Origin: Alkaliflexus imshenetskii DSM 15055
GTDB taxonomy: Bacteria; Bacteroidota; Bacteroidia; Bacteroidales; Marinilabiliaceae
Length of the DNA: 64,000 nucleotides
Direction: 5' to 3'
Assembly (NCBI RefSeq): GCF_000517065.1
Contig: NZ_KI912105.1
Span: 709,635 to 773,634, forward strand
Positions 1 through 64,000 of the stretch are shown here, piece after piece. Below the pieces are notes generated by a model. That model was not told the origin of the DNA. It did not search any database and was given only the letters and a program-made list of their open reading frames with translations. How positions within the stretch are numbered: position 1 is the first letter of the stretch; the number at the start of each line of letters is the position of its first letter. The translations under genes and the position numbers were made by a program.

Positions 1-307
1 CGGAGTGCAAAGTTAATGTGCCGCTACGTGCCTCAAGTGTGAGCGAGCTCACGCTTACAGTGACCATTGCCTGGTTACCAGAGCCTTCGGCTACTGACAA
101 TTCAATCCAATCGGGTGAGCTGTTATCAATCTGCCACGCTCCCGCATCCGTGGAAAGCGTAAATACAACAGAACCGCCTTCGGCGGGGATTTCGATAAAC
201 TCCGTGCTGACAGTAAGTGAGTTTACTTTGTTATCATCCTTACAGGCAAACAACAGCATAAAAAATAATCCAACGCTCAACATCGCTTCAAACCGAAATA
301 ATCTCAT
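1..307 (-). CDS. BACON-domain lipoprotein, partial (C-terminus off window)
   Basis: The frame opens at an ATG ending at 307 and runs off the left edge, giving about 102 residues. It starts with a lipoprotein signal peptide ending LLFAC at Cys22. The next residues are KDDNK, an acidic stretch like the export signal of Bacteroidota surface lipoproteins. Residues 30-102 have the BACON-domain pattern: a strand rich in Val and Phe after AEGGS, the core SPDWIELS, then a Gly-rich turn and alternating Val/Ser strands. BACON domains usually precede a glycan-binding or glycosidase domain, which would lie outside the window. It is the fourth gene of the region 1 PUL, separated from the third by a terminator-like hairpin. 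Whether the missing part is an enzyme or a binding protein cannot be told. Confidence 0.8.
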   Translation of the reverse strand, partial: MRLFRFEAMLSVGLFFMLLFACKDDNKVNSLTVSTEFIEIPAEGGSVVFTLSTDAGAWQIDNSSPDWIELSVAEGSGNQAMVTVSVSSLTLEARSGTLTLHS

Positions 308-342
308 AACCAATCATTTTAAAACAAAAAAAAGAGTTACTC

Positions 343-378
343 AAAAAGGAAGCCAGTTGAAAAACTGACCTCCTTTTT
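343..378 (-). terminator. Rho-independent terminator or attenuator inside PUL 1
   Basis: On the minus strand an A5GGAGGTCAGTT arm pairs with AACTGGCTTCCT5 across a four-base loop. The stem is about 16 bp with two G-U wobbles and ends in a run of five T. It lies 80 bases after the stop of the lipoprotein gene at 458 and only 36 bases before the ATG of the BACON gene, leaving little room for a separate promoter. It may therefore lower, rather than stop, transcription into the last gene. Confidence 0.7.
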
Positions 379-457
379 ACTAATCAAAATGAACAAACTG
401 CTCAAAATCTATCATAAAACAACGCAAAACTGATTCATGCATGAAGTCAATTTAGAA

Positions 458-1903
458 CTATTTCTTAATCAGATGTACAGCATATGATTCATTCTTTCCA
501 TCATTTTGCTGACCAATCCAGATACCACTCGTTGAATAGTCATTTCCATCTGCATCCTTCTTTACATCAAGAACTTTAACTATTTTTCCTTCGAGAGATA
601 TCCAAACCAATGCAAATTCGTCCGTTAAATCATCACCAAAGGTTATAACACCATTTTCAACAGTAAATGTATTGCTCTTTCCAGCCAGGACACAAGAACC
701 ATCCGCATTAAAAACGAACTCTTTACTACTGGCAGCTGCAAATGTGTCTGCTGCATCCGCAGCACCCCATCCGGCTAAGGTCGTTGCCATATCGGCTGTG
801 TTAGTCCACGCATTTAAACGGGAAGCCTCTTTGATAGTCCCCATGTCACCTACAGCATGCCAACCAATCCAATCCTGCATCACCGGATCAAACTTCCATG
901 TACCAACCAGATCTTCCGATTTGAAGGATGTTTTTACCGGCTCGGTATAAGCAAACTCCTCTTTCACATACTCGTGACCCTCAACAATAAAATTATATAC
1001 AACTACCCACTTAGATTCTTTCTTTGAGCCATCTTCGTTTTCACCTTCATAGACACGCTTTACACCTATTTGCATAGAGTGCTCAGTTAATGAAAATATT
1101 CTGAGTTCACTCATATCAGGAAATTGACCTTCATCTATTCGCATATTGTCAACCGGAATAATACAATCACTGATATTGAGTTTCATCGTTTCCGGATTAA
1201 AACTAAAGTTGTTGTTGCATGTTTCGCCGTTACGCACAATGGAAATGGTTCCGGCAGTAGCATTAAAAGTTATTGTACCATAGTTTTCTGCTGGCATTAA
1301 CCATGTATTCTCTTTATAAACAGGAGACCAGTTGAAAAAAGTGGCCATTGATTTACCTTGCAAATCGTAAGGCAATTGTGACTCTAAGACATCCCATGCC
1401 CAATAAGGGTCAATATCATCACCGCTATAATAAATAGGGCCATCAAAGTATAGCGATTTGCCATTTTCATCAATATCCATCCGCCACGTTTTGGTCTTAT
1501 TTGCACCGCCAGAGAGGAATAGCCACATACCTTCATCCAGGAAAGCCAAATCATCATTCTCAATCACCACATCAAAGGGCTCAGATGTTAAAGTAATGCC
1601 AGCAGCCAGCACATTGCAAGTGAATTGGTAGGTTCCTTTAAGCGGTAATTGAACCACTACCTGACCATCAACTACATTGTAGTTAGTTGCAGCATCTTCG
1701 TTACGAAACCAAACATTACCAGTACGTGTGGTGGCAAAACTGACAGAATTGCCTGTTACCACAAAACTAAAGTCCACATTAATTACCGGAACAGAAGAAG
1801 TAGGGTCTTCTTTTGGATCATCCTTGTCGTCTTTACAGGCTGAAAAAGCCAGCATCATAACCCCTGCAAGGGCTATTAAAAGTTTAAAACTCATTTTTCT
1901 CAT
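458..1903 (-). CDS. PUL-associated surface lipoprotein, unknown family
   Basis: This is a 481-residue protein with a lipoprotein signal peptide ending LAFSAC at Cys23, followed by KDDKDD, which resembles the surface-export signal of Bacteroidota lipoproteins. After it come a PKD/Ig-like strand pattern (residues about 38-115) and a long beta-rich region with many Trp and aromatic residues. The last 150 residues carry a lipocalin-like phrase, DLVGTWKFD. I recognise no catalytic motif. It lies 43 bases after susD and in the same direction, the usual position of a SusE/SusF-type or other surface glycan-binding protein. That role is inferred from position, length and export signal, not from a named domain. 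Confidence 0.72.
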   Translation of the reverse strand: MRKMSFKLLIALAGVMMLAFSACKDDKDDPKEDPTSSVPVINVDFSFVVTGNSVSFATTRTGNVWFRNEDAATNYNVVDGQVVVQLPLKGTYQFTCNVLAAGITLTSEPFDVVIENDDLAFLDEGMWLFLSGGANKTKTWRMDIDENGKSLYFDGPIYYSGDDIDPYWAWDVLESQLPYDLQGKSMATFFNWSPVYKENTWLMPAENYGTITFNATAGTISIVRNGETCNNNFSFNPETMKLNISDCIIPVDNMRIDEGQFPDMSELRIFSLTEHSMQIGVKRVYEGENEDGSKKESKWVVVYNFIVEGHEYVKEEFAYTEPVKTSFKSEDLVGTWKFDPVMQDWIGWHAVGDMGTIKEASRLNAWTNTADMATTLAGWGAADAADTFAAASSKEFVFNADGSCVLAGKSNTFTVENGVITFGDDLTDEFALVWISLEGKIVKVLDVKKDADGNDYSTSGIWIGQQNDGKNESYAVHLIKK

Positions 1904-1945
1904 AACGTAAATGATTTAGTTTAAGATTGCTAATTTGATAACCAA

Positions 1946-3580
1946 CTACCAGCCATTATTTTGAGTCAACACATTATCTGACAGGGTAATTTGGTTATAT
2001 GGAATTTGAAACAGACCTCTGGTTGTTTTAATGTTCTCACCATTTCTGGCTTTAGCAACATCGTTGTTACCGGTTTTTACAGTACCTGTATAGGTGATTT
2101 TTGAAGCGGCGTAATTCAGCGAATGATCATATCGCAGCAAATCCCAGTAGCGCAATCCTTCAAAAGCAAACTCATACATACGTTCCTGAAAAATCGCCTC
2201 TTTATTCACCGTACCCAACGGAGATAAACCAGCGCGGCTACGCACCTGATTCACATATTCAAGTGCATTGGCGCTGCCCAGTTCTGCGGCCATCAGCAAC
2301 ACATCGGAATAGCGGATGCTGAAATAGTCCTGAAACTGACCTATCATAAAGTTGACGCCTCCATAACTCTCGGCAATACTGTTGCCATTTTCATCGCAAG
2401 TAGGTACATACTTTTTGGTAAAATAACCGGTGTATTCCTTCACATCCTTTATCTGATTGTAGGCAATACCTTCCTGAGCTACAGCCATAATTGAGGCATC
2501 GCGACGGGTGTCGTTAACCGGCCAGTTCAGATAAAATTCGGGCACAACGGTACTTGCTCCCCATCCGGTGCCGTAACCGTATTTTGGAATGCTTTGCAGA
2601 CGAATACCATTCATCACCATCCAGTGGTTACCATCCGTATTGCCATTGTAGTCACTGGTATATGTGTACTTTATGGCAAATACCACTTCCTTGTTCGTTT
2701 CACCTGCGTAGGTATGATCGCTAATTTTATTACCATCTTTCACCGCCTTATAGGTCGAGGCTGCCGGCCATAAATCGTAGAAACTCTCAACCAGACCATA
2801 TCCACTGTTTGCAATTACATTTTCGAGATGCACCAATACTTGCTCACGGGATACCATACCTGCCAAATCGGCTTTATTATAATACCCGGTATAATAGAGA
2901 TAAACGCGTGCCAGCAGCGACTTGGCAGCCCATTTATTGGCATATCCGTGCTGTGTGGCGGGAATTTGCTGATAGGTTACACTACTTGCATGTTCGGCAG
3001 CAAAAACGAGATCCTCAGCAATCAATTTATAGGTGTCGTCGGGATTTGCCTGAGGTATATTCTCTTTTGTTTCGCGCGTTACAAGGGGTACTCTTTCAAA
3101 CATGCGTACCATATCGAAATAGAAGAACGCACGCAGAAATCGAGCCTGAGCAAGCACTTGATTCTTAAGTTCAGGACTTGAACTCCAGTCGGCCTGATCG
3201 ATGCGACTTATGAGTTTATTGCATCTGAAAATGCCCTTGTAGTAATTTATCCAGTTTGCTTCAAACATGTTGAGGTCACCGGGAGAGACATTTTTATTGT
3301 GCTCGTCGAGCATTGAATAGCCATTGCCGTCGCTGGCACCGGTTCCGCCAAATGCATAGTCAGCCATTACAGTTGCAGCCACAGGAAGCGCTACGCCATC
3401 GGCCCAAATCAATTGCAGTGCATCATAGCATCCCACCAACGCTTCATAGCACTCTTCGGGTGTTGAGTAAAAATTTTCATCGGTTTTTCGGGTGAGTACA
3501 TCGGTATCCAGAAAACTCTCACTGCATGCACTCACTATGGCTACCAGCCAGATATAGATTAGTATCTTGAAATCTTTCAT
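1946..3580 (-). CDS. SusD/RagB-family glycan-binding lipoprotein (PUL 1)
   Basis: The 544-residue lipoprotein has its acylated Cys at position 19 (AIVSAC). The N-terminal half has the helical TPR-like scaffold of the family, with phrases such as ARFLRAFFYFDMVRMF. The C-terminal RagB/SusD domain contains RYSDVLLMAAE, VNQVRSRAGL, FEGLRYWDLLRY and IPYNQI. SusD proteins form the lid over the SusC channel at the outer-membrane surface and hand oligosaccharides to it. The gene starts 11 bases after the susC stop, so the two are co-transcribed. The substrate cannot be read from the sequence. Confidence 0.95.
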   Translation of the reverse strand: MKDFKILIYIWLVAIVSACSESFLDTDVLTRKTDENFYSTPEECYEALVGCYDALQLIWADGVALPVAATVMADYAFGGTGASDGNGYSMLDEHNKNVSPGDLNMFEANWINYYKGIFRCNKLISRIDQADWSSSPELKNQVLAQARFLRAFFYFDMVRMFERVPLVTRETKENIPQANPDDTYKLIAEDLVFAAEHASSVTYQQIPATQHGYANKWAAKSLLARVYLYYTGYYNKADLAGMVSREQVLVHLENVIANSGYGLVESFYDLWPAASTYKAVKDGNKISDHTYAGETNKEVVFAIKYTYTSDYNGNTDGNHWMVMNGIRLQSIPKYGYGTGWGASTVVPEFYLNWPVNDTRRDASIMAVAQEGIAYNQIKDVKEYTGYFTKKYVPTCDENGNSIAESYGGVNFMIGQFQDYFSIRYSDVLLMAAELGSANALEYVNQVRSRAGLSPLGTVNKEAIFQERMYEFAFEGLRYWDLLRYDHSLNYAASKITYTGTVKTGNNDVAKARNGENIKTTRGLFQIPYNQITLSDNVLTQNNGW

Positions 3581-3591
3581 CGCACTACGAA

Positions 3592-6500
3592 TTAAAAATT
3601 AACATTCACGCCAAACAGAACGGTGCGGGGACGCGGATAAAAGCCCAGGTCGATTCCCGATGAAAACTTATCGGTGGCACCTCTGTCAAAACCATAACCA
3701 ACTTCCGGATCCATCCCATTGTATTTGGTAAATGTGTAGAGATTCTGCACTGATGCATACACCCTGAAACGGGAAAAGAGCTCCATATTCATCACCTTGG
3801 CCAGATCAAAACCCAGGGTTACGTTGCTGATGCGCAAATAATCGCCATCCTGCACAAAGAGGTCGGAAAACTGATAATTGCGATTCTCATTGGTCACACG
3901 AGGAATGCGGTTAGAGGTACCAGGGCCGGTCCATCGCTCCAATATTTCGGTAGTATAATTGGCATACCGATCCACATGATTTCGGTACGACTGAACTATT
4001 TGATTCCCCGCAACACCATTGGCGTTCAGATAAAAATCAAACGCTTTGTAGTTGCAAGCAAATGAGAATCCATAGATAAAGTCGGGATTGGGATTGCCAA
4101 CCATCACCTTGTCCAAGTCGTTGATGATGCCATCACCATTCTGGTCAATGTAACGCACATCGCCGGGCCGGGCGTTGGGGTGCACCACGCGGCCATTGTT
4201 AACATAACTCTGTACTTCAGCAAGTGATTGAAACAATCCGTCGGTCTGGTATCCCCAAAAGAAACCTATGGGATAGCCGGTTTGCGCACGGTAAAACTCC
4301 GTTGAATTGTTATAGAGCGAATTGGTAGCGCCATGAATGGTTTCATCGTCGGTGGGAATATCCTTTACCTGATTTTTATTATAAGCACCGTTAACCGATA
4401 TGGAATAACCGAAATCACGATAGTTTCGGTTGTATGAAACCGCTAGCTCCACACCACTGTTCTCGACGTTACCACCATTTATAAATGGGGCATCGGTTCC
4501 GGCAGTAGCCAGCACAGGCGCCACAAGGAGCCAGTCTTTGGTGGTTTTTTTATACCAGTCGAAATTGATGGTCACCAGATTGTTTATCACATTGGCATCA
4601 AAACCTATGTTGAGCTGCTCACTGGTCTCCCACTTTAAATCCGGATTGGCCAGTCTGTTGGGATAGGCTCCGGGTGTACTCACCCCTTCAACATCGCCAA
4701 AAGCATAAGTTGCCTGGGTAAACTTGATGGGTGCCATATACTGATGCGCATCAATGGCCTGGTTGCCATTCTGACCCCAGCTGGCTCGTAATTTGAAGAA
4801 ATTCAGATGCTGCGTAATGCTCTCCATGAAGGTTTCATTTGTAATCACCCAGCCAACCGATACCGAAGGAAAATATCCCCATCGGTTGCTTTTGGAAAAC
4901 TTGGATGAACCATCGGCGCGGAAGGTGGCATTCAACATGTAGGTTTCATCATAGTTATATTGTACCCGGCCAAAATATGAAAGCAGCTTATCTTCGTCAT
5001 TGGGTCCGCCGCCTATCGAGAGCTTTGCCCACTCCTGATTGGTGGTATTGCTTATCCAAGCATATTTAAGGGAATTAAATGCCAGGTCGGAATTGCTGGT
5101 ATACATCCATGAGCCGTTGTACTGGCGCGACGACATCCCTGTCATCACATCCATTTTGTGTAATCCTTTGGTGAACGCATAACTTAGGATGTTGTCAAAG
5201 TTCCACGCTATTCCCTTACCCAAATTTTGTGAGGCCTCGTCGTTTCTGCGGTGTGCATAAATACTCAACTCATAAACAGGCTTGTACTCGCGACGCTCAG
5301 AGCTATGGTAATCAATACCAAAAGCCGTGCGATACTTAAGACCTTTGATGATATCGAGTTCGGCATATACATCGCCAAGTAATTTCTGATCGTTTCTTAT
5401 ATTCTGATTGTTCAGAACCATACTTGCATAAGGGTTTGCCTCGGTGTTGTTCCAATATGTGCGACCAAACTGATCGGTAATGGTTTGTGATGCTGTATTG
5501 AAAAAGTTACCATTATTGTCACGCACCGGCATGAGCGGACTTACATTAAATGCTCCACGAAGCGTATTCCCATACTGATCGCCAACGCTCACACCAACCT
5601 TCTCACTGTAGGTGAAAGTCAGATTCTGACCCACACGTAAACGGCCACCATACAACTTACTTTGTGAATTGAAGCGACCATTATACCGCTCAAAATTGGA
5701 TAAATCACGACCGCCAACAATCCCTTCCTGACCAGAGTATGACAAGGACATTGAGTAAGTTGATTGATCATTTCCACCTATTGCACCAATCACGTAATTC
5801 TGAATGGCCGCGTTCTCCACAAACATCTCATCGAGCCAGTTGGTATCGGCAGGTCCGCCTTCCACATACGCTGCCATGTTATTGAGGTTGAACGGCAAAT
5901 TATCGGGACGTCCGCCTGAATTCACATGCTGTTCGTTCATAATCATGGCATATTCACGAGCATTAAGCATGTTTATCTTCTTGGCCCGATTCTGAAAACC
6001 ATAATAGGCATCAAAAGTGACTTGCGACTGCCCGGCCTGCCCTTTTTTGGTTGTAACCAGCACCACACCATTGGCAGCCCGTGAACCATATATGGCTGCA
6101 GAAGCTGCATCTTTAAGTACATCAATGGATTCTATGTCGGATGCATTAAGATGATCAATGTTACCTGTCGCCACCCCATCCACAATATAGAGTGGGCCAG
6201 AATTTCCGATAGTACCAAGTCCGCGAATCACCACTCGTGCTCCCTCACCGGGCTGTCCAGAAGTTGATGTAATATTGATTCCGGCAGCCTGCCCTTGCAA
6301 AGCTTGCAGAGGACTTAAAGCATTCCGGCTCTCGAGGGCATCGCCACGCACCTGCGCGGTAGCTCCGGTCACAAGTCGTTTCTTCTGAACACCATACCCA
6401 ACTACCACTACCTCGTCCAAATCGGTTACTGCCGGTCTCATCTGTACATTTATAACAGCGCGTCCGGCAACCGGAATCTCCTGCGCTTCAAAGCCAATAA

Positions 6501-6714
6501 TTGAGAATAACAGAACGGCATCATCACCGGCCGAAATGTTATAGGCGCCATCAACCTGGGATATTGTACCCTGCATAGTTCCCTTTATCAGTATCGAAAC
6601 TCCGGGCACAGGCTCATTAAAATTATCTGTTACAACTCCCGTAACACTCCTCTGGGCCGATAGACCCAAGAAGATCATGAGCATTAATAAAATCAGAGAT
6701 TCCCTTTTTAACAT
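3592..6714 (-). CDS. SusC/RagA TonB-dependent outer-membrane transporter (PUL 1)
   Basis: The 1040-residue protein has a signal peptide ending near residue 20 (GLSAQ). A CarboxypepD_reg-like domain follows (about 22-105, with SVTGVVTDNFNEPVPGVSI), then a TonB-box-like DEVVVVGYG (about 99-107). The plug contains PLYIVDG and IESIDVLKDAASAAIYG, and the rest is a long barrel ending in FGVNVNF with a terminal Phe. This is the standard SusC architecture and length. It imports oligosaccharides across the outer membrane using TonB energy, in complex with the SusD encoded next to it. It is the first gene of PUL 1 and diverges from the sensor kinase gene at 7281. Confidence 0.96.
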   Translation of the reverse strand: MLKRESLILLMLMIFLGLSAQRSVTGVVTDNFNEPVPGVSILIKGTMQGTISQVDGAYNISAGDDAVLLFSIIGFEAQEIPVAGRAVINVQMRPAVTDLDEVVVVGYGVQKKRLVTGATAQVRGDALESRNALSPLQALQGQAAGINITSTSGQPGEGARVVIRGLGTIGNSGPLYIVDGVATGNIDHLNASDIESIDVLKDAASAAIYGSRAANGVVLVTTKKGQAGQSQVTFDAYYGFQNRAKKINMLNAREYAMIMNEQHVNSGGRPDNLPFNLNNMAAYVEGGPADTNWLDEMFVENAAIQNYVIGAIGGNDQSTYSMSLSYSGQEGIVGGRDLSNFERYNGRFNSQSKLYGGRLRVGQNLTFTYSEKVGVSVGDQYGNTLRGAFNVSPLMPVRDNNGNFFNTASQTITDQFGRTYWNNTEANPYASMVLNNQNIRNDQKLLGDVYAELDIIKGLKYRTAFGIDYHSSERREYKPVYELSIYAHRRNDEASQNLGKGIAWNFDNILSYAFTKGLHKMDVMTGMSSRQYNGSWMYTSNSDLAFNSLKYAWISNTTNQEWAKLSIGGGPNDEDKLLSYFGRVQYNYDETYMLNATFRADGSSKFSKSNRWGYFPSVSVGWVITNETFMESITQHLNFFKLRASWGQNGNQAIDAHQYMAPIKFTQATYAFGDVEGVSTPGAYPNRLANPDLKWETSEQLNIGFDANVINNLVTINFDWYKKTTKDWLLVAPVLATAGTDAPFINGGNVENSGVELAVSYNRNYRDFGYSISVNGAYNKNQVKDIPTDDETIHGATNSLYNNSTEFYRAQTGYPIGFFWGYQTDGLFQSLAEVQSYVNNGRVVHPNARPGDVRYIDQNGDGIINDLDKVMVGNPNPDFIYGFSFACNYKAFDFYLNANGVAGNQIVQSYRNHVDRYANYTTEILERWTGPGTSNRIPRVTNENRNYQFSDLFVQDGDYLRISNVTLGFDLAKVMNMELFSRFRVYASVQNLYTFTKYNGMDPEVGYGFDRGATDKFSSGIDLGFYPRPRTVLFGVNVNF

Positions 6715-7280
6715 AGTCGAAATGTTTATTCCTTTAGTTGTTAAAATCTTTCACAAACATTAAAAACATCATTAAGCAAACGTTATTCAAAATTATTTTA
6801 ACACTATTTAAGATATTAGGCGAAATGTGCAGACATAGGGTGTCAAATGTATTTGACCATTTCAGGAATGTCTTTTGAAAGGGGGATATTTGTATTCCTC
6901 AAAACATCATTTATCCTGATGTACAACGCATTATCAGGCTATCAAATCAACAATAAAAAGTGTGAAATCGGATAAAGGTTATTGTAGTATTATGGAAACG
7001 GAAGCCATAGAAACGTCATTTAATAGAAGAAACTCTAAAACCTTTTAAAAAAGTAACTCGTACACCTCGACAAGTCATGGTATATCACACAAAACTGATT
7101 AACTTTTGGTTATTTTATGAGCTTTAAATGGAGAAGATTATTGATAACCAAACACAAAAACTGCGCTTACCCATTCACAGTTTCTACACAATAATTACAA
7201 AAAACAAAAGCACGTTGATTATTTCGATGGAAAAGCAATATATTTAAGATACCAAACCCATATTTTTCAAAAATCAGAAA
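6715..7280. promoter_or_regulatory. Divergent control region between susC (PUL 1) and the sensor kinase
   Basis: This 566-base AT-rich stretch has no credible gene. On the minus strand CAAAATTA at 6788-6795 reads as a TAnnTTTG -7 element for susC; no TTG sits at the ideal distance upstream. A perfect inverted repeat, TCAAAT-gt-ATTTGA, lies at 6843-6856, about 50 bases upstream of that element, where an activator could bind. On the plus strand a candidate promoter for the kinase lies at 7215-7246. Confidence 0.45.
7215..7246 (+). promoter_or_regulatory. Candidate Bacteroidota-type promoter for the sensor kinase
   Basis: TTG at 7215-7217 is followed, after 21 bases, by TATATTTA at 7239-7246. 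That is one mismatch from the TAnnTTTG -7 consensus at the usual 19-21 base spacing. The expected transcription start near 7253 would leave a leader of about 28 bases before the ATG at 7281. Confidence 0.4.
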
Positions 7281-10200
7281 ATGGCCCTATTTAATCTTAA
7301 TAGAAACCACAAACATAAAAACCAGATACTTTCATTATTTGCGGCAATGATGTGTCTATTGCTGTCGCCCGAGGCGAATTCTCTTACGATAACGAACATC
7401 TCTCTCACACACTTTTCGGCCAACAATAAACTGCCCGGTGAGTCTATTCAATGCATTTATCAGGATAAATATGGCATCCTCTGGATGGGAATAGAATCGG
7501 CAGGACTTACAAAATACGACGGAAAAACACACACCCAATATAGAAATTCTCCCAATGATACATCCTCAATTTCAACCAATTATCCGGTATCGATAATCGA
7601 GGACAACCTTGGCTTTATGTGGGTGGCTACCACCGATGGACTGAATAAAATGAACCGTTTCAACGGAAAGTTTCAGAGATTTAGAAATGAGCCCAACAGC
7701 AACTATTCCCTTTCGAGTAACATCATCAATAAGCTGATAAAAGACAAACTCGGCATGATATGGATTGCAACCAGCAATGGCATTACCATTCTCAACCCAT
7801 ATAAAGATGAATTCATCCGGCTGTTTAACAATCCAGACCCGCAAACACCTGCCGCCGACAATGAAATTTACGCTCTACACATGGACAGAGATGGGAATAT
7901 GTGGATAGGTTCGGCGCTACTGGGGTTGTACATGATAAATCAAAGTACCTACTTGCCTGTACTAAAACAATGGCAATCAGAGCCTGCTGAAAATCTGCAG
8001 TTCCCTTTGAAGGAGGTGCAGCGGTGGGATAAAGCATTGAAGCACGTTAACCTTCAAACCATTCGCACCATCACCTCGTCCAACACCGATACGATATGGA
8101 TTGGAAGCCAAAATGGTTTATTTCGATATTTAAAACGAACTGACTCTTTTGAACATGTCAGGTTTTCGTCTCCTGAACAGAACCACCTGAATACTTGCAC
8201 CTATATCACACTTTACATCGATTCATTAAACTATCTATGGGCTGGTAGTTCAAACGATGGACTGGTTGCCATAAACCTCAACAGCAATGAAGTAAGCTAT
8301 CTCAACGAAAACGCATACGCCACCAACCAACTCAAAAGCAATGCGATACGTGATATTATGCAAACGCACTGTGGCTTGATTTGGATTGCCACAAAATTTG
8401 GCGGGTTACACTATTTCGATCGTCGAAAGCAAACATTTCCACTTCTTAAAAAGGGCACTGAACCGACACTTGGCCTGAGCGACGACTTTGTGCTTTCTGT
8501 AGCAGAAGACGTTGATGGTTACATCTGGATAGGCACCAAAGGTGGTGGCCTCAATCGGTACAATCCGATAACAAAGACATTTAAATGGTACCGAAAAGGA
8601 AATGAAACCGGCAATATTCAGAGTAACCGAATCGAATGCCTGCAAACCGACAACAGCCACACCTTATGGATTGGCTCAGAAGATGGTCTAATCAGTAAAA
8701 AAAGAAATTCAGAAATATTTACAACACATGCGAAAATGCATGTGCGAAACATATACATATCTGACGATAAGCACATTTGGATTGGTACAACCAATGGTTT
8801 GTTCAGATACAGCATTGAATATGCCCGGCTAAACCCACTGCCCACCCGCCATACTGATTTTTTCGATGTGGAAAATAATATTGGCATCACCCGTGTTTTT
8901 GAGGATAGTAAAGGCATACTCTGGATTGCAACCAATGCCAACGGGCTTTTTGAATATCATATCATCAGCGACAAACTCATCAGCCACACCCATAAAAGCG
9001 AAGTATCACACTCCATAAGTGGCAACCAGGTAAGGGCTATTTATGAGGATTCGAAAAACCGCCTATGGATTGGCACAAAATCAGACGGACTTAATCTTTA
9101 CGACTACGCATCGGGGCATTTTATTCAGGTTTCAACACCCGAAACCTTGCCATCAAACACCATTTACCATATTCTTGAAGACAACTCAGGCTATTTGTGG
9201 CTTGGTACGCACAATGGAATCAGCAGGTTCAACCCTGAAGATGGGAAATTTATCTCCTTCTCTACACATCATGGACTGCAAGGTCTGATTTTCGACATCA
9301 ACGCACATTGCAAAACCAAAAATGGCCTTCTGCTTATGGGTGGCAGTCAAGGGCTTAACATCTTTAATCCGGATGAAATAACCTTCCAGAGTTACAAAGC
9401 GCCGTTGATTATTTCCAGATTTAGTGTGTTTAATGCTACCAAGGCCATTGATATTGCAAGCCCTACGGAGTTTGTATTAGATACACGTAGCAACTATCTC
9501 TCGTTTGAAATCGCTCTCCTCGATTATGCTAATCCCGACGAAAACAAATATGCCTACATGCTCCAACCAATTGATAATGACTGGATTTATGCAGGCACAC
9601 GCAACTTCACTTCCTACACCAACCTGGCTCCCGGAAAATACACCTTTAAAGTTAAAGGAGCCAACAGTGATGACGTATGGATATACGAAGGGATGGAACT
9701 CGAGATTACCATTCCGGCTCCGTTTTGGAAAAAACCCTGGTTTGTGCCTTTGTTCATTGTCATCGCCATTGCGCTTCTTCTGATTATCTACTACCTGAGA
9801 ATAATAGCCAGTCGGCGCAGAGAAGCGATTTTAAAATCCGAAGTACAGCAACGTACCATGGATCTATCCAATGCCTACCGGAAACTGGAAAAATTTAACC
9901 GTCAGATAGAGAAGCACAACAAGACACTACGCTTGCAAAAAGACCGTATTTCGAGGCAAAACCTGGAACTTACCATACACAGACAAAACCTGGAGCTAAT
10001 GGTAGTAGATCGCACGCGCGACCTGGAAGAAGCAAAATTAAAGGCAGAAGAGAGCGATAGGTTGAAATCGGCATTTCTGGCAAACATGAGCCACGAGATA
10101 CGCACGCCGCTTAATGCTATCATGGGCTTTATCGACTTATTGGAGGCCGACGAGTTCGACGATGAGGAGAGAACAAGAATCAATGGCATTATTCAATCAA

Positions 10201-10751
10201 ACAGCAGCGCACTGCTTCAACTTATCAATGACATTATTGACATCAGCATGATAGAGGCCAACCAGCTGGTTATTAAAAATCAAAATGTCGACTTCCATAA
10301 ATTTTTGAATGAAATTCACACATATTACCTTACCAGCACTGAACTAAAGGACAAAGATGTGGCATGTAACCTGAGCATTCCGGATGAAACCAAGCCATTG
10401 ATTATTGCTACGGATCCTAACCGCGTGAAACAAGTGTTTACAAACCTGATAAACAACGCCCTAAAATTCACCGAAAAAGGGCACATTACTTTTGGCTATA
10501 AATACAACACACCAAACAATCAAATCATCTGTTTTGTAGAAGATACCGGTACAGGTATTACCGAGGAGAACATCAATCTGCTGTTTGAACGTTTCAGAAA
10601 AATTGAACCTACACACTTGAAAGTTTATCGCGGTACCGGATTGGGACTATCCATTTCGAAAAATCTTTGTGAACTGATGGGTGGCGATATATGGGTGGAA
10701 TCCACACCCGGAAAAGGAAGCACCTTCTATTTTACTTTGCAAATTAACTAA
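7281..10751 (+). CDS. Propeller-type sensor histidine kinase without receiver or HTH domain
   Basis: The 1156-residue membrane sensor has a signal peptide (about 15-34) and two-component-regulator propeller repeats (about 45-700; the LWIGT-type motif recurs over ten times). A Y_Y_Y domain (about 740-810) and one membrane helix (about 820-842) follow. Next come a long Gln/Lys/Arg-rich coiled coil (845-930), a HisKA domain with MSHEIRTPLN (phospho-acceptor His938) and an ATPase domain with N box NLINNALKF, VEDTGTGI and GTGLGLSISKN. The protein stops right after the ATPase domain. Full hybrid two-component systems (HTCS) of this family continue into a receiver and an AraC-type DNA-binding domain, so this one needs a separate response regulator, not seen in the window. 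Its divergence from susC suggests that it senses the PUL 1 glycan in the periplasm. Confidence 0.9.
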   Translation: MALFNLNRNHKHKNQILSLFAAMMCLLLSPEANSLTITNISLTHFSANNKLPGESIQCIYQDKYGILWMGIESAGLTKYDGKTHTQYRNSPNDTSSISTNYPVSIIEDNLGFMWVATTDGLNKMNRFNGKFQRFRNEPNSNYSLSSNIINKLIKDKLGMIWIATSNGITILNPYKDEFIRLFNNPDPQTPAADNEIYALHMDRDGNMWIGSALLGLYMINQSTYLPVLKQWQSEPAENLQFPLKEVQRWDKALKHVNLQTIRTITSSNTDTIWIGSQNGLFRYLKRTDSFEHVRFSSPEQNHLNTCTYITLYIDSLNYLWAGSSNDGLVAINLNSNEVSYLNENAYATNQLKSNAIRDIMQTHCGLIWIATKFGGLHYFDRRKQTFPLLKKGTEPTLGLSDDFVLSVAEDVDGYIWIGTKGGGLNRYNPITKTFKWYRKGNETGNIQSNRIECLQTDNSHTLWIGSEDGLISKKRNSEIFTTHAKMHVRNIYISDDKHIWIGTTNGLFRYSIEYARLNPLPTRHTDFFDVENNIGITRVFEDSKGILWIATNANGLFEYHIISDKLISHTHKSEVSHSISGNQVRAIYEDSKNRLWIGTKSDGLNLYDYASGHFIQVSTPETLPSNTIYHILEDNSGYLWLGTHNGISRFNPEDGKFISFSTHHGLQGLIFDINAHCKTKNGLLLMGGSQGLNIFNPDEITFQSYKAPLIISRFSVFNATKAIDIASPTEFVLDTRSNYLSFEIALLDYANPDENKYAYMLQPIDNDWIYAGTRNFTSYTNLAPGKYTFKVKGANSDDVWIYEGMELEITIPAPFWKKPWFVPLFIVIAIALLLIIYYLRIIASRRREAILKSEVQQRTMDLSNAYRKLEKFNRQIEKHNKTLRLQKDRISRQNLELTIHRQNLELMVVDRTRDLEEAKLKAEESDRLKSAFLANMSHEIRTPLNAIMGFIDLLEADEFDDEERTRINGIIQSNSSALLQLINDIIDISMIEANQLVIKNQNVDFHKFLNEIHTYYLTSTELKDKDVACNLSIPDETKPLIIATDPNRVKQVFTNLINNALKFTEKGHITFGYKYNTPNNQIICFVEDTGTGITEENINLLFERFRKIEPTHLKVYRGTGLGLSISKNLCELMGGDIWVESTPGKGSTFYFTLQIN

Positions 10752-10759
10752 AATAACAA

Positions 10760-10794
10760 GGGCCACCCAACACAGGATGACCCTCATTTTTTTT
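10760..10794 (+). terminator. Terminator after the sensor kinase
   Basis: An imperfect hairpin (GGGCCACCC pairing with GGATGACCC, two mismatches) starts 9 bases after the kinase stop codon and is followed by a tract of eight T at 10787-10794. It lies between two convergent genes, the kinase and the susD that ends at 10821. Confidence 0.65.
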
Positions 10795-10820
10795 GCTAAA
10801 TAGCTTGAATGAAAATCTGA

Positions 10821-12371
10821 TTAAAAACCGGGATTCTGATCCTCAAGCTCAATGGCGGTATTCAAATCAATTTCACGTTTTGGAATGGGATACAACTCAT
10901 GTTTGTTGGTCACAAATCCGGAAATCTCCTGAGCTGCTCTACCCCAGCGCACCAAATCCCAAAAGCGATGACCTTCAAAGGCAAGCTCTAGTGCACGCTC
11001 CTTCACAATTACTTCGAAAAGTGCGTTACCTGTTAAATTCTCCCACGAAGCGTGATCGGTAAATCCGGCACGTTCCCGTACAAGCTTGATTAGTCCTACA
11101 GCCTCCACATCTTTGCTGTCTTTGTTATAGGCCTCCGCAGCCATCAACAACACATCTGCATAACGGATAATTTTAAATGGCGTACTATAGTTCACCTCAG
11201 GTACCGGAGGACCTGTTTCAGTAGGTTTGGTGGCATATTTCAGACGAATATAACCCTGGTAAGCAGCCCAATTGTTATTTCCTGATGGGTTATTCACCTG
11301 GCCTCCGGCAGCCACAAAATCTGCTTCAGAGATAACGGAGGCTCCTCTGCGCATGGCTCCTGCCTCATTGTAAAGTAACTGACCAAACTTACCGGTAGGC
11401 ACGTTAAAGCCCCATCCATTGGTATAACCAATAGCCTCAAGATTTACAAAGGAGTCATCGCCACGAGGACCCATCAACTGAATCATAAAGTTTGACTCTG
11501 CTGTACCATCCCATGGTCCGCCCCAGTCGTGTGAATTCTTGCTGGTGTATAACACTTCAAAAATTGTTTCGCTTCCGGCACGGCCTTGCTTAAGCCAGAT
11601 GGTGCCAAAATCACTTTCGAGTGCATACTCACCGCTCGAAATAACAGTTTGCAGCATCTGGTGTGCTGGTCCGTATTTACCTTGATAAAGCAGGGCTTTT
11701 CCCAGCAATGACTGAGCTGTACCTTTGGCAATACGGAACTTTTGACCTGCAGGCAACTGACTCTTTAATGGTAGTACAGCCGCCGCTTCGCTTAAATCTT
11801 GTTCTATGGCACGATATACATCTGCAACAGGTGTGCGCGCAATATGCGATTCAGCATTGGTTGTTGGGTTTACTGTGTAATGAGGCACAGCTCCAAACAT
11901 CGTGACCAGTTCAAAATAGGCATAAGCCCTGAAAAACTTGGCTTCAGCAATCACCTGATCTCTGATGGTTACATTTTCGCCAATGTTATTGATAATACCG
12001 TTGGATGAGCTTACGATACGGTACAAAGCCAACCACACATCGCCAAGTGCCGGATTATCATATTCATGAGTCAGCGTGTTTAGAGACTGAAGCTTAGGCT
12101 GGTCGGCAGATGAACCACCTCCTGCATTTACATCGTCACCCGGAAGCAGTTTGGCAAAAAACAAACTTGACCAGTCGGCATAGTTGTTATAAGCCACCGA
12201 TAAATAATCGTACACGCCAATTATTGCCGACATAGCCTCTTCATCTGTTGTCAGGTAATCTTCACTTGCAAAACGGCCGATTGGGGTCTTGTTCAGTTCA
12301 TCATCAGAACAAGCACCTATCAAAAAGAGTGCGGCCAAAATGAGGAAATATTTATAAAAATGTGCTTTCAT
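10821..12371 (-). CDS. SusD/RagB-family glycan-binding lipoprotein (cellodextrin PUL)
   Basis: The 516-residue lipoprotein has its acylation Cys at position 21 (LIGAC), followed by SDDE, a surface-export-like acidic motif. Family landmarks include EAKFFRAYAYFELVTMFG, IIRYADVLLMAAEAYN, IKLVRERAGF, LAFEGHRFWDLVRWG and LYPIPKREI near the C-terminus. It partners the SusC encoded upstream; the gap between them is 168 bases, longer than in the other two PULs here. It is the last gene of the operon running from the Nudix regulator at 22354. From its neighbours (GH9, GH94, GPH symporter) it probably binds cello-oligosaccharides or other beta-glucan fragments at the cell surface. Confidence 0.95.
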   Translation of the reverse strand: MKAHFYKYFLILAALFLIGACSDDELNKTPIGRFASEDYLTTDEEAMSAIIGVYDYLSVAYNNYADWSSLFFAKLLPGDDVNAGGGSSADQPKLQSLNTLTHEYDNPALGDVWLALYRIVSSSNGIINNIGENVTIRDQVIAEAKFFRAYAYFELVTMFGAVPHYTVNPTTNAESHIARTPVADVYRAIEQDLSEAAAVLPLKSQLPAGQKFRIAKGTAQSLLGKALLYQGKYGPAHQMLQTVISSGEYALESDFGTIWLKQGRAGSETIFEVLYTSKNSHDWGGPWDGTAESNFMIQLMGPRGDDSFVNLEAIGYTNGWGFNVPTGKFGQLLYNEAGAMRRGASVISEADFVAAGGQVNNPSGNNNWAAYQGYIRLKYATKPTETGPPVPEVNYSTPFKIIRYADVLLMAAEAYNKDSKDVEAVGLIKLVRERAGFTDHASWENLTGNALFEVIVKERALELAFEGHRFWDLVRWGRAAQEISGFVTNKHELYPIPKREIDLNTAIELEDQNPGF

Positions 12372-12539
12372 TTGATTTCAATTTTGTATTTGTTAATGTT
12401 TCAAAAATTACCCGCTGGCACAATTCACCTGCTATTCGTAGGTTTCCTGTCCTTACGGTATTTCTCATCATTAAAACTTCAATTAACACCTGTAGATAAA
12501 TAGAATGGGGAGTTTATAAACCCTCTTTTAAATCAGGTA

Positions 12540-15500
12540 TTAAAAACTAACAGAAACCCCAAACATCAGTTTCTTTGCCAACGGATAAAGTCCGCGATCA
12601 ATGCCCTGGCGGTTGTTGTCGGCGCTGCCAGCTTCGGGATCCATTCCTTTATAACCTGTAATTGTAAAGAAATCATCCAGAGACACATACAAACGGGCAC
12701 GTTCAAGACCCCATGCCGAAACTGTATTGCGAGGAATCGTGTAACCAAGCTGTATCTGTTTAACACGCAGGTAGGAACCATCCTTCACCATCAGGTCGCT
12801 GCGGTAGACGTAATCGCTCACGTTGTCAGGCGCCGGCATTGATGCATTAGAACCAGGTCCGGTCCAACGGTCGGTAAAGAAGAACTTTGGTTTGTTGGTC
12901 AACTCTCTGTCTGTGCGAAACCATGCCATGAACACATCATTTCCTGACATACCTTGCAAAAACATGCTGAAATCAAAGTTGCGATACTCAAGATTTACGC
13001 TAGCACCATAAATAAGATCGGGATGTGGACTGCCAATATCGGTAATGTCGAGGGCACTGATTACACCGTCATTATTTACGTCAACTACTTTTACCTCGCC
13101 AGTTGCAGGATCAATGCCATCGGTTTTGTAGCCACGGAAATACCAGATTGGCTTTCCAACTTCAAACCAGGTCATATCATAACCCCTTACAGCAGCGCCA
13201 GGAATTGGGGTTGGACTGTTCAAACTGGTGACCTCATTTTTAAGAGTAGAGAGATTTACATTGAACTGATATCTCAAACCACCTGCGGTGCGATTCCAAA
13301 AACCGGTTTCAAACTCCCATCCGCGGTTTTCAACTGTACCACCATTCACCGATGGTACAAAATAATACCCTACAGAAGGAACCGGGGTGCCATCAATAAT
13401 CAGGTCTTTGGTAACTTTGGTATAATAGTCCACAGAGAAATTAAACTTGCTGTTGAATGCATACACATCAACACCGATATTTGTCTGTTCTGATTTCTCC
13501 CACTTCAGGTCTTTATTGGTGGGCTTTTCGATGCGAGAACCTTGTATCAAATCCTCATTTTCGTTAGGATACAGAATGTTGGCAGATGTCCAGAACTCCT
13601 TATCACTAAAAGGTATCACGTTAAAAATGCTACCATTCTGTCCCCAGCTGGCACGGAATTTCACAAAATCAATAGTCTCGGATGTCCAGAAATCTTCTTC
13701 TGAAATGGTCCAACCTCCCGATATTGAAGGGAATGTAGCCCATTTATTGTTTTCAGGTAATACGCTGGCTCCGTCACGTCGCATGGTTGCCTCAATCATA
13801 TAACGACTCTTGAGGTTATAACTTGCACGTCCAAAATATGACACTTTGGTATTTTCACCAAAATTGCCGCCTACACGGTTGGTTGTGCGCTCAACAGAAA
13901 AATCATGATAGGCATACTGACTACCTTGTTTTGGCATCTGTGAACGTAAATAGTAGTTGGGATGGCGATAATCTTCGTAAGACATACCTACCATACCGGT
14001 AAATTCGTGGTCGTTGGCTCGCTTATAATAGGTAGCAAAGTTTTCCCATAACACGTTGCTGTGCTTGTCAATCCAGTCTTCAACCACATTCACCTCATTG
14101 CTTCTTTCAGATGAGAAATAGAACTTTGGCGACCAGCTGTTACGTGTGATAAAGGTCAACTCCATACCCACCCGGGTTGTAAGGCTAAGGCCTTCCATGG
14201 GTTTGATGGTACCATAAAATGAAGCAAGCAACTTATCAACAATCTCTTCGTTGTTGGTGTTCTCGATAAACGCTACCGGGTTGGCAGTTTCACCGGAAAC
14301 AAAACGATTGAGTCCATAATACTGTCCTTTTGAATTTTGAAGTGGTGTATTACCTGCATCAATAATGCTCTGAATACGTGGCGTGATGCCTCTTTCGAGC
14401 ACTGGAGTGTACGGATCCATCAACAGTGCGCTGTTTACAATAGAACGATACTCATCATCCTCGGGTAGAATCTTTCTTTTTGAGTGAGAGAAGTTTAGGT
14501 TGTTACCCACCTCGAGCCAGCTTTTCACGTCATTTTTGGTGTTTACTCGAAAGGTGTAACGCTCAAAAGCAGCATTGGAACCACCAATAACACCATCCTG
14601 TTTCAGATATGAAGATGAGAGCAAATAGGTTGATTTCTCGTTCCCGCCTGTAACACTCAGGTTATGACGCTGCATAGGAGCGGCCTCTGATATCTCTTTT
14701 AACCAATCAGTATCATAACCCTCGGTGTTATTTATCACCTGTCCGGCCTCTTCCATAAATACCTTGTATTCACTTGCGTTCATCATTTCAGCTTTGGTGG
14801 CAAGCGTCTGTATGCCATACTGAAAGTCATAATTCACTTGTGTACGACCTTTCACACCGCTTTTTGTGGTAATCAGTACAACGCCATTGGCACCTTCAGT
14901 ACCGTAAATGGCAGCGGAGGCAGCATCTTTCAAAATTTCCACTGAACTAATGTCATTGGGATTGATATCGTTGATAGAACCGGTTTTCATTCCATCAACA
15001 ATATAAAGCGGCTCACTGTTTCCGTTTGAACCAGTACCACGCACGCGCACTTTAACACCGGCGCCTGGTGATCCCGAATGGGGCAGAACCGTTACACCTG
15101 AAGTACGACCTTGTATGGCATGTTCCACACGACCAATAGAGGAGCGCTCCAACTCTTCCGCCTTAACCGATGATATGGCAGCAGTTACAACACTTTTGCG
15201 CTGTACACCATAACCCACCACAACTACTTCATCAATGGCGCGGGCAGACTCTTCGAGCACCACGTTGATAACAGACTGGTTGCCTATGGCCACCTCCTTG
15301 TCTGTAAAACCCACAAAGCTGTAAAGAAGTGTCTGATCGTTTCCGGCATCAATGGTGTATTTCCCACTCACATCGGTAATGGTACCGCGCAGTGTTCCTT
15401 TCACTACCACATTTACTCCGGGGAGAGGCTCATTAAATGCATCGGTAACAACACCTGTTATCTGACGCTCTTGTGCATAAGCAGTAGAAATACTCAATAA

Positions 15501-15602
15501 AATAAAACCCGTAATTGCGGCAAATCTTGCCAGAAGTTTAAAATAACGGATTTTCAACCTTTTTAACAAACCAGGTTCAAAGAATACTTGTCTTTTTTCC
15601 AT
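12540..15602 (-). CDS. SusC/RagA TonB-dependent transporter (cellodextrin PUL)
   Basis: This 1020-residue SusC has a long basic N-region before the hydrophobic core of its signal peptide, with cleavage after STAYAQ near residue 44. A CarboxypepD_reg-like domain (ITGVVTDAFNEPLPGVNV), a TonB-box-like DEVVVVGYG, a plug with PLYIVDG and VEILKDAASAAIYG, and a barrel ending FGVSVSF follow. It imports oligosaccharides with the SusD encoded downstream. Unusually, the pair sits at the 3-prime end of its operon, after the enzymes and inner-membrane transporter. Co-location with a cellobiose phosphorylase and a GH9 enzyme points to cello-oligosaccharides as cargo (inference). Confidence 0.95.
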   Translation of the reverse strand: MEKRQVFFEPGLLKRLKIRYFKLLARFAAITGFILLSISTAYAQERQITGVVTDAFNEPLPGVNVVVKGTLRGTITDVSGKYTIDAGNDQTLLYSFVGFTDKEVAIGNQSVINVVLEESARAIDEVVVVGYGVQRKSVVTAAISSVKAEELERSSIGRVEHAIQGRTSGVTVLPHSGSPGAGVKVRVRGTGSNGNSEPLYIVDGMKTGSINDINPNDISSVEILKDAASAAIYGTEGANGVVLITTKSGVKGRTQVNYDFQYGIQTLATKAEMMNASEYKVFMEEAGQVINNTEGYDTDWLKEISEAAPMQRHNLSVTGGNEKSTYLLSSSYLKQDGVIGGSNAAFERYTFRVNTKNDVKSWLEVGNNLNFSHSKRKILPEDDEYRSIVNSALLMDPYTPVLERGITPRIQSIIDAGNTPLQNSKGQYYGLNRFVSGETANPVAFIENTNNEEIVDKLLASFYGTIKPMEGLSLTTRVGMELTFITRNSWSPKFYFSSERSNEVNVVEDWIDKHSNVLWENFATYYKRANDHEFTGMVGMSYEDYRHPNYYLRSQMPKQGSQYAYHDFSVERTTNRVGGNFGENTKVSYFGRASYNLKSRYMIEATMRRDGASVLPENNKWATFPSISGGWTISEEDFWTSETIDFVKFRASWGQNGSIFNVIPFSDKEFWTSANILYPNENEDLIQGSRIEKPTNKDLKWEKSEQTNIGVDVYAFNSKFNFSVDYYTKVTKDLIIDGTPVPSVGYYFVPSVNGGTVENRGWEFETGFWNRTAGGLRYQFNVNLSTLKNEVTSLNSPTPIPGAAVRGYDMTWFEVGKPIWYFRGYKTDGIDPATGEVKVVDVNNDGVISALDITDIGSPHPDLIYGASVNLEYRNFDFSMFLQGMSGNDVFMAWFRTDRELTNKPKFFFTDRWTGPGSNASMPAPDNVSDYVYRSDLMVKDGSYLRVKQIQLGYTIPRNTVSAWGLERARLYVSLDDFFTITGYKGMDPEAGSADNNRQGIDRGLYPLAKKLMFGVSVSF

Positions 15603-15658
15603 AATTTTGCCATTTCTTAGTTTGACATTAATAAATGATTGAATTAAGAGAACTTATG

Positions 15659-15698
15659 CACTCAGCCGGTCCAACGACCAAATTATTCCGGCTGAGTG
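15659..15698. other. Intra-operon hairpin between GH9 and susC
   Basis: A perfect 11-bp inverted repeat (CACTCAGCCGG and CCGGCTGAGTG) with an 18-base loop sits between the GH9 stop at 15706 and the susC start at 15602. On the transcribed (minus) strand no T tract follows it, so it is more likely an RNA-stabilising or processing element than a strong terminator. The T tract at 15699-15704 lies on the plus-strand side. Confidence 0.6.
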
Positions 15699-15705
15699 TT
15701 TTTTA

Positions 15706-17433
15706 TTATCGGGAAAGTAACGCATCAAGTCCACCTGCCAAATAAACAAGTGGCGCGTTCCAGTTGATAGCGATTTCATTGGTTGAATAGCTACATTCCA
15801 AATCCACAAACGACTTTGCAGGAAAAGGACTTCGCTCCACATCCGGTCCGCAATCGGTAAGAACCGAAATGTTTGGACCTCCGGATAAGAAACCGGGTAC
15901 AGGCTCTTCAATACCATCGGCGCCCGATGGCCTATGATGAATATTCATCACTTTTTTATCTCCAAAGCCGGTTACAAAACAATATCCTACGGCATTGCGA
16001 CCAAGGATGTAATCCAGATCAGAAAGTGCTGAATGCACGTATTCCACGTTGCCGGTTAACTTGTGTCCAAAAAGCTTTAACATACCCTGGTTGGCTACAT
16101 CGGAATTGCTTCCCCAGGCAAAATGCGAAAGGCTCACGCCATAAGGAGCTGTTTTTGAGGTATGCGTTAAATCATCAACCAGTGCAAGAAAGTCTTCGCG
16201 TAACCCCGTTGCACGAATCTCGTCGGGCAAACTGGAGTATTGGTTAAGCAATGACATGGCCCCCAGCGCATATACCTGATTCCAGGTTGGCACCACCGGC
16301 TTGGAATACTTTTCGAGTAAAACTGCTTTATACTCAGCATCTCCGGTTGACAAGTAAAGTTCAGCGGCGGCCCAAAACCATTCATCGTCAAAGTTGCGGT
16401 CGCCATAACCGCCTGTGTGTATGTCTTCGGGCTGAATGTAAGGAAGGTCGGGATTAAGAACAGCCCACTGCCATGCATATTTTGCATGCTGCAGACACTT
16501 ATCAGCCAACCCCGGAAAATCATTCTCATAAGCAGACAGCACTCTGTAAGCTTTAGATGCCAATGCAGCATAATTCAAGGTGGCGGATGTTCCCTTAGCC
16601 ACAACATAGCGCTTATTTGTGGCCTCATGTGGCATCACAAACCCTTCAAACTGCTTGGTGGTGAGTTTGTGGTATACACCGCCATCATGCGGATCCTGCA
16701 TTGTTAAAACCCATTTCAGGTTATACAAGGTTTCAGAAAGAATATCGGGAACACCGCTTCCTGACTCAGGTATGTCCACATTAAGATTGCTGTGATAGAC
16801 CGGGAAATCTTTCAAGGCTCTTAGCAAAGTATATGTAGTAATTCCACTGTTAACCACATATTTATTGTAATCGCCGGCATCATACCACCCAAGAGGCGAA
16901 GAGATAATGGTACCTTCCGGCCGGTTGGTATCAGCTGCAGAAGCATGCACGTAAACCACTGTATCGGGATGACCGGCAGGCCTTGCCCAAACACCACCAA
17001 ATTCAGGCTCGATGGGCATCGCAGTGCGGTTGAAATAGAATGCCTTTAAAGCGGCTTTGCTAACCATGCGGAATGGCCTGTCAGAGATTTCAATAGCGGC
17101 AGTTTCGTTATGCCCGGGTAGAATAACTTTATAAACACCCGGTTTAACCAGCGCTGAAAAATTAACCTTACGCACTGCATCACCTGACAAATCCCAGTGA
17201 AGGGCTTGCTGCGGTTCGGCACTGAAAACCTCATTTCCCTCAGCATCTTCAATCACCACTATATCCACGTCTTCGGCAACCAACATCATTTTAGGCGCAT
17301 TGGTAATATACCCCACCTGGTTGTAAAGGATACGATCCTGCCCATCGGGGGCAGATGTCCCTGACGTACCACAAGCATAAATTGAGAGTACGATTAAGAC
17401 AACAAACAAAATCTGTTTAATTAGCTTCAACAT
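15706..17433 (-). CDS. GH9 endoglucanase/cellulase lipoprotein
   Basis: The 575-residue protein has a lipobox ending LSIYAC (Cys21) and an N-terminal Ig-like cellulase domain (about 33-120, with NQVGYITNAPKM). The (alpha/alpha)6 GH9 catalytic domain follows. Catalytic Asp residues lie in GWYDAGDYNKYV (Asp185, Asp188). A substrate-binding His is in MNIHHRPSG, and the proton-donor Glu553 is in STNEIAINWNAPLVYL close to the C-terminus. GH9 enzymes hydrolyse beta-1,4-glucan, typically endo or processively. As a membrane-anchored protein without a clear acidic export signal, it probably trims imported cellodextrins in the periplasm. It lies 49 bases after the GH94 gene in the same operon. Confidence 0.95.
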   Translation of the reverse strand: MLKLIKQILFVVLIVLSIYACGTSGTSAPDGQDRILYNQVGYITNAPKMMLVAEDVDIVVIEDAEGNEVFSAEPQQALHWDLSGDAVRKVNFSALVKPGVYKVILPGHNETAAIEISDRPFRMVSKAALKAFYFNRTAMPIEPEFGGVWARPAGHPDTVVYVHASAADTNRPEGTIISSPLGWYDAGDYNKYVVNSGITTYTLLRALKDFPVYHSNLNVDIPESGSGVPDILSETLYNLKWVLTMQDPHDGGVYHKLTTKQFEGFVMPHEATNKRYVVAKGTSATLNYAALASKAYRVLSAYENDFPGLADKCLQHAKYAWQWAVLNPDLPYIQPEDIHTGGYGDRNFDDEWFWAAAELYLSTGDAEYKAVLLEKYSKPVVPTWNQVYALGAMSLLNQYSSLPDEIRATGLREDFLALVDDLTHTSKTAPYGVSLSHFAWGSNSDVANQGMLKLFGHKLTGNVEYVHSALSDLDYILGRNAVGYCFVTGFGDKKVMNIHHRPSGADGIEEPVPGFLSGGPNISVLTDCGPDVERSPFPAKSFVDLECSYSTNEIAINWNAPLVYLAGGLDALLSR

Positions 17434-17482
17434 AGTAAGCGGATTAAAGGTTTACAATTCGATTTAGCCGGTTATTATAGAA

Positions 17483-19915
17483 CTATCCCATAATTACTTC
17501 AACTTGATATGTTCCTGGTTTGGCAAGTGGTATAACATTGCCTTCTACTTCCACATTATCTATCTTAATACTTTTCACGCCTTTGCAAACACCCAAGGGG
17601 TTCGAAATGTGAATGTGGTAGGTCGCTCCTCTCAATTTTCTTGTCACTTGATAACCCTTCCACGCTTTTGGAATACATGGATCTATCATCAGACCATTAT
17701 ATTGAGGACGTATGCCCAGGATATATCTGGTGATGGCATAATAGTTCCAAGCCGCGGTTCCTGTAAGCCATGAGTTTTTTGCCTCACCGGGCTTATGGGC
17801 ATCTTTTCCGGCAATCATCTGCGAATAAACGTAAGGCTCTGTCTTATGCAAATCGCTTATATCTTCCAAGTAAGCAGGGCATATCTTTTTATAGTAATCC
17901 CAAGCCATTTCGCCACGTCCAATCATTGTTTCACCAATCATGATCCATGGATTGTTGTGACAGAAAATACCTGCATTCTCTTTATATCCCGCAGGATAAG
18001 TAGAGATTTCACCATACTCAATCACATATCGGGTAAAAGCCGGATTGTTCAATACAATTCCATACTCGCAATCCAAACGTTCCTTCACCGAATCCAAAGC
18101 CTTTTCAACCATACCCTCTTCCACACCAATTTCAGCCATAGAGCACCATCCCTGTGATTCAATAAAGATTTTGCCTTCTTCATTTTCATTACTGCCCACC
18201 TTTTTGCCAAAGAAATCATAGGCACGCAGGTACCATTCGCCATCCCATCCATGCTGTTTTATGGTCTCTACCATCTTCGCCACGTGAGCCGCTGCTTTAT
18301 CAGCCTCCTCGTTACGTCCGGTTTGACGGCACAAAGCCACATATTCGCGACCGTACACCACAAATAGTCCGGCAATCATAACCGACTCGGCAGTTCCACC
18401 CTTCTTGTTTTCAGTGGTTTGAAACGACTCGTTGGGGTTAGATGAGAAACAATTCAGGTTGAGACAGTCGTTCCAGTCGGCACGGCCAATTAATGGTAGT
18501 CCATGTGGGCCCAGATTGTTTACCACATGATAAAATGAAGCTTTTAAGTGATCGAAATGAGGCTTTGCTGTTGCATCATCGTTGTCAAACGGAACCAGCT
18601 CATCAAGAATGCCATAATCGCCTGTCTCTTTTATGTAATCGGTAGTTGATAAGATAAGCCATAGAGGGTCGTCGTTGAAATTGCCGCCAATGGCATTGTT
18701 ACCCCGTTTGGTAAGGGGCTGATACTGATGGTATGCTCCACCGTCCTCAAACTGTGTGGAGGCAATATCGATGATGCGTTCACGGGCACGAGCCGGCACC
18801 TGATGCACAAAACCGATAAGATCCTGGTTGCTGTCTCTGAATCCCATCCCACGACCAATACCTACCTCAAAAAACGAAGCGGAACGCGACATGTTAAAAG
18901 TTACCATGCATTGGTACTGATTCCAGATGTTAACCATTCTGTCGAGTTTCTCATCTCCGCTCTTAAGCACATATACGCTCAACAAGTTATCCCAATAGCT
19001 GCGTAAAGCATCGAAAGCCTCAGTCACCTTTTCCGGGGTATTAAACTGATCAATTACTGCTTTCGCCTTTGTTTTATTTATCACATTCTTCGACTCCCAT
19101 TTCTGGTCATCGGCATTCTCTACATAACCCAAAATAAATACCAGATCTTTGGTTTCGCCAGGTTTCAATTCTATCTCCAAATAGTGAGAAGCAACCGGAG
19201 ACCAACCATGAGCGTGCGAGTTTCGAGGCTTACCCTCTACCACTACTTGGGGAGCCGAAAACTCATTATACAATCCAACAAAACTTTCTCTGTCAGTATC
19301 ATACCCCTGCACAGGCTGGTTAACATGGTAGTAGGCATAATGATTTCTACGCTCCTTATATTCAGTTTTATGATAGATGGTTGAACCGTCAATTTCAACT
19401 TCGCCGGTGCTCAGGTTACGCTGTAAGTTGTTCTGATCGTCTTCGGCATTCCACAGGCACCACTCCATAAAAGAGAATAACTTAAACTTTTTGGTATCAC
19501 TTCCGGTGTTCCTAAGCGAAAGCTTTTGAACTTCGCACCACGATTTAAGAGGCACAAAACAGAGTAATTCTGCCTGAATGTTATTCTTGGATCCTTGAAT
19601 ACGTGTATAGCTTAACCCATGACGACACTCATAACTATCCAGCTCCGCTTTAACAGGTTTCCAACCGGGAGACCATATTGAATCGCCATCATTTATATAG
19701 AAATAGCGTCCGCCGTTATCCATCGGCACATTGTTGTAGCGATAGCGGGTGAGGCGGCGAAATTTGGCATCTTTATAGAATGCATACCCACCGGCACTAT
19801 TGGATATCAACGAGAAAAAATCTTCGTTACCCAGATAGTTTATCCAGGGCCATGGCGTTTGCGGATTGGTGATCACATACTCTCTGTTCGCGTCGTCAAA
19901 AAAACCGTACTTCAT
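17483..19915 (-). CDS. GH94 cellobiose/cellodextrin phosphorylase
   Basis: This 810-residue protein without a signal peptide is the right length for cellobiose phosphorylase. It begins [18 protein letters not shown], typical of that family. The N-terminal beta-sandwich domain is followed by an (alpha/alpha)6 barrel with [21 protein letters not shown] and the general-acid motif RADWNDCLN (Asp480). The C-terminal jelly roll carries [14 protein letters not shown]94 enzymes cleave cellobiose with phosphate in the cytoplasm to glucose-1-phosphate and glucose, saving ATP. Cellodextrin phosphorylases are usually longer, so cellobiose is the likelier substrate. It follows the GPH symporter by 45 bases, consistent with uptake then phosphorolysis. 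Confidence 0.93.
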
Positions 19916-19960
19916 ATTTCAATTGATGTTTTAGGTGTGTTTCTCTGTTTTATATCGGAA

Positions 19961-21574
19961 CTACTCTGCTGATTCACGTGCCCGGCGGCTGTTCAGCTCA
20001 AGCGTGATTTCATCAAGTTTACTCTGCGTAAGCGGATAAAGGGTCATTAATGCTGCGGCCAACAGTGCTATAATTGTGGGTATCCAGCTCATGAGCATTT
20101 TAATGGCCGGAATGGCACCTTGAATGGCGACCGAATCCTGTCCGCTGTAATGGTATGCCCCTAAAATGAGACCTATAATGGCACCCGCCACACCACCACC
20201 AAACTTGGTGGAGAAAGAACCTGCTGAATAGACGAGACCGGTTGCCCGACGACCGTTCTTAAACTCGGAGTAATCGGCAGCATCGCCAAGCATGGCAAAA
20301 AACAGTGTCGGAAAAATAGCAGCGGCAAACTCAGATATGATGCCTATTGCAAAGATGGCAGATATGTCACCGGGGCCACAAAATATGAGCAATGCATTTA
20401 CCGCCCCAGAAAAAATCAGAGCATGAATAAACAGTTTGCGCTTTCCCAGCTTCTTGCCCAATGGGCCTGTGGCCATGGCTCCAGCTATTGAAGCAAGCAT
20501 AAGTCCAACAAGATAGGTGCCTGCAAGTAGTTGATTGTTGAGATAATGGGTAAAATAAATGACTACAATTCCCTGTTTTATCGAATTGTACACGTTAAAC
20601 AACAAACCAATGAATAGCAGAACCAGCCATGGTCGATTTTTTATCAAGTCCTTCAAATCCTGGATTAAATTACTTTGCTGAGTCTTTGGCGGCATAACCC
20701 GTTCACGTGTACTATAAAAGGTGATTATCATGAAAAGAGCCAAAAAAGCAGACATGATATAAATAGAATGACTATAACCGCGCTTCTGGTCAATGATGGA
20801 TATTTTGTCAACCGTTAAGTCCGGCTCGCCTTCAACAAGAAACACATAACTCTCATTGGCTTCCATCGAGAAACTTAATGATGAAACAGCAATAGCTGTT
20901 TCGCTGTCTGCAACATCGTCAAACCATGAAAAGTGAGCTATTCCTGCTTTGGTTTTAATATTGACATTTTCCACATCCTTGGATACAGATACGGTGACCT
21001 GATAGCTGGAATCGTCAATTTCGGTGATTAAGACCGATGGATTCACATTGCCGAAATGCGCTACTAAAAAGAGTAAAGCGCCCTGCACAATCATTCCGCC
21101 GCCAAAAGCACCCACCATTCGATAGGAACCAAGACTGGTGCGCTCTTTGTTATCTCCTGTAATTACCGCCATTAATGCACCATACGGGATATTATTGGCT
21201 GTATAAATAAGTGTAAAAAGAATGTAAGTGATGTAGGCATAAATAATCTTTCCGGTTGAGGTCAAGTCGGGTGTGGTAAAGAGTAGGGAAAGAATTACGC
21301 CCAGAGGAATAGCAGTCCACAGTATCCAAGGGCGGAATTTACCATATCGCGAATTGGTGCGGTCACCGATAATGCCCATTAACACGTCACTAATGCCATC
21401 ACTGAAACGTGCTACCAGCATAAGTAAGCCAACAGCGGCAGGGTTAATGCCAAACACATCGGTGTAAAAAACGAAAAGGAAGGTGGCTACGCCGCGCCAT
21501 GCAATGTTGGCAGCTCCATCACCCAGAGCGTATCCAATCTTTTCACTGAGTTTTATCTTATCAATATTTGCCAT
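19961..21574 (-). CDS. GPH-family sugar:cation symporter with a large periplasmic loop insertion
   Basis: This 12-helix MFS/GPH (MelB-like) transporter has the family phrases KIGYALGDGAANIAWRG and RFSDGISDVLMGIIGDRT. I take the ATG at 21574; a TTG lies two codons upstream. The protein is 537 residues from this start, against about 440-480 for typical members. The excess is a hydrophilic, strand-rich segment (about residues 175-262) between predicted helices 5 and 6, which in this topology faces the periplasm. It reads like a small beta-sandwich rather than a linker (VTVSVSKDVENVNIKTK, then SLSFSMEANESYVFLVE). It should carry cellobiose or short cellodextrins across the inner membrane. It starts 16 bases after the regulator stop. 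Confidence 0.9.
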   Translation of the reverse strand: MANIDKIKLSEKIGYALGDGAANIAWRGVATFLFVFYTDVFGINPAAVGLLMLVARFSDGISDVLMGIIGDRTNSRYGKFRPWILWTAIPLGVILSLLFTTPDLTSTGKIIYAYITYILFTLIYTANNIPYGALMAVITGDNKERTSLGSYRMVGAFGGGMIVQGALLFLVAHFGNVNPSVLITEIDDSSYQVTVSVSKDVENVNIKTKAGIAHFSWFDDVADSETAIAVSSLSFSMEANESYVFLVEGEPDLTVDKISIIDQKRGYSHSIYIMSAFLALFMIITFYSTRERVMPPKTQQSNLIQDLKDLIKNRPWLVLLFIGLLFNVYNSIKQGIVVIYFTHYLNNQLLAGTYLVGLMLASIAGAMATGPLGKKLGKRKLFIHALIFSGAVNALLIFCGPGDISAIFAIGIISEFAAAIFPTLFFAMLGDAADYSEFKNGRRATGLVYSAGSFSTKFGGGVAGAIIGLILGAYHYSGQDSVAIQGAIPAIKMLMSWIPTIIALLAAALMTLYPLTQSKLDEITLELNSRRARESAE

Positions 21575-21589
21575 GGTCAAGGTTGGGTT

Positions 21590-22354
21590 TTAGATAGCAA
21601 AATCAAGTAGTTCCGTTTTGGTTGTTTCGTAAATGTCCCTGTCGAACACATACAATCGCGCAGGTTTGTGTGCCACGCCCTTTTGCTTTTCATCCAGAGG
21701 GACGAGGTATTTCATCCGAGAGACTTTTTTCCTGAAATTGCGCTTGTCGAGGGTAACACCCAGTATTACTTCATAAAGTCGTTGCATCTGCGAAAGAGTG
21801 AACTTAGGAGGTAAAAGCTCGAAACCAATAGGTTCGCGCGTTAGTTTCTTGCGCAATGCCTGAAGTGCCTTCTGTAGAATTTCCATGTGGTCAAATGCCA
21901 GTTCTGTAACATCAGAAACCGGAACCCATCGTACATTGCGCCCTTTCCATTCAAGAGTAACCTTATCTGTGTCGAGTAATGAATAGTAACCAATTGTGAT
22001 GATGCGGTGATTGGGATCGCGTCCGTTGGCAGCAAGCCAAGCCTTGTCGTTTTCGCGATTGATACGTGTTGGTGAGCCAAAAGTGTAGAACTGCTCCAGA
22101 TAGATATTCTTTAACCCTGTAAGGTCAAAAAGAATACGGGCAGCGGCCTCATCCAGATCTTCTTCTTCAAAAATGTGGTTACCAGTAAGCGTAAGATCGT
22201 TAAACAGTTCTTTGCCGGATTTTTCATCGTACATTACCCGATCCACCAACAACACATTGAGCTGCATAAAATCAAAACCGAATATAACACAGTCAACAGA
22301 AACAGAGTTGTTAAGGACAATCTTTTGCTCAACCAAATTAGCCGTCGTATTCAT
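21590..22354 (-). CDS. Nudix-fold transcriptional regulator (NrtR/AraR type)
   Basis: The protein is about 254 residues from the ATG at 22354; a GTG at 22357 is an alternative. The N-terminal half is a Nudix fold (VDCVIFGFDFMQLNVLLVDR, then an EEEDLDEAAARILFDLTGL region). The box that should read REUXEEXGU reads RILFDLTGL, so the metal-binding Glu residues are lost and hydrolase activity is unlikely. The C-terminal third (FTLSQMQRLYEVILG, then NFRKKVSRM and ARLYVFD) is the winged helix of NrtR-family regulators. In Bacteroides a protein of this type, AraR, controls arabinose use by binding the sugar. Here it is the first gene of the cellodextrin operon and probably its sugar-responsive regulator. 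Confidence 0.88.
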   Translation of the reverse strand: MNTTANLVEQKIVLNNSVSVDCVIFGFDFMQLNVLLVDRVMYDEKSGKELFNDLTLTGNHIFEEEDLDEAAARILFDLTGLKNIYLEQFYTFGSPTRINRENDKAWLAANGRDPNHRIITIGYYSLLDTDKVTLEWKGRNVRWVPVSDVTELAFDHMEILQKALQALRKKLTREPIGFELLPPKFTLSQMQRLYEVILGVTLDKRNFRKKVSRMKYLVPLDEKQKGVAHKPARLYVFDRDIYETTKTELLDFAI

Positions 22355-22373
22355 CACAAAAAAAATTATGCTT

Positions 22374-22390
22374 AGTGTTTAAATTACACT
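22374..22390. promoter_or_regulatory. Candidate operator upstream of the Nudix regulator operon
   Basis: AGTGT and ACACT form an inverted repeat with a 7-base AT-rich spacer, centred about 28 bases upstream of the regulator ATG. A related half element (AGTGCTAAAT) follows at about 22401-22410. The position suits autoregulation by a dimeric winged-helix repressor, but the arms are only 5 bp long. Confidence 0.35.
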
Positions 22391-22858
22391 TTATTAATCC
22401 GAGTGCTAAATTATAATATAAATGGAAAATTGCAAATGCTTTTTTTGTGGATTTTAGGATATTTTTACATTTGAAAATACAAAAGTCGCATAAACAGAGA
22501 GGTTCGTGTGATAGATACACTTATTAAAAATCGTTATTTGTATTGATTCTAAATAAGAAGCTGGTATTGTAACAAATACCAATGTCCAATAAACAATACT
22601 AATCACGACGAGTGTGACTTGTTACCTCAACTATGCTGTCATTGTCAACCAAGTAGGTTCTGGCAGGAAATATCGAAGATGGAATAACCGTCTTTATAGA
22701 CATGCAAATTGATTTGATAAATTCGACCGCATCTTTCCTTCGGTATCAAAATCTCTAATTGTTTGCCAAAAATAACAAAAAAGCAAGCAGCTTTGAAGCA
22801 AAAAAACTTCGAAAGCTGCTTAGATTTACCAAACCAAACAATTATCTAGCGTATCAAC
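22391..22858. other. Intergenic stretch upstream of the cellodextrin operon
   Basis: AT-rich sequence with no credible gene. It should hold the promoter of the regulator operon on the minus strand, but I found no clear TAnnTTTG element. At its right end lies the terminator of the small gene that stops at 22859. The short reading frames here have no family signature and are not called. Confidence 0.5.
22765..22821 (-). terminator. Rho-independent terminator after the STAS-like gene
   Basis: On the minus strand AAGCAGCTTTCGAAG pairs with CTTCAAAGCTGCTT (one-base bulge) over an 8-base loop, followed by the T-rich run GCTTTTTTGTTATTTTT. The hairpin begins 38 bases after the stop codon at 22859. 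It cleanly separates region 3 from region 2. Confidence 0.85.
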
Positions 22859-23278
22859 TCACTTATCAGAGAAATTAGAATAAAAAAAGTCCTTCCTATC
22901 ATTCTTAATACATAGCCAAAGTTTAGCCTCAAATATTGAAGAAAACGGTCTTAACTCTACGCATGACCAGTCGAGATTAAGCAGTATGGTATATGCAACT
23001 ATTATTGGAAAATTACTCACCACAGCCACTCTGTGATTGGCACACTTGAACTGATTAGAAACTCCATATTTTAAAAAGTGCAAACTGTTAGCAAAAGATG
23101 TTTCGGTTACAGCTTCATCCAAATCCACAAGAATTGCAGTTGGTACATTTGCATCTGCTAATTTCTCAATGATCTGAAACCAGAGCATTGAAAACTCTAA
23201 CCGACTTAAAATTCCAGTTCTTTTTAGAACATATTTCATCACTAACCCTCTTGAACCAAAACATTCGTGATATGTCAT
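22859..23278 (-). CDS. Small SpoIIAA/STAS-like protein, putative
   Basis: A 139-residue cytoplasmic protein without signal peptide or membrane helix. The pattern AILVDLDEAVTET in the first half, then NHRVAVVSNFPIIVAYTILLN and VELRPFSSIFEAKLWL, matches the layout of SpoIIAA/STAS-type small proteins common in Bacteroidota: a strand ending in an Asp, a middle strand-helix, and FSxxxEAxxWL at the end. Assignment is by eye and moderate. It lies 97 bases after the CBM6 glycosidase in the same direction and ends at its own terminator. Its role is unknown; in relatives it is often a free-standing regulatory or lipid-binding-like fold. Confidence 0.6.
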   Translation of the reverse strand: MTYHECFGSRGLVMKYVLKRTGILSRLEFSMLWFQIIEKLADANVPTAILVDLDEAVTETSFANSLHFLKYGVSNQFKCANHRVAVVSNFPIIVAYTILLNLDWSCVELRPFSSIFEAKLWLCIKNDRKDFFYSNFSDK

Positions 23279-23375
23279 AATTGCAATATTAAAGTCCAGT
23301 CAATCTATAATGCATACATAAAGCAATCAGATAAATTAATGGTCATTCTCATGACACCATCACATAATTTGCATT

Positions 23376-25682
23376 CTAGAGTTTGACTACTTTGCGGGTG
23401 ACTATCTTCACATTATTGAAAAGATTCAGAATATATACTCCACTGGGAAGGTTTGGAAATACCAACTCCAACGAATCGCCTGAAAGGCCATTGACATGCC
23501 AAACCATTTGCCCACATTGGTTATATAACTGCGCAGAGGAAAATCCTTCAGTTCCTTTAACAAACAAGCGATCGTTAAATGGTATTGGGTGTATGATCAA
23601 CTTATGGCCATAGCCCAAATCTACTACCGAGTTAGAAATAAAAGGAACTATTTCGAACCAATTAAAATTAAACGGGCTACCTTCAGCAACAATCCGGATA
23701 GTTTGCACACCTGCCTCGAGACTAAAGGAAGTATTTCCCTCAACGGTAAACCATGATTGATACTGTTGTGCCCCTCTATTGGGAATTTGGGCAGTTGCCA
23801 AGTTGACATTATCGACATTTCGTAGAGCGATTTTACCTGTATCAGTCCATCCAGACACCCGGAAATTCACTTCATAAACCCCGCTTTCAGCCACATCGAC
23901 AATATACTCTAACCAGTCACCGGTATCAATCCAGCCAATATTGAGACCTCCTCCATCATCTTGAGTATCTTGCCATCTAATCCCGTTCATGTCATCAAAG
24001 AACTCGGCTTCAATTTTACCTGGAACTGGCATAGGGTCTACCGGGGCAAAGCTGAAAGCATTAGCCACACTAATTGTTTTGGTGATAGTAGATCCACCAT
24101 TAATGTGAGAAACAGCTTTCAGATCATAAAAACCCGCCTCTAAATCGTTCAGCAGTTCATTGGTGTAATCCCATGTGTAGGGTGCCTGAGTTATTTTCCC
24201 AATAAATTCATCGTTGATATACATATCAACCGATTCTATACCAGAGGCATGCTCTGCTGCTACAGTTATCGTAAGTTTTTGGCTGGTTTTAAGTCTATCA
24301 CCATCCTGAGGAGTGACAAAAGTTAAAGTACCATTTAAAGCTGTAGCCGAAGAATATTCCGTAATAACTGGTCCGCAGAAATTTTTAGAATGTTTCTCAT
24401 TATACTCGTAAGCTAATACTATATCACCCTGAGCATTAAACACTAACATCTTGGTCGTTTTTGCAGCAATATGTCCTGTTATCTCCTTTGAGATGCCGGC
24501 TGCCACACGAATACGTAAAGGAGCGCTGGCTCCATAGGCATTATTAAGACCAATATTAAAATCATAGGCTGCAGTTGCGCTGCGATTGATAATCATTACT
24601 GAAAAACCATCGACATCGCCCATGGAAACAATTGTGATGCCATTGTTGGCTCCATTTGGCACAGGACCGTTATGAGCATTTGGCAGATAATTTGCTTTCA
24701 TATGCCTTCCCAGCATATAGCTGTGATAGAAGGAACTTCGACCGCGATTAGCACCACCGAAAAGTTCGTCCAGTCCGTCAAACAAACCTAAATCGCCCTG
24801 TGAACGATTTCCTCCACCTTCATATATACTCCATCCAGCGATGGTGACAGCTCCTCGGCGCATCCCAATATCGTATACTTCAGCAAATGTCTGCCCAGTA
24901 TTAAAGCTCCAGCACTTCTGGGCATCGGTGGCCGTAGTGTTGTTGTAGTGCCCATTAAACTCCAAAATTGCCCACTCCATTTTCTTCCCTGCCGGACGCG
25001 TATTATTCTGACTGTTAACTAAGTTCACGGCAGAGGTTATAGTACCATTATACTCCAACCCATAGGTGATGGCATATTTATTCCAGGTTAGCACATCAAT
25101 ATAGTAGTTGCCATTGGCATCTGTTCCGGAAATATCATCAGCACCCTTATTTACAAATAAGGGATTAAAATAACTTGTATCATACCACGCCGTGGTGGGA
25201 CCCATGGTTTTAATATTCGGATCGTAAGCCTTAAGCGCGGAGGCTATTCGTCTTGTATAAGTAGCCACCGTTGTTACAGGTACCAAAGGCTGATGGTTTG
25301 GTTCATTGCCAATAGCCCAATATTTCACATTAAGAGCTCTGGTACCGTTAATATAGGTAATCATATCAATAGCTTGCTGCGCGGTATGGGTATATGGAAC
25401 CTGAACAATAGGTTCGGCACCCAGAGCGCGAATTTCCACCACCAAATCAGCGATACGGGCGTTAGTGTAAGCAGTGGCATTCTGTGCGCCATTTCCACCA
25501 ATCCGAATCAACTGAAATCCAGCCTCCCCCATCTCAGATTTTAAAGCATTCCATTTCGACCCTGACATCCAAGGTGGAAGCCATACGTTATTTCCAATCA
25601 GATAGGGGCTTATTTGCTGGGCAAGCAGTGAATTAACTGCCATAAAAATTATAATAAAAGTCAATAACTTTTTCATTATCAT
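23376..25682 (-). CDS. T9SS-secreted clan GH-A-like glycoside hydrolase with CBM6
   Basis: The 768-residue protein has a signal peptide to about residue 22 (NSLLAQ). A (beta/alpha)8-like domain spans about 25-420. It carries YWAIGNEPN with a likely acid/base Glu127 and EWAILEFNGH with a likely nucleophile Glu241, the geometry of clan GH-A. I could not assign a GH family. An Ig-like domain (about 452-545) and a CBM6 (about 555-680, with KIEAEFFDDMNGI and GWIDTGDWLEYIVDV) follow. A type A T9SS sorting domain (about 690-768, ending LPSGVYILNLFNN) closes it. The enzyme should be released or anchored outside the cell. A second start at 25676 is equally good. It sits at the distal end of PUL 3. Confidence 0.85.
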   Translation of the reverse strand: MIMKKLLTFIIIFMAVNSLLAQQISPYLIGNNVWLPPWMSGSKWNALKSEMGEAGFQLIRIGGNGAQNATAYTNARIADLVVEIRALGAEPIVQVPYTHTAQQAIDMITYINGTRALNVKYWAIGNEPNHQPLVPVTTVATYTRRIASALKAYDPNIKTMGPTTAWYDTSYFNPLFVNKGADDISGTDANGNYYIDVLTWNKYAITYGLEYNGTITSAVNLVNSQNNTRPAGKKMEWAILEFNGHYNNTTATDAQKCWSFNTGQTFAEVYDIGMRRGAVTIAGWSIYEGGGNRSQGDLGLFDGLDELFGGANRGRSSFYHSYMLGRHMKANYLPNAHNGPVPNGANNGITIVSMGDVDGFSVMIINRSATAAYDFNIGLNNAYGASAPLRIRVAAGISKEITGHIAAKTTKMLVFNAQGDIVLAYEYNEKHSKNFCGPVITEYSSATALNGTLTFVTPQDGDRLKTSQKLTITVAAEHASGIESVDMYINDEFIGKITQAPYTWDYTNELLNDLEAGFYDLKAVSHINGGSTITKTISVANAFSFAPVDPMPVPGKIEAEFFDDMNGIRWQDTQDDGGGLNIGWIDTGDWLEYIVDVAESGVYEVNFRVSGWTDTGKIALRNVDNVNLATAQIPNRGAQQYQSWFTVEGNTSFSLEAGVQTIRIVAEGSPFNFNWFEIVPFISNSVVDLGYGHKLIIHPIPFNDRLFVKGTEGFSSAQLYNQCGQMVWHVNGLSGDSLELVFPNLPSGVYILNLFNNVKIVTRKVVKL

Positions 25683-26270
25683 AGGTTTTATATCTAAAAA
25701 ATAAAAATGTGCGCATATAATTAAAGCAAAAGATTAAGACTATTGGATTATGACTTTCAAGTGAAAGGAATGATTACTTGAGTAACCAAATTTTTAATTT
25801 CAGAACACATAATGTCGATATCTCATGTTCACAGATGATAAAAAAAGCTCTATTTTCCCGATTCCAAACACATCCGGATGATTACAAAGTATATTACAAA
25901 AGGAATAGAGAATTTCACCTTACCCAACCGTCCAATAATTCGGGCTGCTAACCGCTAAATGACCAATGCGATAGAACTGTATCCACTTCGCTCATTTCAG
26001 CAATCAGAAAGCAGGCCACTAAAAATTCTATCAGAAGCAGTCCTAACCTAAGCAAGTATAATCTCTACTCTAGGCAATACTTCTAACCGAGTATGACAAA
26101 CGAAAACAAACCAATAATAAGAAAACAAAAAACTGCTTCATGGAAATTAATATTTAGACATGTTATCTCTCTAAAAGTAGCATTTGTGTTATGTGGTTTC
26201 ACGAAGACGTGATGATTTACAGCAAACCATAAATTCCGGGAGCCGAAGATTGGCTCCCAGTTTAGAGCAT
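25683..26270. other. 588-base gene-free gap between the two T9SS cargo genes
   Basis: No reading frame here shows a family signature and no RNA gene was recognised. Near the right end, at 26238-26258, a 7-bp perfect hairpin (GGGAGCC and GGCTCCC, 7-base loop) lies 13 bases after the stop of the T9SS protein and may be its terminator, though the T run is weak. The rest is AT-rich and presumably holds the promoter of the CBM6 glycosidase. A decayed gene cannot be excluded. Confidence 0.5.
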
Positions 26271-27128
26271 TTATTTCACTACAAATTTTACATAGCTTTT
26301 TTCACTTCCTGCAGATACTTGCATGATATACATGCCGGGAGGTTCAATAACAAATGGCAGTATGTGATTCCCAGCAGAGATGTACCCATCATTCACTGTC
26401 ATAACCAACTGCCCTACAAGGGAATAAACTTTCACCACTAAATTAACTCCATCCACTAATGAAAGTTTTAGACTGGCAGTGCCTGAAGAAGGATTCGGCA
26501 TAACCGAAACATCCGTGAACAAAGAAATAGTACTCGCAGATGTAGAAGTGGAAGACCAAAGTGTTATATCATCGATATAATAACGGTTAGCTGAACGGTT
26601 GTCACCAATTTCTGTATGATTAGGCCGAATCTGGAAAAAATCATAATTCATCTCGGGATTAATATTGAATGTCAGAGTTTGCCACGTACTCTGCTGGCTC
26701 AAATCCACATCCGCAACTATATCCATTGCCCCACTCCCGTTCATCCTGAGCGCCACACGAAAAACTTTGTTGGAATCAATATCAGCCTGGCTAGGGAAAA
26801 TTGGAGAATTATCAGTTCCATTGTCACTATAATACTTCAGACTAATACGATCGAAACCCAGTGTACTAATCACATCTGCTGCATCGACACCTCGCGATGC
26901 GGTTAAGTTAACTGCAAAAAAACCAGAACCACCACTTCCGGTACGAAGTAAAACTTTGCTACTTGTATTAACCCCTTCGATTTTTGGATTATCCGTAACT
27001 GATGTTTCTGTAAACCGGTAATGACGAACACCTGATTCAAAACCATCAATAACTAACGGAGCCTGAGCAAAAGTAGTTGCACTAAGGATGATTAAAATCC
27101 AGAACAAAAAAGTAGATTTAGTTTTCAT
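26271..27128 (-). CDS. T9SS-sorted putative carbohydrate-binding protein
   Basis: A 285-residue secreted protein with a signal peptide ending near residue 22 (TTFAQ). The mature part (about 25-200) begins LVIDGFESGVRHYRF and ends RYYIDDITLWSS, the start and finish of CBM4/CBM11-like jelly-roll domains. No catalytic motif is visible. Residues about 205-285 are a T9SS type A sorting domain (VMPNPSSG, VKVYSLVGQLV, PPGMYIMQVSAG). It lies 202 bases after the GH3 gene in PUL 3. A likely role is binding polysaccharide outside the cell; the binding call is inferred from fold pattern only. Confidence 0.72.
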   Translation of the reverse strand: MKTKSTFLFWILIILSATTFAQAPLVIDGFESGVRHYRFTETSVTDNPKIEGVNTSSKVLLRTGSGGSGFFAVNLTASRGVDAADVISTLGFDRISLKYYSDNGTDNSPIFPSQADIDSNKVFRVALRMNGSGAMDIVADVDLSQQSTWQTLTFNINPEMNYDFFQIRPNHTEIGDNRSANRYYIDDITLWSSTSTSASTISLFTDVSVMPNPSSGTASLKLSLVDGVNLVVKVYSLVGQLVMTVNDGYISAGNHILPFVIEPPGMYIMQVSAGSEKSYVKFVVK

Positions 27129-27329
27129 AAATTAAAGATTAAACGTTAAAACATTACCTGTTGACTAACAGAGATTTACAGAAGAAACAAAAGAGAAACT
27201 AAAAGGTCTGAACAAGGCATAAACTTTGGATTGTTAAGAGATTGATATTATATGATCCGCATTTGATTTTATAAAATATACCCATCTGGCATTTTTATAA
27301 TCAATAAACTTATTATGCCATTCAGAAAG

Positions 27330-29579
27330 CTAAAGACAAACGGAAAATTGAGTCATAAGTCCTTCCTGACTATTGCCTCCGACCATTAGATTAAACATTC
27401 CAGGCTCAACCTTATACTCCATATCGATACCGTAAAATGCCAAACTCGCAATTGGCAGGTGAAAACTAATCTTCCGTGTTTCTCCCGGCTTCAGGCTAAC
27501 GCGTCTAAACTCCTTTAACTCTTTCACCGGACGTACAGTGGAGCCAACCAAATCAGTCACATATAGTTGCACAACTTCTGTAGCCTCAAAAGCTCCTGAA
27601 TTTGTAAGATTAAAACTAACTTCAAGGACTGCATTTGCATCTAGCTCAAGGCTTGATAGAATTAAGTTCTCGTAATCGAAAGTGGTGTATGAGAGTCCAA
27701 AACCAAAGTGGAACAACGGACCAAATCCCGCATCAAGATAATATGAAGTATTACCCAGAGAGGATTGACGAGCCTCTAAAGGAATTTCATCAAGCAGAAC
27801 TTCGTTTCCACGCGCAGGTCTTCCGGTACGGTTATGATTATAATAAACTGGTATTTGACCAACCATCTTAGGAAAAGTCACCGGCAGTTTACCTGATGGA
27901 ACCGACTTACCAAAAAGCATATCAGCAATAGCAGGGCCTCCCATCGTGCCGGGATGCCAGGCATATAACACTGCATCAGACAAATCCACCTCCTCGCCAA
28001 TTGTAAGCGGACGACCTGCCATGAATACGGTTACCAATGGCTTTTTTGCTTTCTTTATCTCTCGTATAAGATCAGTCTGAGCTCCTTGCAGGCTTATGTC
28101 GGCCAAGGAGTGAGCTTCGCCTGACAGAATAGATTCTTCACCTACGAAGACAATGACCACATCGGCGCGTCTGGCTAAATCAAGCGCTTTGTTAAAACGT
28201 GATTTATCTTTATCCCTGCTGAATTTAAGTGCTTCTTCGTAAATAATATTAACCTGGTTTCCATACATCTCCCTCAAAGCAGTTAGTGGAGTTACAGTAT
28301 GTTCCTTTTCACCATCAAACACCCAGGTACCCATTTGGTCATGTGGCGCATCAGCCATAGGGCCAATTACAGCAATGGTTTTTACCCTATCGTTAAGTGG
28401 CAACACGTTATTGTTGTTCTTTAGCAAAACAAAGGACTCTTCGGCAGCGATTTTGGCTGCTTGTAAATGCTCTTCAGAATAAGCAAGGCGGGTCTTATCA
28501 GTCTCAATATATGGATTATCAAATAATCCAAGTCGGAATTTTAAGCGTAAGATGTTTCGAACAGCTTCATCAATGGTAGAGATAGAAACTTTACCCTCTT
28601 CAACCAAAGTTTCGAGGTGACGAATGTAGCATAGGGAGACCATTTCCATATCGAGCCCGGCATTAATGGCGGTCATAGCGGCATCTTTATCATCCGCAGA
28701 AAAACCATGTACAACCATCTCTTTTACCGAAGCCCAATCAGATACCACTACTCCATCAAATCTCCACTCTTTACGCAGAATATCCCTCAACAAAAAACGG
28801 TTCCCGGTGGCAGGAATCCCGTCATTATCGTTAAATGATGTCATAATAGTGGCACATCCAGCTTTTACGGCAGCTTCAAATGGCGGCAAATACACATTTC
28901 GGAGTTGACGCTCTGGAATATAAGTTGAATTGTAATCTTTTCCCCCTTCGGCTGCACCATAACCAATAAGGTGTTTGGCACATGCAGCCATTGATGAAGG
29001 ATTAGATAAATCATCTCCCTGAAAGCCTCTTATCATTGCAACAGCCAACACTTCAGTAAGATATGTGTCTTCACCAAAACTTTCGGCAATACGTCCCCAT
29101 CTGGGATCCCTTGAAATATCCATCATAGGCGCAAAAGTCCATCGGATGCCATCCTGAGTTGCTTCGGCAGCGGCAATTCTTGCCCCCTCCTGCACTATAT
29201 CAGGATTAAATGAAGCGGCCTGTCCCAATGGAATGGGGAATATGGTTTTATATCCATGAATCACATCTCGCGCAATCAACAGTGGAATTCCCAGCCGGCT
29301 CTCATTCACGGCTAAACTTTGAATATGATTAATCAACTCAGGCTGCTCAATATTTAAAATAGAACCTATCTCGCCGTTTTTGATTTGTTCAAAAAATGCT
29401 TCATCTGGCCTACGACCGTTTAGCTGATTCATCTGGCCTATCTTTTCACGCAATGTCATCCGGGAAAGAAGTTGTTCCACGTTCTGCTCAATTTTACATG
29501 AGACCTTTTCCGGGCCATTGCAGCCGGGCATCATCAGTGTGGTAAATACCACAATTGCTACTAGTTTAAATATCCTCAT
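27330..29579 (-). CDS. GH3 beta-glucosidase, BglX-like lipoprotein
   Basis: The ATG at 29579 gives 749 residues with a lipobox ending MMPGC (Cys20). An in-frame TTG upstream would overlap the preceding gene and spoil the signal peptide. The GH3 N-terminal barrel carries RDVIHGYKTIFPIPLG, AKHLIGYGAAEGGKDY and the nucleophile in VVVSDWASV (Asp281). The C-terminal domain has FVGEESILSGEAHSL with the likely acid/base Glu, and a fibronectin-III-like domain ends the protein. The sequence is very close to the BglX type, which releases terminal glucose or xylose from beta-oligosaccharides in the periplasm. It starts 4 bases inside or beside the stop of the agarase-like gene, so translation is probably coupled. 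Confidence 0.94.
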   Translation of the reverse strand: MRIFKLVAIVVFTTLMMPGCNGPEKVSCKIEQNVEQLLSRMTLREKIGQMNQLNGRRPDEAFFEQIKNGEIGSILNIEQPELINHIQSLAVNESRLGIPLLIARDVIHGYKTIFPIPLGQAASFNPDIVQEGARIAAAEATQDGIRWTFAPMMDISRDPRWGRIAESFGEDTYLTEVLAVAMIRGFQGDDLSNPSSMAACAKHLIGYGAAEGGKDYNSTYIPERQLRNVYLPPFEAAVKAGCATIMTSFNDNDGIPATGNRFLLRDILRKEWRFDGVVVSDWASVKEMVVHGFSADDKDAAMTAINAGLDMEMVSLCYIRHLETLVEEGKVSISTIDEAVRNILRLKFRLGLFDNPYIETDKTRLAYSEEHLQAAKIAAEESFVLLKNNNNVLPLNDRVKTIAVIGPMADAPHDQMGTWVFDGEKEHTVTPLTALREMYGNQVNIIYEEALKFSRDKDKSRFNKALDLARRADVVIVFVGEESILSGEAHSLADISLQGAQTDLIREIKKAKKPLVTVFMAGRPLTIGEEVDLSDAVLYAWHPGTMGGPAIADMLFGKSVPSGKLPVTFPKMVGQIPVYYNHNRTGRPARGNEVLLDEIPLEARQSSLGNTSYYLDAGFGPLFHFGFGLSYTTFDYENLILSSLELDANAVLEVSFNLTNSGAFEATEVVQLYVTDLVGSTVRPVKELKEFRRVSLKPGETRKISFHLPIASLAFYGIDMEYKVEPGMFNLMVGGNSQEGLMTQFSVCL

Positions 29580-29583
29580 CTCG

Positions 29584-31029
29584 CTACTTTTCCACGTTAT
29601 CAAAAAAATTGATTAACCCATACGTATTATTATTGACTTGCTTCATCTGTTCCAACAAAGGCAAATAGGGTTCATACCGAATTGTCATGATGCCCTTATT
29701 TGAATCACGATTAGATGGATCCGCATGAATATTTTCAGGATCATTATCCATATACTTGAACCAATGCCAGCCTACGCAATGCTTACTCTTTAAGAGTTCG
29801 ATGGTGAAATTTTGGTAGAAATATCCACGATCCAACTGCGTAGGGACATTCCATCCAGCGCCCGTATGATTAGGCAATCCACTGTCTTCACCTTTAGTGT
29901 ACCATTCAGTAATTAAAAATGGCTTACCAGACCATTCGCCCCAATTCGAAAGCATTTCCTGATCAGGTTCCCACTTACGATAATGGTTTATCGATATTAT
30001 GTCCATATATTCACCTGCCACTCGAAATATTTCGGGGTTGGTCAATTCCTGTTCTCGCTCCTGATTAAAGCGGCAACCCAAATACATGTGATTAGGGTCA
30101 TACTTACGAAGTACTTCGGTAACCTTTCTCATATAGGTTTCGAAATAAAACCCTGTAAAAGCAATGCGATCTTCATGCGTAACATCCTCAAGTCCTGCTT
30201 CGAAACCTTTATGTTCATTGAGCCAGTTGCGTGCAGCAATATGTCCATGTTCGTCTTCACCAAGGAGTTTAAGGTGGCGATCCAGCGCATCGTTTACCCA
30301 TGGAAGCTCATTATCGGTAAAATAACCTAAGAGGAACTGGTCATTTTTATACTTCTCTATCGGCTTGAGGGAGTTCTCTATGTGCTCATCAAACTCAGGA
30401 TCAAAAACCATCACCAGGTCGTACCGGTAACCTTGCCAACCAGCTTGTTCATACTTCCCTCCAAATCGCTTAATATGCTCGCGACGATAGCTTGCCATTG
30501 GGGAAACAATCACGGTATATACCGGCGGCTGCTCCATTTCTCTGAGGATATCCGCAGCCGACCAGGCGCCGACGCCATTGAAGCCGTACTTAGCCAGTAA
30601 ACGTGTTTGATCTTCTGCCCAATGAAGGTTGTCATCAAATAACTCGTTGAACGAACGCTTCATGTTATCTGACAAACCAGGACGAAACGCCACCACCGCC
30701 CGATGAATAAATTGATAACCCTCCGGATCTATAATCCACCATCGATCGCCTACCTTCTGAGTACGAAAAAAGCCTGTAGCCTCGAGCTTTTCTGTTCTCC
30801 AACCCCCAAACTGTGAAACCGGAGGTTCCTCAGACGGCTTAAACCCCGGAAGCCTGTCAATCGTTTTAGCAGAATAAGCAGTCCAGACTGTATCTAAAGC
30901 ATTTCGTCTACTCATAACTTGATGATAATCTAAGAGATGACTAGACCTAGCTTCACCTCTCGATTTACAACTTAAACCCAGACCTGCTAAAAGAATAAAT
31001 AACAGGCCAAAGAAACTATATTTTATCAT
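29584..31029 (-). CDS. Agarase-related clan GH-A lipoprotein, family unassigned
   Basis: The 481-residue lipoprotein has Cys21 in LGLSC, followed by basic residues, so it probably faces the periplasm. The segment GFFRTQKVGDRWWIIDPEGY resembles proteins annotated as agarases (GH50/GH86 relatives). A (beta/alpha)8 barrel follows, with likely acid/base Glu241 in FTDNELPW and likely nucleophile Glu375 in FLITEWYTKG, both in clan GH-A positions. At 481 residues it is shorter than characterised GH50 enzymes. No other agar enzyme is present, so agarase activity is doubtful; a beta-glucanase or another endo/exo activity on the PUL 3 glycan is as likely. Confidence 0.7.
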   Translation of the reverse strand: MIKYSFFGLLFILLAGLGLSCKSRGEARSSHLLDYHQVMSRRNALDTVWTAYSAKTIDRLPGFKPSEEPPVSQFGGWRTEKLEATGFFRTQKVGDRWWIIDPEGYQFIHRAVVAFRPGLSDNMKRSFNELFDDNLHWAEDQTRLLAKYGFNGVGAWSAADILREMEQPPVYTVIVSPMASYRREHIKRFGGKYEQAGWQGYRYDLVMVFDPEFDEHIENSLKPIEKYKNDQFLLGYFTDNELPWVNDALDRHLKLLGEDEHGHIAARNWLNEHKGFEAGLEDVTHEDRIAFTGFYFETYMRKVTEVLRKYDPNHMYLGCRFNQEREQELTNPEIFRVAGEYMDIISINHYRKWEPDQEMLSNWGEWSGKPFLITEWYTKGEDSGLPNHTGAGWNVPTQLDRGYFYQNFTIELLKSKHCVGWHWFKYMDNDPENIHADPSNRDSNKGIMTIRYEPYLPLLEQMKQVNNNTYGLINFFDNVEK

Positions 31030-31095
31030 AACACATTCGTTTTTAGTTATTCCGGATAATTAATCTGGGAAATGAATTTGAACAAATCTCAGGGA

Positions 31096-32943
31096 TTACT
31101 TGAATTGCTCTTTCTTTGTCAAATAATATTCGCGCAGTACATAAAAAGCCTTCTTTCTATTTCCGGTTTGAGATATGACACCTTTTCGGTTCCATCCATC
31201 CTGAATATCTGACAGGGTTCGTCGGGGTGACCGGAAATCGGCAAGAATCCATGGAGTAATGCCACGCAATTGAGGAATTTTCTCCAACATTTTTAAAGTT
31301 TCGTCATATAAATGCTCCTGAAACTCTTCAGTCCACATTTGATCTTTAGAACCATGATGTCCCTGTAAAGCACCGCCACCGAACTCAGAAATAATAACTG
31401 GTTTGTCGTAATTGATTTCAAATACAGCTGTTGCGCAACGTTCAGGTAAGCCTGCATACCAACCGATGTATTGATTAAAGCTGATTACATCGACAAATTC
31501 CTGAAGAGGATCTTCAATCACCTGAATATTATCTGTACCTGGCTTGGTATGTCTTTCGAGGGCTGCACTGATTAACCGCACCTGATCCATTGATCGGGTT
31601 GTTTCAATCATTCTTTTAAGGAAGGCCGTTCGTGATTCGGACACAGGTGTTTCATTGGCCATTGACCAAATAATGACAGATGCACGGTTTTTATCGCGGG
31701 TAATCATTTGTACCAACTGATTTCGGGCATTATTAAAAGTGTTCTCGTTTTCCCAATGAATGGTCCAATAAACTGGTACTTCTGACCAAACCATTATACC
31801 CATTTCATCGGCTATCCGCACCATATTTTCGTTATGTGGATAGTGTGCCAGACGCACGAAATTACAACCCAACTCTTTGGCCCAACCCAACAACATCCGG
31901 GCATCTTCTTCGGAATATGCCCGCCCTCCACGAACACCATTTTCTTCATGGATACAAATGCCGCGTAGAAATACTGATTTACCATTTACCAATATGTCTG
32001 AACCTCTTGTCTTAATCGTTCTGAAACCTATCCGATCATGAAGAACGTTGTCATTGTGGACAATATTCACATCATACAAATACGGATTTTCGGGATGCCA
32101 AAGATTGAGTTTCCGAGCACGCACTTGTGTTGTGGCCAATCCATTTTCATCTGTAACAACATTAACTTTGATTTTTGCTTCAGGAATGTCAATAGAAACA
32201 GTCTGACCAGCTATTTCGTCTCCATTTAACCTGACCGAGATTTGAATTAGTTCTGAATTGTCAGGTGCCAGTTGCACAAAATAATCTTGTATAAAAGTCT
32301 CGGCCACTTCAACAATTTTCACGTCTCTGGTAATACCACCATAGTTCCACCAGTCTGTATTAATAGTAGGAACAGCCTCTGGTTTACGGGTATTGTCTAC
32401 CATGAGAATAACGAAATTGTCATTCGGTTTGAGCTTACCGGTAATTTCAAAGTTGAATGGCGTAAATCCGCCTTGATGCATTCCAAGTTTTTCTCCATTT
32501 AGATAAACGTGTGCTTCATAATTAACAGCACCAAAATAAAGGAACTGACGCATGTTATCAGAGGTTGGCACATAGTTAAAGGCCTTATAGTACCAAATTG
32601 CTCCTTCATAATAAAAAAGATTCTCCTTCTGAGAGTTCCAATCACGAGGAACCAACAGATTGTCAGCCTTATCAAAATCATACTCGACCCGATCACCAGG
32701 AAACTGCGCCTTGTAACCAAGGAATAATGATTCTGCAGTGCTTGGTCTGGTCTGAGTGTCTCGTTGAATTTGTCGATAATCATAAAATCCGGTTTGATAT
32801 GGATCGACGATATACCGCCAATAACCATTCAACGATACAGTTGATCTGTTCGACACATTTATAATCTGGGCATCTTGAGAAAACAAAGTGCCATTAAAAA
32901 CACTCAGCATCAACACTATTAATCCTATTTGCTTAATTCTCAT
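31096..32943 (-). CDS. GH2 enzyme with beta-glucuronidase signature
   Basis: The ATG at 32943 gives 615 residues and a clean signal peptide (MRIKQIGLIVLMLSVFNG). A longer GTG-started frame adds 39 residues that spoil it. GH2 sugar-binding, Ig-like and barrel domains follow in order. The acid/base Glu431 is in WSMANETP and the nucleophile Glu520 in VIISEFGGG. The segment WNRKGV holds Asn585-x-Lys587, the NxK motif that reads the uronate carboxylate in beta-glucuronidases. Flanking text (FNQYIGWYAG, DMW-like QMWTEEFQ, WILADFRSP) also follows UidA closely. It probably removes beta-linked glucuronic acid in the periplasm; beta-galactosidase activity is the alternative. It lies between a PKD lipoprotein and the agarase-like gene. 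Confidence 0.88.
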   Translation of the reverse strand: MRIKQIGLIVLMLSVFNGTLFSQDAQIINVSNRSTVSLNGYWRYIVDPYQTGFYDYRQIQRDTQTRPSTAESLFLGYKAQFPGDRVEYDFDKADNLLVPRDWNSQKENLFYYEGAIWYYKAFNYVPTSDNMRQFLYFGAVNYEAHVYLNGEKLGMHQGGFTPFNFEITGKLKPNDNFVILMVDNTRKPEAVPTINTDWWNYGGITRDVKIVEVAETFIQDYFVQLAPDNSELIQISVRLNGDEIAGQTVSIDIPEAKIKVNVVTDENGLATTQVRARKLNLWHPENPYLYDVNIVHNDNVLHDRIGFRTIKTRGSDILVNGKSVFLRGICIHEENGVRGGRAYSEEDARMLLGWAKELGCNFVRLAHYPHNENMVRIADEMGIMVWSEVPVYWTIHWENENTFNNARNQLVQMITRDKNRASVIIWSMANETPVSESRTAFLKRMIETTRSMDQVRLISAALERHTKPGTDNIQVIEDPLQEFVDVISFNQYIGWYAGLPERCATAVFEINYDKPVIISEFGGGALQGHHGSKDQMWTEEFQEHLYDETLKMLEKIPQLRGITPWILADFRSPRRTLSDIQDGWNRKGVISQTGNRKKAFYVLREYYLTKKEQFK

Positions 32944-33113
32944 CACAATTTCTTTATTTAACTCAAATTCATACCCACTGAGAACTAAGCCTGTATTAAT
33001 TCCCCCTTTGCGCATATACGATATTTTATAAGAATTTGGGATGTAGTTATCCCTGTACACCTCAAAATAGCTGAGGGTCCAACAATCTTTTCAACAAATA
33101 AGAGCAGATAATA

Positions 33114-33148
33114 ATGACGACCCGCCCCAAACATGTCCGGGTCGTCAT
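33114..33148. other. Intra-operon hairpin between the PKD lipoprotein and GH2
   Basis: A perfect 11-bp inverted repeat (ATGACGACCCG and CGGGTCGTCAT) with a 13-base loop starts 25 bases after the lipoprotein stop codon. No T tract follows on the transcribed strand, so a stabilising or processing role is more likely than termination. Placing the GH2 start at 32943 leaves a leader of about 170 bases here. Confidence 0.55.
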
Positions 33149-33173
33149 GTAAAAGAACTGTCTATTGGAGTGA

Positions 33174-34109
33174 TTATTTCAAATCAAATTTTTCAGATAC
33201 GAAAACATGATCCACATCAAATACATAAGGATCCCAGTTACGCACATCACCGCCAGTTCCATCTGGTAATGTCGTACTTCTGAAAAGGAGAAAGTCGGTA
33301 ATTTCTCCTAAACGGAGGTTTCTAGCGGCATCAGCGGCAACAATGTCAGCTATGGGAATAGTAATGTGATGCCATTCGCCATCCCGCTTAAAACCATACT
33401 CTTCACCTTCAGCAGTAAAAGTTAGTATTGCGTTTCCTCCGCCAGTACTGCGAATACGGATTAGAATTGCTGCCTGAGATGCAGAACGCAATGCCACGTG
33501 ATAATAGCCATCAGCAAAGGCAGAAATATCCACAGATTGTCCTCCATAATTTAGAGCCCCCATTGCCCAGTCGGATGCCCCGGTCGCCTCAAATCTGTAT
33601 GCCTTTACTCCTTCGTATGTATCAGTAATCAAAGTACCGGGAAACTGATTCATGTTTAGAGCTACAGTGGTAAAACCACTTTGAGTTATCTCAACATCTT
33701 CCGTAAACAAACCAAGGGTGGCACCATATTCATATTCTGGCTTGATGGTTGCAGGATCCCGCTCCACCTCAATTGCAAACACTTCCATTTTCTTGCTGCC
33801 ATCTACAAAAGTTAACTCAAGAATGGTATTATAAGAGCCTCCAACCGGATAGGTAACCGTTACTTCTTGTTCTGTAGAAGTGGCCGGGGTTCCACCTTGA
33901 AATGTCCATTTCCGGGCATGAACCTTGGTAGAATTATCGGTATACGTAATGGATTCATCCCAACTGATACTCACAGCACTAGCTGAAACACTTAGCTCTG
34001 GCGCTTCATAGATCACTGTATCCCATTTATATAAATCTTCGCCACAAGCGACTAATAAAAGCATAACAAGACCCACTTGGGCTGCTAAAAAATATTTTAA
34101 CTTTTTCAT
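33174..34109 (-). CDS. PKD-domain lipoprotein, putative surface glycan-binding protein
   Basis: The 311-residue lipoprotein has Cys22 in LLVAC, followed by GEDLYKWD. A PKD/Ig-like domain spans about 38-115 (VSISWDESITYTDNSTKVHARKW is split by the usual strand turns; TWTF-like KWTFQGGTPATS). The C-terminal half (about 130-305) is a galactose-binding-like jelly roll. It contains GYYHVALRSASQA, DGEWHHITIPI, a LRLGEITDF strand and VFDVDHVFV at the end. No catalytic motif is seen. Position right after GH10, in an operon headed by susC/susD, suggests a surface glycan-binding protein that aids capture. This function is inferred. Confidence 0.72.
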   Translation of the reverse strand: MKKLKYFLAAQVGLVMLLLVACGEDLYKWDTVIYEAPELSVSASAVSISWDESITYTDNSTKVHARKWTFQGGTPATSTEQEVTVTYPVGGSYNTILELTFVDGSKKMEVFAIEVERDPATIKPEYEYGATLGLFTEDVEITQSGFTTVALNMNQFPGTLITDTYEGVKAYRFEATGASDWAMGALNYGGQSVDISAFADGYYHVALRSASQAAILIRIRSTGGGNAILTFTAEGEEYGFKRDGEWHHITIPIADIVAADAARNLRLGEITDFLLFRSTTLPDGTGGDVRNWDPYVFDVDHVFVSEKFDLK

Positions 34110-34297
34110 CTGATAAGAATTTAATTGATTAATTCAGGATGCAAGCGTATTGAACCATTCCTATATGGTATTAGCAATAACCAAAACGCTGTGCCTGATA
34201 GAATTTAAAAACTACTTTATAAGATTCTACAAGACCATCATCCATTTAAATATCACCGAACTAAAAAAACTATCTAATTAGGAATATTGAAACAGAA

Positions 34298-35383
34298 CTA
34301 TTTCAGGCCTTTTAGAAAACCTTCGTATGCCTTTTTCTTGTTATAATTGGCATCAAAAAGCAAAGGATACTCTTTAGGATGCCACCAACCAGTCAACCAT
34401 GTGTACTTATCGGTTACTCCCCAGGTTGAAATAGCGTATTTTTGTTGCTGAGGAATAGCCTCAAAAGACTCAACAATAAACTGGTATGCATCAGCTTGTG
34501 TCTGTTGCTCACTTTCGGTAAATACGTAACTGTCCGATTTATTTACATTCACCCTCAAATCCAGCTCAGAGATATGGAGCATCAAGCCGGTACTGGCCAT
34601 ATCATTCAATCCGGTTCGAATAGTGTTTTGGTTGGTGGTAACCATATAGTGAAACTGGTCACCAATCCCATCGATGGGATAACCGTCCCTTTTAAATCGC
34701 TCAACCATCTGTTTTATGGCATATCGTTTACCAGAAGCCAGTACAACATTATAATCGTTATAAAAAAGTTTTGTTTCAGGGTCAGCGTCTCGCGCATACT
34801 GAAAACATCTACCATAAAAACCGATCGGATCCTTAAACGTTTTAAATACCAGACAATCTACTGAACGAAGCGTGCCATTGTCGTTAAAAATCTCATTGAC
34901 CACATCCCAACCTACTACCCGGCCTTTATATCGGGATACCACATTCTGAATATAGGTTTTCACATGACTCTCAAATGCGACTGAGTCGAGGTTTGCATTC
35001 TTAAACCAGTTAGGAAAAGATTTATACCAAACCAATGTATGACCATGCACTGCCATATTATTGTTCTCTGCAAACTGAACCAATTCATCAGCTTTAGTCC
35101 AGTTATAATTTGTAGCTGATGACCAAATCAGTTCCATCTTCATCTCCCATTCAGCAGATAATTGATTAAAATGAGCGCTAAAGGTATTGGCAAAAACTGA
35201 TTCAGCCAGCTGCGTGGTCTTGACAGCAGCTCCAACCCTGAATGCAGCATCTGTCAACCGTGTCTTAGCAACAACATCTGACGGGTTTGGATCTGGTTCC
35301 GACGTATCAATTATGTCATTTGCATCTTTACTACATGCCGTTAATACAATAATTGACAATGCAAAAAATATCTTTTTCAACAT
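34298..35383 (-). CDS. GH10 endo-beta-1,4-xylanase lipoprotein
   Basis: The 361-residue lipoprotein has Cys17 in VLTAC, followed by SKDAND, a possible surface-export signal. It is a single GH10 barrel with no binding module. The signature VVGWDVVNEIFND holds acid/base Glu164 and LMLHISELDLRVN holds nucleophile Glu273. AVHGHTLVWY, YNDYNVV and WGVTDKYTWL complete the family pattern. GH10 enzymes cleave xylan internally and tolerate substituted regions; some act on mixed glucans. The anchor and the gene order (susC, susD, GH10) fit a surface endo-enzyme that makes fragments for the SusCD pair. Confidence 0.94.
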   Translation of the reverse strand: MLKKIFFALSIIVLTACSKDANDIIDTSEPDPNPSDVVAKTRLTDAAFRVGAAVKTTQLAESVFANTFSAHFNQLSAEWEMKMELIWSSATNYNWTKADELVQFAENNNMAVHGHTLVWYKSFPNWFKNANLDSVAFESHVKTYIQNVVSRYKGRVVGWDVVNEIFNDNGTLRSVDCLVFKTFKDPIGFYGRCFQYARDADPETKLFYNDYNVVLASGKRYAIKQMVERFKRDGYPIDGIGDQFHYMVTTNQNTIRTGLNDMASTGLMLHISELDLRVNVNKSDSYVFTESEQQTQADAYQFIVESFEAIPQQQKYAISTWGVTDKYTWLTGWWHPKEYPLLFDANYNKKKAYEGFLKGLK

Positions 35384-35452
35384 ACTACTGGGATTTAAAA
35401 TCTTTTACAAATAGGGCTCCACTTAGGGGTTCTGATTTAAAAAGGTTTGTAT

Positions 35453-35483
35453 CCGGGTGATGCACTTTACGAACACCACCCGG
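35453..35483 (-). terminator. Hairpin between susD and GH10, possible attenuator
   Basis: CCGGGTG and CACCCGG form a 7-bp GC-rich stem with a 17-base loop, starting 15 bases after the susD stop. On the minus strand it is followed by ATACAAACCTTTTT, a weak late T run. It could lower expression of the enzymes relative to susC/susD. Confidence 0.45.
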
Positions 35484-35497
35484 CACAAACATAGAGC

Positions 35498-37069
35498 CTA
35501 ATAACCGGGGTTTTGCGGAAAGGTTCCCATCAATTCAATCTGAGATTGTGGAATAGGCAATCGAATCATGTGGGGCGCCATCGGTTCTGGAACGACATTA
35601 GTAGAACTTGAACCGTAACGATAGTGCGTATTCTGACGTTGAACTAACTCGCCTATACGTTTGAGCAAAAACCAGCGGTTCTTCTCGAAAGCCAATTCCC
35701 GAGCCGATTCTTCCAGATATGATTCTTTATCGAAACTTGTGAAAGGAGCCACACCAGCTCTTGTGCGAATCATATTGATATATTCCAGAGCTTTGGCATT
35801 ATGAGGATTTTGATTATCAGCTCTCCAATGCGCTTCTGCTCCAAGCAACAAAGTTTCAGCAAAACGATAGAGCATATTGTCCTTATAGCTATTGTTGGTG
35901 GTAGCCACTTTCTCCTCGTCAAAAAACTTTTTGAGACTCCAACGATATTCTCTAAAATTGTCACGAATTAACGATTCAGGTATTGCCTGACCGAAATAAG
36001 GGCTGTTAGGGTTGTTACCAATTAATTGCTCTGAATAATAATATGTTGTAAAACGTTGATCATTTTCCTGATCATACAGTGACTTCAAATAATCATTAGG
36101 GAAACTCCAACCTAAAGCTTCTCCTCCATATACGGGATCACGTAATATATGTCCTCCCGGAATTTCATAAAAGCGAGCCTGGAAAACAGCGCCTATCCAT
36201 GTTCCACCTCCACCGGCAAGTTCATCACTTCCACCCAACACCTCATTTCTGCGATATACAAACAAAGCTTCAGCATGGTTTAAGTTTTGACCAAACACCT
36301 GATTTAGTGCTACCAAACGATGAGTCCCATTCTCAACAATGGCATCAAAATGCGCCGCAGCTTCGGCATATTTATGGTTGCCCATGTTAAGATACTGAGC
36401 TTGCCATAAAAGACTTTTCCCCTTAATATGATGAGCTACGCCTTTACCATACCGGCCAAACTCAACGCTCCATGGAAGATGCTGAATTGCAAAATCCAGA
36501 TCATCATCTATAAGTTTAAACACGTCTGCCGGATCAGCCACTTCGTATACCCTGTCATCAAATGCATTCTCAGGGGTCGTCGCAATTGTATCAAGCAAAA
36601 TATTATCATACATCCGTATTAAGTCAAGATACAACTCGGCTCTGATAATACGAGCCTGAGCCAAAACACTGTTTCTAACTGTCTCATTCATCTCCACATT
36701 TCTGGCTGCAGTGATTACAGCATTGGCTCTGTCAATAATTTGATAAGTGTGTGTCCATTTAAATGCATCAACTGATGATGAATTCCAGTTTGGACCATAA
36801 GGACGGTGCCATGTTCTGTTAAGACCTAAATCATCGGCCATGTAGAAGAACACATTGGCACGCAAGGGTTCACCTTCTTGTGCTGGAAAATTATGTCTCC
36901 TCATACGGTTATAGAGCGCATTTACTGCAACTTGAAGGCCTTCTCCGCTGGAATAAAGATAATCCACCGACACCTCGGTTATCACTTCCTCATTCAAAAA
37001 ATCCTCACAGGAAGTGTTAAGCACCATAACTCCCAATATCGATAATAAGAATAACTTGATTCTTTTCAT
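35498..37069 (-). CDS. SusD/RagB-family glycan-binding lipoprotein (PUL 3)
   Basis: The 523-residue lipoprotein has Cys21 in VLNTSC, followed by EDFLNEE. SusD landmarks include LAQARIIRAELYLDLIRMYD, RFAETLLLGAEAHWR, INMIRTRAGV, ARELAFEKNRWFLLKRIG and RLPIPQSQIELM near the end. It is the surface partner of the SusC encoded 34 bases upstream. It is the third gene after the regulator of PUL 3 and precedes the GH10 enzyme, so the captured glycan is probably a beta-1,4-linked hemicellulose fragment. That substrate call rests on neighbours only. Confidence 0.95.
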   Translation of the reverse strand: MKRIKLFLLSILGVMVLNTSCEDFLNEEVITEVSVDYLYSSGEGLQVAVNALYNRMRRHNFPAQEGEPLRANVFFYMADDLGLNRTWHRPYGPNWNSSSVDAFKWTHTYQIIDRANAVITAARNVEMNETVRNSVLAQARIIRAELYLDLIRMYDNILLDTIATTPENAFDDRVYEVADPADVFKLIDDDLDFAIQHLPWSVEFGRYGKGVAHHIKGKSLLWQAQYLNMGNHKYAEAAAHFDAIVENGTHRLVALNQVFGQNLNHAEALFVYRRNEVLGGSDELAGGGGTWIGAVFQARFYEIPGGHILRDPVYGGEALGWSFPNDYLKSLYDQENDQRFTTYYYSEQLIGNNPNSPYFGQAIPESLIRDNFREYRWSLKKFFDEEKVATTNNSYKDNMLYRFAETLLLGAEAHWRADNQNPHNAKALEYINMIRTRAGVAPFTSFDKESYLEESARELAFEKNRWFLLKRIGELVQRQNTHYRYGSSSTNVVPEPMAPHMIRLPIPQSQIELMGTFPQNPGY

Positions 37070-37102
37070 TTTCGTAACATTTAATTAATTAACAAAGCCT
37101 TA

Positions 37103-40081
37103 TTAGAAGGATAATTGAATACCACCAATAACCGATACCGCCTCAGGGTAATCATTGGGGTTCTTCTCAGGGCTGTATGACTGGAACTTAGTCCAAGTCA
37201 TTAAATTATGACCTGTACAATAAACTCTTAGATTGCTCAATCTGACCCTTGTAAGTAACGTTTTTGGAAACGTATATCCCAGGGTAACTGTTTGTAACCT
37301 TACATAAGAAGCGTCTTGCAATCCCATAGTCCAGATGTAAACCGGATCGTTAGCCTCAGTGGGGCGTGGCCAGTTTCCTGTAGGATTCTCAGGCAACCAA
37401 TAATCCTGCTTAATTCCGTTGAATACACCTCTTAAAGAGCCTCCATCCACATAATTATATAGGTAAGGATTGTTTCTGATTACGCCTTGAACAGTTAACA
37501 CGTCTGCAGAGAAATCAAAAGACTTGAATCTCAAATCAAGATTAAACGTTCCAAACCACTTTGGGTCACGCTTAGTGATTACACGGTCGTCAGCATCAAA
37601 AATGCCATCGCCGTTTCTGTCCAGAAGTTTAATGTCGCCTGGTTTTGCTTGAGGCATATGTGAATTCACTATATCTTCACCTATCTGCCAAATGCCAATG
37701 GGTTTATACTGATAGAAAACATCAATGGGCTGTCCAATAAACCAACGGTTTGCTACATCGTCAATTTCTTTACCATTCTCATCCAGATCGCCGTAAAGGC
37801 TAATAATTTTATTGCGATTCATTGACACTGAAAAACCGGTATTAAGCATAAAATCCCGACGGTCTACAATCACACCGTTAATATTAAACTCAAGTCCTTT
37901 ATTCTCAATCTCGCCAAGGTTTGTAAGCCTGTTTGAATAACCCGTTGAAGCACTTAAGGATTGGCGCATTAACAAATCAGTGGTTCTGGTATTATACAAC
38001 TCCAAAGTACCAGATAATCGGTTACGGAACAGACCAAAATCGAGTGCAGTGTTTAGTGTAGTAGACGTTTCCCATCTTAAATCTGGGTTTGGCAATGAGC
38101 CACCTGGCACATAACCTGTACGTCTATTTGTTCCAAAGATATAGTCTCTCTGATCGGCAGAACTTTGACTTTGATAAGGACTTATTGCTTCATTACCAAC
38201 GCTACCGTAACTGGCTCTCAACCTCAGGTTAGAAATAACCGGAATATCCTCTATAAATGCTTCACGATATATGTTCCAACCTACTGCAGTTGCAGGAAAA
38301 TAACCCCATTTATTATTTGCCCCAAACACCGTTGATCCATCAGCTCGGGCTGAAACATTTAAATAATATTTACCTGCATAGTCATATTGAACGCGACCTA
38401 CAAAAGAAAGAAGTGCCCTTCGGTTGGCACTAATAACCGGACGAGTTATTTCGGCAGACTCAATGCCATGAATCCCTAGCAAATCATTAGGAAACTGACT
38501 TGCGTTGTTAGTAAAACTATTGTACTTGGATTCAGTTGTGCTTTGAACAAAAGTAAAGCCTAATCTATGCTCATTGACTTCCATGTTATAAGTTACAATA
38601 TTCTCCAACTGTAACTCCATATTATCTTCGAAGCGGATACTCCCCTGACCTAAACCACCCAGCCGGTAACCTTGCAGTGATTTTGAGGTGGAGTAATTCT
38701 GTGTTTTTCTGTTCCAGGAGCGTCGGCTTGCATTAATCCTGTAGTTAAAATTCCTAAAAGGGCTGAAATCCACAAAGATGTTCATAATATCATTGCGGTC
38801 GTAACGCGTGTTAGTTACCTCGGCCAAATCTAGCAATGGGTTAAAGCTCTCCTGCACACCGGTAGGGTTAATGCGATAGGTTCCATCCTCATTATAGATT
38901 TTACCAAGCGGAGAAGTAATAATTGTACGTTGTAAGGTTCCTCCAGTACCCGGATTATTATTTTGGGACAGCTGCCACGATGTATTTGCTCCCAATTTAA
39001 TCCATTCATTTATAGTTTGGTCGATGTTTAAACGTACGGTACCTCTCTGAAAATCAGTCCCCGGAATTACACCTTCCCTGTTCTGGTAATTAAAACCGGT
39101 ATAGATTCTGGACTTTTCAGTACCAGTAGCAATACTTAAGTTATGGTTTTGGGTCGCTGCAATTCTTAGCAATTCCTTCTCCCAGTCAATAAACTCCCCT
39201 GAAGCCAAAACTTCGCGTTCAATCTCGGTAAAAACGATCTCATCCGGGCGATACTGATTGTTATTATCGGTTCGCATCGCCTCTCTTTTAAGCTGTGCAA
39301 ACTCCAATGGGCTGTATACATCAAAATTTCTCCGCACAGTTTGAGCACCGTAATAACCACTATACTCAACCTTAGTTTCTCCACTTTGCGCACGTTTGGT
39401 AGTTATCAGAATTACACCATTTGAGGCGCGTGCGCCATAAATTGCTTGGGCGGCTGCATCTTTTAATACTTCGAGAGACGCAATATCGGCGGGGTTAATG
39501 TCATTTATGCCTCCAATTGGTACTCCATCGGCAATCACGATAGGCGCATTACCAGCCGTGAGTGAGTTTTTACCCCTAATAAGGATATTTGAGGAACTCC
39601 CTGGGCCTGCATTATCTACTGTAACATAGACACCAGTGGCTTTACCTCTCAACATCTCACCCACATCTGTTGACGGAACTTTGGTTACAGATTCTGGTTT
39701 TACGCTTACAACAGAACTAATCACATCGCTTTTACGTTGCACCCCATAACCAACAACAATAACCTCATCAAGATCAGCCCAGGCTGATAGCATCGTTACA
39801 CTAATTTGAGATTGGTTACCAACCCTTACCTCTTGAGTTTCCATACCTATAAATGAAAAAAACAATATTGCATCCGGGCCTGACACACTAATATTGTAAT
39901 CACCATTTACATCTGTAATTACCCCCATGCTACTTCCTTTCTCAACAATAGTCACACCAATCAGGGGCTCTCCCCGTTCATCAGTTACTTTTCCTGTAAC
40001 CCTGTTTAAATTTGTTTGCGCATAAATATTGGCAAAAACCATTACCAATAACGCAAAAAACAACAATCTTCTTTTTTCCAT
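37103..40081 (-). CDS. SusC/RagA TonB-dependent transporter (PUL 3)
   Basis: The ATG at 40081 gives 992 residues and a good signal peptide (MEKRRLLFFALLVMVFANIY); a GTG-started frame adds ten residues without one. A CarboxypepD_reg-like domain (RVTGKVTDERGEPLIGVTI), a TonB-box-like DEVIVVGYG, a plug with PIVIADGVP and LEVLKDAAAQAIYG, and a barrel ending IGGIQLSF follow. The plug phrase has IADG where most SusC proteins have IVDG. It imports oligosaccharides with the next-encoded SusD. It is the first structural gene of PUL 3, 281 bases downstream of the hybrid regulator gene and preceded by a repeat-rich control region. Confidence 0.95.
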   Translation of the reverse strand: MEKRRLLFFALLVMVFANIYAQTNLNRVTGKVTDERGEPLIGVTIVEKGSSMGVITDVNGDYNISVSGPDAILFFSFIGMETQEVRVGNQSQISVTMLSAWADLDEVIVVGYGVQRKSDVISSVVSVKPESVTKVPSTDVGEMLRGKATGVYVTVDNAGPGSSSNILIRGKNSLTAGNAPIVIADGVPIGGINDINPADIASLEVLKDAAAQAIYGARASNGVILITTKRAQSGETKVEYSGYYGAQTVRRNFDVYSPLEFAQLKREAMRTDNNNQYRPDEIVFTEIEREVLASGEFIDWEKELLRIAATQNHNLSIATGTEKSRIYTGFNYQNREGVIPGTDFQRGTVRLNIDQTINEWIKLGANTSWQLSQNNNPGTGGTLQRTIITSPLGKIYNEDGTYRINPTGVQESFNPLLDLAEVTNTRYDRNDIMNIFVDFSPFRNFNYRINASRRSWNRKTQNYSTSKSLQGYRLGGLGQGSIRFEDNMELQLENIVTYNMEVNEHRLGFTFVQSTTESKYNSFTNNASQFPNDLLGIHGIESAEITRPVISANRRALLSFVGRVQYDYAGKYYLNVSARADGSTVFGANNKWGYFPATAVGWNIYREAFIEDIPVISNLRLRASYGSVGNEAISPYQSQSSADQRDYIFGTNRRTGYVPGGSLPNPDLRWETSTTLNTALDFGLFRNRLSGTLELYNTRTTDLLMRQSLSASTGYSNRLTNLGEIENKGLEFNINGVIVDRRDFMLNTGFSVSMNRNKIISLYGDLDENGKEIDDVANRWFIGQPIDVFYQYKPIGIWQIGEDIVNSHMPQAKPGDIKLLDRNGDGIFDADDRVITKRDPKWFGTFNLDLRFKSFDFSADVLTVQGVIRNNPYLYNYVDGGSLRGVFNGIKQDYWLPENPTGNWPRPTEANDPVYIWTMGLQDASYVRLQTVTLGYTFPKTLLTRVRLSNLRVYCTGHNLMTWTKFQSYSPEKNPNDYPEAVSVIGGIQLSF

Positions 40082-40110
40082 AATGACGATTTTATTATTT
40101 GGTATTGACA

Positions 40111-40190
40111 CAAAACTAGTTCGACACGTTGGCTAAGTCTATTACGATTTTCCATAATTGTTATAAAATCGTCCAAAATGATTATAAATG
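40111..40190 (-). promoter_or_regulatory. susC (PUL 3) promoter with candidate regulator-binding repeats
   Basis: On the minus strand TAGTTTTG at 40118-40111 fits the TAnnTTTG -7 element and would place the transcript start near 40104, about 23 bases before the ATG. No TTG lies at the usual -33 position, as expected for an activator-dependent promoter. Upstream there is an 8-bp inverted repeat (ACGATTTT at 40144, AAAATCGT at 40165). There is also a 7-bp direct repeat TTATAAA at 40161 and 40182, 21 bases (two helical turns) apart, the spacing favoured by AraC-type activators. Confidence 0.5.
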
Positions 40191-40362
40191 TTAAAAACCA
40201 TCCACCCCAACAAGACAAATTAAACACTAAATCACAACCGTGACTTAAAGCATCCACACTCACACAACAACCTGTATTCAAAACAAATAACCCTCCCAAA
40301 CTACATTAAAATAGTCCAGAAGGGTTTTAAAATAATCCAACAAAACGATGCAATACTATATA

Positions 40363-43300
40363 CTATTGCATCTCCTCATCTATGAAATTCTTTGGAGATT
40401 TCCCATATACTTTTTTAAAGCAAGTGGCAAAATAACCAGAATCATTAAAACCGGTCATCACGGCAATTTCATTGATGGAGTACTTTTTTTCGCGTAAAAT
40501 TAATACTGCTTTCTTTAATCGTGTGATTCTGATAAAGTCATTAGGGGTATATCCGGTAATCGATTGAAACTTATTATATAAAAGCGATCGACTCAGACCC
40601 ATTTCTTTGGAAAAGTCAGTAATTGAAAACTTGCTTTCAGTTAATCTGGCGTCGATAATCTTAATGGCCTTTTCAATAAATTCTCTATTAAGTTGATTAT
40701 CTAAATCATCCTGAGATGGAGAAATAACATCCACATCCAAATACTTCTTACGAACCAGATTTCGATTATTAAGTATGTTATCTATTTTAATTTTCAGAAA
40801 CCTGACGTCAAATGGCTTGGCCATATAATCATCGGCTCCGGTTTTAAGTCCTTCTTCCATATTTTTCTCATCTGCCATCACAGTAAGTAATATTACCGGA
40901 ATATGACTCGTTTCGAAGGTCGTTTTGATGTTCCTGCAAAGTTCAAATCCGTTCATCTCTGGCATTTGCAAGTCAGAAACTACTATATCGGGATTCACTA
41001 CTTGAAGCTGCTCCCATGCCTCGTGTCCATTCTCCGCATCATAAACTTTAAAATAATGTCCCAAAGAAAGTTTCAAATAAGCTCTAAGATCTTTGTTGTC
41101 TTCAACAACCAGAACTTTCTTGCGAATATGTTTATACTCCTCATCAATCTGACTATTAAATTCTTCCTTATTAATTGGCAATCGGGAATTATCCAGCATA
41201 ATACTGTTTTCGAAATGCTTGGAACCATGCTTAAACCGAATGTAAAATTCTGCTCCTTTATTCTCTTCACTATGAAATGCAATGCTACCTGAATGAAGTT
41301 CCACATAAGTTTTTACCAACATCAGACCCAATCCGGAACCTGTTTCCTGCGAGTTGATCGCATTTTTAGCCCTGTAAAATCTCTTAAACAGACTTTTACG
41401 CTCTTGTTTCGGGATTCCGATGCCATTGTCAGAAACCGACAATTGCCAACAGGCTTCCTCAACGGTTAATTGAACCTGAATACTTCCTCCTTCAGGTGTG
41501 TACTTGATTGAATTAAACACCAAATTATCAAGTATTTTATCCATTTTCTCACTATCAAACCACTCTCGAACTATACTATCCGGTAAAACCAGCGTTAACT
41601 TCTGATTCTTTTTGTCTGCCAGCGGCATCCAATACATCAATCTGTCTTTTAAATAATTATTCACATTGCGCTCCCGTACAACCAGCTGCTCTCTAGATTC
41701 ATACACCTTCTGAAAATCAAGAAGTTGAGAAAACATTAAATTAAGTTTTTCCAGATTGGATGTAATCAAATCGAACAAATAGGCATTGCGTTCAGTTTTA
41801 TACAAATTCTCTTTCAATTCATACAACGGAGAACTAATAAGAGTCAGCGGCGTGCGAATATCATGCGTGGTATTAATAAAAAAACGGATTTTTTCTTCTG
41901 AATGTCGCTTTTCGATAAAATGTCTTACATACAAATACACCCAATACAATAGCAAAATCATCAGGAGTGCGAAAACAAGTCTGGCCGGAACTGCTTGCCA
42001 AATAGGTGGTTTCACGACAATTTTAAGTACTCGTTCATCCAACACCCTATTATTATCGCCAATTGATTTAATTCTAAGAATATACTCTTTAGGTGCAAGA
42101 TTTGTATAATTAACTACATTATCTGAAGTTGGCCCAATCCAATACTCATCAAGTCCTTCAAGCTTCCACAAATGACGTCTGTTGCCTCCAGGGTCGAAAT
42201 TAATTGTAACAAAATTGAGGGTAAATGAGTGCTGATAATGCTTTAGTGTAATTTGTTTGGTATCGTCCAAGGCTCTATGGAGGGGGGTATTCTTATCTCC
42301 TGGTCTAAATTTTTGGTTGAACAAACTAAACTCAGTTAATACAATTCGGGCCGACGTCTCCTGCAATGAGATTTTATCAGGATGAAAATACGTTACTCCG
42401 TTATATGACCCAAAGTAAATTTTACCTGATCGGGATTTCATTCGTGATAATTGACGGAAGCGAGTATCAGAGATGCCATCACCAATTGTGATGTGCGTAA
42501 TTGCATAAGTATCCAACTCTATTTTGCCAATGCCATTTTCACTACTAAACCAGAGCCCGCCTCTGTCATCCGGCAAAATGGAATATACAAAATCGGAGTT
42601 TAATCCCGTTTTCGATGTAAAACTAACAACTTCTCCTGTATAATAATTACATCGATTTAATCCATCACCATATGTTGCCAACCAAATGATTGAATCAGAT
42701 TCAAAATAAACATCACACACATAACGACTCTTAAGATTCGTCGAAAACTTGGTTTGCGCATAATCGCCAGTGAGCACATCCAACGCATAAACTCCTGACT
42801 CACAAGCAAACAACAATTCACCCGGTTTTCTTCTTAAAAAATAATTTGCCTGACTTAGAGAGATATGAGTAAATACATCATCTTTTACATAATACTTACT
42901 GATTCGGCCTTTCTTTCCTCCCATCCAGATATCGCCATTGCAATCCTCAATTATAGTATAGATAAAGTTGGAACCAATCTCCCCCGGCAAGCCTGCTTGT
43001 CTCATATAATGTTTTAAAATACGGCCATTGAGATCCAACTTATAGACACCTAAAGCATAAGTTCCCACCCAGATATTTCTCCTCGAGTCTTCATAAATCG
43101 TCAAAGCATTGGCTCGATTAAGAAGGTGTTGCCATTTGCTGTCTGCCGGACTATAAATACTAACCCCATCATTTGTGGCAAACCAGATTCTACCGCGTGA
43201 ATCCTCTAACATGCCGCTCACATGGTCTCTTCCAAGCGAATTATCATTATTTTTCTCATGCCGCAAAATCTGAAATCCCTGACGTCCGAAATCCAGAATA

Positions 43301-44307
43301 TTTACACCATCGGAATAGGTAGAAATCCACACTCTTTCCTCCTTGTCCCTGTATATATCATAAACTCCATCGCCACTCAAAGTAAAATCAAGACCTTCGC
43401 GTTGTTGAAAAGTCCGTACTACACGAAGTTGCTTTTGATCGATTAGCCATGCTCCTGCGCCGTCAGTACCCACAAAAAGAAGATAATCGCTTATTGGCAG
43501 AATAGTAAGTATTGGATTAAACCGCATTTGTGGATTGTCTATGAGCGACAACTTTTCGCTTTTAACATCATAAAAGAAAACACCGGCCTCAATAGTGCCA
43601 ATCCATAACTGCTTTAATAAGGAGTTGTAATATATGGACTCAATATTAATTTGTCCGCTAGCATCCATCAGTCGGTTGTCAACTATTGGGATGAGGCTTT
43701 CCTCATTTAAATTGTATACGAGTACATCCTGATTGGTAGCAATTAGTAATTTTTCATCATCAAAATCACTGATTGATTTGATTTCAAGACCTCGTAACCG
43801 CGGCATATCAATTATTCTCAAGGAATCACCATCAACATATCCAAACAAGGATTTTGATCCAATCCAAATCTGATTATTCGTATCGAAATGTAAAGCTCTT
43901 AGATAGATGTTCAACTCTACATATTGTTCAAACTCATCACGACTTTCATTATATCGATATAGTGTTCCGCGATCAGAATATGCCCATAGCACAGAATCCC
44001 GACTCATTGCAACCCGAAACATACGCACGGAATAGCCAACTTCGTCAATGACTTTTAGTGGATAGTTCTTAACCCTGCTTCCATCGTATCGATCCACGCC
44101 GAACCGCGTAGAAATCCACATAAAACCCTTCTTATCCTGCTGAAAGTTAAATGCATGACGACCATTCAAACCCTCCTCTGTACCAAGATGGGTAATATGT
44201 TGGCCAATCATCGGAGCAAAGAAATAGAATGTATATATAACGAATAGTAATCGTCTCACACGCAAGGAAAAAAGATTCAACCGAAAAAATCGTCTCACAA
44301 AACCCAT
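40363..44307 (-). CDS. Hybrid two-component system regulator (HTCS) of PUL 3
   Basis: The 1314-residue one-protein two-component system has a signal peptide or first helix (about 18-34) and two propeller blocks (about 36-690, recurring WIGT/WFATN motifs). A Y_Y_Y domain (about 695-768) and a membrane helix (about 776-796) follow. The HisKA domain has TTHDIRTPLT (His815), and the ATPase domain has NLVFNSIKY, VSDNGIGI and GSGLGLMLVK. The receiver has VVEDNKDLR, phospho-acceptor Asp1112 in VSDLQMPEM and Lys1164. An AraC HTH (about 1215-1312) ends the protein. It binds an oligosaccharide in the periplasm and activates its PUL. It lies just upstream of susC in the same direction and is the obvious regulator of PUL 3. 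Confidence 0.96.
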   Translation of the reverse strand: MGFVRRFFRLNLFSLRVRRLLFVIYTFYFFAPMIGQHITHLGTEEGLNGRHAFNFQQDKKGFMWISTRFGVDRYDGSRVKNYPLKVIDEVGYSVRMFRVAMSRDSVLWAYSDRGTLYRYNESRDEFEQYVELNIYLRALHFDTNNQIWIGSKSLFGYVDGDSLRIIDMPRLRGLEIKSISDFDDEKLLIATNQDVLVYNLNEESLIPIVDNRLMDASGQINIESIYYNSLLKQLWIGTIEAGVFFYDVKSEKLSLIDNPQMRFNPILTILPISDYLLFVGTDGAGAWLIDQKQLRVVRTFQQREGLDFTLSGDGVYDIYRDKEERVWISTYSDGVNILDFGRQGFQILRHEKNNDNSLGRDHVSGMLEDSRGRIWFATNDGVSIYSPADSKWQHLLNRANALTIYEDSRRNIWVGTYALGVYKLDLNGRILKHYMRQAGLPGEIGSNFIYTIIEDCNGDIWMGGKKGRISKYYVKDDVFTHISLSQANYFLRRKPGELLFACESGVYALDVLTGDYAQTKFSTNLKSRYVCDVYFESDSIIWLATYGDGLNRCNYYTGEVVSFTSKTGLNSDFVYSILPDDRGGLWFSSENGIGKIELDTYAITHITIGDGISDTRFRQLSRMKSRSGKIYFGSYNGVTYFHPDKISLQETSARIVLTEFSLFNQKFRPGDKNTPLHRALDDTKQITLKHYQHSFTLNFVTINFDPGGNRRHLWKLEGLDEYWIGPTSDNVVNYTNLAPKEYILRIKSIGDNNRVLDERVLKIVVKPPIWQAVPARLVFALLMILLLYWVYLYVRHFIEKRHSEEKIRFFINTTHDIRTPLTLISSPLYELKENLYKTERNAYLFDLITSNLEKLNLMFSQLLDFQKVYESREQLVVRERNVNNYLKDRLMYWMPLADKKNQKLTLVLPDSIVREWFDSEKMDKILDNLVFNSIKYTPEGGSIQVQLTVEEACWQLSVSDNGIGIPKQERKSLFKRFYRAKNAINSQETGSGLGLMLVKTYVELHSGSIAFHSEENKGAEFYIRFKHGSKHFENSIMLDNSRLPINKEEFNSQIDEEYKHIRKKVLVVEDNKDLRAYLKLSLGHYFKVYDAENGHEAWEQLQVVNPDIVVSDLQMPEMNGFELCRNIKTTFETSHIPVILLTVMADEKNMEEGLKTGADDYMAKPFDVRFLKIKIDNILNNRNLVRKKYLDVDVISPSQDDLDNQLNREFIEKAIKIIDARLTESKFSITDFSKEMGLSRSLLYNKFQSITGYTPNDFIRITRLKKAVLILREKKYSINEIAVMTGFNDSGYFATCFKKVYGKSPKNFIDEEMQ

Positions 44308-44747
44308 CCCAACACAATTTATATTTTTAAAACAAAGTTAAACAAATTAAGCAAAGAAAATTTGTTGTTGAATTTTGAACAAGAAAAATAGATATAATAA
44401 AAACTAGCCATTACACTGTTGACGCACTTCCAGTCACCACTTAATTATTTGAATATGGCTTAATTACAGAACTTAGCTTCAGCTAAATCGTCATTGACAC
44501 TTTGTTATATCAGAAAAAACACAAAACTTACCTTAAAGTGATAGGATAGTGAAATTAGGCTAAATTAAAATATGGGTAGTTAATTTGAACATCTAGTGTG
44601 ATTCAACCATAGATGTGCGCTATATGAATAACTCAATTACATTGGGAAACATGGAAAATTTCAACAAATTACTATCACCAAAACTACAGAAATAGATGCT
44701 AGCAGATGTTGCGTAATTCTATTTTTGTTAGGTTATAAATACAATGT
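44308..44747. other. 440-base gene-free stretch upstream of the HTCS gene
   Basis: AT-rich, with no gene or RNA recognised. On the minus strand TAACTTTG at 44340-44333 fits the -7 element and would give the HTCS messenger a short leader of about 20 bases; I see no -33 TTG at the right spacing. The rest shows only small inverted repeats. Confidence 0.45.
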
Positions 44748-45224
44748 CTAATCTTTCATCAAAAACCCATACAACCCCTCACAAGACACTTCCAATATAT
44801 CAAGTACCAGTTCGAAACCTGCATCACCACCATAATATGGGTCGGGCACTTCGCTCCATTGACTGTCTCCGGCAAAACTGGTCATTTTATATATCTTGTT
44901 GCGCGCATCGTCGTCAGGTGCCATATATAGCAAATCACGTATATTCTGATCATCCATTCCAATGATGATGTCGAAGTTGTTAAAATCGACAGCAGGTTTA
45001 ACAGGCCTACTGATGCTGGTGAGATTATACCCTCTCTTTTTGGCATGACGCTGCATGCGGGCATCGGCAGGATTGCCTTCATGATAACCAATAACACCGG
45101 CTGAGTCTATATCAAAACGGCTTGCTACACCTTTCTTTTCTACAAGTGCTTTCATTACCGCCTCTGCGCTTGGTGAACGACAAATATTACCAAGACACAC
45201 AAATAATATCCGGATTTTATCCAT
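44748..45224 (-). CDS. Low-molecular-weight protein-tyrosine phosphatase
   Basis: The ATG at 45224 gives 158 residues; a TTG four codons upstream is less likely. The P-loop CLGNICRS (Cys10 to Arg16, CX5R) starts the protein right after the first strand, and the general-acid Asp lies in VPDPYYGG near the end. Both are diagnostic of the family. It is cytoplasmic and soluble. These phosphatases act on tyrosine kinases of capsule export, on stress targets or on small phosphates. No kinase gene is nearby, so its target here is open. It is downstream of galM in the same direction, but a hairpin separates them, so it is probably a separate unit. Confidence 0.93.
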   Translation of the reverse strand: MDKIRILFVCLGNICRSPSAEAVMKALVEKKGVASRFDIDSAGVIGYHEGNPADARMQRHAKKRGYNLTSISRPVKPAVDFNNFDIIIGMDDQNIRDLLYMAPDDDARNKIYKMTSFAGDSQWSEVPDPYYGGDAGFELVLDILEVSCEGLYGFLMKD

Positions 45225-45261
45225 AGCTGAGTACAATTAACGAATTGACGCAAGATACAAA

Positions 45262-45292
45262 AGCCTCAGGAAATTTAAAACTTCCAAAGGCT
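45262..45292 (-). terminator. Hairpin after galM
   Basis: AGCCT and GGAA pair with TTCC and AGGCT around a 2x2 internal mismatch and a 9-base loop. On the minus strand TTTTGTATC follows. It lies about 90 bases after the galM stop and before the phosphatase start at 45224. A weak terminator is likely. Confidence 0.45.
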
Positions 45293-45383
45293 CTAGTAAA
45301 AACAGCAGATGTGTGTACGCTAAGTAAAACCATTTGATTTACATCTAGCTCACGTGCCTGAAATAAATCGAGTCAGTATATCT

Positions 45384-46451
45384 CTATTTCACAAAGAACT
45401 TATGAATAGTGGTCTGGCGATATGTCTCACCCGGCTGCAAAACCGAGTTTGGGAAATTGCTCTGATTTGGTGCATCCGGAAAATTTTGGGTCTCAAGACA
45501 GAAAGCATTTCGCTTGTGATAGACATTTCCTTTCCCTGCATCGTTGCCATCAAGCCAGTTTCCGGTATAGAGTTGAAGCCCGGGTGTATCGGTATAAATC
45601 TCCATGCAACGGCCCGATACAACATCAAAAGCACGAGCTGCAAAGGCAACTTCTCCGGGTTTGTTGTCGAGCACAAAATTATGGTCATAACCGGCACCAA
45701 AACGAAGCTGTTCATCATCAACATCAATGCGAGCACCAATAGCAGTTGCAACGGTAAAATCAAACGGAGTGCCAGCCACAGGGCGTAACTCGCCGGTAGG
45801 TATCTGCACGTCGCTGCATGGCGTAAAGCGAGACGCGTTGATTTCCAACAGCTGACTTAATACATCGCCAGAACCATCACCACCCAAATTAAAAAATGAA
45901 TGGCTGGTAAGATTTATAACTGTAGCACGGTCGGTTTCAGCAAAATAGTCGATGGTAAACTCATCGCTATCATTTAAGGTATAGACCACTTTAACAGTTA
46001 GATTACCGGGAAAACCCTCTTCCCCATCAGCTGAAACATATTGCAACTCAAGTTTGGAGCTATCGGACTTAACCACATCCCAAACTTTATCATGAAAACC
46101 GCTGACACCGCCATGCAAACAGTTTGAACCATTGTTTTGTGGCAATGTGTACTCAACACCATCGAGTGTAAAGCGCCCATTTGCAATCCGGTTGGCATAA
46201 CGTCCGCAAATAGCACCAAAATAGGGGTTCCCTTTGATGTACTCACCAACTGAGGCAAAACCCAGCACAATATCAGCTAAATTCCCATCCTTATCGGGAG
46301 TGAAAAGTGATGCCACTTTGGCTCCAAAATTGGAGATTTGCACCACAATGCCATTTTTGTTTTCGAGTGTAAACAAACCTGTTATCTTGCCTTGATGCGT
46401 GGTAATAAAGTCTTCTTGTCTCAACAATTTCATAGGATTAATTTTTGTCAT
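45384..46451 (-). CDS. galM: Galactose mutarotase (aldose 1-epimerase)
   Basis: The 355-residue cytoplasmic enzyme interconverts alpha and beta anomers of galactose or glucose for the kinase step. Family motifs are ICGRYANRIANGRF, NGSNCLHGG, NLTSHSFFNLGG with catalytic His184, YDHNFVL and FCLETQNFPDAPN with the catalytic base Glu320. The first ATG (46451) and one at 46433 are both plausible; I keep the first. It lies 57 bases after galK in the same direction, so the two form an operon. No galT, galE or galactose transporter is visible in the window. Confidence 0.95.
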   Translation of the reverse strand: MTKINPMKLLRQEDFITTHQGKITGLFTLENKNGIVVQISNFGAKVASLFTPDKDGNLADIVLGFASVGEYIKGNPYFGAICGRYANRIANGRFTLDGVEYTLPQNNGSNCLHGGVSGFHDKVWDVVKSDSSKLELQYVSADGEEGFPGNLTVKVVYTLNDSDEFTIDYFAETDRATVINLTSHSFFNLGGDGSGDVLSQLLEINASRFTPCSDVQIPTGELRPVAGTPFDFTVATAIGARIDVDDEQLRFGAGYDHNFVLDNKPGEVAFAARAFDVVSGRCMEIYTDTPGLQLYTGNWLDGNDAGKGNVYHKRNAFCLETQNFPDAPNQSNFPNSVLQPGETYRQTTIHKFFVK

Positions 46452-46508
46452 TATCTGCCGTTAAGTTCTGGAATATTTCAGCAAATATTGATGGTTTGTG
46501 TTGATATA

Positions 46509-47792
46509 TTAAATTTCGATGCGGCAGGTTCCCTTGCTGCGTATAAAAAGCTTATGACAGGTACCGCTTCCAAATACATGCTCAAGTGTCGTAACGTACT
46601 TATTGAGCAAATCAGCGGGAACAAACGCCTGAATAGTGCCGGCAAAACCGCCTCCGTGTACACGCCAGGCTCCTCTCCCTTTCAAAACCATCTCACTTAA
46701 AGCCAATCCAAGTGAGAGTCCCTGTTCAGCCACATTAGACACAGGATATATGTTCTGATTATACATAAATGAGCTATAGCCTGACTCAATTACCATCTGA
46801 AGAAACAAGTCAAAGTTGTCACTTTCAAGCGCTTTTACCTGTTCTGATACCCTTTGATTATCTTGTTGAAAGTGATAGGAACGAAGAAGGGCCCTATCCC
46901 CTACTTTCTCACGAATTTGAGGTATCGCCGTTACGATGTCATCCAGGGAAACTTCACGCAAGAAATTACTGCCTAACTGCGACGCCACGGACTTCATTTC
47001 AATTGGTAAGGAAGCATACTCATCGTTTAAGTCGGCATGACTACCACCGGTGTCGGTTATCACCAGAGCGTATCCGGTATCGATAAAATTAAAATCAACC
47101 TTTTGAACAACCGGATTGGCCGGCTCCTTGAAATCAATAGAGATAAGTCCGCCAACAGAGCAGGCTGTCTGATCCATCAATCCACAAGGCTTTCCAAAAT
47201 AGTGATTTTCTGCATATTGCCCTACAATGGCATTTTCAACCGCATCGAGCTTTCCATCATTAAACAACTCGCTTACAATAGCACCGATGAGCACCTCAAA
47301 CGAGGCAGAGCTGCTAAGCCCGGAACCTTTTGGCACACGCCCTGTAATACATGCGTCAAAGCCACCAATCTGGTATCCAAGTTGCTTTAAACGCGCACAG
47401 ATACCACGAACCAATGCAGCCGATGTGAATTGCTCATCAGGGTTGACCTCCAAAGATGTTAAATCCACAGAAAACTGAGGATAACCGGCAGATTTAATTT
47501 GAATCAGATTCGAGTGGTTTACAGCCGCAATCGCAATATTATCAAGATTGACAGCTCCGGCAAGCACGCGACCGTGATTGTGATCTGTGTGGTTGCCTCC
47601 TATTTCGGTACGACCGGGCGAGCTAAATAACCCGGCAGTTTCATGAGGATATAACTCCTGAAACTCGCCAATAAGATTCAAATAATCAACATATTGCTGC
47701 TTAAGCACTTCAGAATCTTCTCCATACAACTCCCTTAAAAATGGCACATTGCCACTGCGGAGCTTGTCAACCATTAAACGAATACTTGTCAT
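46509..47792 (-). CDS. galK: Galactokinase
   Basis: The 427-residue GHMP-family kinase phosphorylates galactose to galactose-1-phosphate with ATP. The three family signatures are present: GRTEIGGNHTDHNHG (residues 60-74), the ATP loop GSGLSSSASFEV, and GGGFAGTIQAF near the end. It is about 40 residues longer than the E. coli enzyme, mainly in an N-terminal extension of about 30-40 residues before the galactose signature. It is flanked by a Nudix-type regulator (183 bases upstream) and by galM downstream, so it probably responds to that regulator. Confidence 0.95.
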   Translation of the reverse strand: MTSIRLMVDKLRSGNVPFLRELYGEDSEVLKQQYVDYLNLIGEFQELYPHETAGLFSSPGRTEIGGNHTDHNHGRVLAGAVNLDNIAIAAVNHSNLIQIKSAGYPQFSVDLTSLEVNPDEQFTSAALVRGICARLKQLGYQIGGFDACITGRVPKGSGLSSSASFEVLIGAIVSELFNDGKLDAVENAIVGQYAENHYFGKPCGLMDQTACSVGGLISIDFKEPANPVVQKVDFNFIDTGYALVITDTGGSHADLNDEYASLPIEMKSVASQLGSNFLREVSLDDIVTAIPQIREKVGDRALLRSYHFQQDNQRVSEQVKALESDNFDLFLQMVIESGYSSFMYNQNIYPVSNVAEQGLSLGLALSEMVLKGRGAWRVHGGGFAGTIQAFVPADLLNKYVTTLEHVFGSGTCHKLFIRSKGTCRIEI

Positions 47793-47816
47793 ATCAGGTT
47801 TTTTTTACAGATGCTA

Positions 47817-47888
47817 ACCCAATGCGGTTTAAGGCATTACAGAACTAAATCAGGTAATCTGTGCCACAAAAAAGCAATTGCATTGGGT
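47817..47888. promoter_or_regulatory. Inverted repeat in the galK leader
   Basis: ACCCAATGC at 47817-47825 is matched by its complement GCATTGGGT at 47880-47888, a perfect 9-bp pair 54 bases apart. A further GCATT half lies at 47834. The element spans the region just upstream of the galK ATG. It could be a paired operator or a leader RNA stem; I cannot decide between them. Confidence 0.35.
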
Positions 47889-47975
47889 CAAATATTATTA
47901 TACATTAAAATTTTATCGTTTTGGGAATTCATCTTTCGAGGCAATACAAGCCAGGCGAAAAACCCACCAACCGAC

Positions 47976-48677
47976 CTAGAAACCGGCAGCTCCTGCTTTA
48001 AAAATTCGGTCTCCATTTGGGTCGCTTTTCTTTTTAAATCGATAATAGTAAGCTCCCCGTTTAGATTCGGTTTTATTCTTGACATTGGTGCGCTCGATGG
48101 CATTGAGCGAAAGTACTTTTTTGCGGAAGTTACCCGGATCGAATGCCCTTTGAAAAATTGCTTCGTACAAATTACGTAGTTGAATAAAGGTGAAGCGCTC
48201 AGGCAATAACTCACGCCCGGCCAGCTCGTGCGCGGCTCTGTTCTGCAAAAAAGCCAGAGCGCGATCAACCATTTCATGGTGGTCAAAAATCAGTTCTGGC
48301 AGTTTGGTGACTGAAAGCCATTGTGCTCCCAACTTCTCGAGCGACTCCTGGTTTTGCTGGTCTATTCGAATCAATGCCACAAATGCAGCACTCAATACCC
48401 GAACATTTGGTTCCCGATCGGGTTGAGAGAATGTGAATACTTGCTGCAAGAAAATATTTGTAAGCCCGGTAATCTGTTTCAATACACGGCCGGCAGCATC
48501 TTCAAGCGATTCGTCCTCGTTGAGAAAACCACCTATTAATGACCAATTACCTTTTTGTGGATCAAAAGTTCTCCGGTAAAGAAGTAGCTTAAGCTCTCCC
48601 TGTTCGTATCCAAAAATTACACAATCTACAGCCAAAAGATGCTTTGCATGACTATAAAAACTGACCTGTTCACTCAT
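47976..48677 (-). CDS. Second Nudix-fold transcriptional regulator (NrtR/AraR type)
   Basis: The 233-residue protein has an N-terminal Nudix fold (AVDCVIFGYEQGELKLLLYR, then GNWSLIGGFLNEDESLEDAA). The box ends RVLKQITGL where a hydrolase needs REUXEEXGU, so the catalytic Glu residues are missing. The C-terminal winged helix carries FTFIQLRNLYEAIFQ, NFRKKVLSL and GAYYYRFKK. The architecture equals that of the regulator at 21590 and of the arabinose regulator AraR of Bacteroides. It lies directly upstream of galK and galM in the same direction, so galactose or a related sugar is a reasonable effector (inference). It probably represses or activates the gal genes and itself. Confidence 0.87.
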   Translation of the reverse strand: MSEQVSFYSHAKHLLAVDCVIFGYEQGELKLLLYRRTFDPQKGNWSLIGGFLNEDESLEDAAGRVLKQITGLTNIFLQQVFTFSQPDREPNVRVLSAAFVALIRIDQQNQESLEKLGAQWLSVTKLPELIFDHHEMVDRALAFLQNRAAHELAGRELLPERFTFIQLRNLYEAIFQRAFDPGNFRKKVLSLNAIERTNVKNKTESKRGAYYYRFKKKSDPNGDRIFKAGAAGF

Positions 48678-49024
48678 TATGGACGATATCGATTTTAGCG
48701 TTATTTTTTCTTAAGAGACCATAAAAGTCTGCATTTTTTATTTGTTGGCAAAAATTAATAATAACAATTCTACTCATAATGTGAATGGTGCTTGCAATAT
48801 GCGTCAATTCTTTCACTGTATGTTCAAAATAAGAGCTTCAAATGAGATGCATCTTTCAATGCACACCCCAAAAAATATCAGACATCATGAAAATCAAGAG
48901 GAGGCTATTACGTAAAAATAAAAAGAAACAAGCATGAGTAACTATAACGCGCAAAGCAGCATGATTAATACCGTGAGTTCCATCTGACCATTAACGAACA
49001 AATTATAGACAGATGAAAGATTGT
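48678..49024. other. Divergent intergenic stretch between the gal regulator and the B12 operon
   Basis: This stretch of about 350 bases shows no supportable gene. It must hold the promoter of the Nudix regulator (minus strand), for which I found no clean -7 element. A basic 16-codon frame at 48887-48937 is too short to call. Confidence 0.45.
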
Positions 49025-49056
49025 TTGTTTTATATGATTATAAATTCATACTTTTG
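49025..49056 (+). promoter_or_regulatory. Bacteroidota-type promoter of the B12 uptake operon
   Basis: TTG at 49025-49027 and TACTTTTG at 49049-49056 match the -33/-7 consensus exactly with a 21-base spacing. Transcription would begin near 49063, at the first bases of the riboswitch. The agreement between promoter and RNA start makes this the best-supported promoter in the window. Confidence 0.75.
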
Positions 49057-49059
49057 CAA

Positions 49060-49236
49060 TCGATTTGGTTCAGAAATCCAATTTGGAAATCTGATTAAAA
49101 GGGAATCCGGTTCAATTCCGGAGCTGTCCCCGCAGCTGTAAGTCCATCACAGGCATTTTGAATACTCCAGCCACTGTTCGCCACGGCGAATGGGAAGGCA
49201 TCAAAAAGCCGGACAAGCCAGAAGACCTGCCAATAG
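49060..49236 (+). ncRNA. Cobalamin (adenosyl/methyl-B12) riboswitch
   Basis: The conserved core appears in order. GGGAATCCGGTTCAATTCCG is at 49101-49120, followed directly by GAGCTGTCCCCGCAGCTGTA (the B12 box). AGCCACTG comes next at 49169, then GGGAAGGC at 49192 and AAGCCAGAAGACCTGCC at 49215. It precedes a BtuB-like receptor gene by 118 bases. That interval presumably holds the expression platform, including a possible GCTTTCG/CGAAG hairpin. Binding of cobalamin should lower expression of the uptake genes. Confidence 0.96.
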
Positions 49237-49353
49237 TTATAGTTCGTAGCTTTCGGGTGAAAAAGCGAAGTTTAGAACACCTTCAATCTGTTCTATTTTT
49301 CACAAAATCCGTCTGTTACGAATGGTTAAATAAGCATTTAATCATTTGTAACC

Positions 49354-51264
49354 ATGCACTTAAGGTATTTTTTGGCGAATTTATTGGTTGTTGTAACCAT
49401 ACACAGTTTTACCGGACAGAATACATCCGGCAATGAGGATATATGGTTAAATGAGGTTACCGTTCGTTCGCAGCGTTTGGAGGAGTTTGCCATAGGTGCA
49501 ATGGTTGAAAAAACCGATACCACTTTGGCATTGATGCTCGCAAACGGTTCACTGTCGGATCTGCTCTCATTGGGTTCAAATCTTCAGGTAAAAACCTATG
49601 GGCCAGGCGGACTCTCCACTTTCAGTTTGCGCGGCGGAGGCAACGCCCACACAGCTGTCATGTGGAATGGCATTAACATACAAAGTCCGATGAACAGCGG
49701 CGTGAATCTATCTGCAATGCCCGCACTTTTTTTCAAAGATGTAAAAATTCAACATGGAGGCGCGGGTACACTCTATGGCAGCGGCGCCATGTCGGGCGTG
49801 GTTCATCTGAATGGAGAAAACCTGTTCCTCAGGCCAAACCAACTGAGTGCTGCAGTGGGTTATGGCAGCTTTTTTACTCCGAGTGCCAATATTGCACTCA
49901 AAAATGGCAATGAGCGTAAGGCTTTCGCATTTGCGGCTTTCGCAAAAAAAAGCGATAACGATTTTGAATTTATAAATACAGCGCGCATGGACAGGGCTGT
50001 TCAAAGACAACAAAATGCCGGATACAGCCAGGCAGGCATTCTGACAGATGCACACATTCGTACCTCAGATAATACAATGCTTACTGCGGCGCTCTGGCTT
50101 CAGCACTTCGACAAAGAGATACAAACACAAATGTTTAAGACCAGACCTGACACCGCAGTTCAGATAGACAATACCCTCATGGGTGCGGTTAACTTCAAAT
50201 GGTTTGGCAATGGCAAACAATTAAATATCAAACAAGGTATTATTGTTAATGAAGTAGATTACACAGATTATATTATACCCACTAACAGTGGTAATAACCA
50301 ATCACTTTCGCTCGTGAGTGAAGTTGAAAGCCGCATAAACATCAACAGACACATCTGGAGCGTGGGTTTAAATTACACGCGTGAACAGGGAAAATCTGAC
50401 GGATACCGCACAACCGAAAGCCGTGACCGTCTGGCACTGTTCTCGTTTCTGCATCTCAAAAGCAGGGATAACAAACTTACAACAGTTCTGAGTGTGCGCG
50501 ATGAAATGACCAATGGTGAACTGCATCCAATGGTATTTGCATTGGGCTCAGATTACAAACTATATGCCCCACTGACACTTAAAGGCAACATCTCGAAAAA
50601 CTATCGCATACCCACATTTAACGATTTAAACTGGGCAGAAAGCAGCTATGCACGTGGCAATCCGAATCTGAAAGCAGAATCGGGATGGTCGGGCGATTTG
50701 GGAGTGGCAATCGATAAAAATTATGCGCATACGGCAGTTTCAGTCTCGGCTACGGCATTTATTACCCATGTAGAAAACTGGATTGTTTGGCTCCAGGGCA
50801 GTGACAATGTTTGGATGCCCACCAACAAAAAGACAGGCATGTCGAGGGGTATTGAGTTTAGGATGCAAAACTCACATAAGTCGGGCAGCAACTTGTTTGG
50901 ACTGAACCTATCCTATAATTATATCCATTCCAGACTGCGTACCGACGATATTTACGATGGCAGTCAAATGACCTACATTCCCCGGCACAGTACCAATGCA
51001 ATGTTCTCATGGAATCTGCACAACATTACCACAGCATTTACGCTTAATGCAGCTGGCGAACGGTATTATGACGCTACAAACAAATTGGAACCATACATTA
51101 CAGGTGACCTTATGACAGCATATAAAGTTCCGCTTTCAGCATCCACTCTAACAGTCACATTTCGAATTGCGAACATCTGGAATACAACATACCAAACCAC
51201 AGCATGGTACGCCATGCCTAACAGACACTACGAAGCCGGTTTAAGGTATAACATCAAAATCTAA
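49354..51264 (+). CDS. BtuB-like TonB-dependent cobalamin receptor
   Basis: The 636-residue outer-membrane receptor has a signal peptide (about 1-22, SFTGQ) and a short N-terminal segment with WLNEVTVRSQRLE as the TonB-box region. The plug contains FSLRGGGNAHTAVMWNGINIQ and GAGTLYGSGAMSGVV. The barrel has NISKNYRIPTFNDLNW and NPNLKAESGWSGDLG, the usual landmarks. Its size is that of BtuB and siderophore receptors and far below SusC, and it lacks the CarboxypepD_reg-like domain. The riboswitch upstream identifies the ligand as a corrinoid. The next gene, 33 bases on, encodes a BtuG-like lipoprotein, the surface partner of BtuB in Bacteroides. Confidence 0.93.
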   Translation: MHLRYFLANLLVVVTIHSFTGQNTSGNEDIWLNEVTVRSQRLEEFAIGAMVEKTDTTLALMLANGSLSDLLSLGSNLQVKTYGPGGLSTFSLRGGGNAHTAVMWNGINIQSPMNSGVNLSAMPALFFKDVKIQHGGAGTLYGSGAMSGVVHLNGENLFLRPNQLSAAVGYGSFFTPSANIALKNGNERKAFAFAAFAKKSDNDFEFINTARMDRAVQRQQNAGYSQAGILTDAHIRTSDNTMLTAALWLQHFDKEIQTQMFKTRPDTAVQIDNTLMGAVNFKWFGNGKQLNIKQGIIVNEVDYTDYIIPTNSGNNQSLSLVSEVESRININRHIWSVGLNYTREQGKSDGYRTTESRDRLALFSFLHLKSRDNKLTTVLSVRDEMTNGELHPMVFALGSDYKLYAPLTLKGNISKNYRIPTFNDLNWAESSYARGNPNLKAESGWSGDLGVAIDKNYAHTAVSVSATAFITHVENWIVWLQGSDNVWMPTNKKTGMSRGIEFRMQNSHKSGSNLFGLNLSYNYIHSRLRTDDIYDGSQMTYIPRHSTNAMFSWNLHNITTAFTLNAAGERYYDATNKLEPYITGDLMTAYKVPLSASTLTVTFRIANIWNTTYQTTAWYAMPNRHYEAGLRYNIKI

Positions 51265-51297
51265 CTTTTATATCACCAATCAATAACTTATATAAAA

Positions 51298-52398
51298 ATG
51301 AGAATTATGAGATTAACAAAAGTGCTACAATCAGCTTATTTAAAACTGTTTATGGCAGTTATACTGGCATCAACCGTTGCCTCTTGTAGCGATAGCGACA
51401 AAGAAACCGTTCGCATGCGCTTTGTAAATGGCACTCTGGTGCTGAACGAGGGTTCATTCATGAAAGCAAATGCAAGTATCTCATTCATCAGCAATGAGAC
51501 CAATGAGGTTACATCAGAAATATTTAAATTGGTAAACGGCAGCAATGCTGTGCTGGGTGATGTGCTTCAAGACTTGGTAATCAAAGGTTCTGATGCCTAC
51601 ATTGTAATGAATAATTCGCACCAGATTCACATTGTAGATGCTGAAACCTTTGAATGGAAACGGACTATAGATGGATTAAGTTCACCAAGGTTTGGAGTCA
51701 TTCACGGCAAAAATCTTTTTGTAACACAATGGGGAGAAAACGGAAGTGTGGTTGTAATTGACACTGAAAGCATGGCCATCGTAAAAACCATCCCTGTTGG
51801 TTCTGGTCCTGAAGGAATTATAGCGCACAATAACAAAATATGGGTGGCAAACAGCGGCGGTTTTGGCTTTGACAACACCATTTCGGTTATCGACCCAGCT
51901 ACATTGGAAGTAGAAATTGTTATTGAAACACCTGATAAACCAAATCATTTGACAGTTGATAAGAACAACAATATTTGGGCTACATGTCATGGACTAGTAG
52001 AATATGATGAAAGTTGGAATATAACCAACCAAACGCCATCACGCCTTGTCAAAATTTCTTCTTCGTCAATGCAAATAGAGAAAGACCTGCTTGTGAGCGA
52101 CTCAGATCATGCCACAAAAATTGATACCTCACCAGATAAATCAACAATTTATGTGCTTAACAGTTCCGGAATCTACAGCGTTGACATTGATGGCACATTA
52201 TTCCCATCCACGCCTTTGGTTGATGGATATTTCTATAGCTTCAACGTGAATCCGACTACCGGAAAAATTTTCACTTGCGATGCCGGCAACTGGTCTTCAG
52301 CAGGAAGCATTAAGATTTTTAATCCTGAAACTCAGGAAATAGAGGCAACCATAACAGAAGGCATCGGCATAGGCCCGAACAAATTGGTTTTCAGATAA
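51298..52398 (+). CDS. btuG: BtuG-like surface corrinoid-binding propeller lipoprotein
   Basis: The 366-residue lipoprotein has Cys30 in TVASC, followed by SDSDKE, an acidic surface-export-like motif. The mature part is a YncE/DUF5074-type seven-bladed beta-propeller. Recurrent blades include QIHIVDAETFEWKRTIDG, VVVIDTESMAIVKTIPVG, TISVIDPATLEVEIVIET and IKIFNPETQEIEATI. In Bacteroides thetaiotaomicron the homologous BtuG binds B12 very tightly on the cell surface and passes it to BtuB. Its position behind a riboswitch-controlled BtuB-like gene supports the same role here. The symbol rests on fold and context; other YncE-like propellers exist. No BtuCDF genes follow; a terminator comes next. 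Confidence 0.85.
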   Translation: MRIMRLTKVLQSAYLKLFMAVILASTVASCSDSDKETVRMRFVNGTLVLNEGSFMKANASISFISNETNEVTSEIFKLVNGSNAVLGDVLQDLVIKGSDAYIVMNNSHQIHIVDAETFEWKRTIDGLSSPRFGVIHGKNLFVTQWGENGSVVVIDTESMAIVKTIPVGSGPEGIIAHNNKIWVANSGGFGFDNTISVIDPATLEVEIVIETPDKPNHLTVDKNNNIWATCHGLVEYDESWNITNQTPSRLVKISSSSMQIEKDLLVSDSDHATKIDTSPDKSTIYVLNSSGIYSVDIDGTLFPSTPLVDGYFYSFNVNPTTGKIFTCDAGNWSSAGSIKIFNPETQEIEATITEGIGIGPNKLVFR

Positions 52399-52613
52399 CA
52401 TAACCCCTAACCCTTTTCATTAAATCAAGTGTCGGTTAAAATCTAATATGGAATTTTTGATTTGATTTTCTGCCCTTCGTGATGGATTGTGGCAACTAGC
52501 CATCACGTTACATCGGTTCCAAATTGAGACAGCGATACAATTTAATGAAAAGAAAAATGCCGGAATTTAGTCCCCACTAAACTCCGGCATTTGTTTTTTA
52601 TCTGTAGCCTAAA
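52399..52613. other. Convergent intergenic region
   Basis: The 215 bases between the stop codons of btuG and the first XylF-like gene hold only the strong bidirectional terminator at 52555-52599. Confidence 0.6.
52555..52599. terminator. Strong bidirectional terminator
   Basis: AAATGCCGGA pairs with TCCGGCATTT and an inner TTTAGT with ACTAAA, over a CCCC loop, with one mismatch between the two stem parts. A run of six T follows on the plus strand at 52594-52599, and T-rich sequence follows on the minus strand. It terminates both the B12 operon and the XylF-like pair. Confidence 0.9.
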
Positions 52614-53606
52614 TCAGTTCCTAATTTCATTCCATGAATACTCGCCAATATCAACCAACTCCTGAAGATTATCGCGGGTAATGGCAATGGACTTCATTTG
52701 GTAAGTGGGAATTCGGAAAACGCCATTAAATGTTTGCGCATTTGACAACTGGCTGGCATCGCTACCACCAAGTAGTTGGGATGTTAACTCTGCCACTTTA
52801 TGGCCTAACGCCCTATGCGGATGGTATATGCTCATGGTTTGCTCTCCCCGGTAAACACTTCGAACCGATTCAATTGTTGCATCCTGCCCAGTAACCACCA
52901 CACTACCTTTTAAACCATATCGGTCAAGAATCTCCAAAGCGCCCAAACCCATCGGATCGCTACAGGCGATCACAGCATCAATGTCAGTGCCATGTGCATC
53001 TATTACCTGCTGCATTTCGAAGCGAGACCTGACACCTGACCAACCTTCAATGTATGATTCATAAACCAGGTTAATCCTGCCGGCCTCAATATGTGGTCTC
53101 AAAAGCGAATCGATGTGAAATTTTACCTCAAACCCATTGCGGTCGAACCGGTCTCCGGCTAATACTACATAGTTACCCCGTGGACGACGACTCAAAGTTG
53201 CTTCTACAAACAATTTGGCAATGTCGGCATTGTCACCTGTTACAAACAGATCATATTCGGTATTATTAATCAATCTGTTATATGCTATCACCTTAACACC
53301 ACGGCGGTTTGCTTCCCGCACCAGAGGTGCAATTGTATTTCCATTTACACAGGCAATAATCAATGCATCAACACCCTGATTCAGTAATTCGTACCCCTGT
53401 TGCAACTGCAATGCGTCGTCATCATCAGCATGTTTAGTTATCATTTTAATGCCAAGCTCTTTAAGCCGCTCTTCCATATAATTACCCTCATTCACAAAAC
53501 GAGCCCTGTTAATGGAAGGACATAAATAACCAACAGTTTTTGCATTTTCCTGACTACAACCTACTAAAATCAGGAACAGAAACAGAAAATTAAAAAGTAC
53601 CCTCAT
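52614..53606 (-). CDS. XylF-like periplasmic sugar-binding lipoprotein (copy 1)
   Basis: The 330-residue lipoprotein has Cys17 in LILVGC. It belongs to the Peripla_BP_4 (PF13407) D-xylose/ribose-binding type of solute receptors. Motifs include VKVIAYNRLINNTEYDL, close to the xylose-binding protein, PRGNYVVLAGDRFDRN, DAVIACSDPMGLGAL and VVVTGQDATIESV. No permease or ATPase gene is in the window, so it may serve a sensor rather than a transporter. It is a tandem paralogue of the next gene upstream (53695), clearly more than half identical by eye, and both diverge from a chemoreceptor gene. The ligand is likely a pentose or other monosaccharide (inference). Confidence 0.9.
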   Translation of the reverse strand: MRVLFNFLFLFLILVGCSQENAKTVGYLCPSINRARFVNEGNYMEERLKELGIKMITKHADDDDALQLQQGYELLNQGVDALIIACVNGNTIAPLVREANRRGVKVIAYNRLINNTEYDLFVTGDNADIAKLFVEATLSRRPRGNYVVLAGDRFDRNGFEVKFHIDSLLRPHIEAGRINLVYESYIEGWSGVRSRFEMQQVIDAHGTDIDAVIACSDPMGLGALEILDRYGLKGSVVVTGQDATIESVRSVYRGEQTMSIYHPHRALGHKVAELTSQLLGGSDASQLSNAQTFNGVFRIPTYQMKSIAITRDNLQELVDIGEYSWNEIRN

Positions 53607-53694
53607 ATAATTCTATAATATTAATTTACGCAAAATATCGTTCCCAATATAATACAAAAGCCAGATAAAACAACAATAAGAGTAATGTAAGCTT

Positions 53695-54696
53695 TTATTC
53701 TTGTATTTGATTCCATGTAAATACACCGGCATCAACCAGATACTGCAAATTATCCCTGTTAACCACGATTGATTTCATCTGAAAAGTAGGTATAACTGCC
53801 AGTCCATTAAAAGAATGAGCGTTTGCAATCTGACTGGCACTTCGTCCGTTGAGCATCTCATAAACCAGTTCGGCAGCCTTGCTTCCCAGCTCTTTGGGTG
53901 GATGATAGATTGTTACAGTTTGAAAACCACGATGCACATTACGTATGGATTCGAGTTCGGCGCCTTGACCTGTCACAACTACTTTTCCCTGAAGGTTATT
54001 CGCCTGTAACACATCAAGAGCCCCAAGCCCCATGGCATCATTACAAGCAATAATGGCATCAATATCAGAACCATGTGCATCAATAACCTGCTGCACTTCA
54101 AATGCGGCGCGGCTGCGCGACCAACCTTCCAAAAAAGTGCTATACAAAAGGTTGATTCGTCCGGATTCGATGTGCGGCAGCATTAATGAATCGATGTGAT
54201 ACATGAGTTCAACCCCATTTCGATCGAACCGATCGCCACCCAGAATAACATAATTACCCCTGGGCGCGCGAGACACAGCCGCGTCAACAAAAGCCTTTGC
54301 CATGTGGCCATTGTCACCTGCATAGAAAAGATCATACTCCGAATTGTTAATCAATCGGTTATAAGCCACCACCATTACACCTTTCTCTTTGGCTTCACGA
54401 ATCAATGGCGCGATGGTATTTCCATTAACCGCAGTGATTACAAGTGCATCTACACCCCGCTCAATCAAATCGAGCCCCTGCTGAATTTGCAGTGCATCGT
54501 CATCTCCTGCATATACAATGGAAAAATTCACTCCCAACTCGCGAAATCGCTGTCCCATCGCCTGCCCTTCTTCAACAAAGCGAACCCTGTTTTCCGATGG
54601 CGTTAAATATGCAACAGTAAATTGACTGTCAGTTTTGCATCCGGCAAAAAGGAACATCAGAGCTAAAAGGCACAGAAGTAGTAGGTGTTTCATCAT
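53695..54696 (-). CDS. XylF-like periplasmic sugar-binding lipoprotein (copy 2)
   Basis: The 333-residue lipoprotein has Cys20 in LFAGC; a second ATG at 54693 is also possible. The fold and motifs are the same as in copy 1: VMVVAYNRLINNSEYDL, APRGNYVILGGDRFDRN, DAIIACNDAMGLGAL and VVVTGQGAELESI. The binding residues differ in places, for example GQDAT versus GQGAE. That could mean different ligand preference. It is the promoter-proximal gene of the pair and lies 256 bases from the divergent chemoreceptor gene. Its promoter at 54736-54767 matches the Bacteroidota consensus. The duplication without ABC components is unusual for classical sugar uptake. Confidence 0.9.
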   Translation of the reverse strand: MMKHLLLLCLLALMFLFAGCKTDSQFTVAYLTPSENRVRFVEEGQAMGQRFRELGVNFSIVYAGDDDALQIQQGLDLIERGVDALVITAVNGNTIAPLIREAKEKGVMVVAYNRLINNSEYDLFYAGDNGHMAKAFVDAAVSRAPRGNYVILGGDRFDRNGVELMYHIDSLMLPHIESGRINLLYSTFLEGWSRSRAAFEVQQVIDAHGSDIDAIIACNDAMGLGALDVLQANNLQGKVVVTGQGAELESIRNVHRGFQTVTIYHPPKELGSKAAELVYEMLNGRSASQIANAHSFNGLAVIPTFQMKSIVVNRDNLQYLVDAGVFTWNQIQE

Positions 54697-54735
54697 AATT
54701 TTTTTTATACACTAAATGAGATATAACCATGCAAA

Positions 54736-54767
54736 CAAAGATATTAACAAACAAATAGCTTGGTCAA
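54736..54767 (-). promoter_or_regulatory. Bacteroidota-type promoter of the XylF-like pair
   Basis: On the minus strand TTG (54767-54765) and TATCTTTG (54743-54736) are separated by 21 bases, an exact -33/-7 match. The transcript would begin near 54729, about 33 bases before the ATG. Confidence 0.7.
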
Positions 54768-54952
54768 GCACTTGGTACAAACCAATAAAATCAGAAATAT
54801 TTAATTATTCTGACAATAAATATTGACATTGAGATCAAAATAGATGCATATTTACCTATTTTTTTCAACAAAAAATTACATTTTTACGAAGATATTAAAC
54901 ATTAAGCAAAAAAATTATTAGTTTCGACCTAAACAATCTGGACGATAAAAGT

Positions 54953-56755
54953 ATGGCAGGAAAAATCAATTGGCGCGATTTAAGCATCCGCCACAAAATA
55001 AGCTCTAGTTTTGCCATCATCATTGGCATATCATTGCTAACAGGTGGAGTATTATTGATGAATCTCTACAAAATATCGGGTGAAGCAAGAGAGTTATCTG
55101 CGGTTCACATACCATCGGTTTACGAATCGAATCAATTGATGCGGTTCTGGCTCGAGTCGAGTGAATTTGGCAGATCCTATGATTTTACAGGAAACCCTTA
55201 TTTTATTCAACAACACAACACATCTTTTGGTAGGATGGAGAATGCCTTGGCGAGCCTAAGCAACCTGACTGCTGACCGGGAAGCTGCTCTTGCAGACAAA
55301 GGTGTGTTTCTGCCATTGTTAAGGCAATTGACATCGGAATACAAGGCCAGTCGTGAGGAGTACGAATCCATAGCGAAGCGTTTTCAAAGCGCGCACAAAC
55401 AATTGAGTAGTGACCTGGCAGCTTTAAACAGCAACCAGTCGTACACCGCCAATTTCACCACTTTACGCATTTTATCTCAGCTCAATGATTTAAGCAACCA
55501 AATAAATGGCGCAATTGTGGCGCGTGATGGTGTTAAGATGTCATCCATTAAACCGCAACTGGAACGTTTGCGCAGCAGCATTCAATCTTCAGGAGCACCC
55601 GGTGCGTTCGTGAATCAGAGCCGCAATTTGGTTAACACAGCCATTAATATTACCGATACCTACAAATCCATGCGACTGGCAGAATTGCACAGTTATGAAT
55701 TGGGCAAAAGCCTGATGTGGGAAGTACGTGCCTCGTCGGATATAGGGCTTGACCAGATTATGATTACCGGGGAGAACAGCAACCGCATAACAAATCAGCA
55801 AAGGTATATCCAGATCATCACAATTGTTCTTTCACTGCTTCTTGGAATACTATTCATCACCTTATTGTCGGCTGCCATCGGAAAGCCAATTATAGCAGGT
55901 ATTGAGATGGCTGAAAAAGTTGCAGCAGGTGATTTAACGGTGAAGATGGAGGAAAATCGTAAAGACGAAACCGGCAGGTTGGCTTCTGCACTAAATAATA
56001 TGACTGCCAATCTCAACAAGCTAATCACAGAAATCATCCAGACCTCAGGAGATATTGTACAAGCCAGTGAAAGGCTCAATGCCCGTGCAATGGATTTGGC
56101 AGAAGGAGCTAATGAACAAGCTTCTTCAGCAGAGGAGGTTTCATCGTCGATGGAAGAGATGCATGCAGTGATTCAGCAAAACACCGAGAATGCACTGGAA
56201 ACCAATAACATTTCATCGCGGGCTGCTGACAAAATGCAATCGAGCAACGAACGCTCAAAAGAGGCAGCTACCTATATGGAGGATATTACCAGCAAGATTT
56301 CGGTGATTAAAGATATTGCCTTTCAGACCAATATTCTTGCGCTGAATGCCGCAGTTGAAGCCGCCAGAGCGGGAGCCGAAGGCAGAGGCTTTTCGGTGGT
56401 TGCTGCCGAAGTTAGAAAGCTGGCCGAAAGAAGCCAGGCAGCAGCTGAAGAGATTACCAAAGCTTCAACAGTAACAATAGAATCGGGACATTTGGCCACA
56501 TCCATGATGGATGAGCTTACACCACAAATCAGCAAAACAGCGGAGTTGGTTAAAGAGATTGCAGCAGCCTCGCGTGAGCAATTAACCGGTGTTGAACAAA
56601 TTAACCACGCCATTCAGGAGTTAAATCAGGTTACACAGCGTAATGCCTCCAATGCCGACGACATCAGCGAAGCATCCTCTGAGTTACAAAGTCTGTCGAA
56701 AAGACTATTTGAAGCAACATCGGCCTTTAAAGCTCTTGATGCTAAGGTAGGCTAA
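54953..56755 (+). CDS. Methyl-accepting chemotaxis protein
   Basis: The 600-residue receptor has membrane helices at about 17-38 and 286-308. A helical periplasmic sensor of about 245 residues lies between them ([20 protein letters not shown] is similar to helical bimodular-type sensors). A HAMP domain spans about 309-361, and a long cytoplasmic coiled coil follows. The hairpin tip reads [20 protein letters not shown], then [19 protein letters not shown], the CheA/CheW contact signature. No C-terminal CheR/CheB pentapeptide is seen. It implies chemotaxis or a related Che pathway elsewhere in the genome. It diverges from two XylF-like lipoproteins, an arrangement in which binding proteins may present sugar to the receptor. 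Confidence 0.95.
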
Positions 56756-56781
56756 AGAGCATCGTTAAAAAAACAGATTGC

Positions 56782-56823
56782 AAAAGCGAAGGAGAGTGTT
56801 GTAACAGACATCCCTTCGCTTTT
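56782..56823. terminator. Bidirectional terminator between the chemoreceptor and mmcQ-like gene
   Basis: AAAAGCGAAGG and CCTTCGCTTTT form a perfect 11-bp stem with a 20-base loop that can pair further inside. It sits between two convergent stop codons (56755 and 56825), and the A/T ends supply T tracts in both directions. Confidence 0.88.
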
Positions 56824-56824
56824 G

Positions 56825-57178
56825 TTATGAAACATGGATTGAATCCCGGATGCGTTTTGGCAAAGCACCGAAAACCAACTCGTAGGAATGGTTTATCCAA
56901 TCAACTATTAAGCTATCAGCCACAGACCCATCAATATCGACCGTGTTCCAATGTTTTTTACTCATGTGGTAACCTGGTCGGACGGCGGCATACTGCTCCC
57001 TTAACTGAATGGCTCGCTCAGGATCACACTTCACATTAATGGAGAAATCGCCATCCAGTCCGGTAAGCAGAAACATTTTGCCACCAACTTTAAACACCAG
57101 TGTAACCTCATCAAATGGAAAATCTTCTGTTACTCCTGGCAGAGAAAGGCAATAGTTGCGTAACTCCTCGATATTCAT
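56825..57178 (-). CDS. MmcQ/YjbR-family protein
   Basis: The 117-residue protein has the YjbR/MmcQ CyaY-like fold. It opens with MNIEELRNYCLSLPGVTEDF and FDEVTLVFKVGGKMF, then SINVKCDPERAIQLREQY, and the signature PGYHMSKKHWNTVDIDG. A C-terminal helix (LIVDWINHSYELVFGALPK) ends it. The family is a widespread putative DNA-binding protein of unclear role. It has no signal peptide. It lies in a same-strand series with yraN and ldcA, 25 bases after yraN, and probably forms one transcription unit with them. Confidence 0.93.
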   Translation of the reverse strand: MNIEELRNYCLSLPGVTEDFPFDEVTLVFKVGGKMFLLTGLDGDFSINVKCDPERAIQLREQYAAVRPGYHMSKKHWNTVDIDGSVADSLIVDWINHSYELVFGALPKRIRDSIHVS

Positions 57179-57203
57179 AATCTGACAATTAAATTAATTC
57201 AAC

Positions 57204-57572
57204 CTATTCAGCCTGTGCTGTAAAGGCGTGCTGTATGTGATCAATATCCCATTCGGTTTCGTTGATTGGCATGCAGGTAACCACATCAAAACGTATTCGG
57301 TTGTCGATGCGATTCTGTTGCACAAAAGCATCAGTTGCCAATACCAGAAACCGAATCTTGGCAGGTGTAATGGACTCGCGTGGGTGTTCCCATTTAGTGC
57401 TGGTTCGGGTGCGCACTTCTACAACCACCAATACATCCCCATCATAGGCTATTACATCAACCTCTTTCTGTCTGAAACGCCAATTTCGTGCAATAATCCG
57501 AAAGCCTTTCGAAACAAGGAAGTCGCAGGCCTTTTCTTCACCAGCCTTGCCCAGTTCGATGTGATCAGCCAT
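57204..57572 (-). CDS. YraN/UPF0102-family endonuclease-like protein
   Basis: The 122-residue protein has the small restriction-endonuclease-like fold of the UPF0102 family. It has ELGKAGEEKACDFLVSKGF with a conserved Glu, then ARNWRFRQKEVDVIAYDGD with the catalytic-type Glu/Asp pair, and VVVEVRTRTS as the E-x-K-like strand. These suggest a nuclease of the Holliday-junction resolvase superfamily, though function is uncharacterised. It starts in a one-base TAATG overlap with the stop of ldcA, so translation is coupled. Confidence 0.93.
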   Translation of the reverse strand: MADHIELGKAGEEKACDFLVSKGFRIIARNWRFRQKEVDVIAYDGDVLVVVEVRTRTSTKWEHPRESITPAKIRFLVLATDAFVQQNRIDNRIRFDVVTCMPINETEWDIDHIQHAFTAQAE

Positions 57573-58486
57573 TATAATTGCATACTATACGCCATTGTGA
57601 CAGCGTGAGATGAGACATCAATTTTAACTTTAGCTCCTAACATAAGCGGCCTGTTAATTGTTGAATGGCCTGAAGGAAAATTAAAAATCACCGGATAGCT
57701 GTACTCTTTAACGGCCTCGGCAATAATCTCATAGGCCGACGCTCCAAATGGCGTATTGTTGTCCTGCATATCGGTCATTTGTCCTACTACCAAACCGGCC
57801 AAAGAGGAGAGTTTTCCGCTAATCTTGAGTCCGTTTATCATACGGTCAAGACTATAAAGATACTCCCCCACATCCTCAATGAACAGAATTTTACCGTGCG
57901 GGTCAAAATCAGCAGCAGAGCCTTTCAGTATACTTATTAGAGTGAGGTTTCCCCCGATGATGGTTCCTTTGCCGCGCCCATCCCGGTTAAGCAGATGTGG
58001 TTCAATTTCATAGTTTATGCTTTTTCCGGACAGCATCATCCAGAGTTCATTCATGCCTGTATCGTCCCAATTGCCATCATCGAGGTTTTTAGGCATAGGG
58101 CCGTGTATAGAAGCCATTTCATACTGTTGTTGTAACACGGCATGAAACACAGTTATATCGCTAAATCCCACGAGCCATTTGGGATTCTGTCTCAACACGG
58201 AAAAATCAATTTTATCCAGTAACCTGATGGCGCCATACCCGCCACGCATACACCATATAACATCAACTTCAGGATTCTGTATCATCTCATTAACATCCTC
58301 GGCCCTATGAGCATCGGATCCACCATACTGATGCCATGCATCTGCCACGTACTTACCTCTGATATGTCGAAACCCGTGCGAATCAAGAAACTTTTCGGTC
58401 TGCTTCACCAACTGCGGTGGGATTTTTCCGGCAGGTGTAACCAAACCAACAACTGCTCCGGGTTTTATAAAGGGCGGGATTATCAT
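57572..58486 (-). CDS. ldcA: LD-carboxypeptidase (muramoyltetrapeptide carboxypeptidase)
   Basis: The ATG at 58486 gives 304 residues that begin MIIPPFIKPGAVVGLVTPAG, the usual start of the family; an ATG 17 codons upstream adds no signal peptide and is less likely. The S66 serine peptidase triad is visible: Ser in WLVGFSDITVF, Glu in LFIEDVGEYLY and His in FPSGHSTIN. CMRGGYGAIRLLDKID is also typical. The cytoplasmic enzyme removes the terminal D-Ala of recycled murein tetrapeptides. It leads a small operon with yraN and the mmcQ-like gene and diverges from metG. Confidence 0.93.
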   Translation of the reverse strand: MIIPPFIKPGAVVGLVTPAGKIPPQLVKQTEKFLDSHGFRHIRGKYVADAWHQYGGSDAHRAEDVNEMIQNPEVDVIWCMRGGYGAIRLLDKIDFSVLRQNPKWLVGFSDITVFHAVLQQQYEMASIHGPMPKNLDDGNWDDTGMNELWMMLSGKSINYEIEPHLLNRDGRGKGTIIGGNLTLISILKGSAADFDPHGKILFIEDVGEYLYSLDRMINGLKISGKLSSLAGLVVGQMTDMQDNNTPFGASAYEIIAEAVKEYSYPVIFNFPSGHSTINRPLMLGAKVKIDVSSHAVTMAYSMQL

Positions 58487-58602
58487 GTTGAGTGCAACAT
58501 TTAGATTTAACAACGCCAAATGAAACCATCGGCTCATCCCTTAAGGGAAAACCAGACATAAGTTCATTTGATAATACAGACAAATCTTACTAAATCTTTA
58601 AT

Positions 58603-58610
58603 TATCTTTG
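58603..58610 (+). promoter_or_regulatory. -7 element of metG
   Basis: TATCTTTG fits TAnnTTTG and would start the metG transcript about 55 bases before the ATG. No TTG at the ideal -33 distance was found. Confidence 0.45.
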
Positions 58611-58671
58611 TCGAAATTATCAAAAAAATTCAGGAAGCCATTCTTTCAGTACAGAAATTGTATTTTCCGAT

Positions 58672-60705
58672 ATGACGAAATTTAAACGCACGTTAGTCAC
58701 CACGGCTCTGCCATACGCCAATGGGCCGGTTCACATTGGCCATTTGGCCGGGGTGTATGTTCCCGCAGATATATATGTTCGCTATCTCCGCCTTAAAGGC
58801 GAAGATGTATTACTTATAGGCGGTTCAGATGAGCATGGCGTACCCATCACGCTAAAGGCACGCAAAGAGGGAATTACCCCTCAGGATGTGGTTGACAAGT
58901 ACCATGCAATTATTAAAGACTCGTTCGAGAAGTTTGGAATATCGTTCGACATCTATTCACGTACAAGCAACAAAGTACACTACGATACAGCTTCACAGTT
59001 TTTCAGAACGTTATACGAGAAAGGTGAGTTCATAGAAAAAGAGAGCGAACAATATTATGACGAGGAAGCCAAACAATTTCTGGCCGACAGATATATCACA
59101 GGCACATGTCCGCATTGTCACAAAGAGGGTGCTTATGGTGACCAGTGTGAAAGCTGCGGCACTTCGCTCAATGCCACCGACCTGATAAACCCAAAATCGA
59201 CCATATCGGGAAGTGTTCCGCGTATGCGAAAGACAAAACACTGGTATCTTCCACTGGACAAACACGAACCTTATCTGCGCCAATGGATTTTAGAAGGTCA
59301 TAAAGAGTGGAAGAGTAATGTGTACGGTCAGTGCAAATCATGGATTGACCAAGGCTTGCAGCCGCGTGCCGTTAGCCGCGACCTTGACTGGGGCGTGCCG
59401 GTGCCTGTTGATGGTGCCGATGGGAAAGTGCTTTATGTGTGGTTTGATGCTCCTATTGGGTATATATCTGCCACCCGCGAATTAACCGATGATTGGGAAA
59501 AGTATTGGAAAGATCCGGAAACCAGACTCCTTCACTTTATTGGGAAAGACAATATTGTTTTCCATTGCATTGTGTTTCCATCCATGCTTAAGGCCGAAGG
59601 GTCATATAATCTTCCGGATAATGTACCGGCCAATGAATTCCTCAATCTGGAAGGCGATAAAATCTCCACCTCAAGAAACTGGGCTGTGTGGCTTCATGAA
59701 TATCTGGAGGAGTTTTCCGGACAGCAGGATGTTTTGCGCTATGTGCTAACGGCCAACGCACCTGAAACCAAAGATAACGACTTTACCTGGAAAGATTTTC
59801 AGGCGCGCAACAACAATGAACTGGTAGCTATCTTCGGAAATTTTGTGAATCGTAGCATGGTGCTTACCGACAAGTACTACGGCGGGAAAGTGCCTTCACC
59901 GGCCGAGTTTAACGATTTTGACCGTGAAACACTGGGCAGCATCGAAGGCATTGTAAAGCGCACCGAGGAGGCTCTGGAAAACTTTAAATTCAGGGAAGCT
60001 GTTAAAGAAGCCATGAATCTGGCAAGGCTGGGAAACAAGTATTTAGCGGATACGGAACCCTGGAAACTCATCAAAACAGATGAGGCACGTGTGGCTACAA
60101 TCATGTACGTATCGCTGCAAATAACTGCCAACCTGGCCATTTTAACTGAACCTTTTCTGCCTTTTACAGCTGACAAGCTCAGAAACATGCTCAATATGGG
60201 CGGGGCAGACTGGTCGCTTTGTGGAAAAACGGAAATATTAAAACCCGGACATATCATTGCTGAAGCCTCGCTACTATTCCAAAAAATTGAGGATACAACC
60301 ATACAACTGCAACTCGATAAACTGGCTGCTTCAAAAAAGGCCAATGAGGCAGAAGCAAAAACAGCCGCTCCGGCCAGAGAGAATGTAAGCTACGATGAGT
60401 TTACAAAGATGGATATACGCACCGGAACCATTCTGGAAGCTGAAAAAGTTGCCAAAACAAAGAAACTGCTCAAGCTAAAAATAGATACCGGAATTGACCA
60501 ACGCACAGTTGTATCAGGTATTGCAGAATATTTTCAGCCCGAAGAGATTATTGGCAGACAGGTATCCATACTCGTGAATCTTGCGCCACGTAACATCAAA
60601 GGCATTGACTCACAAGGCATGATATTAATGGCCGAAGACGCTGATGGTCGTCTGGTATTTGTGAGCCCATCCGAAAAGGTAAAAAATGGCTCCGAAGTTA
60701 AATGA
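58672..60705 (+). CDS. metG: Methionyl-tRNA synthetase
   Basis: The 677-residue class I synthetase charges initiator and elongator tRNA-Met. The HIGH motif is HIGHLAG (residues 21-27). The zinc-knuckle has Cys146, Cys149, Cys159 and Cys162 (CPHC and CESC). The KMSKS loop appears as KISTS at 330-334, a common variant. An anticodon-binding helical domain and a C-terminal tRNA-binding OB fold (about 575-677, [17 protein letters not shown]) follow. The length matches MetG1 enzymes with the appended domain. It is followed by a GC-rich hairpin. It is a single housekeeping copy in this window. Confidence 0.97.
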
Positions 60706-60734
60706 TGCCACCGTTTCATTACTGCTAAAATAAC

Positions 60735-60771
60735 ACAGCCCCCGGCTCCGTAAAAGGAAACCGGGGGCTGT
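60735..60771. terminator. Bidirectional GC-rich hairpin between metG and GH28
   Basis: ACAGCCCCCGG and CCGGGGGCTGT form a perfect 11-bp stem with a 15-base loop between the convergent stops at 60705 and 60795. T runs are weak on both sides, so efficiency may rest on stem strength. Confidence 0.75.
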
Positions 60772-60794
60772 TCACTTATAAACACCTATTTCGA

Positions 60795-62204
60795 TTATCT
60801 GTCTCTCTTAACTTCTTCGATGGTGGTATTGAAATTCTCGAATACCACATCTTTAGCGCCGGTAATGCGCACTGGTGCCTGAACGTTGTTAAAGTGACAA
60901 TCGATAAAACGTACATTCGACACCTGAATGCTTTCATCTCGTCCTTCGATATACACACCGTAACGGCTACGCTGGCTGGTAACATTGCGCAGCTCAACAT
61001 TCTTTATCACGGGCATAAATGGACCATCGCCATCACGCTGCTCATACTTCAACTCTACACGAAAAATAGCCTCGTCACACTGGCCTACGTTTACATTTCG
61101 AACGTAAAGATTTTCGACAAACCCTCCACGGACGGTATTAGACTTAATGCGGATAACGCGACGCAAACGTGGGCTGTCCATTTCGCAGTTTTCAACAAAA
61201 ACGTTACGAACCCCGGCAGAAATCTCACTTCCCATTACTACTCCACCGTGACCGGCTTTCATGCGACAATTGCGAACGATGATGTTTTCACTCGGAATTG
61301 GCGTATTGCGACCGTCGTTGTTACGTCCCGATTTAATGGCAATACAGTCATCCCCGGTATCGAAAAGACACTCTTCTATGAGTACATTTTTGCACGACTC
61401 AGGGTTACAACCGTCGTTATTTGGCCCATGGCTAATAATAGAGACGCCTCTAATAGTTACATTATTGCAAAATACAGGATGAATGACCCAAAAAGGTGCT
61501 CGAACAATGGTAACTCCCTCTATAAGCACATTGGTGCAATTAATGGGGCTAATGAACTGCGGACGGAGCAAATCCTCTTCAGTCATTACACGCTGTGCAA
61601 CAGGCACATTGTTTTCTGCCATCTCCATCAGCTTAGGACGACCAGTTTGATACTGACTACTCATTCCTTCTATCCAGCCAAAATTCTCACGACCTTTCAT
61701 CCACCACCACGAATCGTTATCGGCTTGTCCATCCAGTTTGCCTTTGCCAGTAACAGCAATGTTGGTTTCACCATCAGCATAAATCAGGGGACGATAGTTA
61801 ATTACATCCAAGCCTTCCCAACGCGTTCTTACAAAAGGCTTGTAATCCGATGGGTTGTTCGAAAACTTGAGTACTGCGCCCTCTTCAAGATGCAGGTTCA
61901 CATTGCTCTTCAGAGTAATAGGGCCGGTATAAAACTCCCCTGCAGGAATAATTACACGTCCACCACCTGCGCGACTGGCACGATCAATTAAGCGGTTAAT
62001 GGCTCTGGTATTGTCGTGACGAGGGCCTACTTTACCGCCATGGCGTGTCAGCAAAAAATCTCTGTCGGGAAAAACAGGATCACTGATTTGTTCCAAAATC
62101 TCATCAGCCGTTTTCCAGGGATTGTTTACATCAAATCCTACTGCAGATAGCGAAAAAGCCATCATTAGTGAAAACATAAACAATGCACTTCTTTTCTTCA
62201 TCAT
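60795..62204 (-). CDS. GH28 polygalacturonase-like enzyme, periplasmic
   Basis: The 469-residue protein has a type I signal peptide (about 1-22, FSLSAVG). The right-handed beta-helix of GH28 carries all catalytic motifs: NND around 262-264 in GPNNDG, DD at 285-286 in DTGDDCIAI, GHG at 318-320, and RIK at 352-354. GH28 enzymes hydrolyse galacturonan or rhamnogalacturonan; many Bacteroidota members of this length are exo-acting on oligosaccharides. No lipobox is seen, so it is periplasmic or secreted without a T9SS domain. No other pectin enzyme is in the window; it stands alone between metG and an aminopeptidase gene. Confidence 0.94.
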   Translation of the reverse strand: MMKKRSALFMFSLMMAFSLSAVGFDVNNPWKTADEILEQISDPVFPDRDFLLTRHGGKVGPRHDNTRAINRLIDRASRAGGGRVIIPAGEFYTGPITLKSNVNLHLEEGAVLKFSNNPSDYKPFVRTRWEGLDVINYRPLIYADGETNIAVTGKGKLDGQADNDSWWWMKGRENFGWIEGMSSQYQTGRPKLMEMAENNVPVAQRVMTEEDLLRPQFISPINCTNVLIEGVTIVRAPFWVIHPVFCNNVTIRGVSIISHGPNNDGCNPESCKNVLIEECLFDTGDDCIAIKSGRNNDGRNTPIPSENIIVRNCRMKAGHGGVVMGSEISAGVRNVFVENCEMDSPRLRRVIRIKSNTVRGGFVENLYVRNVNVGQCDEAIFRVELKYEQRDGDGPFMPVIKNVELRNVTSQRSRYGVYIEGRDESIQVSNVRFIDCHFNNVQAPVRITGAKDVVFENFNTTIEEVKRDR

Positions 62205-62591
62205 GATTCTATTTTAAGTTTATCAATTATCTGAACACCTGACTTAAACACCCAACGCACAGAGAAATCTGCAAATCGTTGCATCACAAAGATATGGCGC
62301 AGCAATGAATCCCGGAAGTGGCACAAATTATCCGGATCATACATTTACACGTGTTCACATTTTTTACCATACTGATATTAAGCCCCTTTCGCAAACTAAG
62401 TATAAAATCCGGTAAGCATTTTATCCGATAAGATTGAACAATTTGTCACCCATCACACGCAAAAAAAGACTCAAAAAGACCAAATGCCAATAAAAATTTG
62501 TCACCCCAAAATGATATAAACAGTTTATAAAATCTCATAATTATTCTATCTTGACACTCCTTATTGTATGGTGCCATCAAAGATTTAAAAA
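62205..62591. promoter_or_regulatory. Divergent control region between GH28 and aminopeptidase P
   Basis: This stretch of 387 bases has no gene. On the minus strand TATCTTTG at 62294-62287 fits the -7 element for the GH28 gene, with a leader of about 75 bases. A 12-base direct repeat (62440 and 62495) lies nearer the aminopeptidase start. I found no consensus promoter for the aminopeptidase. Confidence 0.45.
62440..62506. repeat. 12-base direct repeat, two copies 55 bases apart
   Basis: AATTTGTCACCC occurs at 62440-62451 and again at 62495-62506, exactly. It lies in the divergent intergenic region and could be a regulator site; nothing in the window identifies the protein. Confidence 0.5.
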
Positions 62592-64000
62592 ATGTTTAAG
62601 AAAGAGATTTATACAGAAAGACGACGCCGGCTGCAACGCCAAGTAAAAACAGGGCTGATTCTGATTATGGGAAATACAGATTCTCCAATGAACTACCCGG
62701 CAAACACTTTTCATTTCAGGCAAGACAGCACATTTCTATATTTCTTTGGCATTGACCAACCCAATCTTGCTGCCGTGATTGATGCTGATAATGACCGCCA
62801 GATACTGTTTGGAGACGATTTCACTCTGAATGACATCATCTGGATGGGGCCGCAGGAACCCCTGGCAGATAAGGCTGCAAAGGCAGGTATCACAGACACT
62901 GCTCCAACCCGCGAGCTGTTTACCGTGATTGCAAATGCAATTAAAAAAGGGCAGCGAATTCACTTCACCCCACCCTATCGTGCCGAAAACAAACTGCTCA
63001 TAGGTGAACTGCTTGGTATAAACCCGCAAAGATTAAACGAATACGCTTCCACCGAATTGATACATGCATGCATTGCTTTACGCAGCATAAAGGAGGATGT
63101 AGAGATTGCCGAAATGGAGAAACAGATGCATACTGCGTATAAAATGCATACCATGGCAATGCAAATGGCGCATCCGGGCATTTCGGAACAGCAGATAACC
63201 GGTGCCATTGAAGGCATTTCGATGGCAGGCGGAGGCATGGTCTCCTTTCCGGTAATATGCTCGGTAAGAGGCGAAACACTTCACAACCACTATCATGGCA
63301 ACATCCTCAAAAAAGGGGACTTGTTGCTTGTTGATGCCGGCTCAGAATCGCCAATGCATTACGCCACTGACCATACAAGAACCACTCCTGTGGGTGGCCT
63401 ATTTACGCAGCAGCAGCGAGAAATATACAACATCGTATTAAATGCAAACAACACTGCCAGGGAAGCCATGAAACCGGAAATCCCATTCAGGGATGTGCAT
63501 TTAACAGCGGCCACTACCATTGCTGCGGGTCTTATTGACATTGGTCTGATGAAAGGCAACGCCGCTGAAGCTGTGACTGCTGGTGCGCACGCACTCTTTT
63601 TTCCACATGGACTGGGGCACATGCTCGGGTTGGATGTACACGACATGGAGGATTACAATGACACATTGGTGGGCTACGATCAGGAAATTACGCGTTCAAC
63701 GCAGTTTGGTCTTGCGGCTTTGCGACTAGGACGCAGATTAAAAGCTGGCTTTGTAGTGACCAACGAGCCGGGCATCTATTTCATACCAGCCCTCATCCAC
63801 AACTGGAGAAACGAACGCAAACACGACGCTTTCATCAATTATGAAAAACTTGATAAATATCTAAACTTTGGCGGAATCCGTCTTGAAGACGATATTTTAA
63901 TCACAGACAGTGGGTCAAGAATTTTGGGTGACCGAATACCCATCTTGCCAGAAGAAGTGGAGGCTGAAGTTCAAAAAGGGCCGGTATCCTTTAGTGTATA
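62592..64000 (+). CDS. pepP: Xaa-Pro aminopeptidase (M24B, aminopeptidase P), end at window edge
   Basis: The frame from the ATG at 62592 runs 469 codons to the right edge, where the last two bases are TA, so the stop could be the very next base. The N-terminal creatinase-like domain has GNTDSPMNYPANTFHFRQD. The pita-bread catalytic domain has all five metal ligands: Asp248 (LLVDAG), Asp260 (YATDHTRT), His343 (HGLGHMLG), Glu392 (TNEPGIYF) and Glu432 (GIRLEDDI). Typical aminopeptidase P proteins of this group are about 455-470 residues, so the protein is essentially complete. It removes N-terminal residues before proline in the cytoplasm. An insertion near 404-425 (HNWRNERKHDAFINYEKL) is common in Bacteroidota members. 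Confidence 0.93.
   Translation, partial: MFKKEIYTERRRRLQRQVKTGLILIMGNTDSPMNYPANTFHFRQDSTFLYFFGIDQPNLAAVIDADNDRQILFGDDFTLNDIIWMGPQEPLADKAAKAGITDTAPTRELFTVIANAIKKGQRIHFTPPYRAENKLLIGELLGINPQRLNEYASTELIHACIALRSIKEDVEIAEMEKQMHTAYKMHTMAMQMAHPGISEQQITGAIEGISMAGGGMVSFPVICSVRGETLHNHYHGNILKKGDLLLVDAGSESPMHYATDHTRTTPVGGLFTQQQREIYNIVLNANNTAREAMKPEIPFRDVHLTAATTIAAGLIDIGLMKGNAAEAVTAGAHALFFPHGLGHMLGLDVHDMEDYNDTLVGYDQEITRSTQFGLAALRLGRRLKAGFVVTNEPGIYFIPALIHNWRNERKHDAFINYEKLDKYLNFGGIRLEDDILITDSGSRILGDRIPILPEEVEAEVQKGPVSFSV

Follow-up and report, generated by a model that had tools for sequence, protein, structure and literature searches.

A secreted, predicted clan GH-A glycosidase of Alkaliflexus imshenetskii, probably from a group distinct from GH44, GH51 and GH39

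Alkaliflexus imshenetskii DSM 15055 encodes, within the 64,000-nucleotide stretch of DNA analysed here (the window), a 768-residue multidomain protein whose barrel is very likely that of a retaining clan GH-A glycosidase and belongs to a coherent group lacking a Pfam or NCBIfam model of its own. Retention would follow from knowledge of clan GH-A taken together with the predicted model. Separation of this group from GH44, GH51 and GH39 can be proposed with high confidence. The domain layout, the predicted fold, the conserved residues, the separation of the family and the conservation of the gene neighbourhood were all established computationally. The protein as a whole is tentatively read, at a little under even likelihood with the substrate included, as a secreted beta-glycanase that works with retention, probably cuts internally and acts on a heteropolysaccharide containing beta-1,4-glucan. 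If confirmed, this would be a new carbohydrate-active enzyme family that is mostly missed by current annotation. Few of the 61 core members match catalytic Pfam models, so that a main enzyme can seem to be missing from loci of Bacteroidota, Cellvibrio relatives, Opitutaceae and other groups.

Domain architecture and cellular location

The target gene is a single ORF on the minus strand (23376..25682), and frame 1 of the plus strand contains many stops across the same interval. A first-pass annotation, made from the sequence alone, had given these coordinates without a strand, together with Glu127 in a GNEPN motif and Glu241 in LEFNGH, and its numbering proved exact. The protein consists of a signal peptide, a 424-residue catalytic unit (residues 22-445), a Big_7 domain, a CBM6 and a type IX secretion system (T9SS) tail, in that order (Table 1). 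The Ig domain, CBM6 and T9SS anchor named in that annotation are borne out by matches to Big_7, CBM6 and TIGR04183, all above their curated cut-offs, while the Pfam T9SS model scored the tail at 25.9, just under its cut-off of 27. Absent from the annotation but visible in the predicted model is a beta-sandwich at the C-terminal end of the catalytic unit.

The host genome contains SprA and 48 T9SS tails, that of the target among them, and T9SS export of the target is therefore expected. The earlier proposal of action outside the cell is thus supported by the signal peptide (predicted by eye), the T9SS tail and the presence of SprA, and the protein is considered a putative extracellular enzyme.

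Table 1. Features of the target gene and its neighbours, in window positions
Feature	Position	Strand	Basis and remarks
Signal peptide	25620..25682	-	Residues 1-21, ends ...NSLLA before QQISP; predicted by eye from sequence
(beta/alpha)8 barrel	24663..25619	-	Residues ~22-340; AlphaFold2 model and fold matches
Glu127, predicted acid/base	25302..25304	-	Just past strand beta-4; preceded by Asn126; invariant in 53/53 barrels
Asn201	25080..25082	-	Strand beta-6 (model); His in 51/53 barrels, Asn only in target and sister L057
Glu241, predicted nucleophile	24960..24962	-	In strand beta-7; invariant in 53/53 barrels
C-terminal beta-sandwich of catalytic unit	24348..24662	-	Residues ~341-445; strand run past the barrel in model
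Big_7 Ig-like domain	24117..24329	-	Residues 452-522; PF17957, E ~3.6e-12, above curated cut-off
CBM6	23649..24011	-	Residues 558-678; PF03422, E 1.5e-19, 71 bits vs cut-off 28.9
T9SS C-terminal sorting domain	23382..23588	-	Residues 699-767; TIGR04183, 32.5 bits vs cut-off 23
Hybrid two-component sensor/regulator	40366..44307	-	60% identical to partial L057 counterpart (histidine kinase, receiver, AraC domains)
SusC-like	37106..40111	-	By eye; 43-67% identical to counterparts at 5 core loci
SusD-like	35501..37069	-	By eye and place beside SusC; 41-59% identical at 5 core loci
GH10	34301..35383	-	PF00331, E 2.4e-87; nearest PDB chains are xylanases
Probable PKD-domain protein	33177..34109	-	PKD models under their cut-offs
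GH2	31099..33060	-	Nearest PDB: 'GH2 beta-galacturonate AqGalA', beta-galactosidase/beta-glucuronidase
GH50-like	29587..31029	-	No Pfam match; nearest PDB 5t3b (E 1e-62), then agarases
GH3	27333..29603	-	Domain match
Secreted protein, T9SS tail	26274..27128	-	No other convincing domain match
NUDIX/NrtR-type transcription regulator	21593..22357	-	Domain match
Probable sugar transporter	19964..21580	-	MFS type by eye from sequence
GH94 cellobiose phosphorylase	17486..19915	-	1366 bits full-length to 3qde; only GH94 match in genome
GH9 with CelD_N domain	15709..17433	-	Domain match
Second SusC/D-like pair	10824-15602	-	Follows GH9 on the minus strand

Predicted fold and conserved residues

An AlphaFold2 model of the catalytic unit, built on 53 aligned barrels, reached a mean pLDDT of 95.7 over the whole unit and a pTM of 0.94. 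In the model, a (beta/alpha)8 barrel carries Glu241 in beta-7 and is followed, after beta-8, by the beta-sandwich (strands counted by eye). Clan GH-A enzymes are described, in the available part of PMC7157763, as having their catalytic residues at beta-4 and beta-7 and an asparagine preceding the acid/base. The predicted model of the target places the acid/base glutamate after beta-4 and the nucleophile glutamate at beta-7, and an asparagine stands directly before the acid/base in 53 of 53 barrels, partly by way of the search pattern. Model layout and conserved residues thus agree with the clan GH-A barrel, with Glu127 and Glu241 as its marks, that had been read from the sequence. Glu127 would serve as acid/base and Glu241 as nucleophile, and beta-glycosidic bonds would be cut with retention by double displacement.

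Across the 53 barrels, N126, E127, Y203, E241 and W284 are invariant, with R60 conserved in 52 and H201 in 51; Glu127 and Glu241 are also invariant in a 61-row full-length alignment. Because one of the two peptide patterns used to find relatives ends in IGNE, the conservation of N126 and E127 is partly built in; that of E241 and the other named residues was not selected. The exchange at position 201 may mark an altered specificity.

Structural comparison, which the first-pass annotation had suggested, returned a clan GH-A fold. Foldseek listed GH51 among the top rows for the model, and the best 50 rows of VIA-align were headed by GH51 and GH79, followed by GH30 and GH39, with Z-scores of 28.5 to 25.5 and 12-17% identity. 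These rows span several clan GH-A families, and their Z-scores are so closely spaced that no single family is singled out by fold. The GH51 structures (4atw and 3ug3 from Thermotoga, 2c7f for Araf51 of C. thermocellum) share the barrel and beta-sandwich of the target at about 12-17% identity. For GH79 (7pr9, a bacterial heparanase, and 7psj, a beta-glucuronidase), the best rows reached Z 27.9-28.5 over 336-347 residues at 14-16% identity, a tie with GH51 by fold. By profile, GH79 was matched at E 5e-4 (an Acidobacterium enzyme) and at 2e-6 (7eyo, a GH79-like hyaluronoglucuronidase).

Relation to known glycoside hydrolase families

Residues 22-445 of the target had no match in Pfam or NCBIfam, and PF22848 (GH51) was not listed among its matches. 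Compared alone with PDB chains, the target reached only E 0.5 (GH51); a profile search of PDB sequences also ranked GH51 best (E 1.8e-13) and gave, up to E 0.01, no match to the solved GH158 structure. A search of the host's own genome for GH44, GH51 and GH39 at E 1e-20 returned none.

Family HMMs were compared head to head, using 53 barrels of the target group (A3; 52 core members and L063), 27 of an outer clade, 8 of GH44, 20 of GH51 and 9 of GH39. With own-row scores flattered because these are the training rows, and with reference sets that are small and mostly from Bacteroidota, the A3 HMM gave 293-559 bits to its own rows, 86-198 to the outer clade and at most 24.7, 22.2 and 13.9 to GH44, GH39 and GH51, respectively; conversely, the 53 barrels received at most 21.9 bits from the GH44 HMM (at least 648 for its 8 own rows), 14.2 from GH51 (about 814 or more) and 26.7 from GH39 (at least 676 for its 9 own rows). 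Profile-profile comparison by hhalign made all three families distant kin of A3, GH44 being nearest (98.5%, E 1.8e-15; represented by Cel44A, 2e0p, and the xyloglucanase 2yih), followed by GH39 (97.8%) and GH51 (97.0%); the outer clade matched GH44 at 99.7%. GH39 was also reached by profile (E 3.4e-9 to 1px8) and by fold (Z 26.2 to 5jvk).

Weak matches to several family models are scattered over the group. The Pfam GH44 model found 31 of the 53 barrels at E up to 0.01 (best 3e-7), GH39 six (best 3.9e-6) and GH5 four, and the NCBIfam ArfA model (GH51) found nine (best 1.6e-5); the target itself matched neither GH44 (PF12891) nor GH39. When the GH44 match of one relative was scored alone, it reached 19.8 bits against a cut-off of 25.1, and a few of the 31 may pass. 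The scattered GH44, GH39 and GH5 matches look like clan-level kinship. The first-pass statement that the sequence fits no recognised family therefore holds in Pfam, NCBIfam, the PDB sequence search and the family HMMs, and the HMM search it proposed found no Pfam or NCBIfam family over the barrel. Its suggestion of a new family or subfamily is in keeping with a group that stays apart from GH44, GH51 and GH39, the searches having covered families with a Pfam model or a solved structure.

Two other placements of the group were weighed. It is quite improbable that the group is a far branch of GH44: the weak Pfam matches, which at E 1e-5 include two full-length members out of 61, and the hhalign results for both clades point that way, but the target lacks any GH44 match of its own, the family HMMs separate cleanly, weak GH39 and GH5 matches occur too, as expected at clan level, and by profile GH44 scores only a little higher than GH39. 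The group might also belong to a recently created CAZy family lacking both a Pfam model and a solved structure; this would be compatible with any reading of the substrate and is unlikely, while still a realistic prospect, given that clan GH-A has gained new families of late, GH148 and GH158 among them (available parts of PMC5725463 and PMC7157763); against it, no description of such a family was found in open-licence papers. The available part of PMC5725463 places EngU of GH148 in clan GH-A, with a nucleophile motif, VTEYN, that resembles the ITEFN consensus of the target family, and with relatives in Cellvibrio, as the target family has in Cellvibrio relatives. However, EngU has the acid/base motif INNEN and a CBM4 inserted in the barrel, and its catalytic glutamates are 211 residues apart without the 131-residue insert, compared with 114 in the target. 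BuGH158 likewise belongs to a small clan GH-A family and has an Ig-like domain and an asparagine before the acid/base, but its glutamates are spaced by 83 residues (available part of PMC7157763).

Distribution and architecture of relatives

Relatives of the target occur at at least 79 loci, comprising 77 loci of one genome collection (from the best 80 of 105 confirmed stretches) and two distant loci from plasmid records. In a tree of 88 barrels, 60 form a core and 28 an outer clade, with a support of 100 (quick method). According to record titles, core members are found in Bacteroidota, Pseudomonadota (Cellvibrionaceae and one Cocleimonas), Verrucomicrobiota, Planctomycetota, Fibrobacterota, Myxococcota, Chloroflexota and Cellulomonas. 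The nearest relative of the target is L057 (57% identity), followed by two proteins of one Salinivirgaceae genome (43-44%).

Among 395 genomes sampled across the phylum, two, including the host's own, carried the family at E 1e-40, and the same two were recovered by a single-sequence search at E 1e-8; the family is thus rare but wide. In the 71 genomes of the host family, full-length members were confined to the host and Marinilabilia salmonicolor (G032); 16 further genomes gave partial, weaker matches whose best E-values lie between 9e-22 and 4e-11. M. salmonicolor has two members, together with a SusC/D pair resembling that of the window, and its proteins are the same as those at L047 and L049, two stretches of one Marinilabilia contig that are counted twice in the locus figures. 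The viral contigs searched held no relative, and the plasmid collection held only three distant matches, all actinobacterial, two of which were retrieved.

At E 1e-5, the 61 core members, five of which are cut by a contig end, carry a T9SS tail in 16 cases (the target's own falls just short of this threshold in Pfam and is outside the 16), CBM6 in 11, Big_7 in five, fn3 in three and CBM2 in two. At the same threshold, catalytic Pfam models were matched by few members (GH5 three, GH44 two, GH71 one). Several other members appear lipoprotein-like by eye (e.g., L044, L050, L053 and the outer-clade L086), and more than one member is present at 11 of the 47 core loci.

Gene neighbourhood

The target gene sits in what is, by its predicted gene content, a polysaccharide utilisation locus. 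On the minus strand, it is preceded by genes for a hybrid sensor, SusC-like and SusD-like proteins, GH10, a PKD protein, GH2, a GH50-like protein, GH3 and a T9SS protein, and is followed by an NrtR-type regulator, a transporter, GH94, GH9 and a second SusC/D-like pair; on the far side of the sensor gene are an epimerase and a galactokinase-like gene. In a comparison restricted to the window's own proteins, and with many contigs ending near the family gene, counterparts at 40% identity or more were found at the 47 core loci for GH2 (seven loci), GH3 (seven), the GH50-like protein (four) and GH10 (two). Five of them (L030, L044, L049, L050 and L053) have counterparts of the first SusC/D pair, and none of the 47 has one of the second at 40% identity. 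These conserved neighbours (SusC/D, GH2, GH3, GH10, the GH50-like protein and the cellobiose phosphorylase) make the question of the substrate testable, including that of the GH50-like branch.

Substrate and proposed mechanism

A beta-1,4-glucan-type target is favoured tentatively, at somewhat less than an even chance. The GH94 cellobiose phosphorylase, single-copy in the genome, lies 3.5 kb from the target gene, and a GH9 gene is present in the same locus. In the outer clade, GH94 proteins with 46-58% identity to that of the window occur within 2.6 kb of the family gene at six of 32 loci, in genomes of 1.6-7.7 Mb that were chosen for having a GH94 neighbour and hold one to seven GH94 matches each, fragments included. 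GH3 adjoins GH94 at L086 and L092, as does GH9 at L068; the order at L086 is esterase-like, LacI regulator, solute-binding protein, permease, family gene, GH3, GH94 and GH94, two of the proteins being unscanned. Near core members, five GH5 proteins occur at four loci on three contigs (L047, L049, L050 and L053), the nearest matches of that at L050 being endoglucanases (e.g., 6q1i and 6xsu). GH44, the nearest profile, is an endoglucanase family. Together, the cellobiose signal of GH94, the uronidase-like GH2 and perhaps the galactose signals suggest a heteropolysaccharide.

Under the preferred reading, the CBM6 would hold the enzyme on a beta-glycan outside the cell, where it would make internal cuts in a heteropolysaccharide containing beta-1,4-glucan. 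The products would enter through the SusC/D pair, the GH2, GH3, GH50-like and GH9 enzymes would trim them, and the GH94 phosphorylase would split the imported cellobiose. Several observations run against this reading. The top structural matches are GH51 arabinofuranosidases and GH79 glucuronidases and heparanases, not endoglucanases; GH10 and the uronidase-like GH2 are not needed for plain beta-1,4-glucan; no GH94 reaching 40% identity was found at any of the 47 core loci, and the GH94 of the target locus lies beyond the regulator and transporter genes. By sequence comparison, the CBM6 is closest to those of AaBglC (8zvk) and BH0236, which are presumably beta-1,3-glucan proteins or binders.

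This CBM6 likeness speaks for an endo-beta-1,3-glucanase or mixed-linkage glucanase, as in the small clan GH-A families GH148 and GH158, as does the member at L018, which adjoins GH16 and GH26-like proteins carrying CBM6. Clan GH-A families 17, 128, 148 and 158 hold endo-beta-1,3-glucanases (available part of PMC7157763), and GH50, the nearest family of one neighbour, also includes beta-1,3-glucanases and a beta-galactosidase (available part of PMC11079163), so that the GH50-like neighbour is no argument for beta-1,4-glucan. Such an activity is nevertheless considered fairly unlikely given the cellobiose phosphorylase near the target and outer-clade members, the GH9 and endoglucanase-like GH5 neighbours, and the occurrence of GH16 at L018 only among the loci with partly scanned neighbours. 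An exo-acting arabinofuranosidase, xylosidase or uronidase would accord with the nearest folds, since GH51 and GH79 head the structural list (Z ~28) and GH51 the PDB profile search. Against this, the GH51 HMM hardly scores the 53 barrels relative to its own rows, the structural ranking is nearly flat over several families, and the T9SS tails and CBM6 domains of core members suit polymers; an exo-acting enzyme is considered improbable. Returning to the heteropolysaccharide, it is conceivable, if doubtful, that core and sister clade form a new clan GH-A family whose core loci act on an undescribed heteropolysaccharide of cellobiosyl, galactose and uronic acid units (e.g., an algal or cyanobacterial exopolysaccharide), the Asn201 sub-branch having shifted its specificity. 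A search of open-licence papers for a cyanobacterial exopolysaccharide, which is an idea only, found nothing.

Two further substrates were considered and set aside. Agar was prompted by the GH50-like neighbour and was dropped in view of the cellobiose phosphorylase and GH9. Xylan would fit GH10, but GH43, GH67 and GH115 were not among the window proteins scanned, which cover part of the window.

Transcription of the target gene

A promoter scan of the region was at chance level, with 16 candidates found and 14.2 expected. Terminator-like hairpins flank the target on both sides (26260-26236 and 23037-23019), and weakly suggest that the gene may be transcribed alone; six such hairpins were found in the region compared with 2.8 expected (sd 1.8).

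Neighbouring genes and their counterparts

The protein encoded immediately upstream of the predicted GH-A glycosidase carries no convincing domain match beyond its T9SS tail. The GH50-like protein returned no match in a Pfam and NCBIfam search, and its closest solved structure is 5t3b; at four loci in other genomes (L019, L022, L045 and L047), proteins adjoining members of the glycosidase's family share 58-65% identity with it. For the SusC/D-like pair at 10824-15602, no counterpart at 40% identity was found near family members elsewhere. Sensor-like proteins at other loci are 25-28% related to the 1156-aa ORF, and the 481-aa protein has no Pfam match at E 1e-5. The genes at 45387-48677 are perhaps a galactose catabolic set.

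Features in the window within and around the polysaccharide utilisation locus
Feature	Position	Strand	Remark
481-aa protein	461-1903	-	Adjoins SusC/D-like pair
SusC/D-like pair	1949-6714	-	Additional pair
1156-aa ORF	7281-10748	+	Flanked by the two pairs, on the opposite strand
SusC/D-like pair	10824-15602	-	Additional pair
T9SS-tailed secreted protein, 285 aa	26274-27128	-	
GH50-like protein	29587-31029	-	
Aldose epimerase, galactokinase-like protein, second NrtR-type regulator	45387-48677	-	Close to locus
Periplasmic sugar-binding-protein-like gene	52617-54696	-	Adjoining chemotaxis receptor
Periplasmic sugar-binding-protein-like gene	54953-56752	+	Adjoining chemotaxis receptor

Related genes in other genomes

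Within the host's family of genomes, the family profile matches only part of the barrel in the ORFs of L096-L109 (E 9e-22 to 1e-16), which are mostly about 1200-1350 aa in size and perhaps represent another clan GH-A group. At the Flavobacteriaceae loci L044, L050 and L053, family genes lie in tandem a short way past the SusC/D pair.

Follow-up and report, generated by a model that had tools for sequence, protein, structure and literature searches.

The divergent gene block at positions 52614-56755 of the window, the whole 64,000-nucleotide stretch of the Alkaliflexus imshenetskii genome analysed here, probably encodes a transport-independent two-part sugar chemoreceptor, in which XylF-like lipoproteins would detect the sugar for a methyl-accepting chemotaxis protein (MCP) and gliding would be steered by the resulting signal. 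The genome that holds the window is 4.12 Mb in size and 99.95% complete, and its host is a gliding polysaccharide degrader. Across related genomes, the linkage between the receptor gene and a XylF-like gene is far beyond chance, because this 4.1-Mb genome holds two XylF homologues, yet in 53 genomes such a gene was found beside the receptor gene in 61 units.

Tandem XylF-like lipoproteins with a conserved but altered putative sugar pocket

Two XylF-like lipoprotein genes lie side by side on the minus strand, encoding B (52614..53606, 330 aa) and its tandem copy A (53695..54696, 333 aa), the latter adjoining the receptor gene. Their products are 60% identical and both belong to the Peripla_BP_4 family (PF13407), with E-values of 8.5e-41 for B and 2.1e-42 for A and scores of 140.6 and 145.9 bits against a gathering score of 35.1. 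The description of two similar sugar-binding lipoprotein genes given in an initial annotation of this DNA was thereby confirmed, and the coordinates given there for the block agree exactly with those of the three ORFs. The best NCBIfam model of both proteins was TIGR02634 (xylF), at 203.6 and 191.4 bits; since this equivalog model of the D-xylose ABC transporter binding protein has a curated cut-off of 389.55 bits, A and B are homologous to XylF without being XylF equivalogs. The closest solved proteins by sequence and fold were 4ywh, E. coli XylF (3m9w/3ma0) and ChvE, where the AlphaFold2 (AF2) model, of moderate confidence (pLDDT 71.6), served for the fold comparison only.

Pocket positions were numbered by E. 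coli XylF and compared over 62 receptor-linked homologues, using a list of residues that we take to be the sugar contacts of E. coli XylF. On this list, both copies retained most positions, the changes being D90N, K242H and W17F/Y. B retained R16, N68, R91, D135, N137, W169, D197, Q221 and D222, and was substituted at D90N, W17F and K242H. In the homologue set, R91, D135, W169 and D197 were invariant (62/62), R16 and D222 were each kept in 60/62, and asparagine at position 90 (54/62) and histidine at position 242 (55/62) prevailed. Copy A alone has glycine at position 222 (D222G). The residue pattern is read as that of a sugar pocket with shifted specificity.

A signal peptide and a lipobox cysteine were present in both proteins (LVGC-SQENAK in B and FAGC-KTDSQF in A). 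At the sequence level, the lipobox cysteine was found in all 62 receptor-linked partners, 61 by script and the last (L033/L066) showing ILVLAGC behind a mis-called start. The first beta-strand begins 7 residues past this cysteine in 49 of the 62, and no clear acidic surface-export signal follows it in these partners, the net acidic count centring on zero. Because of the short tether and the lack of a clear export signal, an inner-membrane location is favoured for the lipoproteins. The lipid anchor, which had been considered unusual, is thus a constant feature of the partners and not a local oddity, and it has a precedent in Treponema (PMC4990184).

The lipoprotein and receptor genes are separated by a divergent intergenic region of 256 bp (54697..54952). 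Within it, a Bacteroidota-type -7 element, TATCTTTG, occurs in exact form at 54736..54743 on the minus strand, with a TTG at 54765-54767, upstream by a 21-nt spacer. Together they form a plausible promoter of the lipoprotein genes that falls short of the full consensus: the strict pattern TTTG-N17-23-TAnnTTTG had no exact site in the region. An exact consensus promoter was therefore ruled out, and the "exact promoter" of the initial annotation was an overstatement, as only the -7 element is exact.

A chemoreceptor with a predicted helical bimodular sensor

The divergent gene on the plus strand (54953..56755) encodes an MCP of 600 aa, with matches to MCPsignal (8e-35) and HAMP (5.6e-9) and a conserved hairpin tip, which together place it among the MCPs. 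Its layout comprises TM1 (residues ~16-40), a periplasmic sensor (~41-275), TM2 (~276-300), HAMP (317-355) and a signalling domain (413-581). The signalling domain is two heptads shorter than that of E. coli Tsr and equal in length to that of the six other alignable MCPs of the genome.

No Pfam model, HBM (PF16591) included, matched the N-terminal sensor at E<=0.001. The AF2 model of the sensor (55073..55777, plus strand; 38 homologues, pLDDT 90.2) was all-helical, in agreement with the large helical periplasmic sensor anticipated from the sequence, and consisted of two stacked helical modules as judged by AF2, VIA-align and Foldseek. Its closest PDB folds were McpS (Z 14.6), McpZ (13.6), TorS (13.1) and PilJ (12.7), and the McpS and TorS matches covered the whole domain (213 and 216 residues, respectively); the Foldseek E-values were weak (best 1.5e-3), and helical bundles score high generally. 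The modelled sensor thus has good, but not indubitable, likeness to a helical bimodular HBM/TorS-like fold. The match to TorS is relevant because TorS is the docking sensor of a periplasmic binding protein, TorT. Conserved sensor residues fell in the membrane-proximal module and were common to homologues that have no linked XylF, and a conserved sensor surface was consequently dropped as a candidate docking site. To look outside the order, 395 genomes of the class were searched with the sensor, and the only matches at E<=1e-20 were those of the family itself.

Conserved linkage of receptor and lipoprotein genes

Little is understood, to our knowledge, of how gliding Bacteroidota locate polysaccharides, and the open-access literature searched yielded no sugar chemoreceptor from this group. 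In 71 Marinilabiliaceae genomes, a XylF-like gene adjoined 52 of 52 full-length receptor homologues, a hand count among the matches listed, the weakest of which were C-terminal only. Outside the family but within the order, 13 full-length sensor homologues were identified, of which eight had an adjacent XylF, four had none and one was at a contig edge, so that the pair was present in 8 of the 12 with readable context. The initial annotation had named a lack of conserved linkage in related genomes as grounds for rejecting its proposal, and these counts support the proposal instead. In all, 61 receptor-XylF units were recognised in 53 genomes. The XylF-like gene is carried by the cultivated Marinilabiliaceae genera Marinilabilia, Alkalitalea, Natronoflexus, Geofilum and Breznakibacter.

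Among the 61 units, 58 were divergent, two had the genes adjacent on the same strand, and one had its nearest intact copy beyond the receptor. Both outer flanks were available for 40 units, which showed 31 distinct flank pairs. The varied flanks and orientations indicate that the pair survives rearrangement, moving and flipping without being separated. No other two-component or chemosensory gene was seen to be consistently adjacent to the units. A sugar-catabolic operon context was rejected as a clue to the ligand, since the flanks vary and many of those sampled look housekeeping by their N-termini. In some relatives only, the unit lies near a set of GH94 phosphorylase, MFS and NrtR genes.

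The two families also co-vary. Pairwise distances of sensors and XylF-like proteins were correlated in a mirror-tree analysis (r=0.859, reached in 0 of 2000 permutations), a value to which shared ancestry contributes. A stronger test of pairing is provided by six genomes that hold two units, in which a given XylF type always accompanies the same type of receptor: XylF identity was 56-73% within a receptor type and 36-41% between types, and the two XylFs of one two-unit genome were 38-41% identical and closer to XylFs of the same type elsewhere. Inheritance of whole units would also give this pattern.

Proposed mechanism and alternative explanations

In the proposed mechanism, one or both XylF-like lipoproteins would be held by their ~7-residue tether at the periplasmic face of the inner membrane and would bind a monosaccharide freed by the cell's own polysaccharide degradation. 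The closed lipoprotein would then dock on the MCP's two-module helical sensor, in the manner of TorT with TorS and of XylFII with LytS, and the signal would pass through HAMP and the signalling domain to one of the genome's CheA/CheW complexes, with CheY biasing gliding. We infer direct contact between the two parts, a monosaccharide ligand, gliding as the output and differing ligand ranges of A and B.

The lipoproteins might instead serve as binding subunits for an ABC sugar importer whose other genes lie apart from this locus, their adjacency to the MCP being incidental or reflecting dual use, as for E. coli MglB. Indeed, E. coli XylF and Agrobacterium ChvE, the characterised proteins closest to them, work as ABC importer subunits. 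The permease family that serves importers of the XylF/RbsB type (CUT2) is PF02653; however, it had no match in the whole 99.95% complete genome, in a search whose controls gave matches in 12 of 14 test genomes, and it was matched in only three of the 71 family genomes (absent from 68). The lipoproteins are therefore not ordinary CUT2 importer subunits here, and the role of an ABC importer subunit was rejected on this ground. No ABC permease or ATPase gene was present either in the list of ORFs near the locus. The local absence noted at the outset was thus confirmed, and the check for an unlinked transporter also favoured the original proposal. Across 31 contexts, moreover, the linkage is to the MCP and not to transporter genes, which leaves the importer explanation largely refuted and very remote.

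Two further explanations keep the locus in signalling or regulation. In one, the MCP sensor binds a ligand of its own, while the lipoproteins are merely co-regulated and serve another sensor or buffer periplasmic sugar. In its favour are the direct binding of small ligands by HBM domains of the McpS type, the four receptor homologues outside the family that have no adjacent XylF, and the XylF-like lipoproteins that were found away from any MCP; from the same observations, the sensor and the lipoprotein may each have other uses. Against it stand the pairing kept by every full-length family receptor listed, the co-segregation of paralogous units and the absence of any other consistently adjacent two-component or chemosensory gene, and we consider it quite improbable. 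The other explanation accepts the signalling unit but gives it an output other than taxis, the MCP-CheA array controlling gene expression, c-di-GMP or similar. Such non-motility chemosensory systems exist in other bacteria, and the three CheA systems in this one genome would accommodate one. The genome encodes three CheA and four CheW, the partners expected of an MCP, in three clusters whose gene names were read by eye from the sequences; the presence of CheR and CheB in two of the three, of CheY-like receivers with these clusters, and of GldD argues against it, and it is regarded as unlikely. The output of the proposed two-part chemoreceptor is likely to be gliding rather than swimming, because GldD is present in the genome and FliG is absent from it.

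Relation to known binding protein-receptor systems

In E. coli, MglB and RbsB act with Trg, and MBP acts with Tar. The arrangement proposed here is like these pairs in that a sugar-loaded binding protein would activate a chemoreceptor, but the E. coli binding proteins are soluble and shared with ABC transporters, and their receptor genes are unlinked, whereas those described here are lipid-anchored, transporter-free and gene-linked. McpS of Pseudomonas, which binds organic acids directly, is likewise an MCP, and its sensor has the fold modelled here (Z 14.6); unlike the HBM domain of McpS, the present sensor had no Pfam HBM match.

Binding proteins that activate chemoreceptors and kinases are widespread (PMC9602780), and TorT-TorS and XylFII-LytS are listed among those with structures (PMC6381276; XylFII-LytS 5XSJ, Clostridium beijerinckii, Table 1). 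The TorT-TorS system of E. coli and Vibrio likewise has a type I periplasmic binding protein as co-receptor on an all-helical sensor (TorS Z 13.1), but its transducer is a histidine kinase that responds to TMAO, whereas the present locus has an MCP and XylF-like lipoproteins. XylFII-LytS shares with the present locus a XylF-family protein used for sensing and a helical sensor domain on the transducer, but is built on a Gram-positive sensor kinase, whereas the transducer here is the MCP of a Gram-negative glider and its sensor has two modules; XylFII was not among the PDB sequence matches of the XylF-like lipoproteins. With an MCP signalling domain in place of a histidine kinase, the locus resembles the TorT-TorS/XylFII-LytS type and is not a member of it.

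Two other systems share the lipid anchor. In CuaDSR of Ruminiclostridium cellulolyticum, the binding protein is a lipoprotein that serves sensing only and is encoded beside its transducer (PMC10384115), but the transducer is a sensor kinase, the sugar is cellobiose, and the binding-protein family and sensor fold are others. Tp0684 (MglB-2) of Treponema pallidum is a lipid-anchored sugar-binding protein that has been proposed to act in chemotaxis (PMC4990184); it is clustered with ABC transporter genes, of which there are none here. No cited precedent unites a XylF-type lipoprotein with an HBM-type MCP and the lack of an importer, and no report of such a unit in Bacteroidota was found in the open-access literature searched. 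The locus offers a concrete receptor with a presumed ligand-binding partner, kept across cultivated genera. With no importer on the binding protein, sensing would be separated from uptake, two functions that are intertwined in the well-studied E. coli systems.

Tandem copies and the wider class

The two paralogous units found in some genomes and the tandem copies provide natural material on the co-evolution of binding-protein and receptor specificity. A broader reading, which we put forward as a possibility still somewhat doubtful, is that the units form a lineage-specific class of dedicated sugar chemoreceptor, seen here only in this order of Bacteroidia: tethered, transport-free XylF adaptors that each evolve in step with a single HBM-type MCP and serve to steer flagellum-free gliding towards sugars from polysaccharide breakdown. 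Tandem copies with different pockets, such as A (D222G) and B (intact), would then allow a single receptor to respond to two sugars. In A. imshenetskii, copy A is on a longer branch than B (0.61 versus 0.36). The duplication of the binding protein, originally presented as part of the system, did not hold as a general feature, since two or more XylF copies were found in only 6 of the 61 units, one of which (G027) is a single gene split in two. This low frequency, together with the copies in G052 and G053 being each other's closest relatives, indicates that tandem duplication arose repeatedly and lies outside the core design.

Genomic context of the XylF-like lipoproteins and the receptor

The window also encodes a GH94 phosphorylase together with an MFS_2 transporter and an NrtR/AraR-type regulator (17483-22357). 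In Alkalitalea, Natronoflexus and Geofilum relatives (loci L062-L064), a cluster with matching gene sizes was found a few genes from the unit of XylF-like lipoprotein and chemotaxis receptor, a possible hint that the ligand is derived from beta-glucan or xylan. At 49354-52398 of the window, a gene for a BtuB-like TonB receptor precedes one for a DUF5074 beta-propeller lipoprotein, and the two possibly constitute an outer-membrane uptake pair.

A second XylF-like lipoprotein, more distantly related (27-31% identity), occurred in Marinilabiliaceae genomes (L079, L081-L088) with no related receptor nearby. In several of them its gene lay between one resembling an aspartokinase and a large one resembling a helicase/nuclease; this lipoprotein was absent from the genome of A. 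imshenetskii DSM 15055. XylF-like lipoproteins were also located at L090 and L091, which look like fructan-use loci from their GH32-like genes, sugar MFS and sugar kinase. L091 additionally encodes a hybrid two-component regulator of 921 aa to which a Peripla_BP_4 sensor is fused. Outside the family, receptors carrying the sensor type of the window receptor (L136, L138) lacked XylF and were divergent from a CheW-like and a CheY-like gene, and the sensor is therefore usable in another setting.

The receptors of the three chemosensory clusters in the A. imshenetskii genome (L097, L098, L099) have pentapeptide-like aromatic tails (NYEKF, DYQRF) that could recruit CheR/CheB. Unlike these, the window receptor (54953-56755, + strand) has no such tail. 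Downstream of one of these clusters lies a CRISPR array (L099:16008-18313; C5 of the A. imshenetskii genome, about 2,874,000-2,876,300), in which a 30-nt repeat, ATTTCAATTCCACTATGGTGCGGTTGGGAG, is present in at least 35 copies spaced about 66 bp apart.
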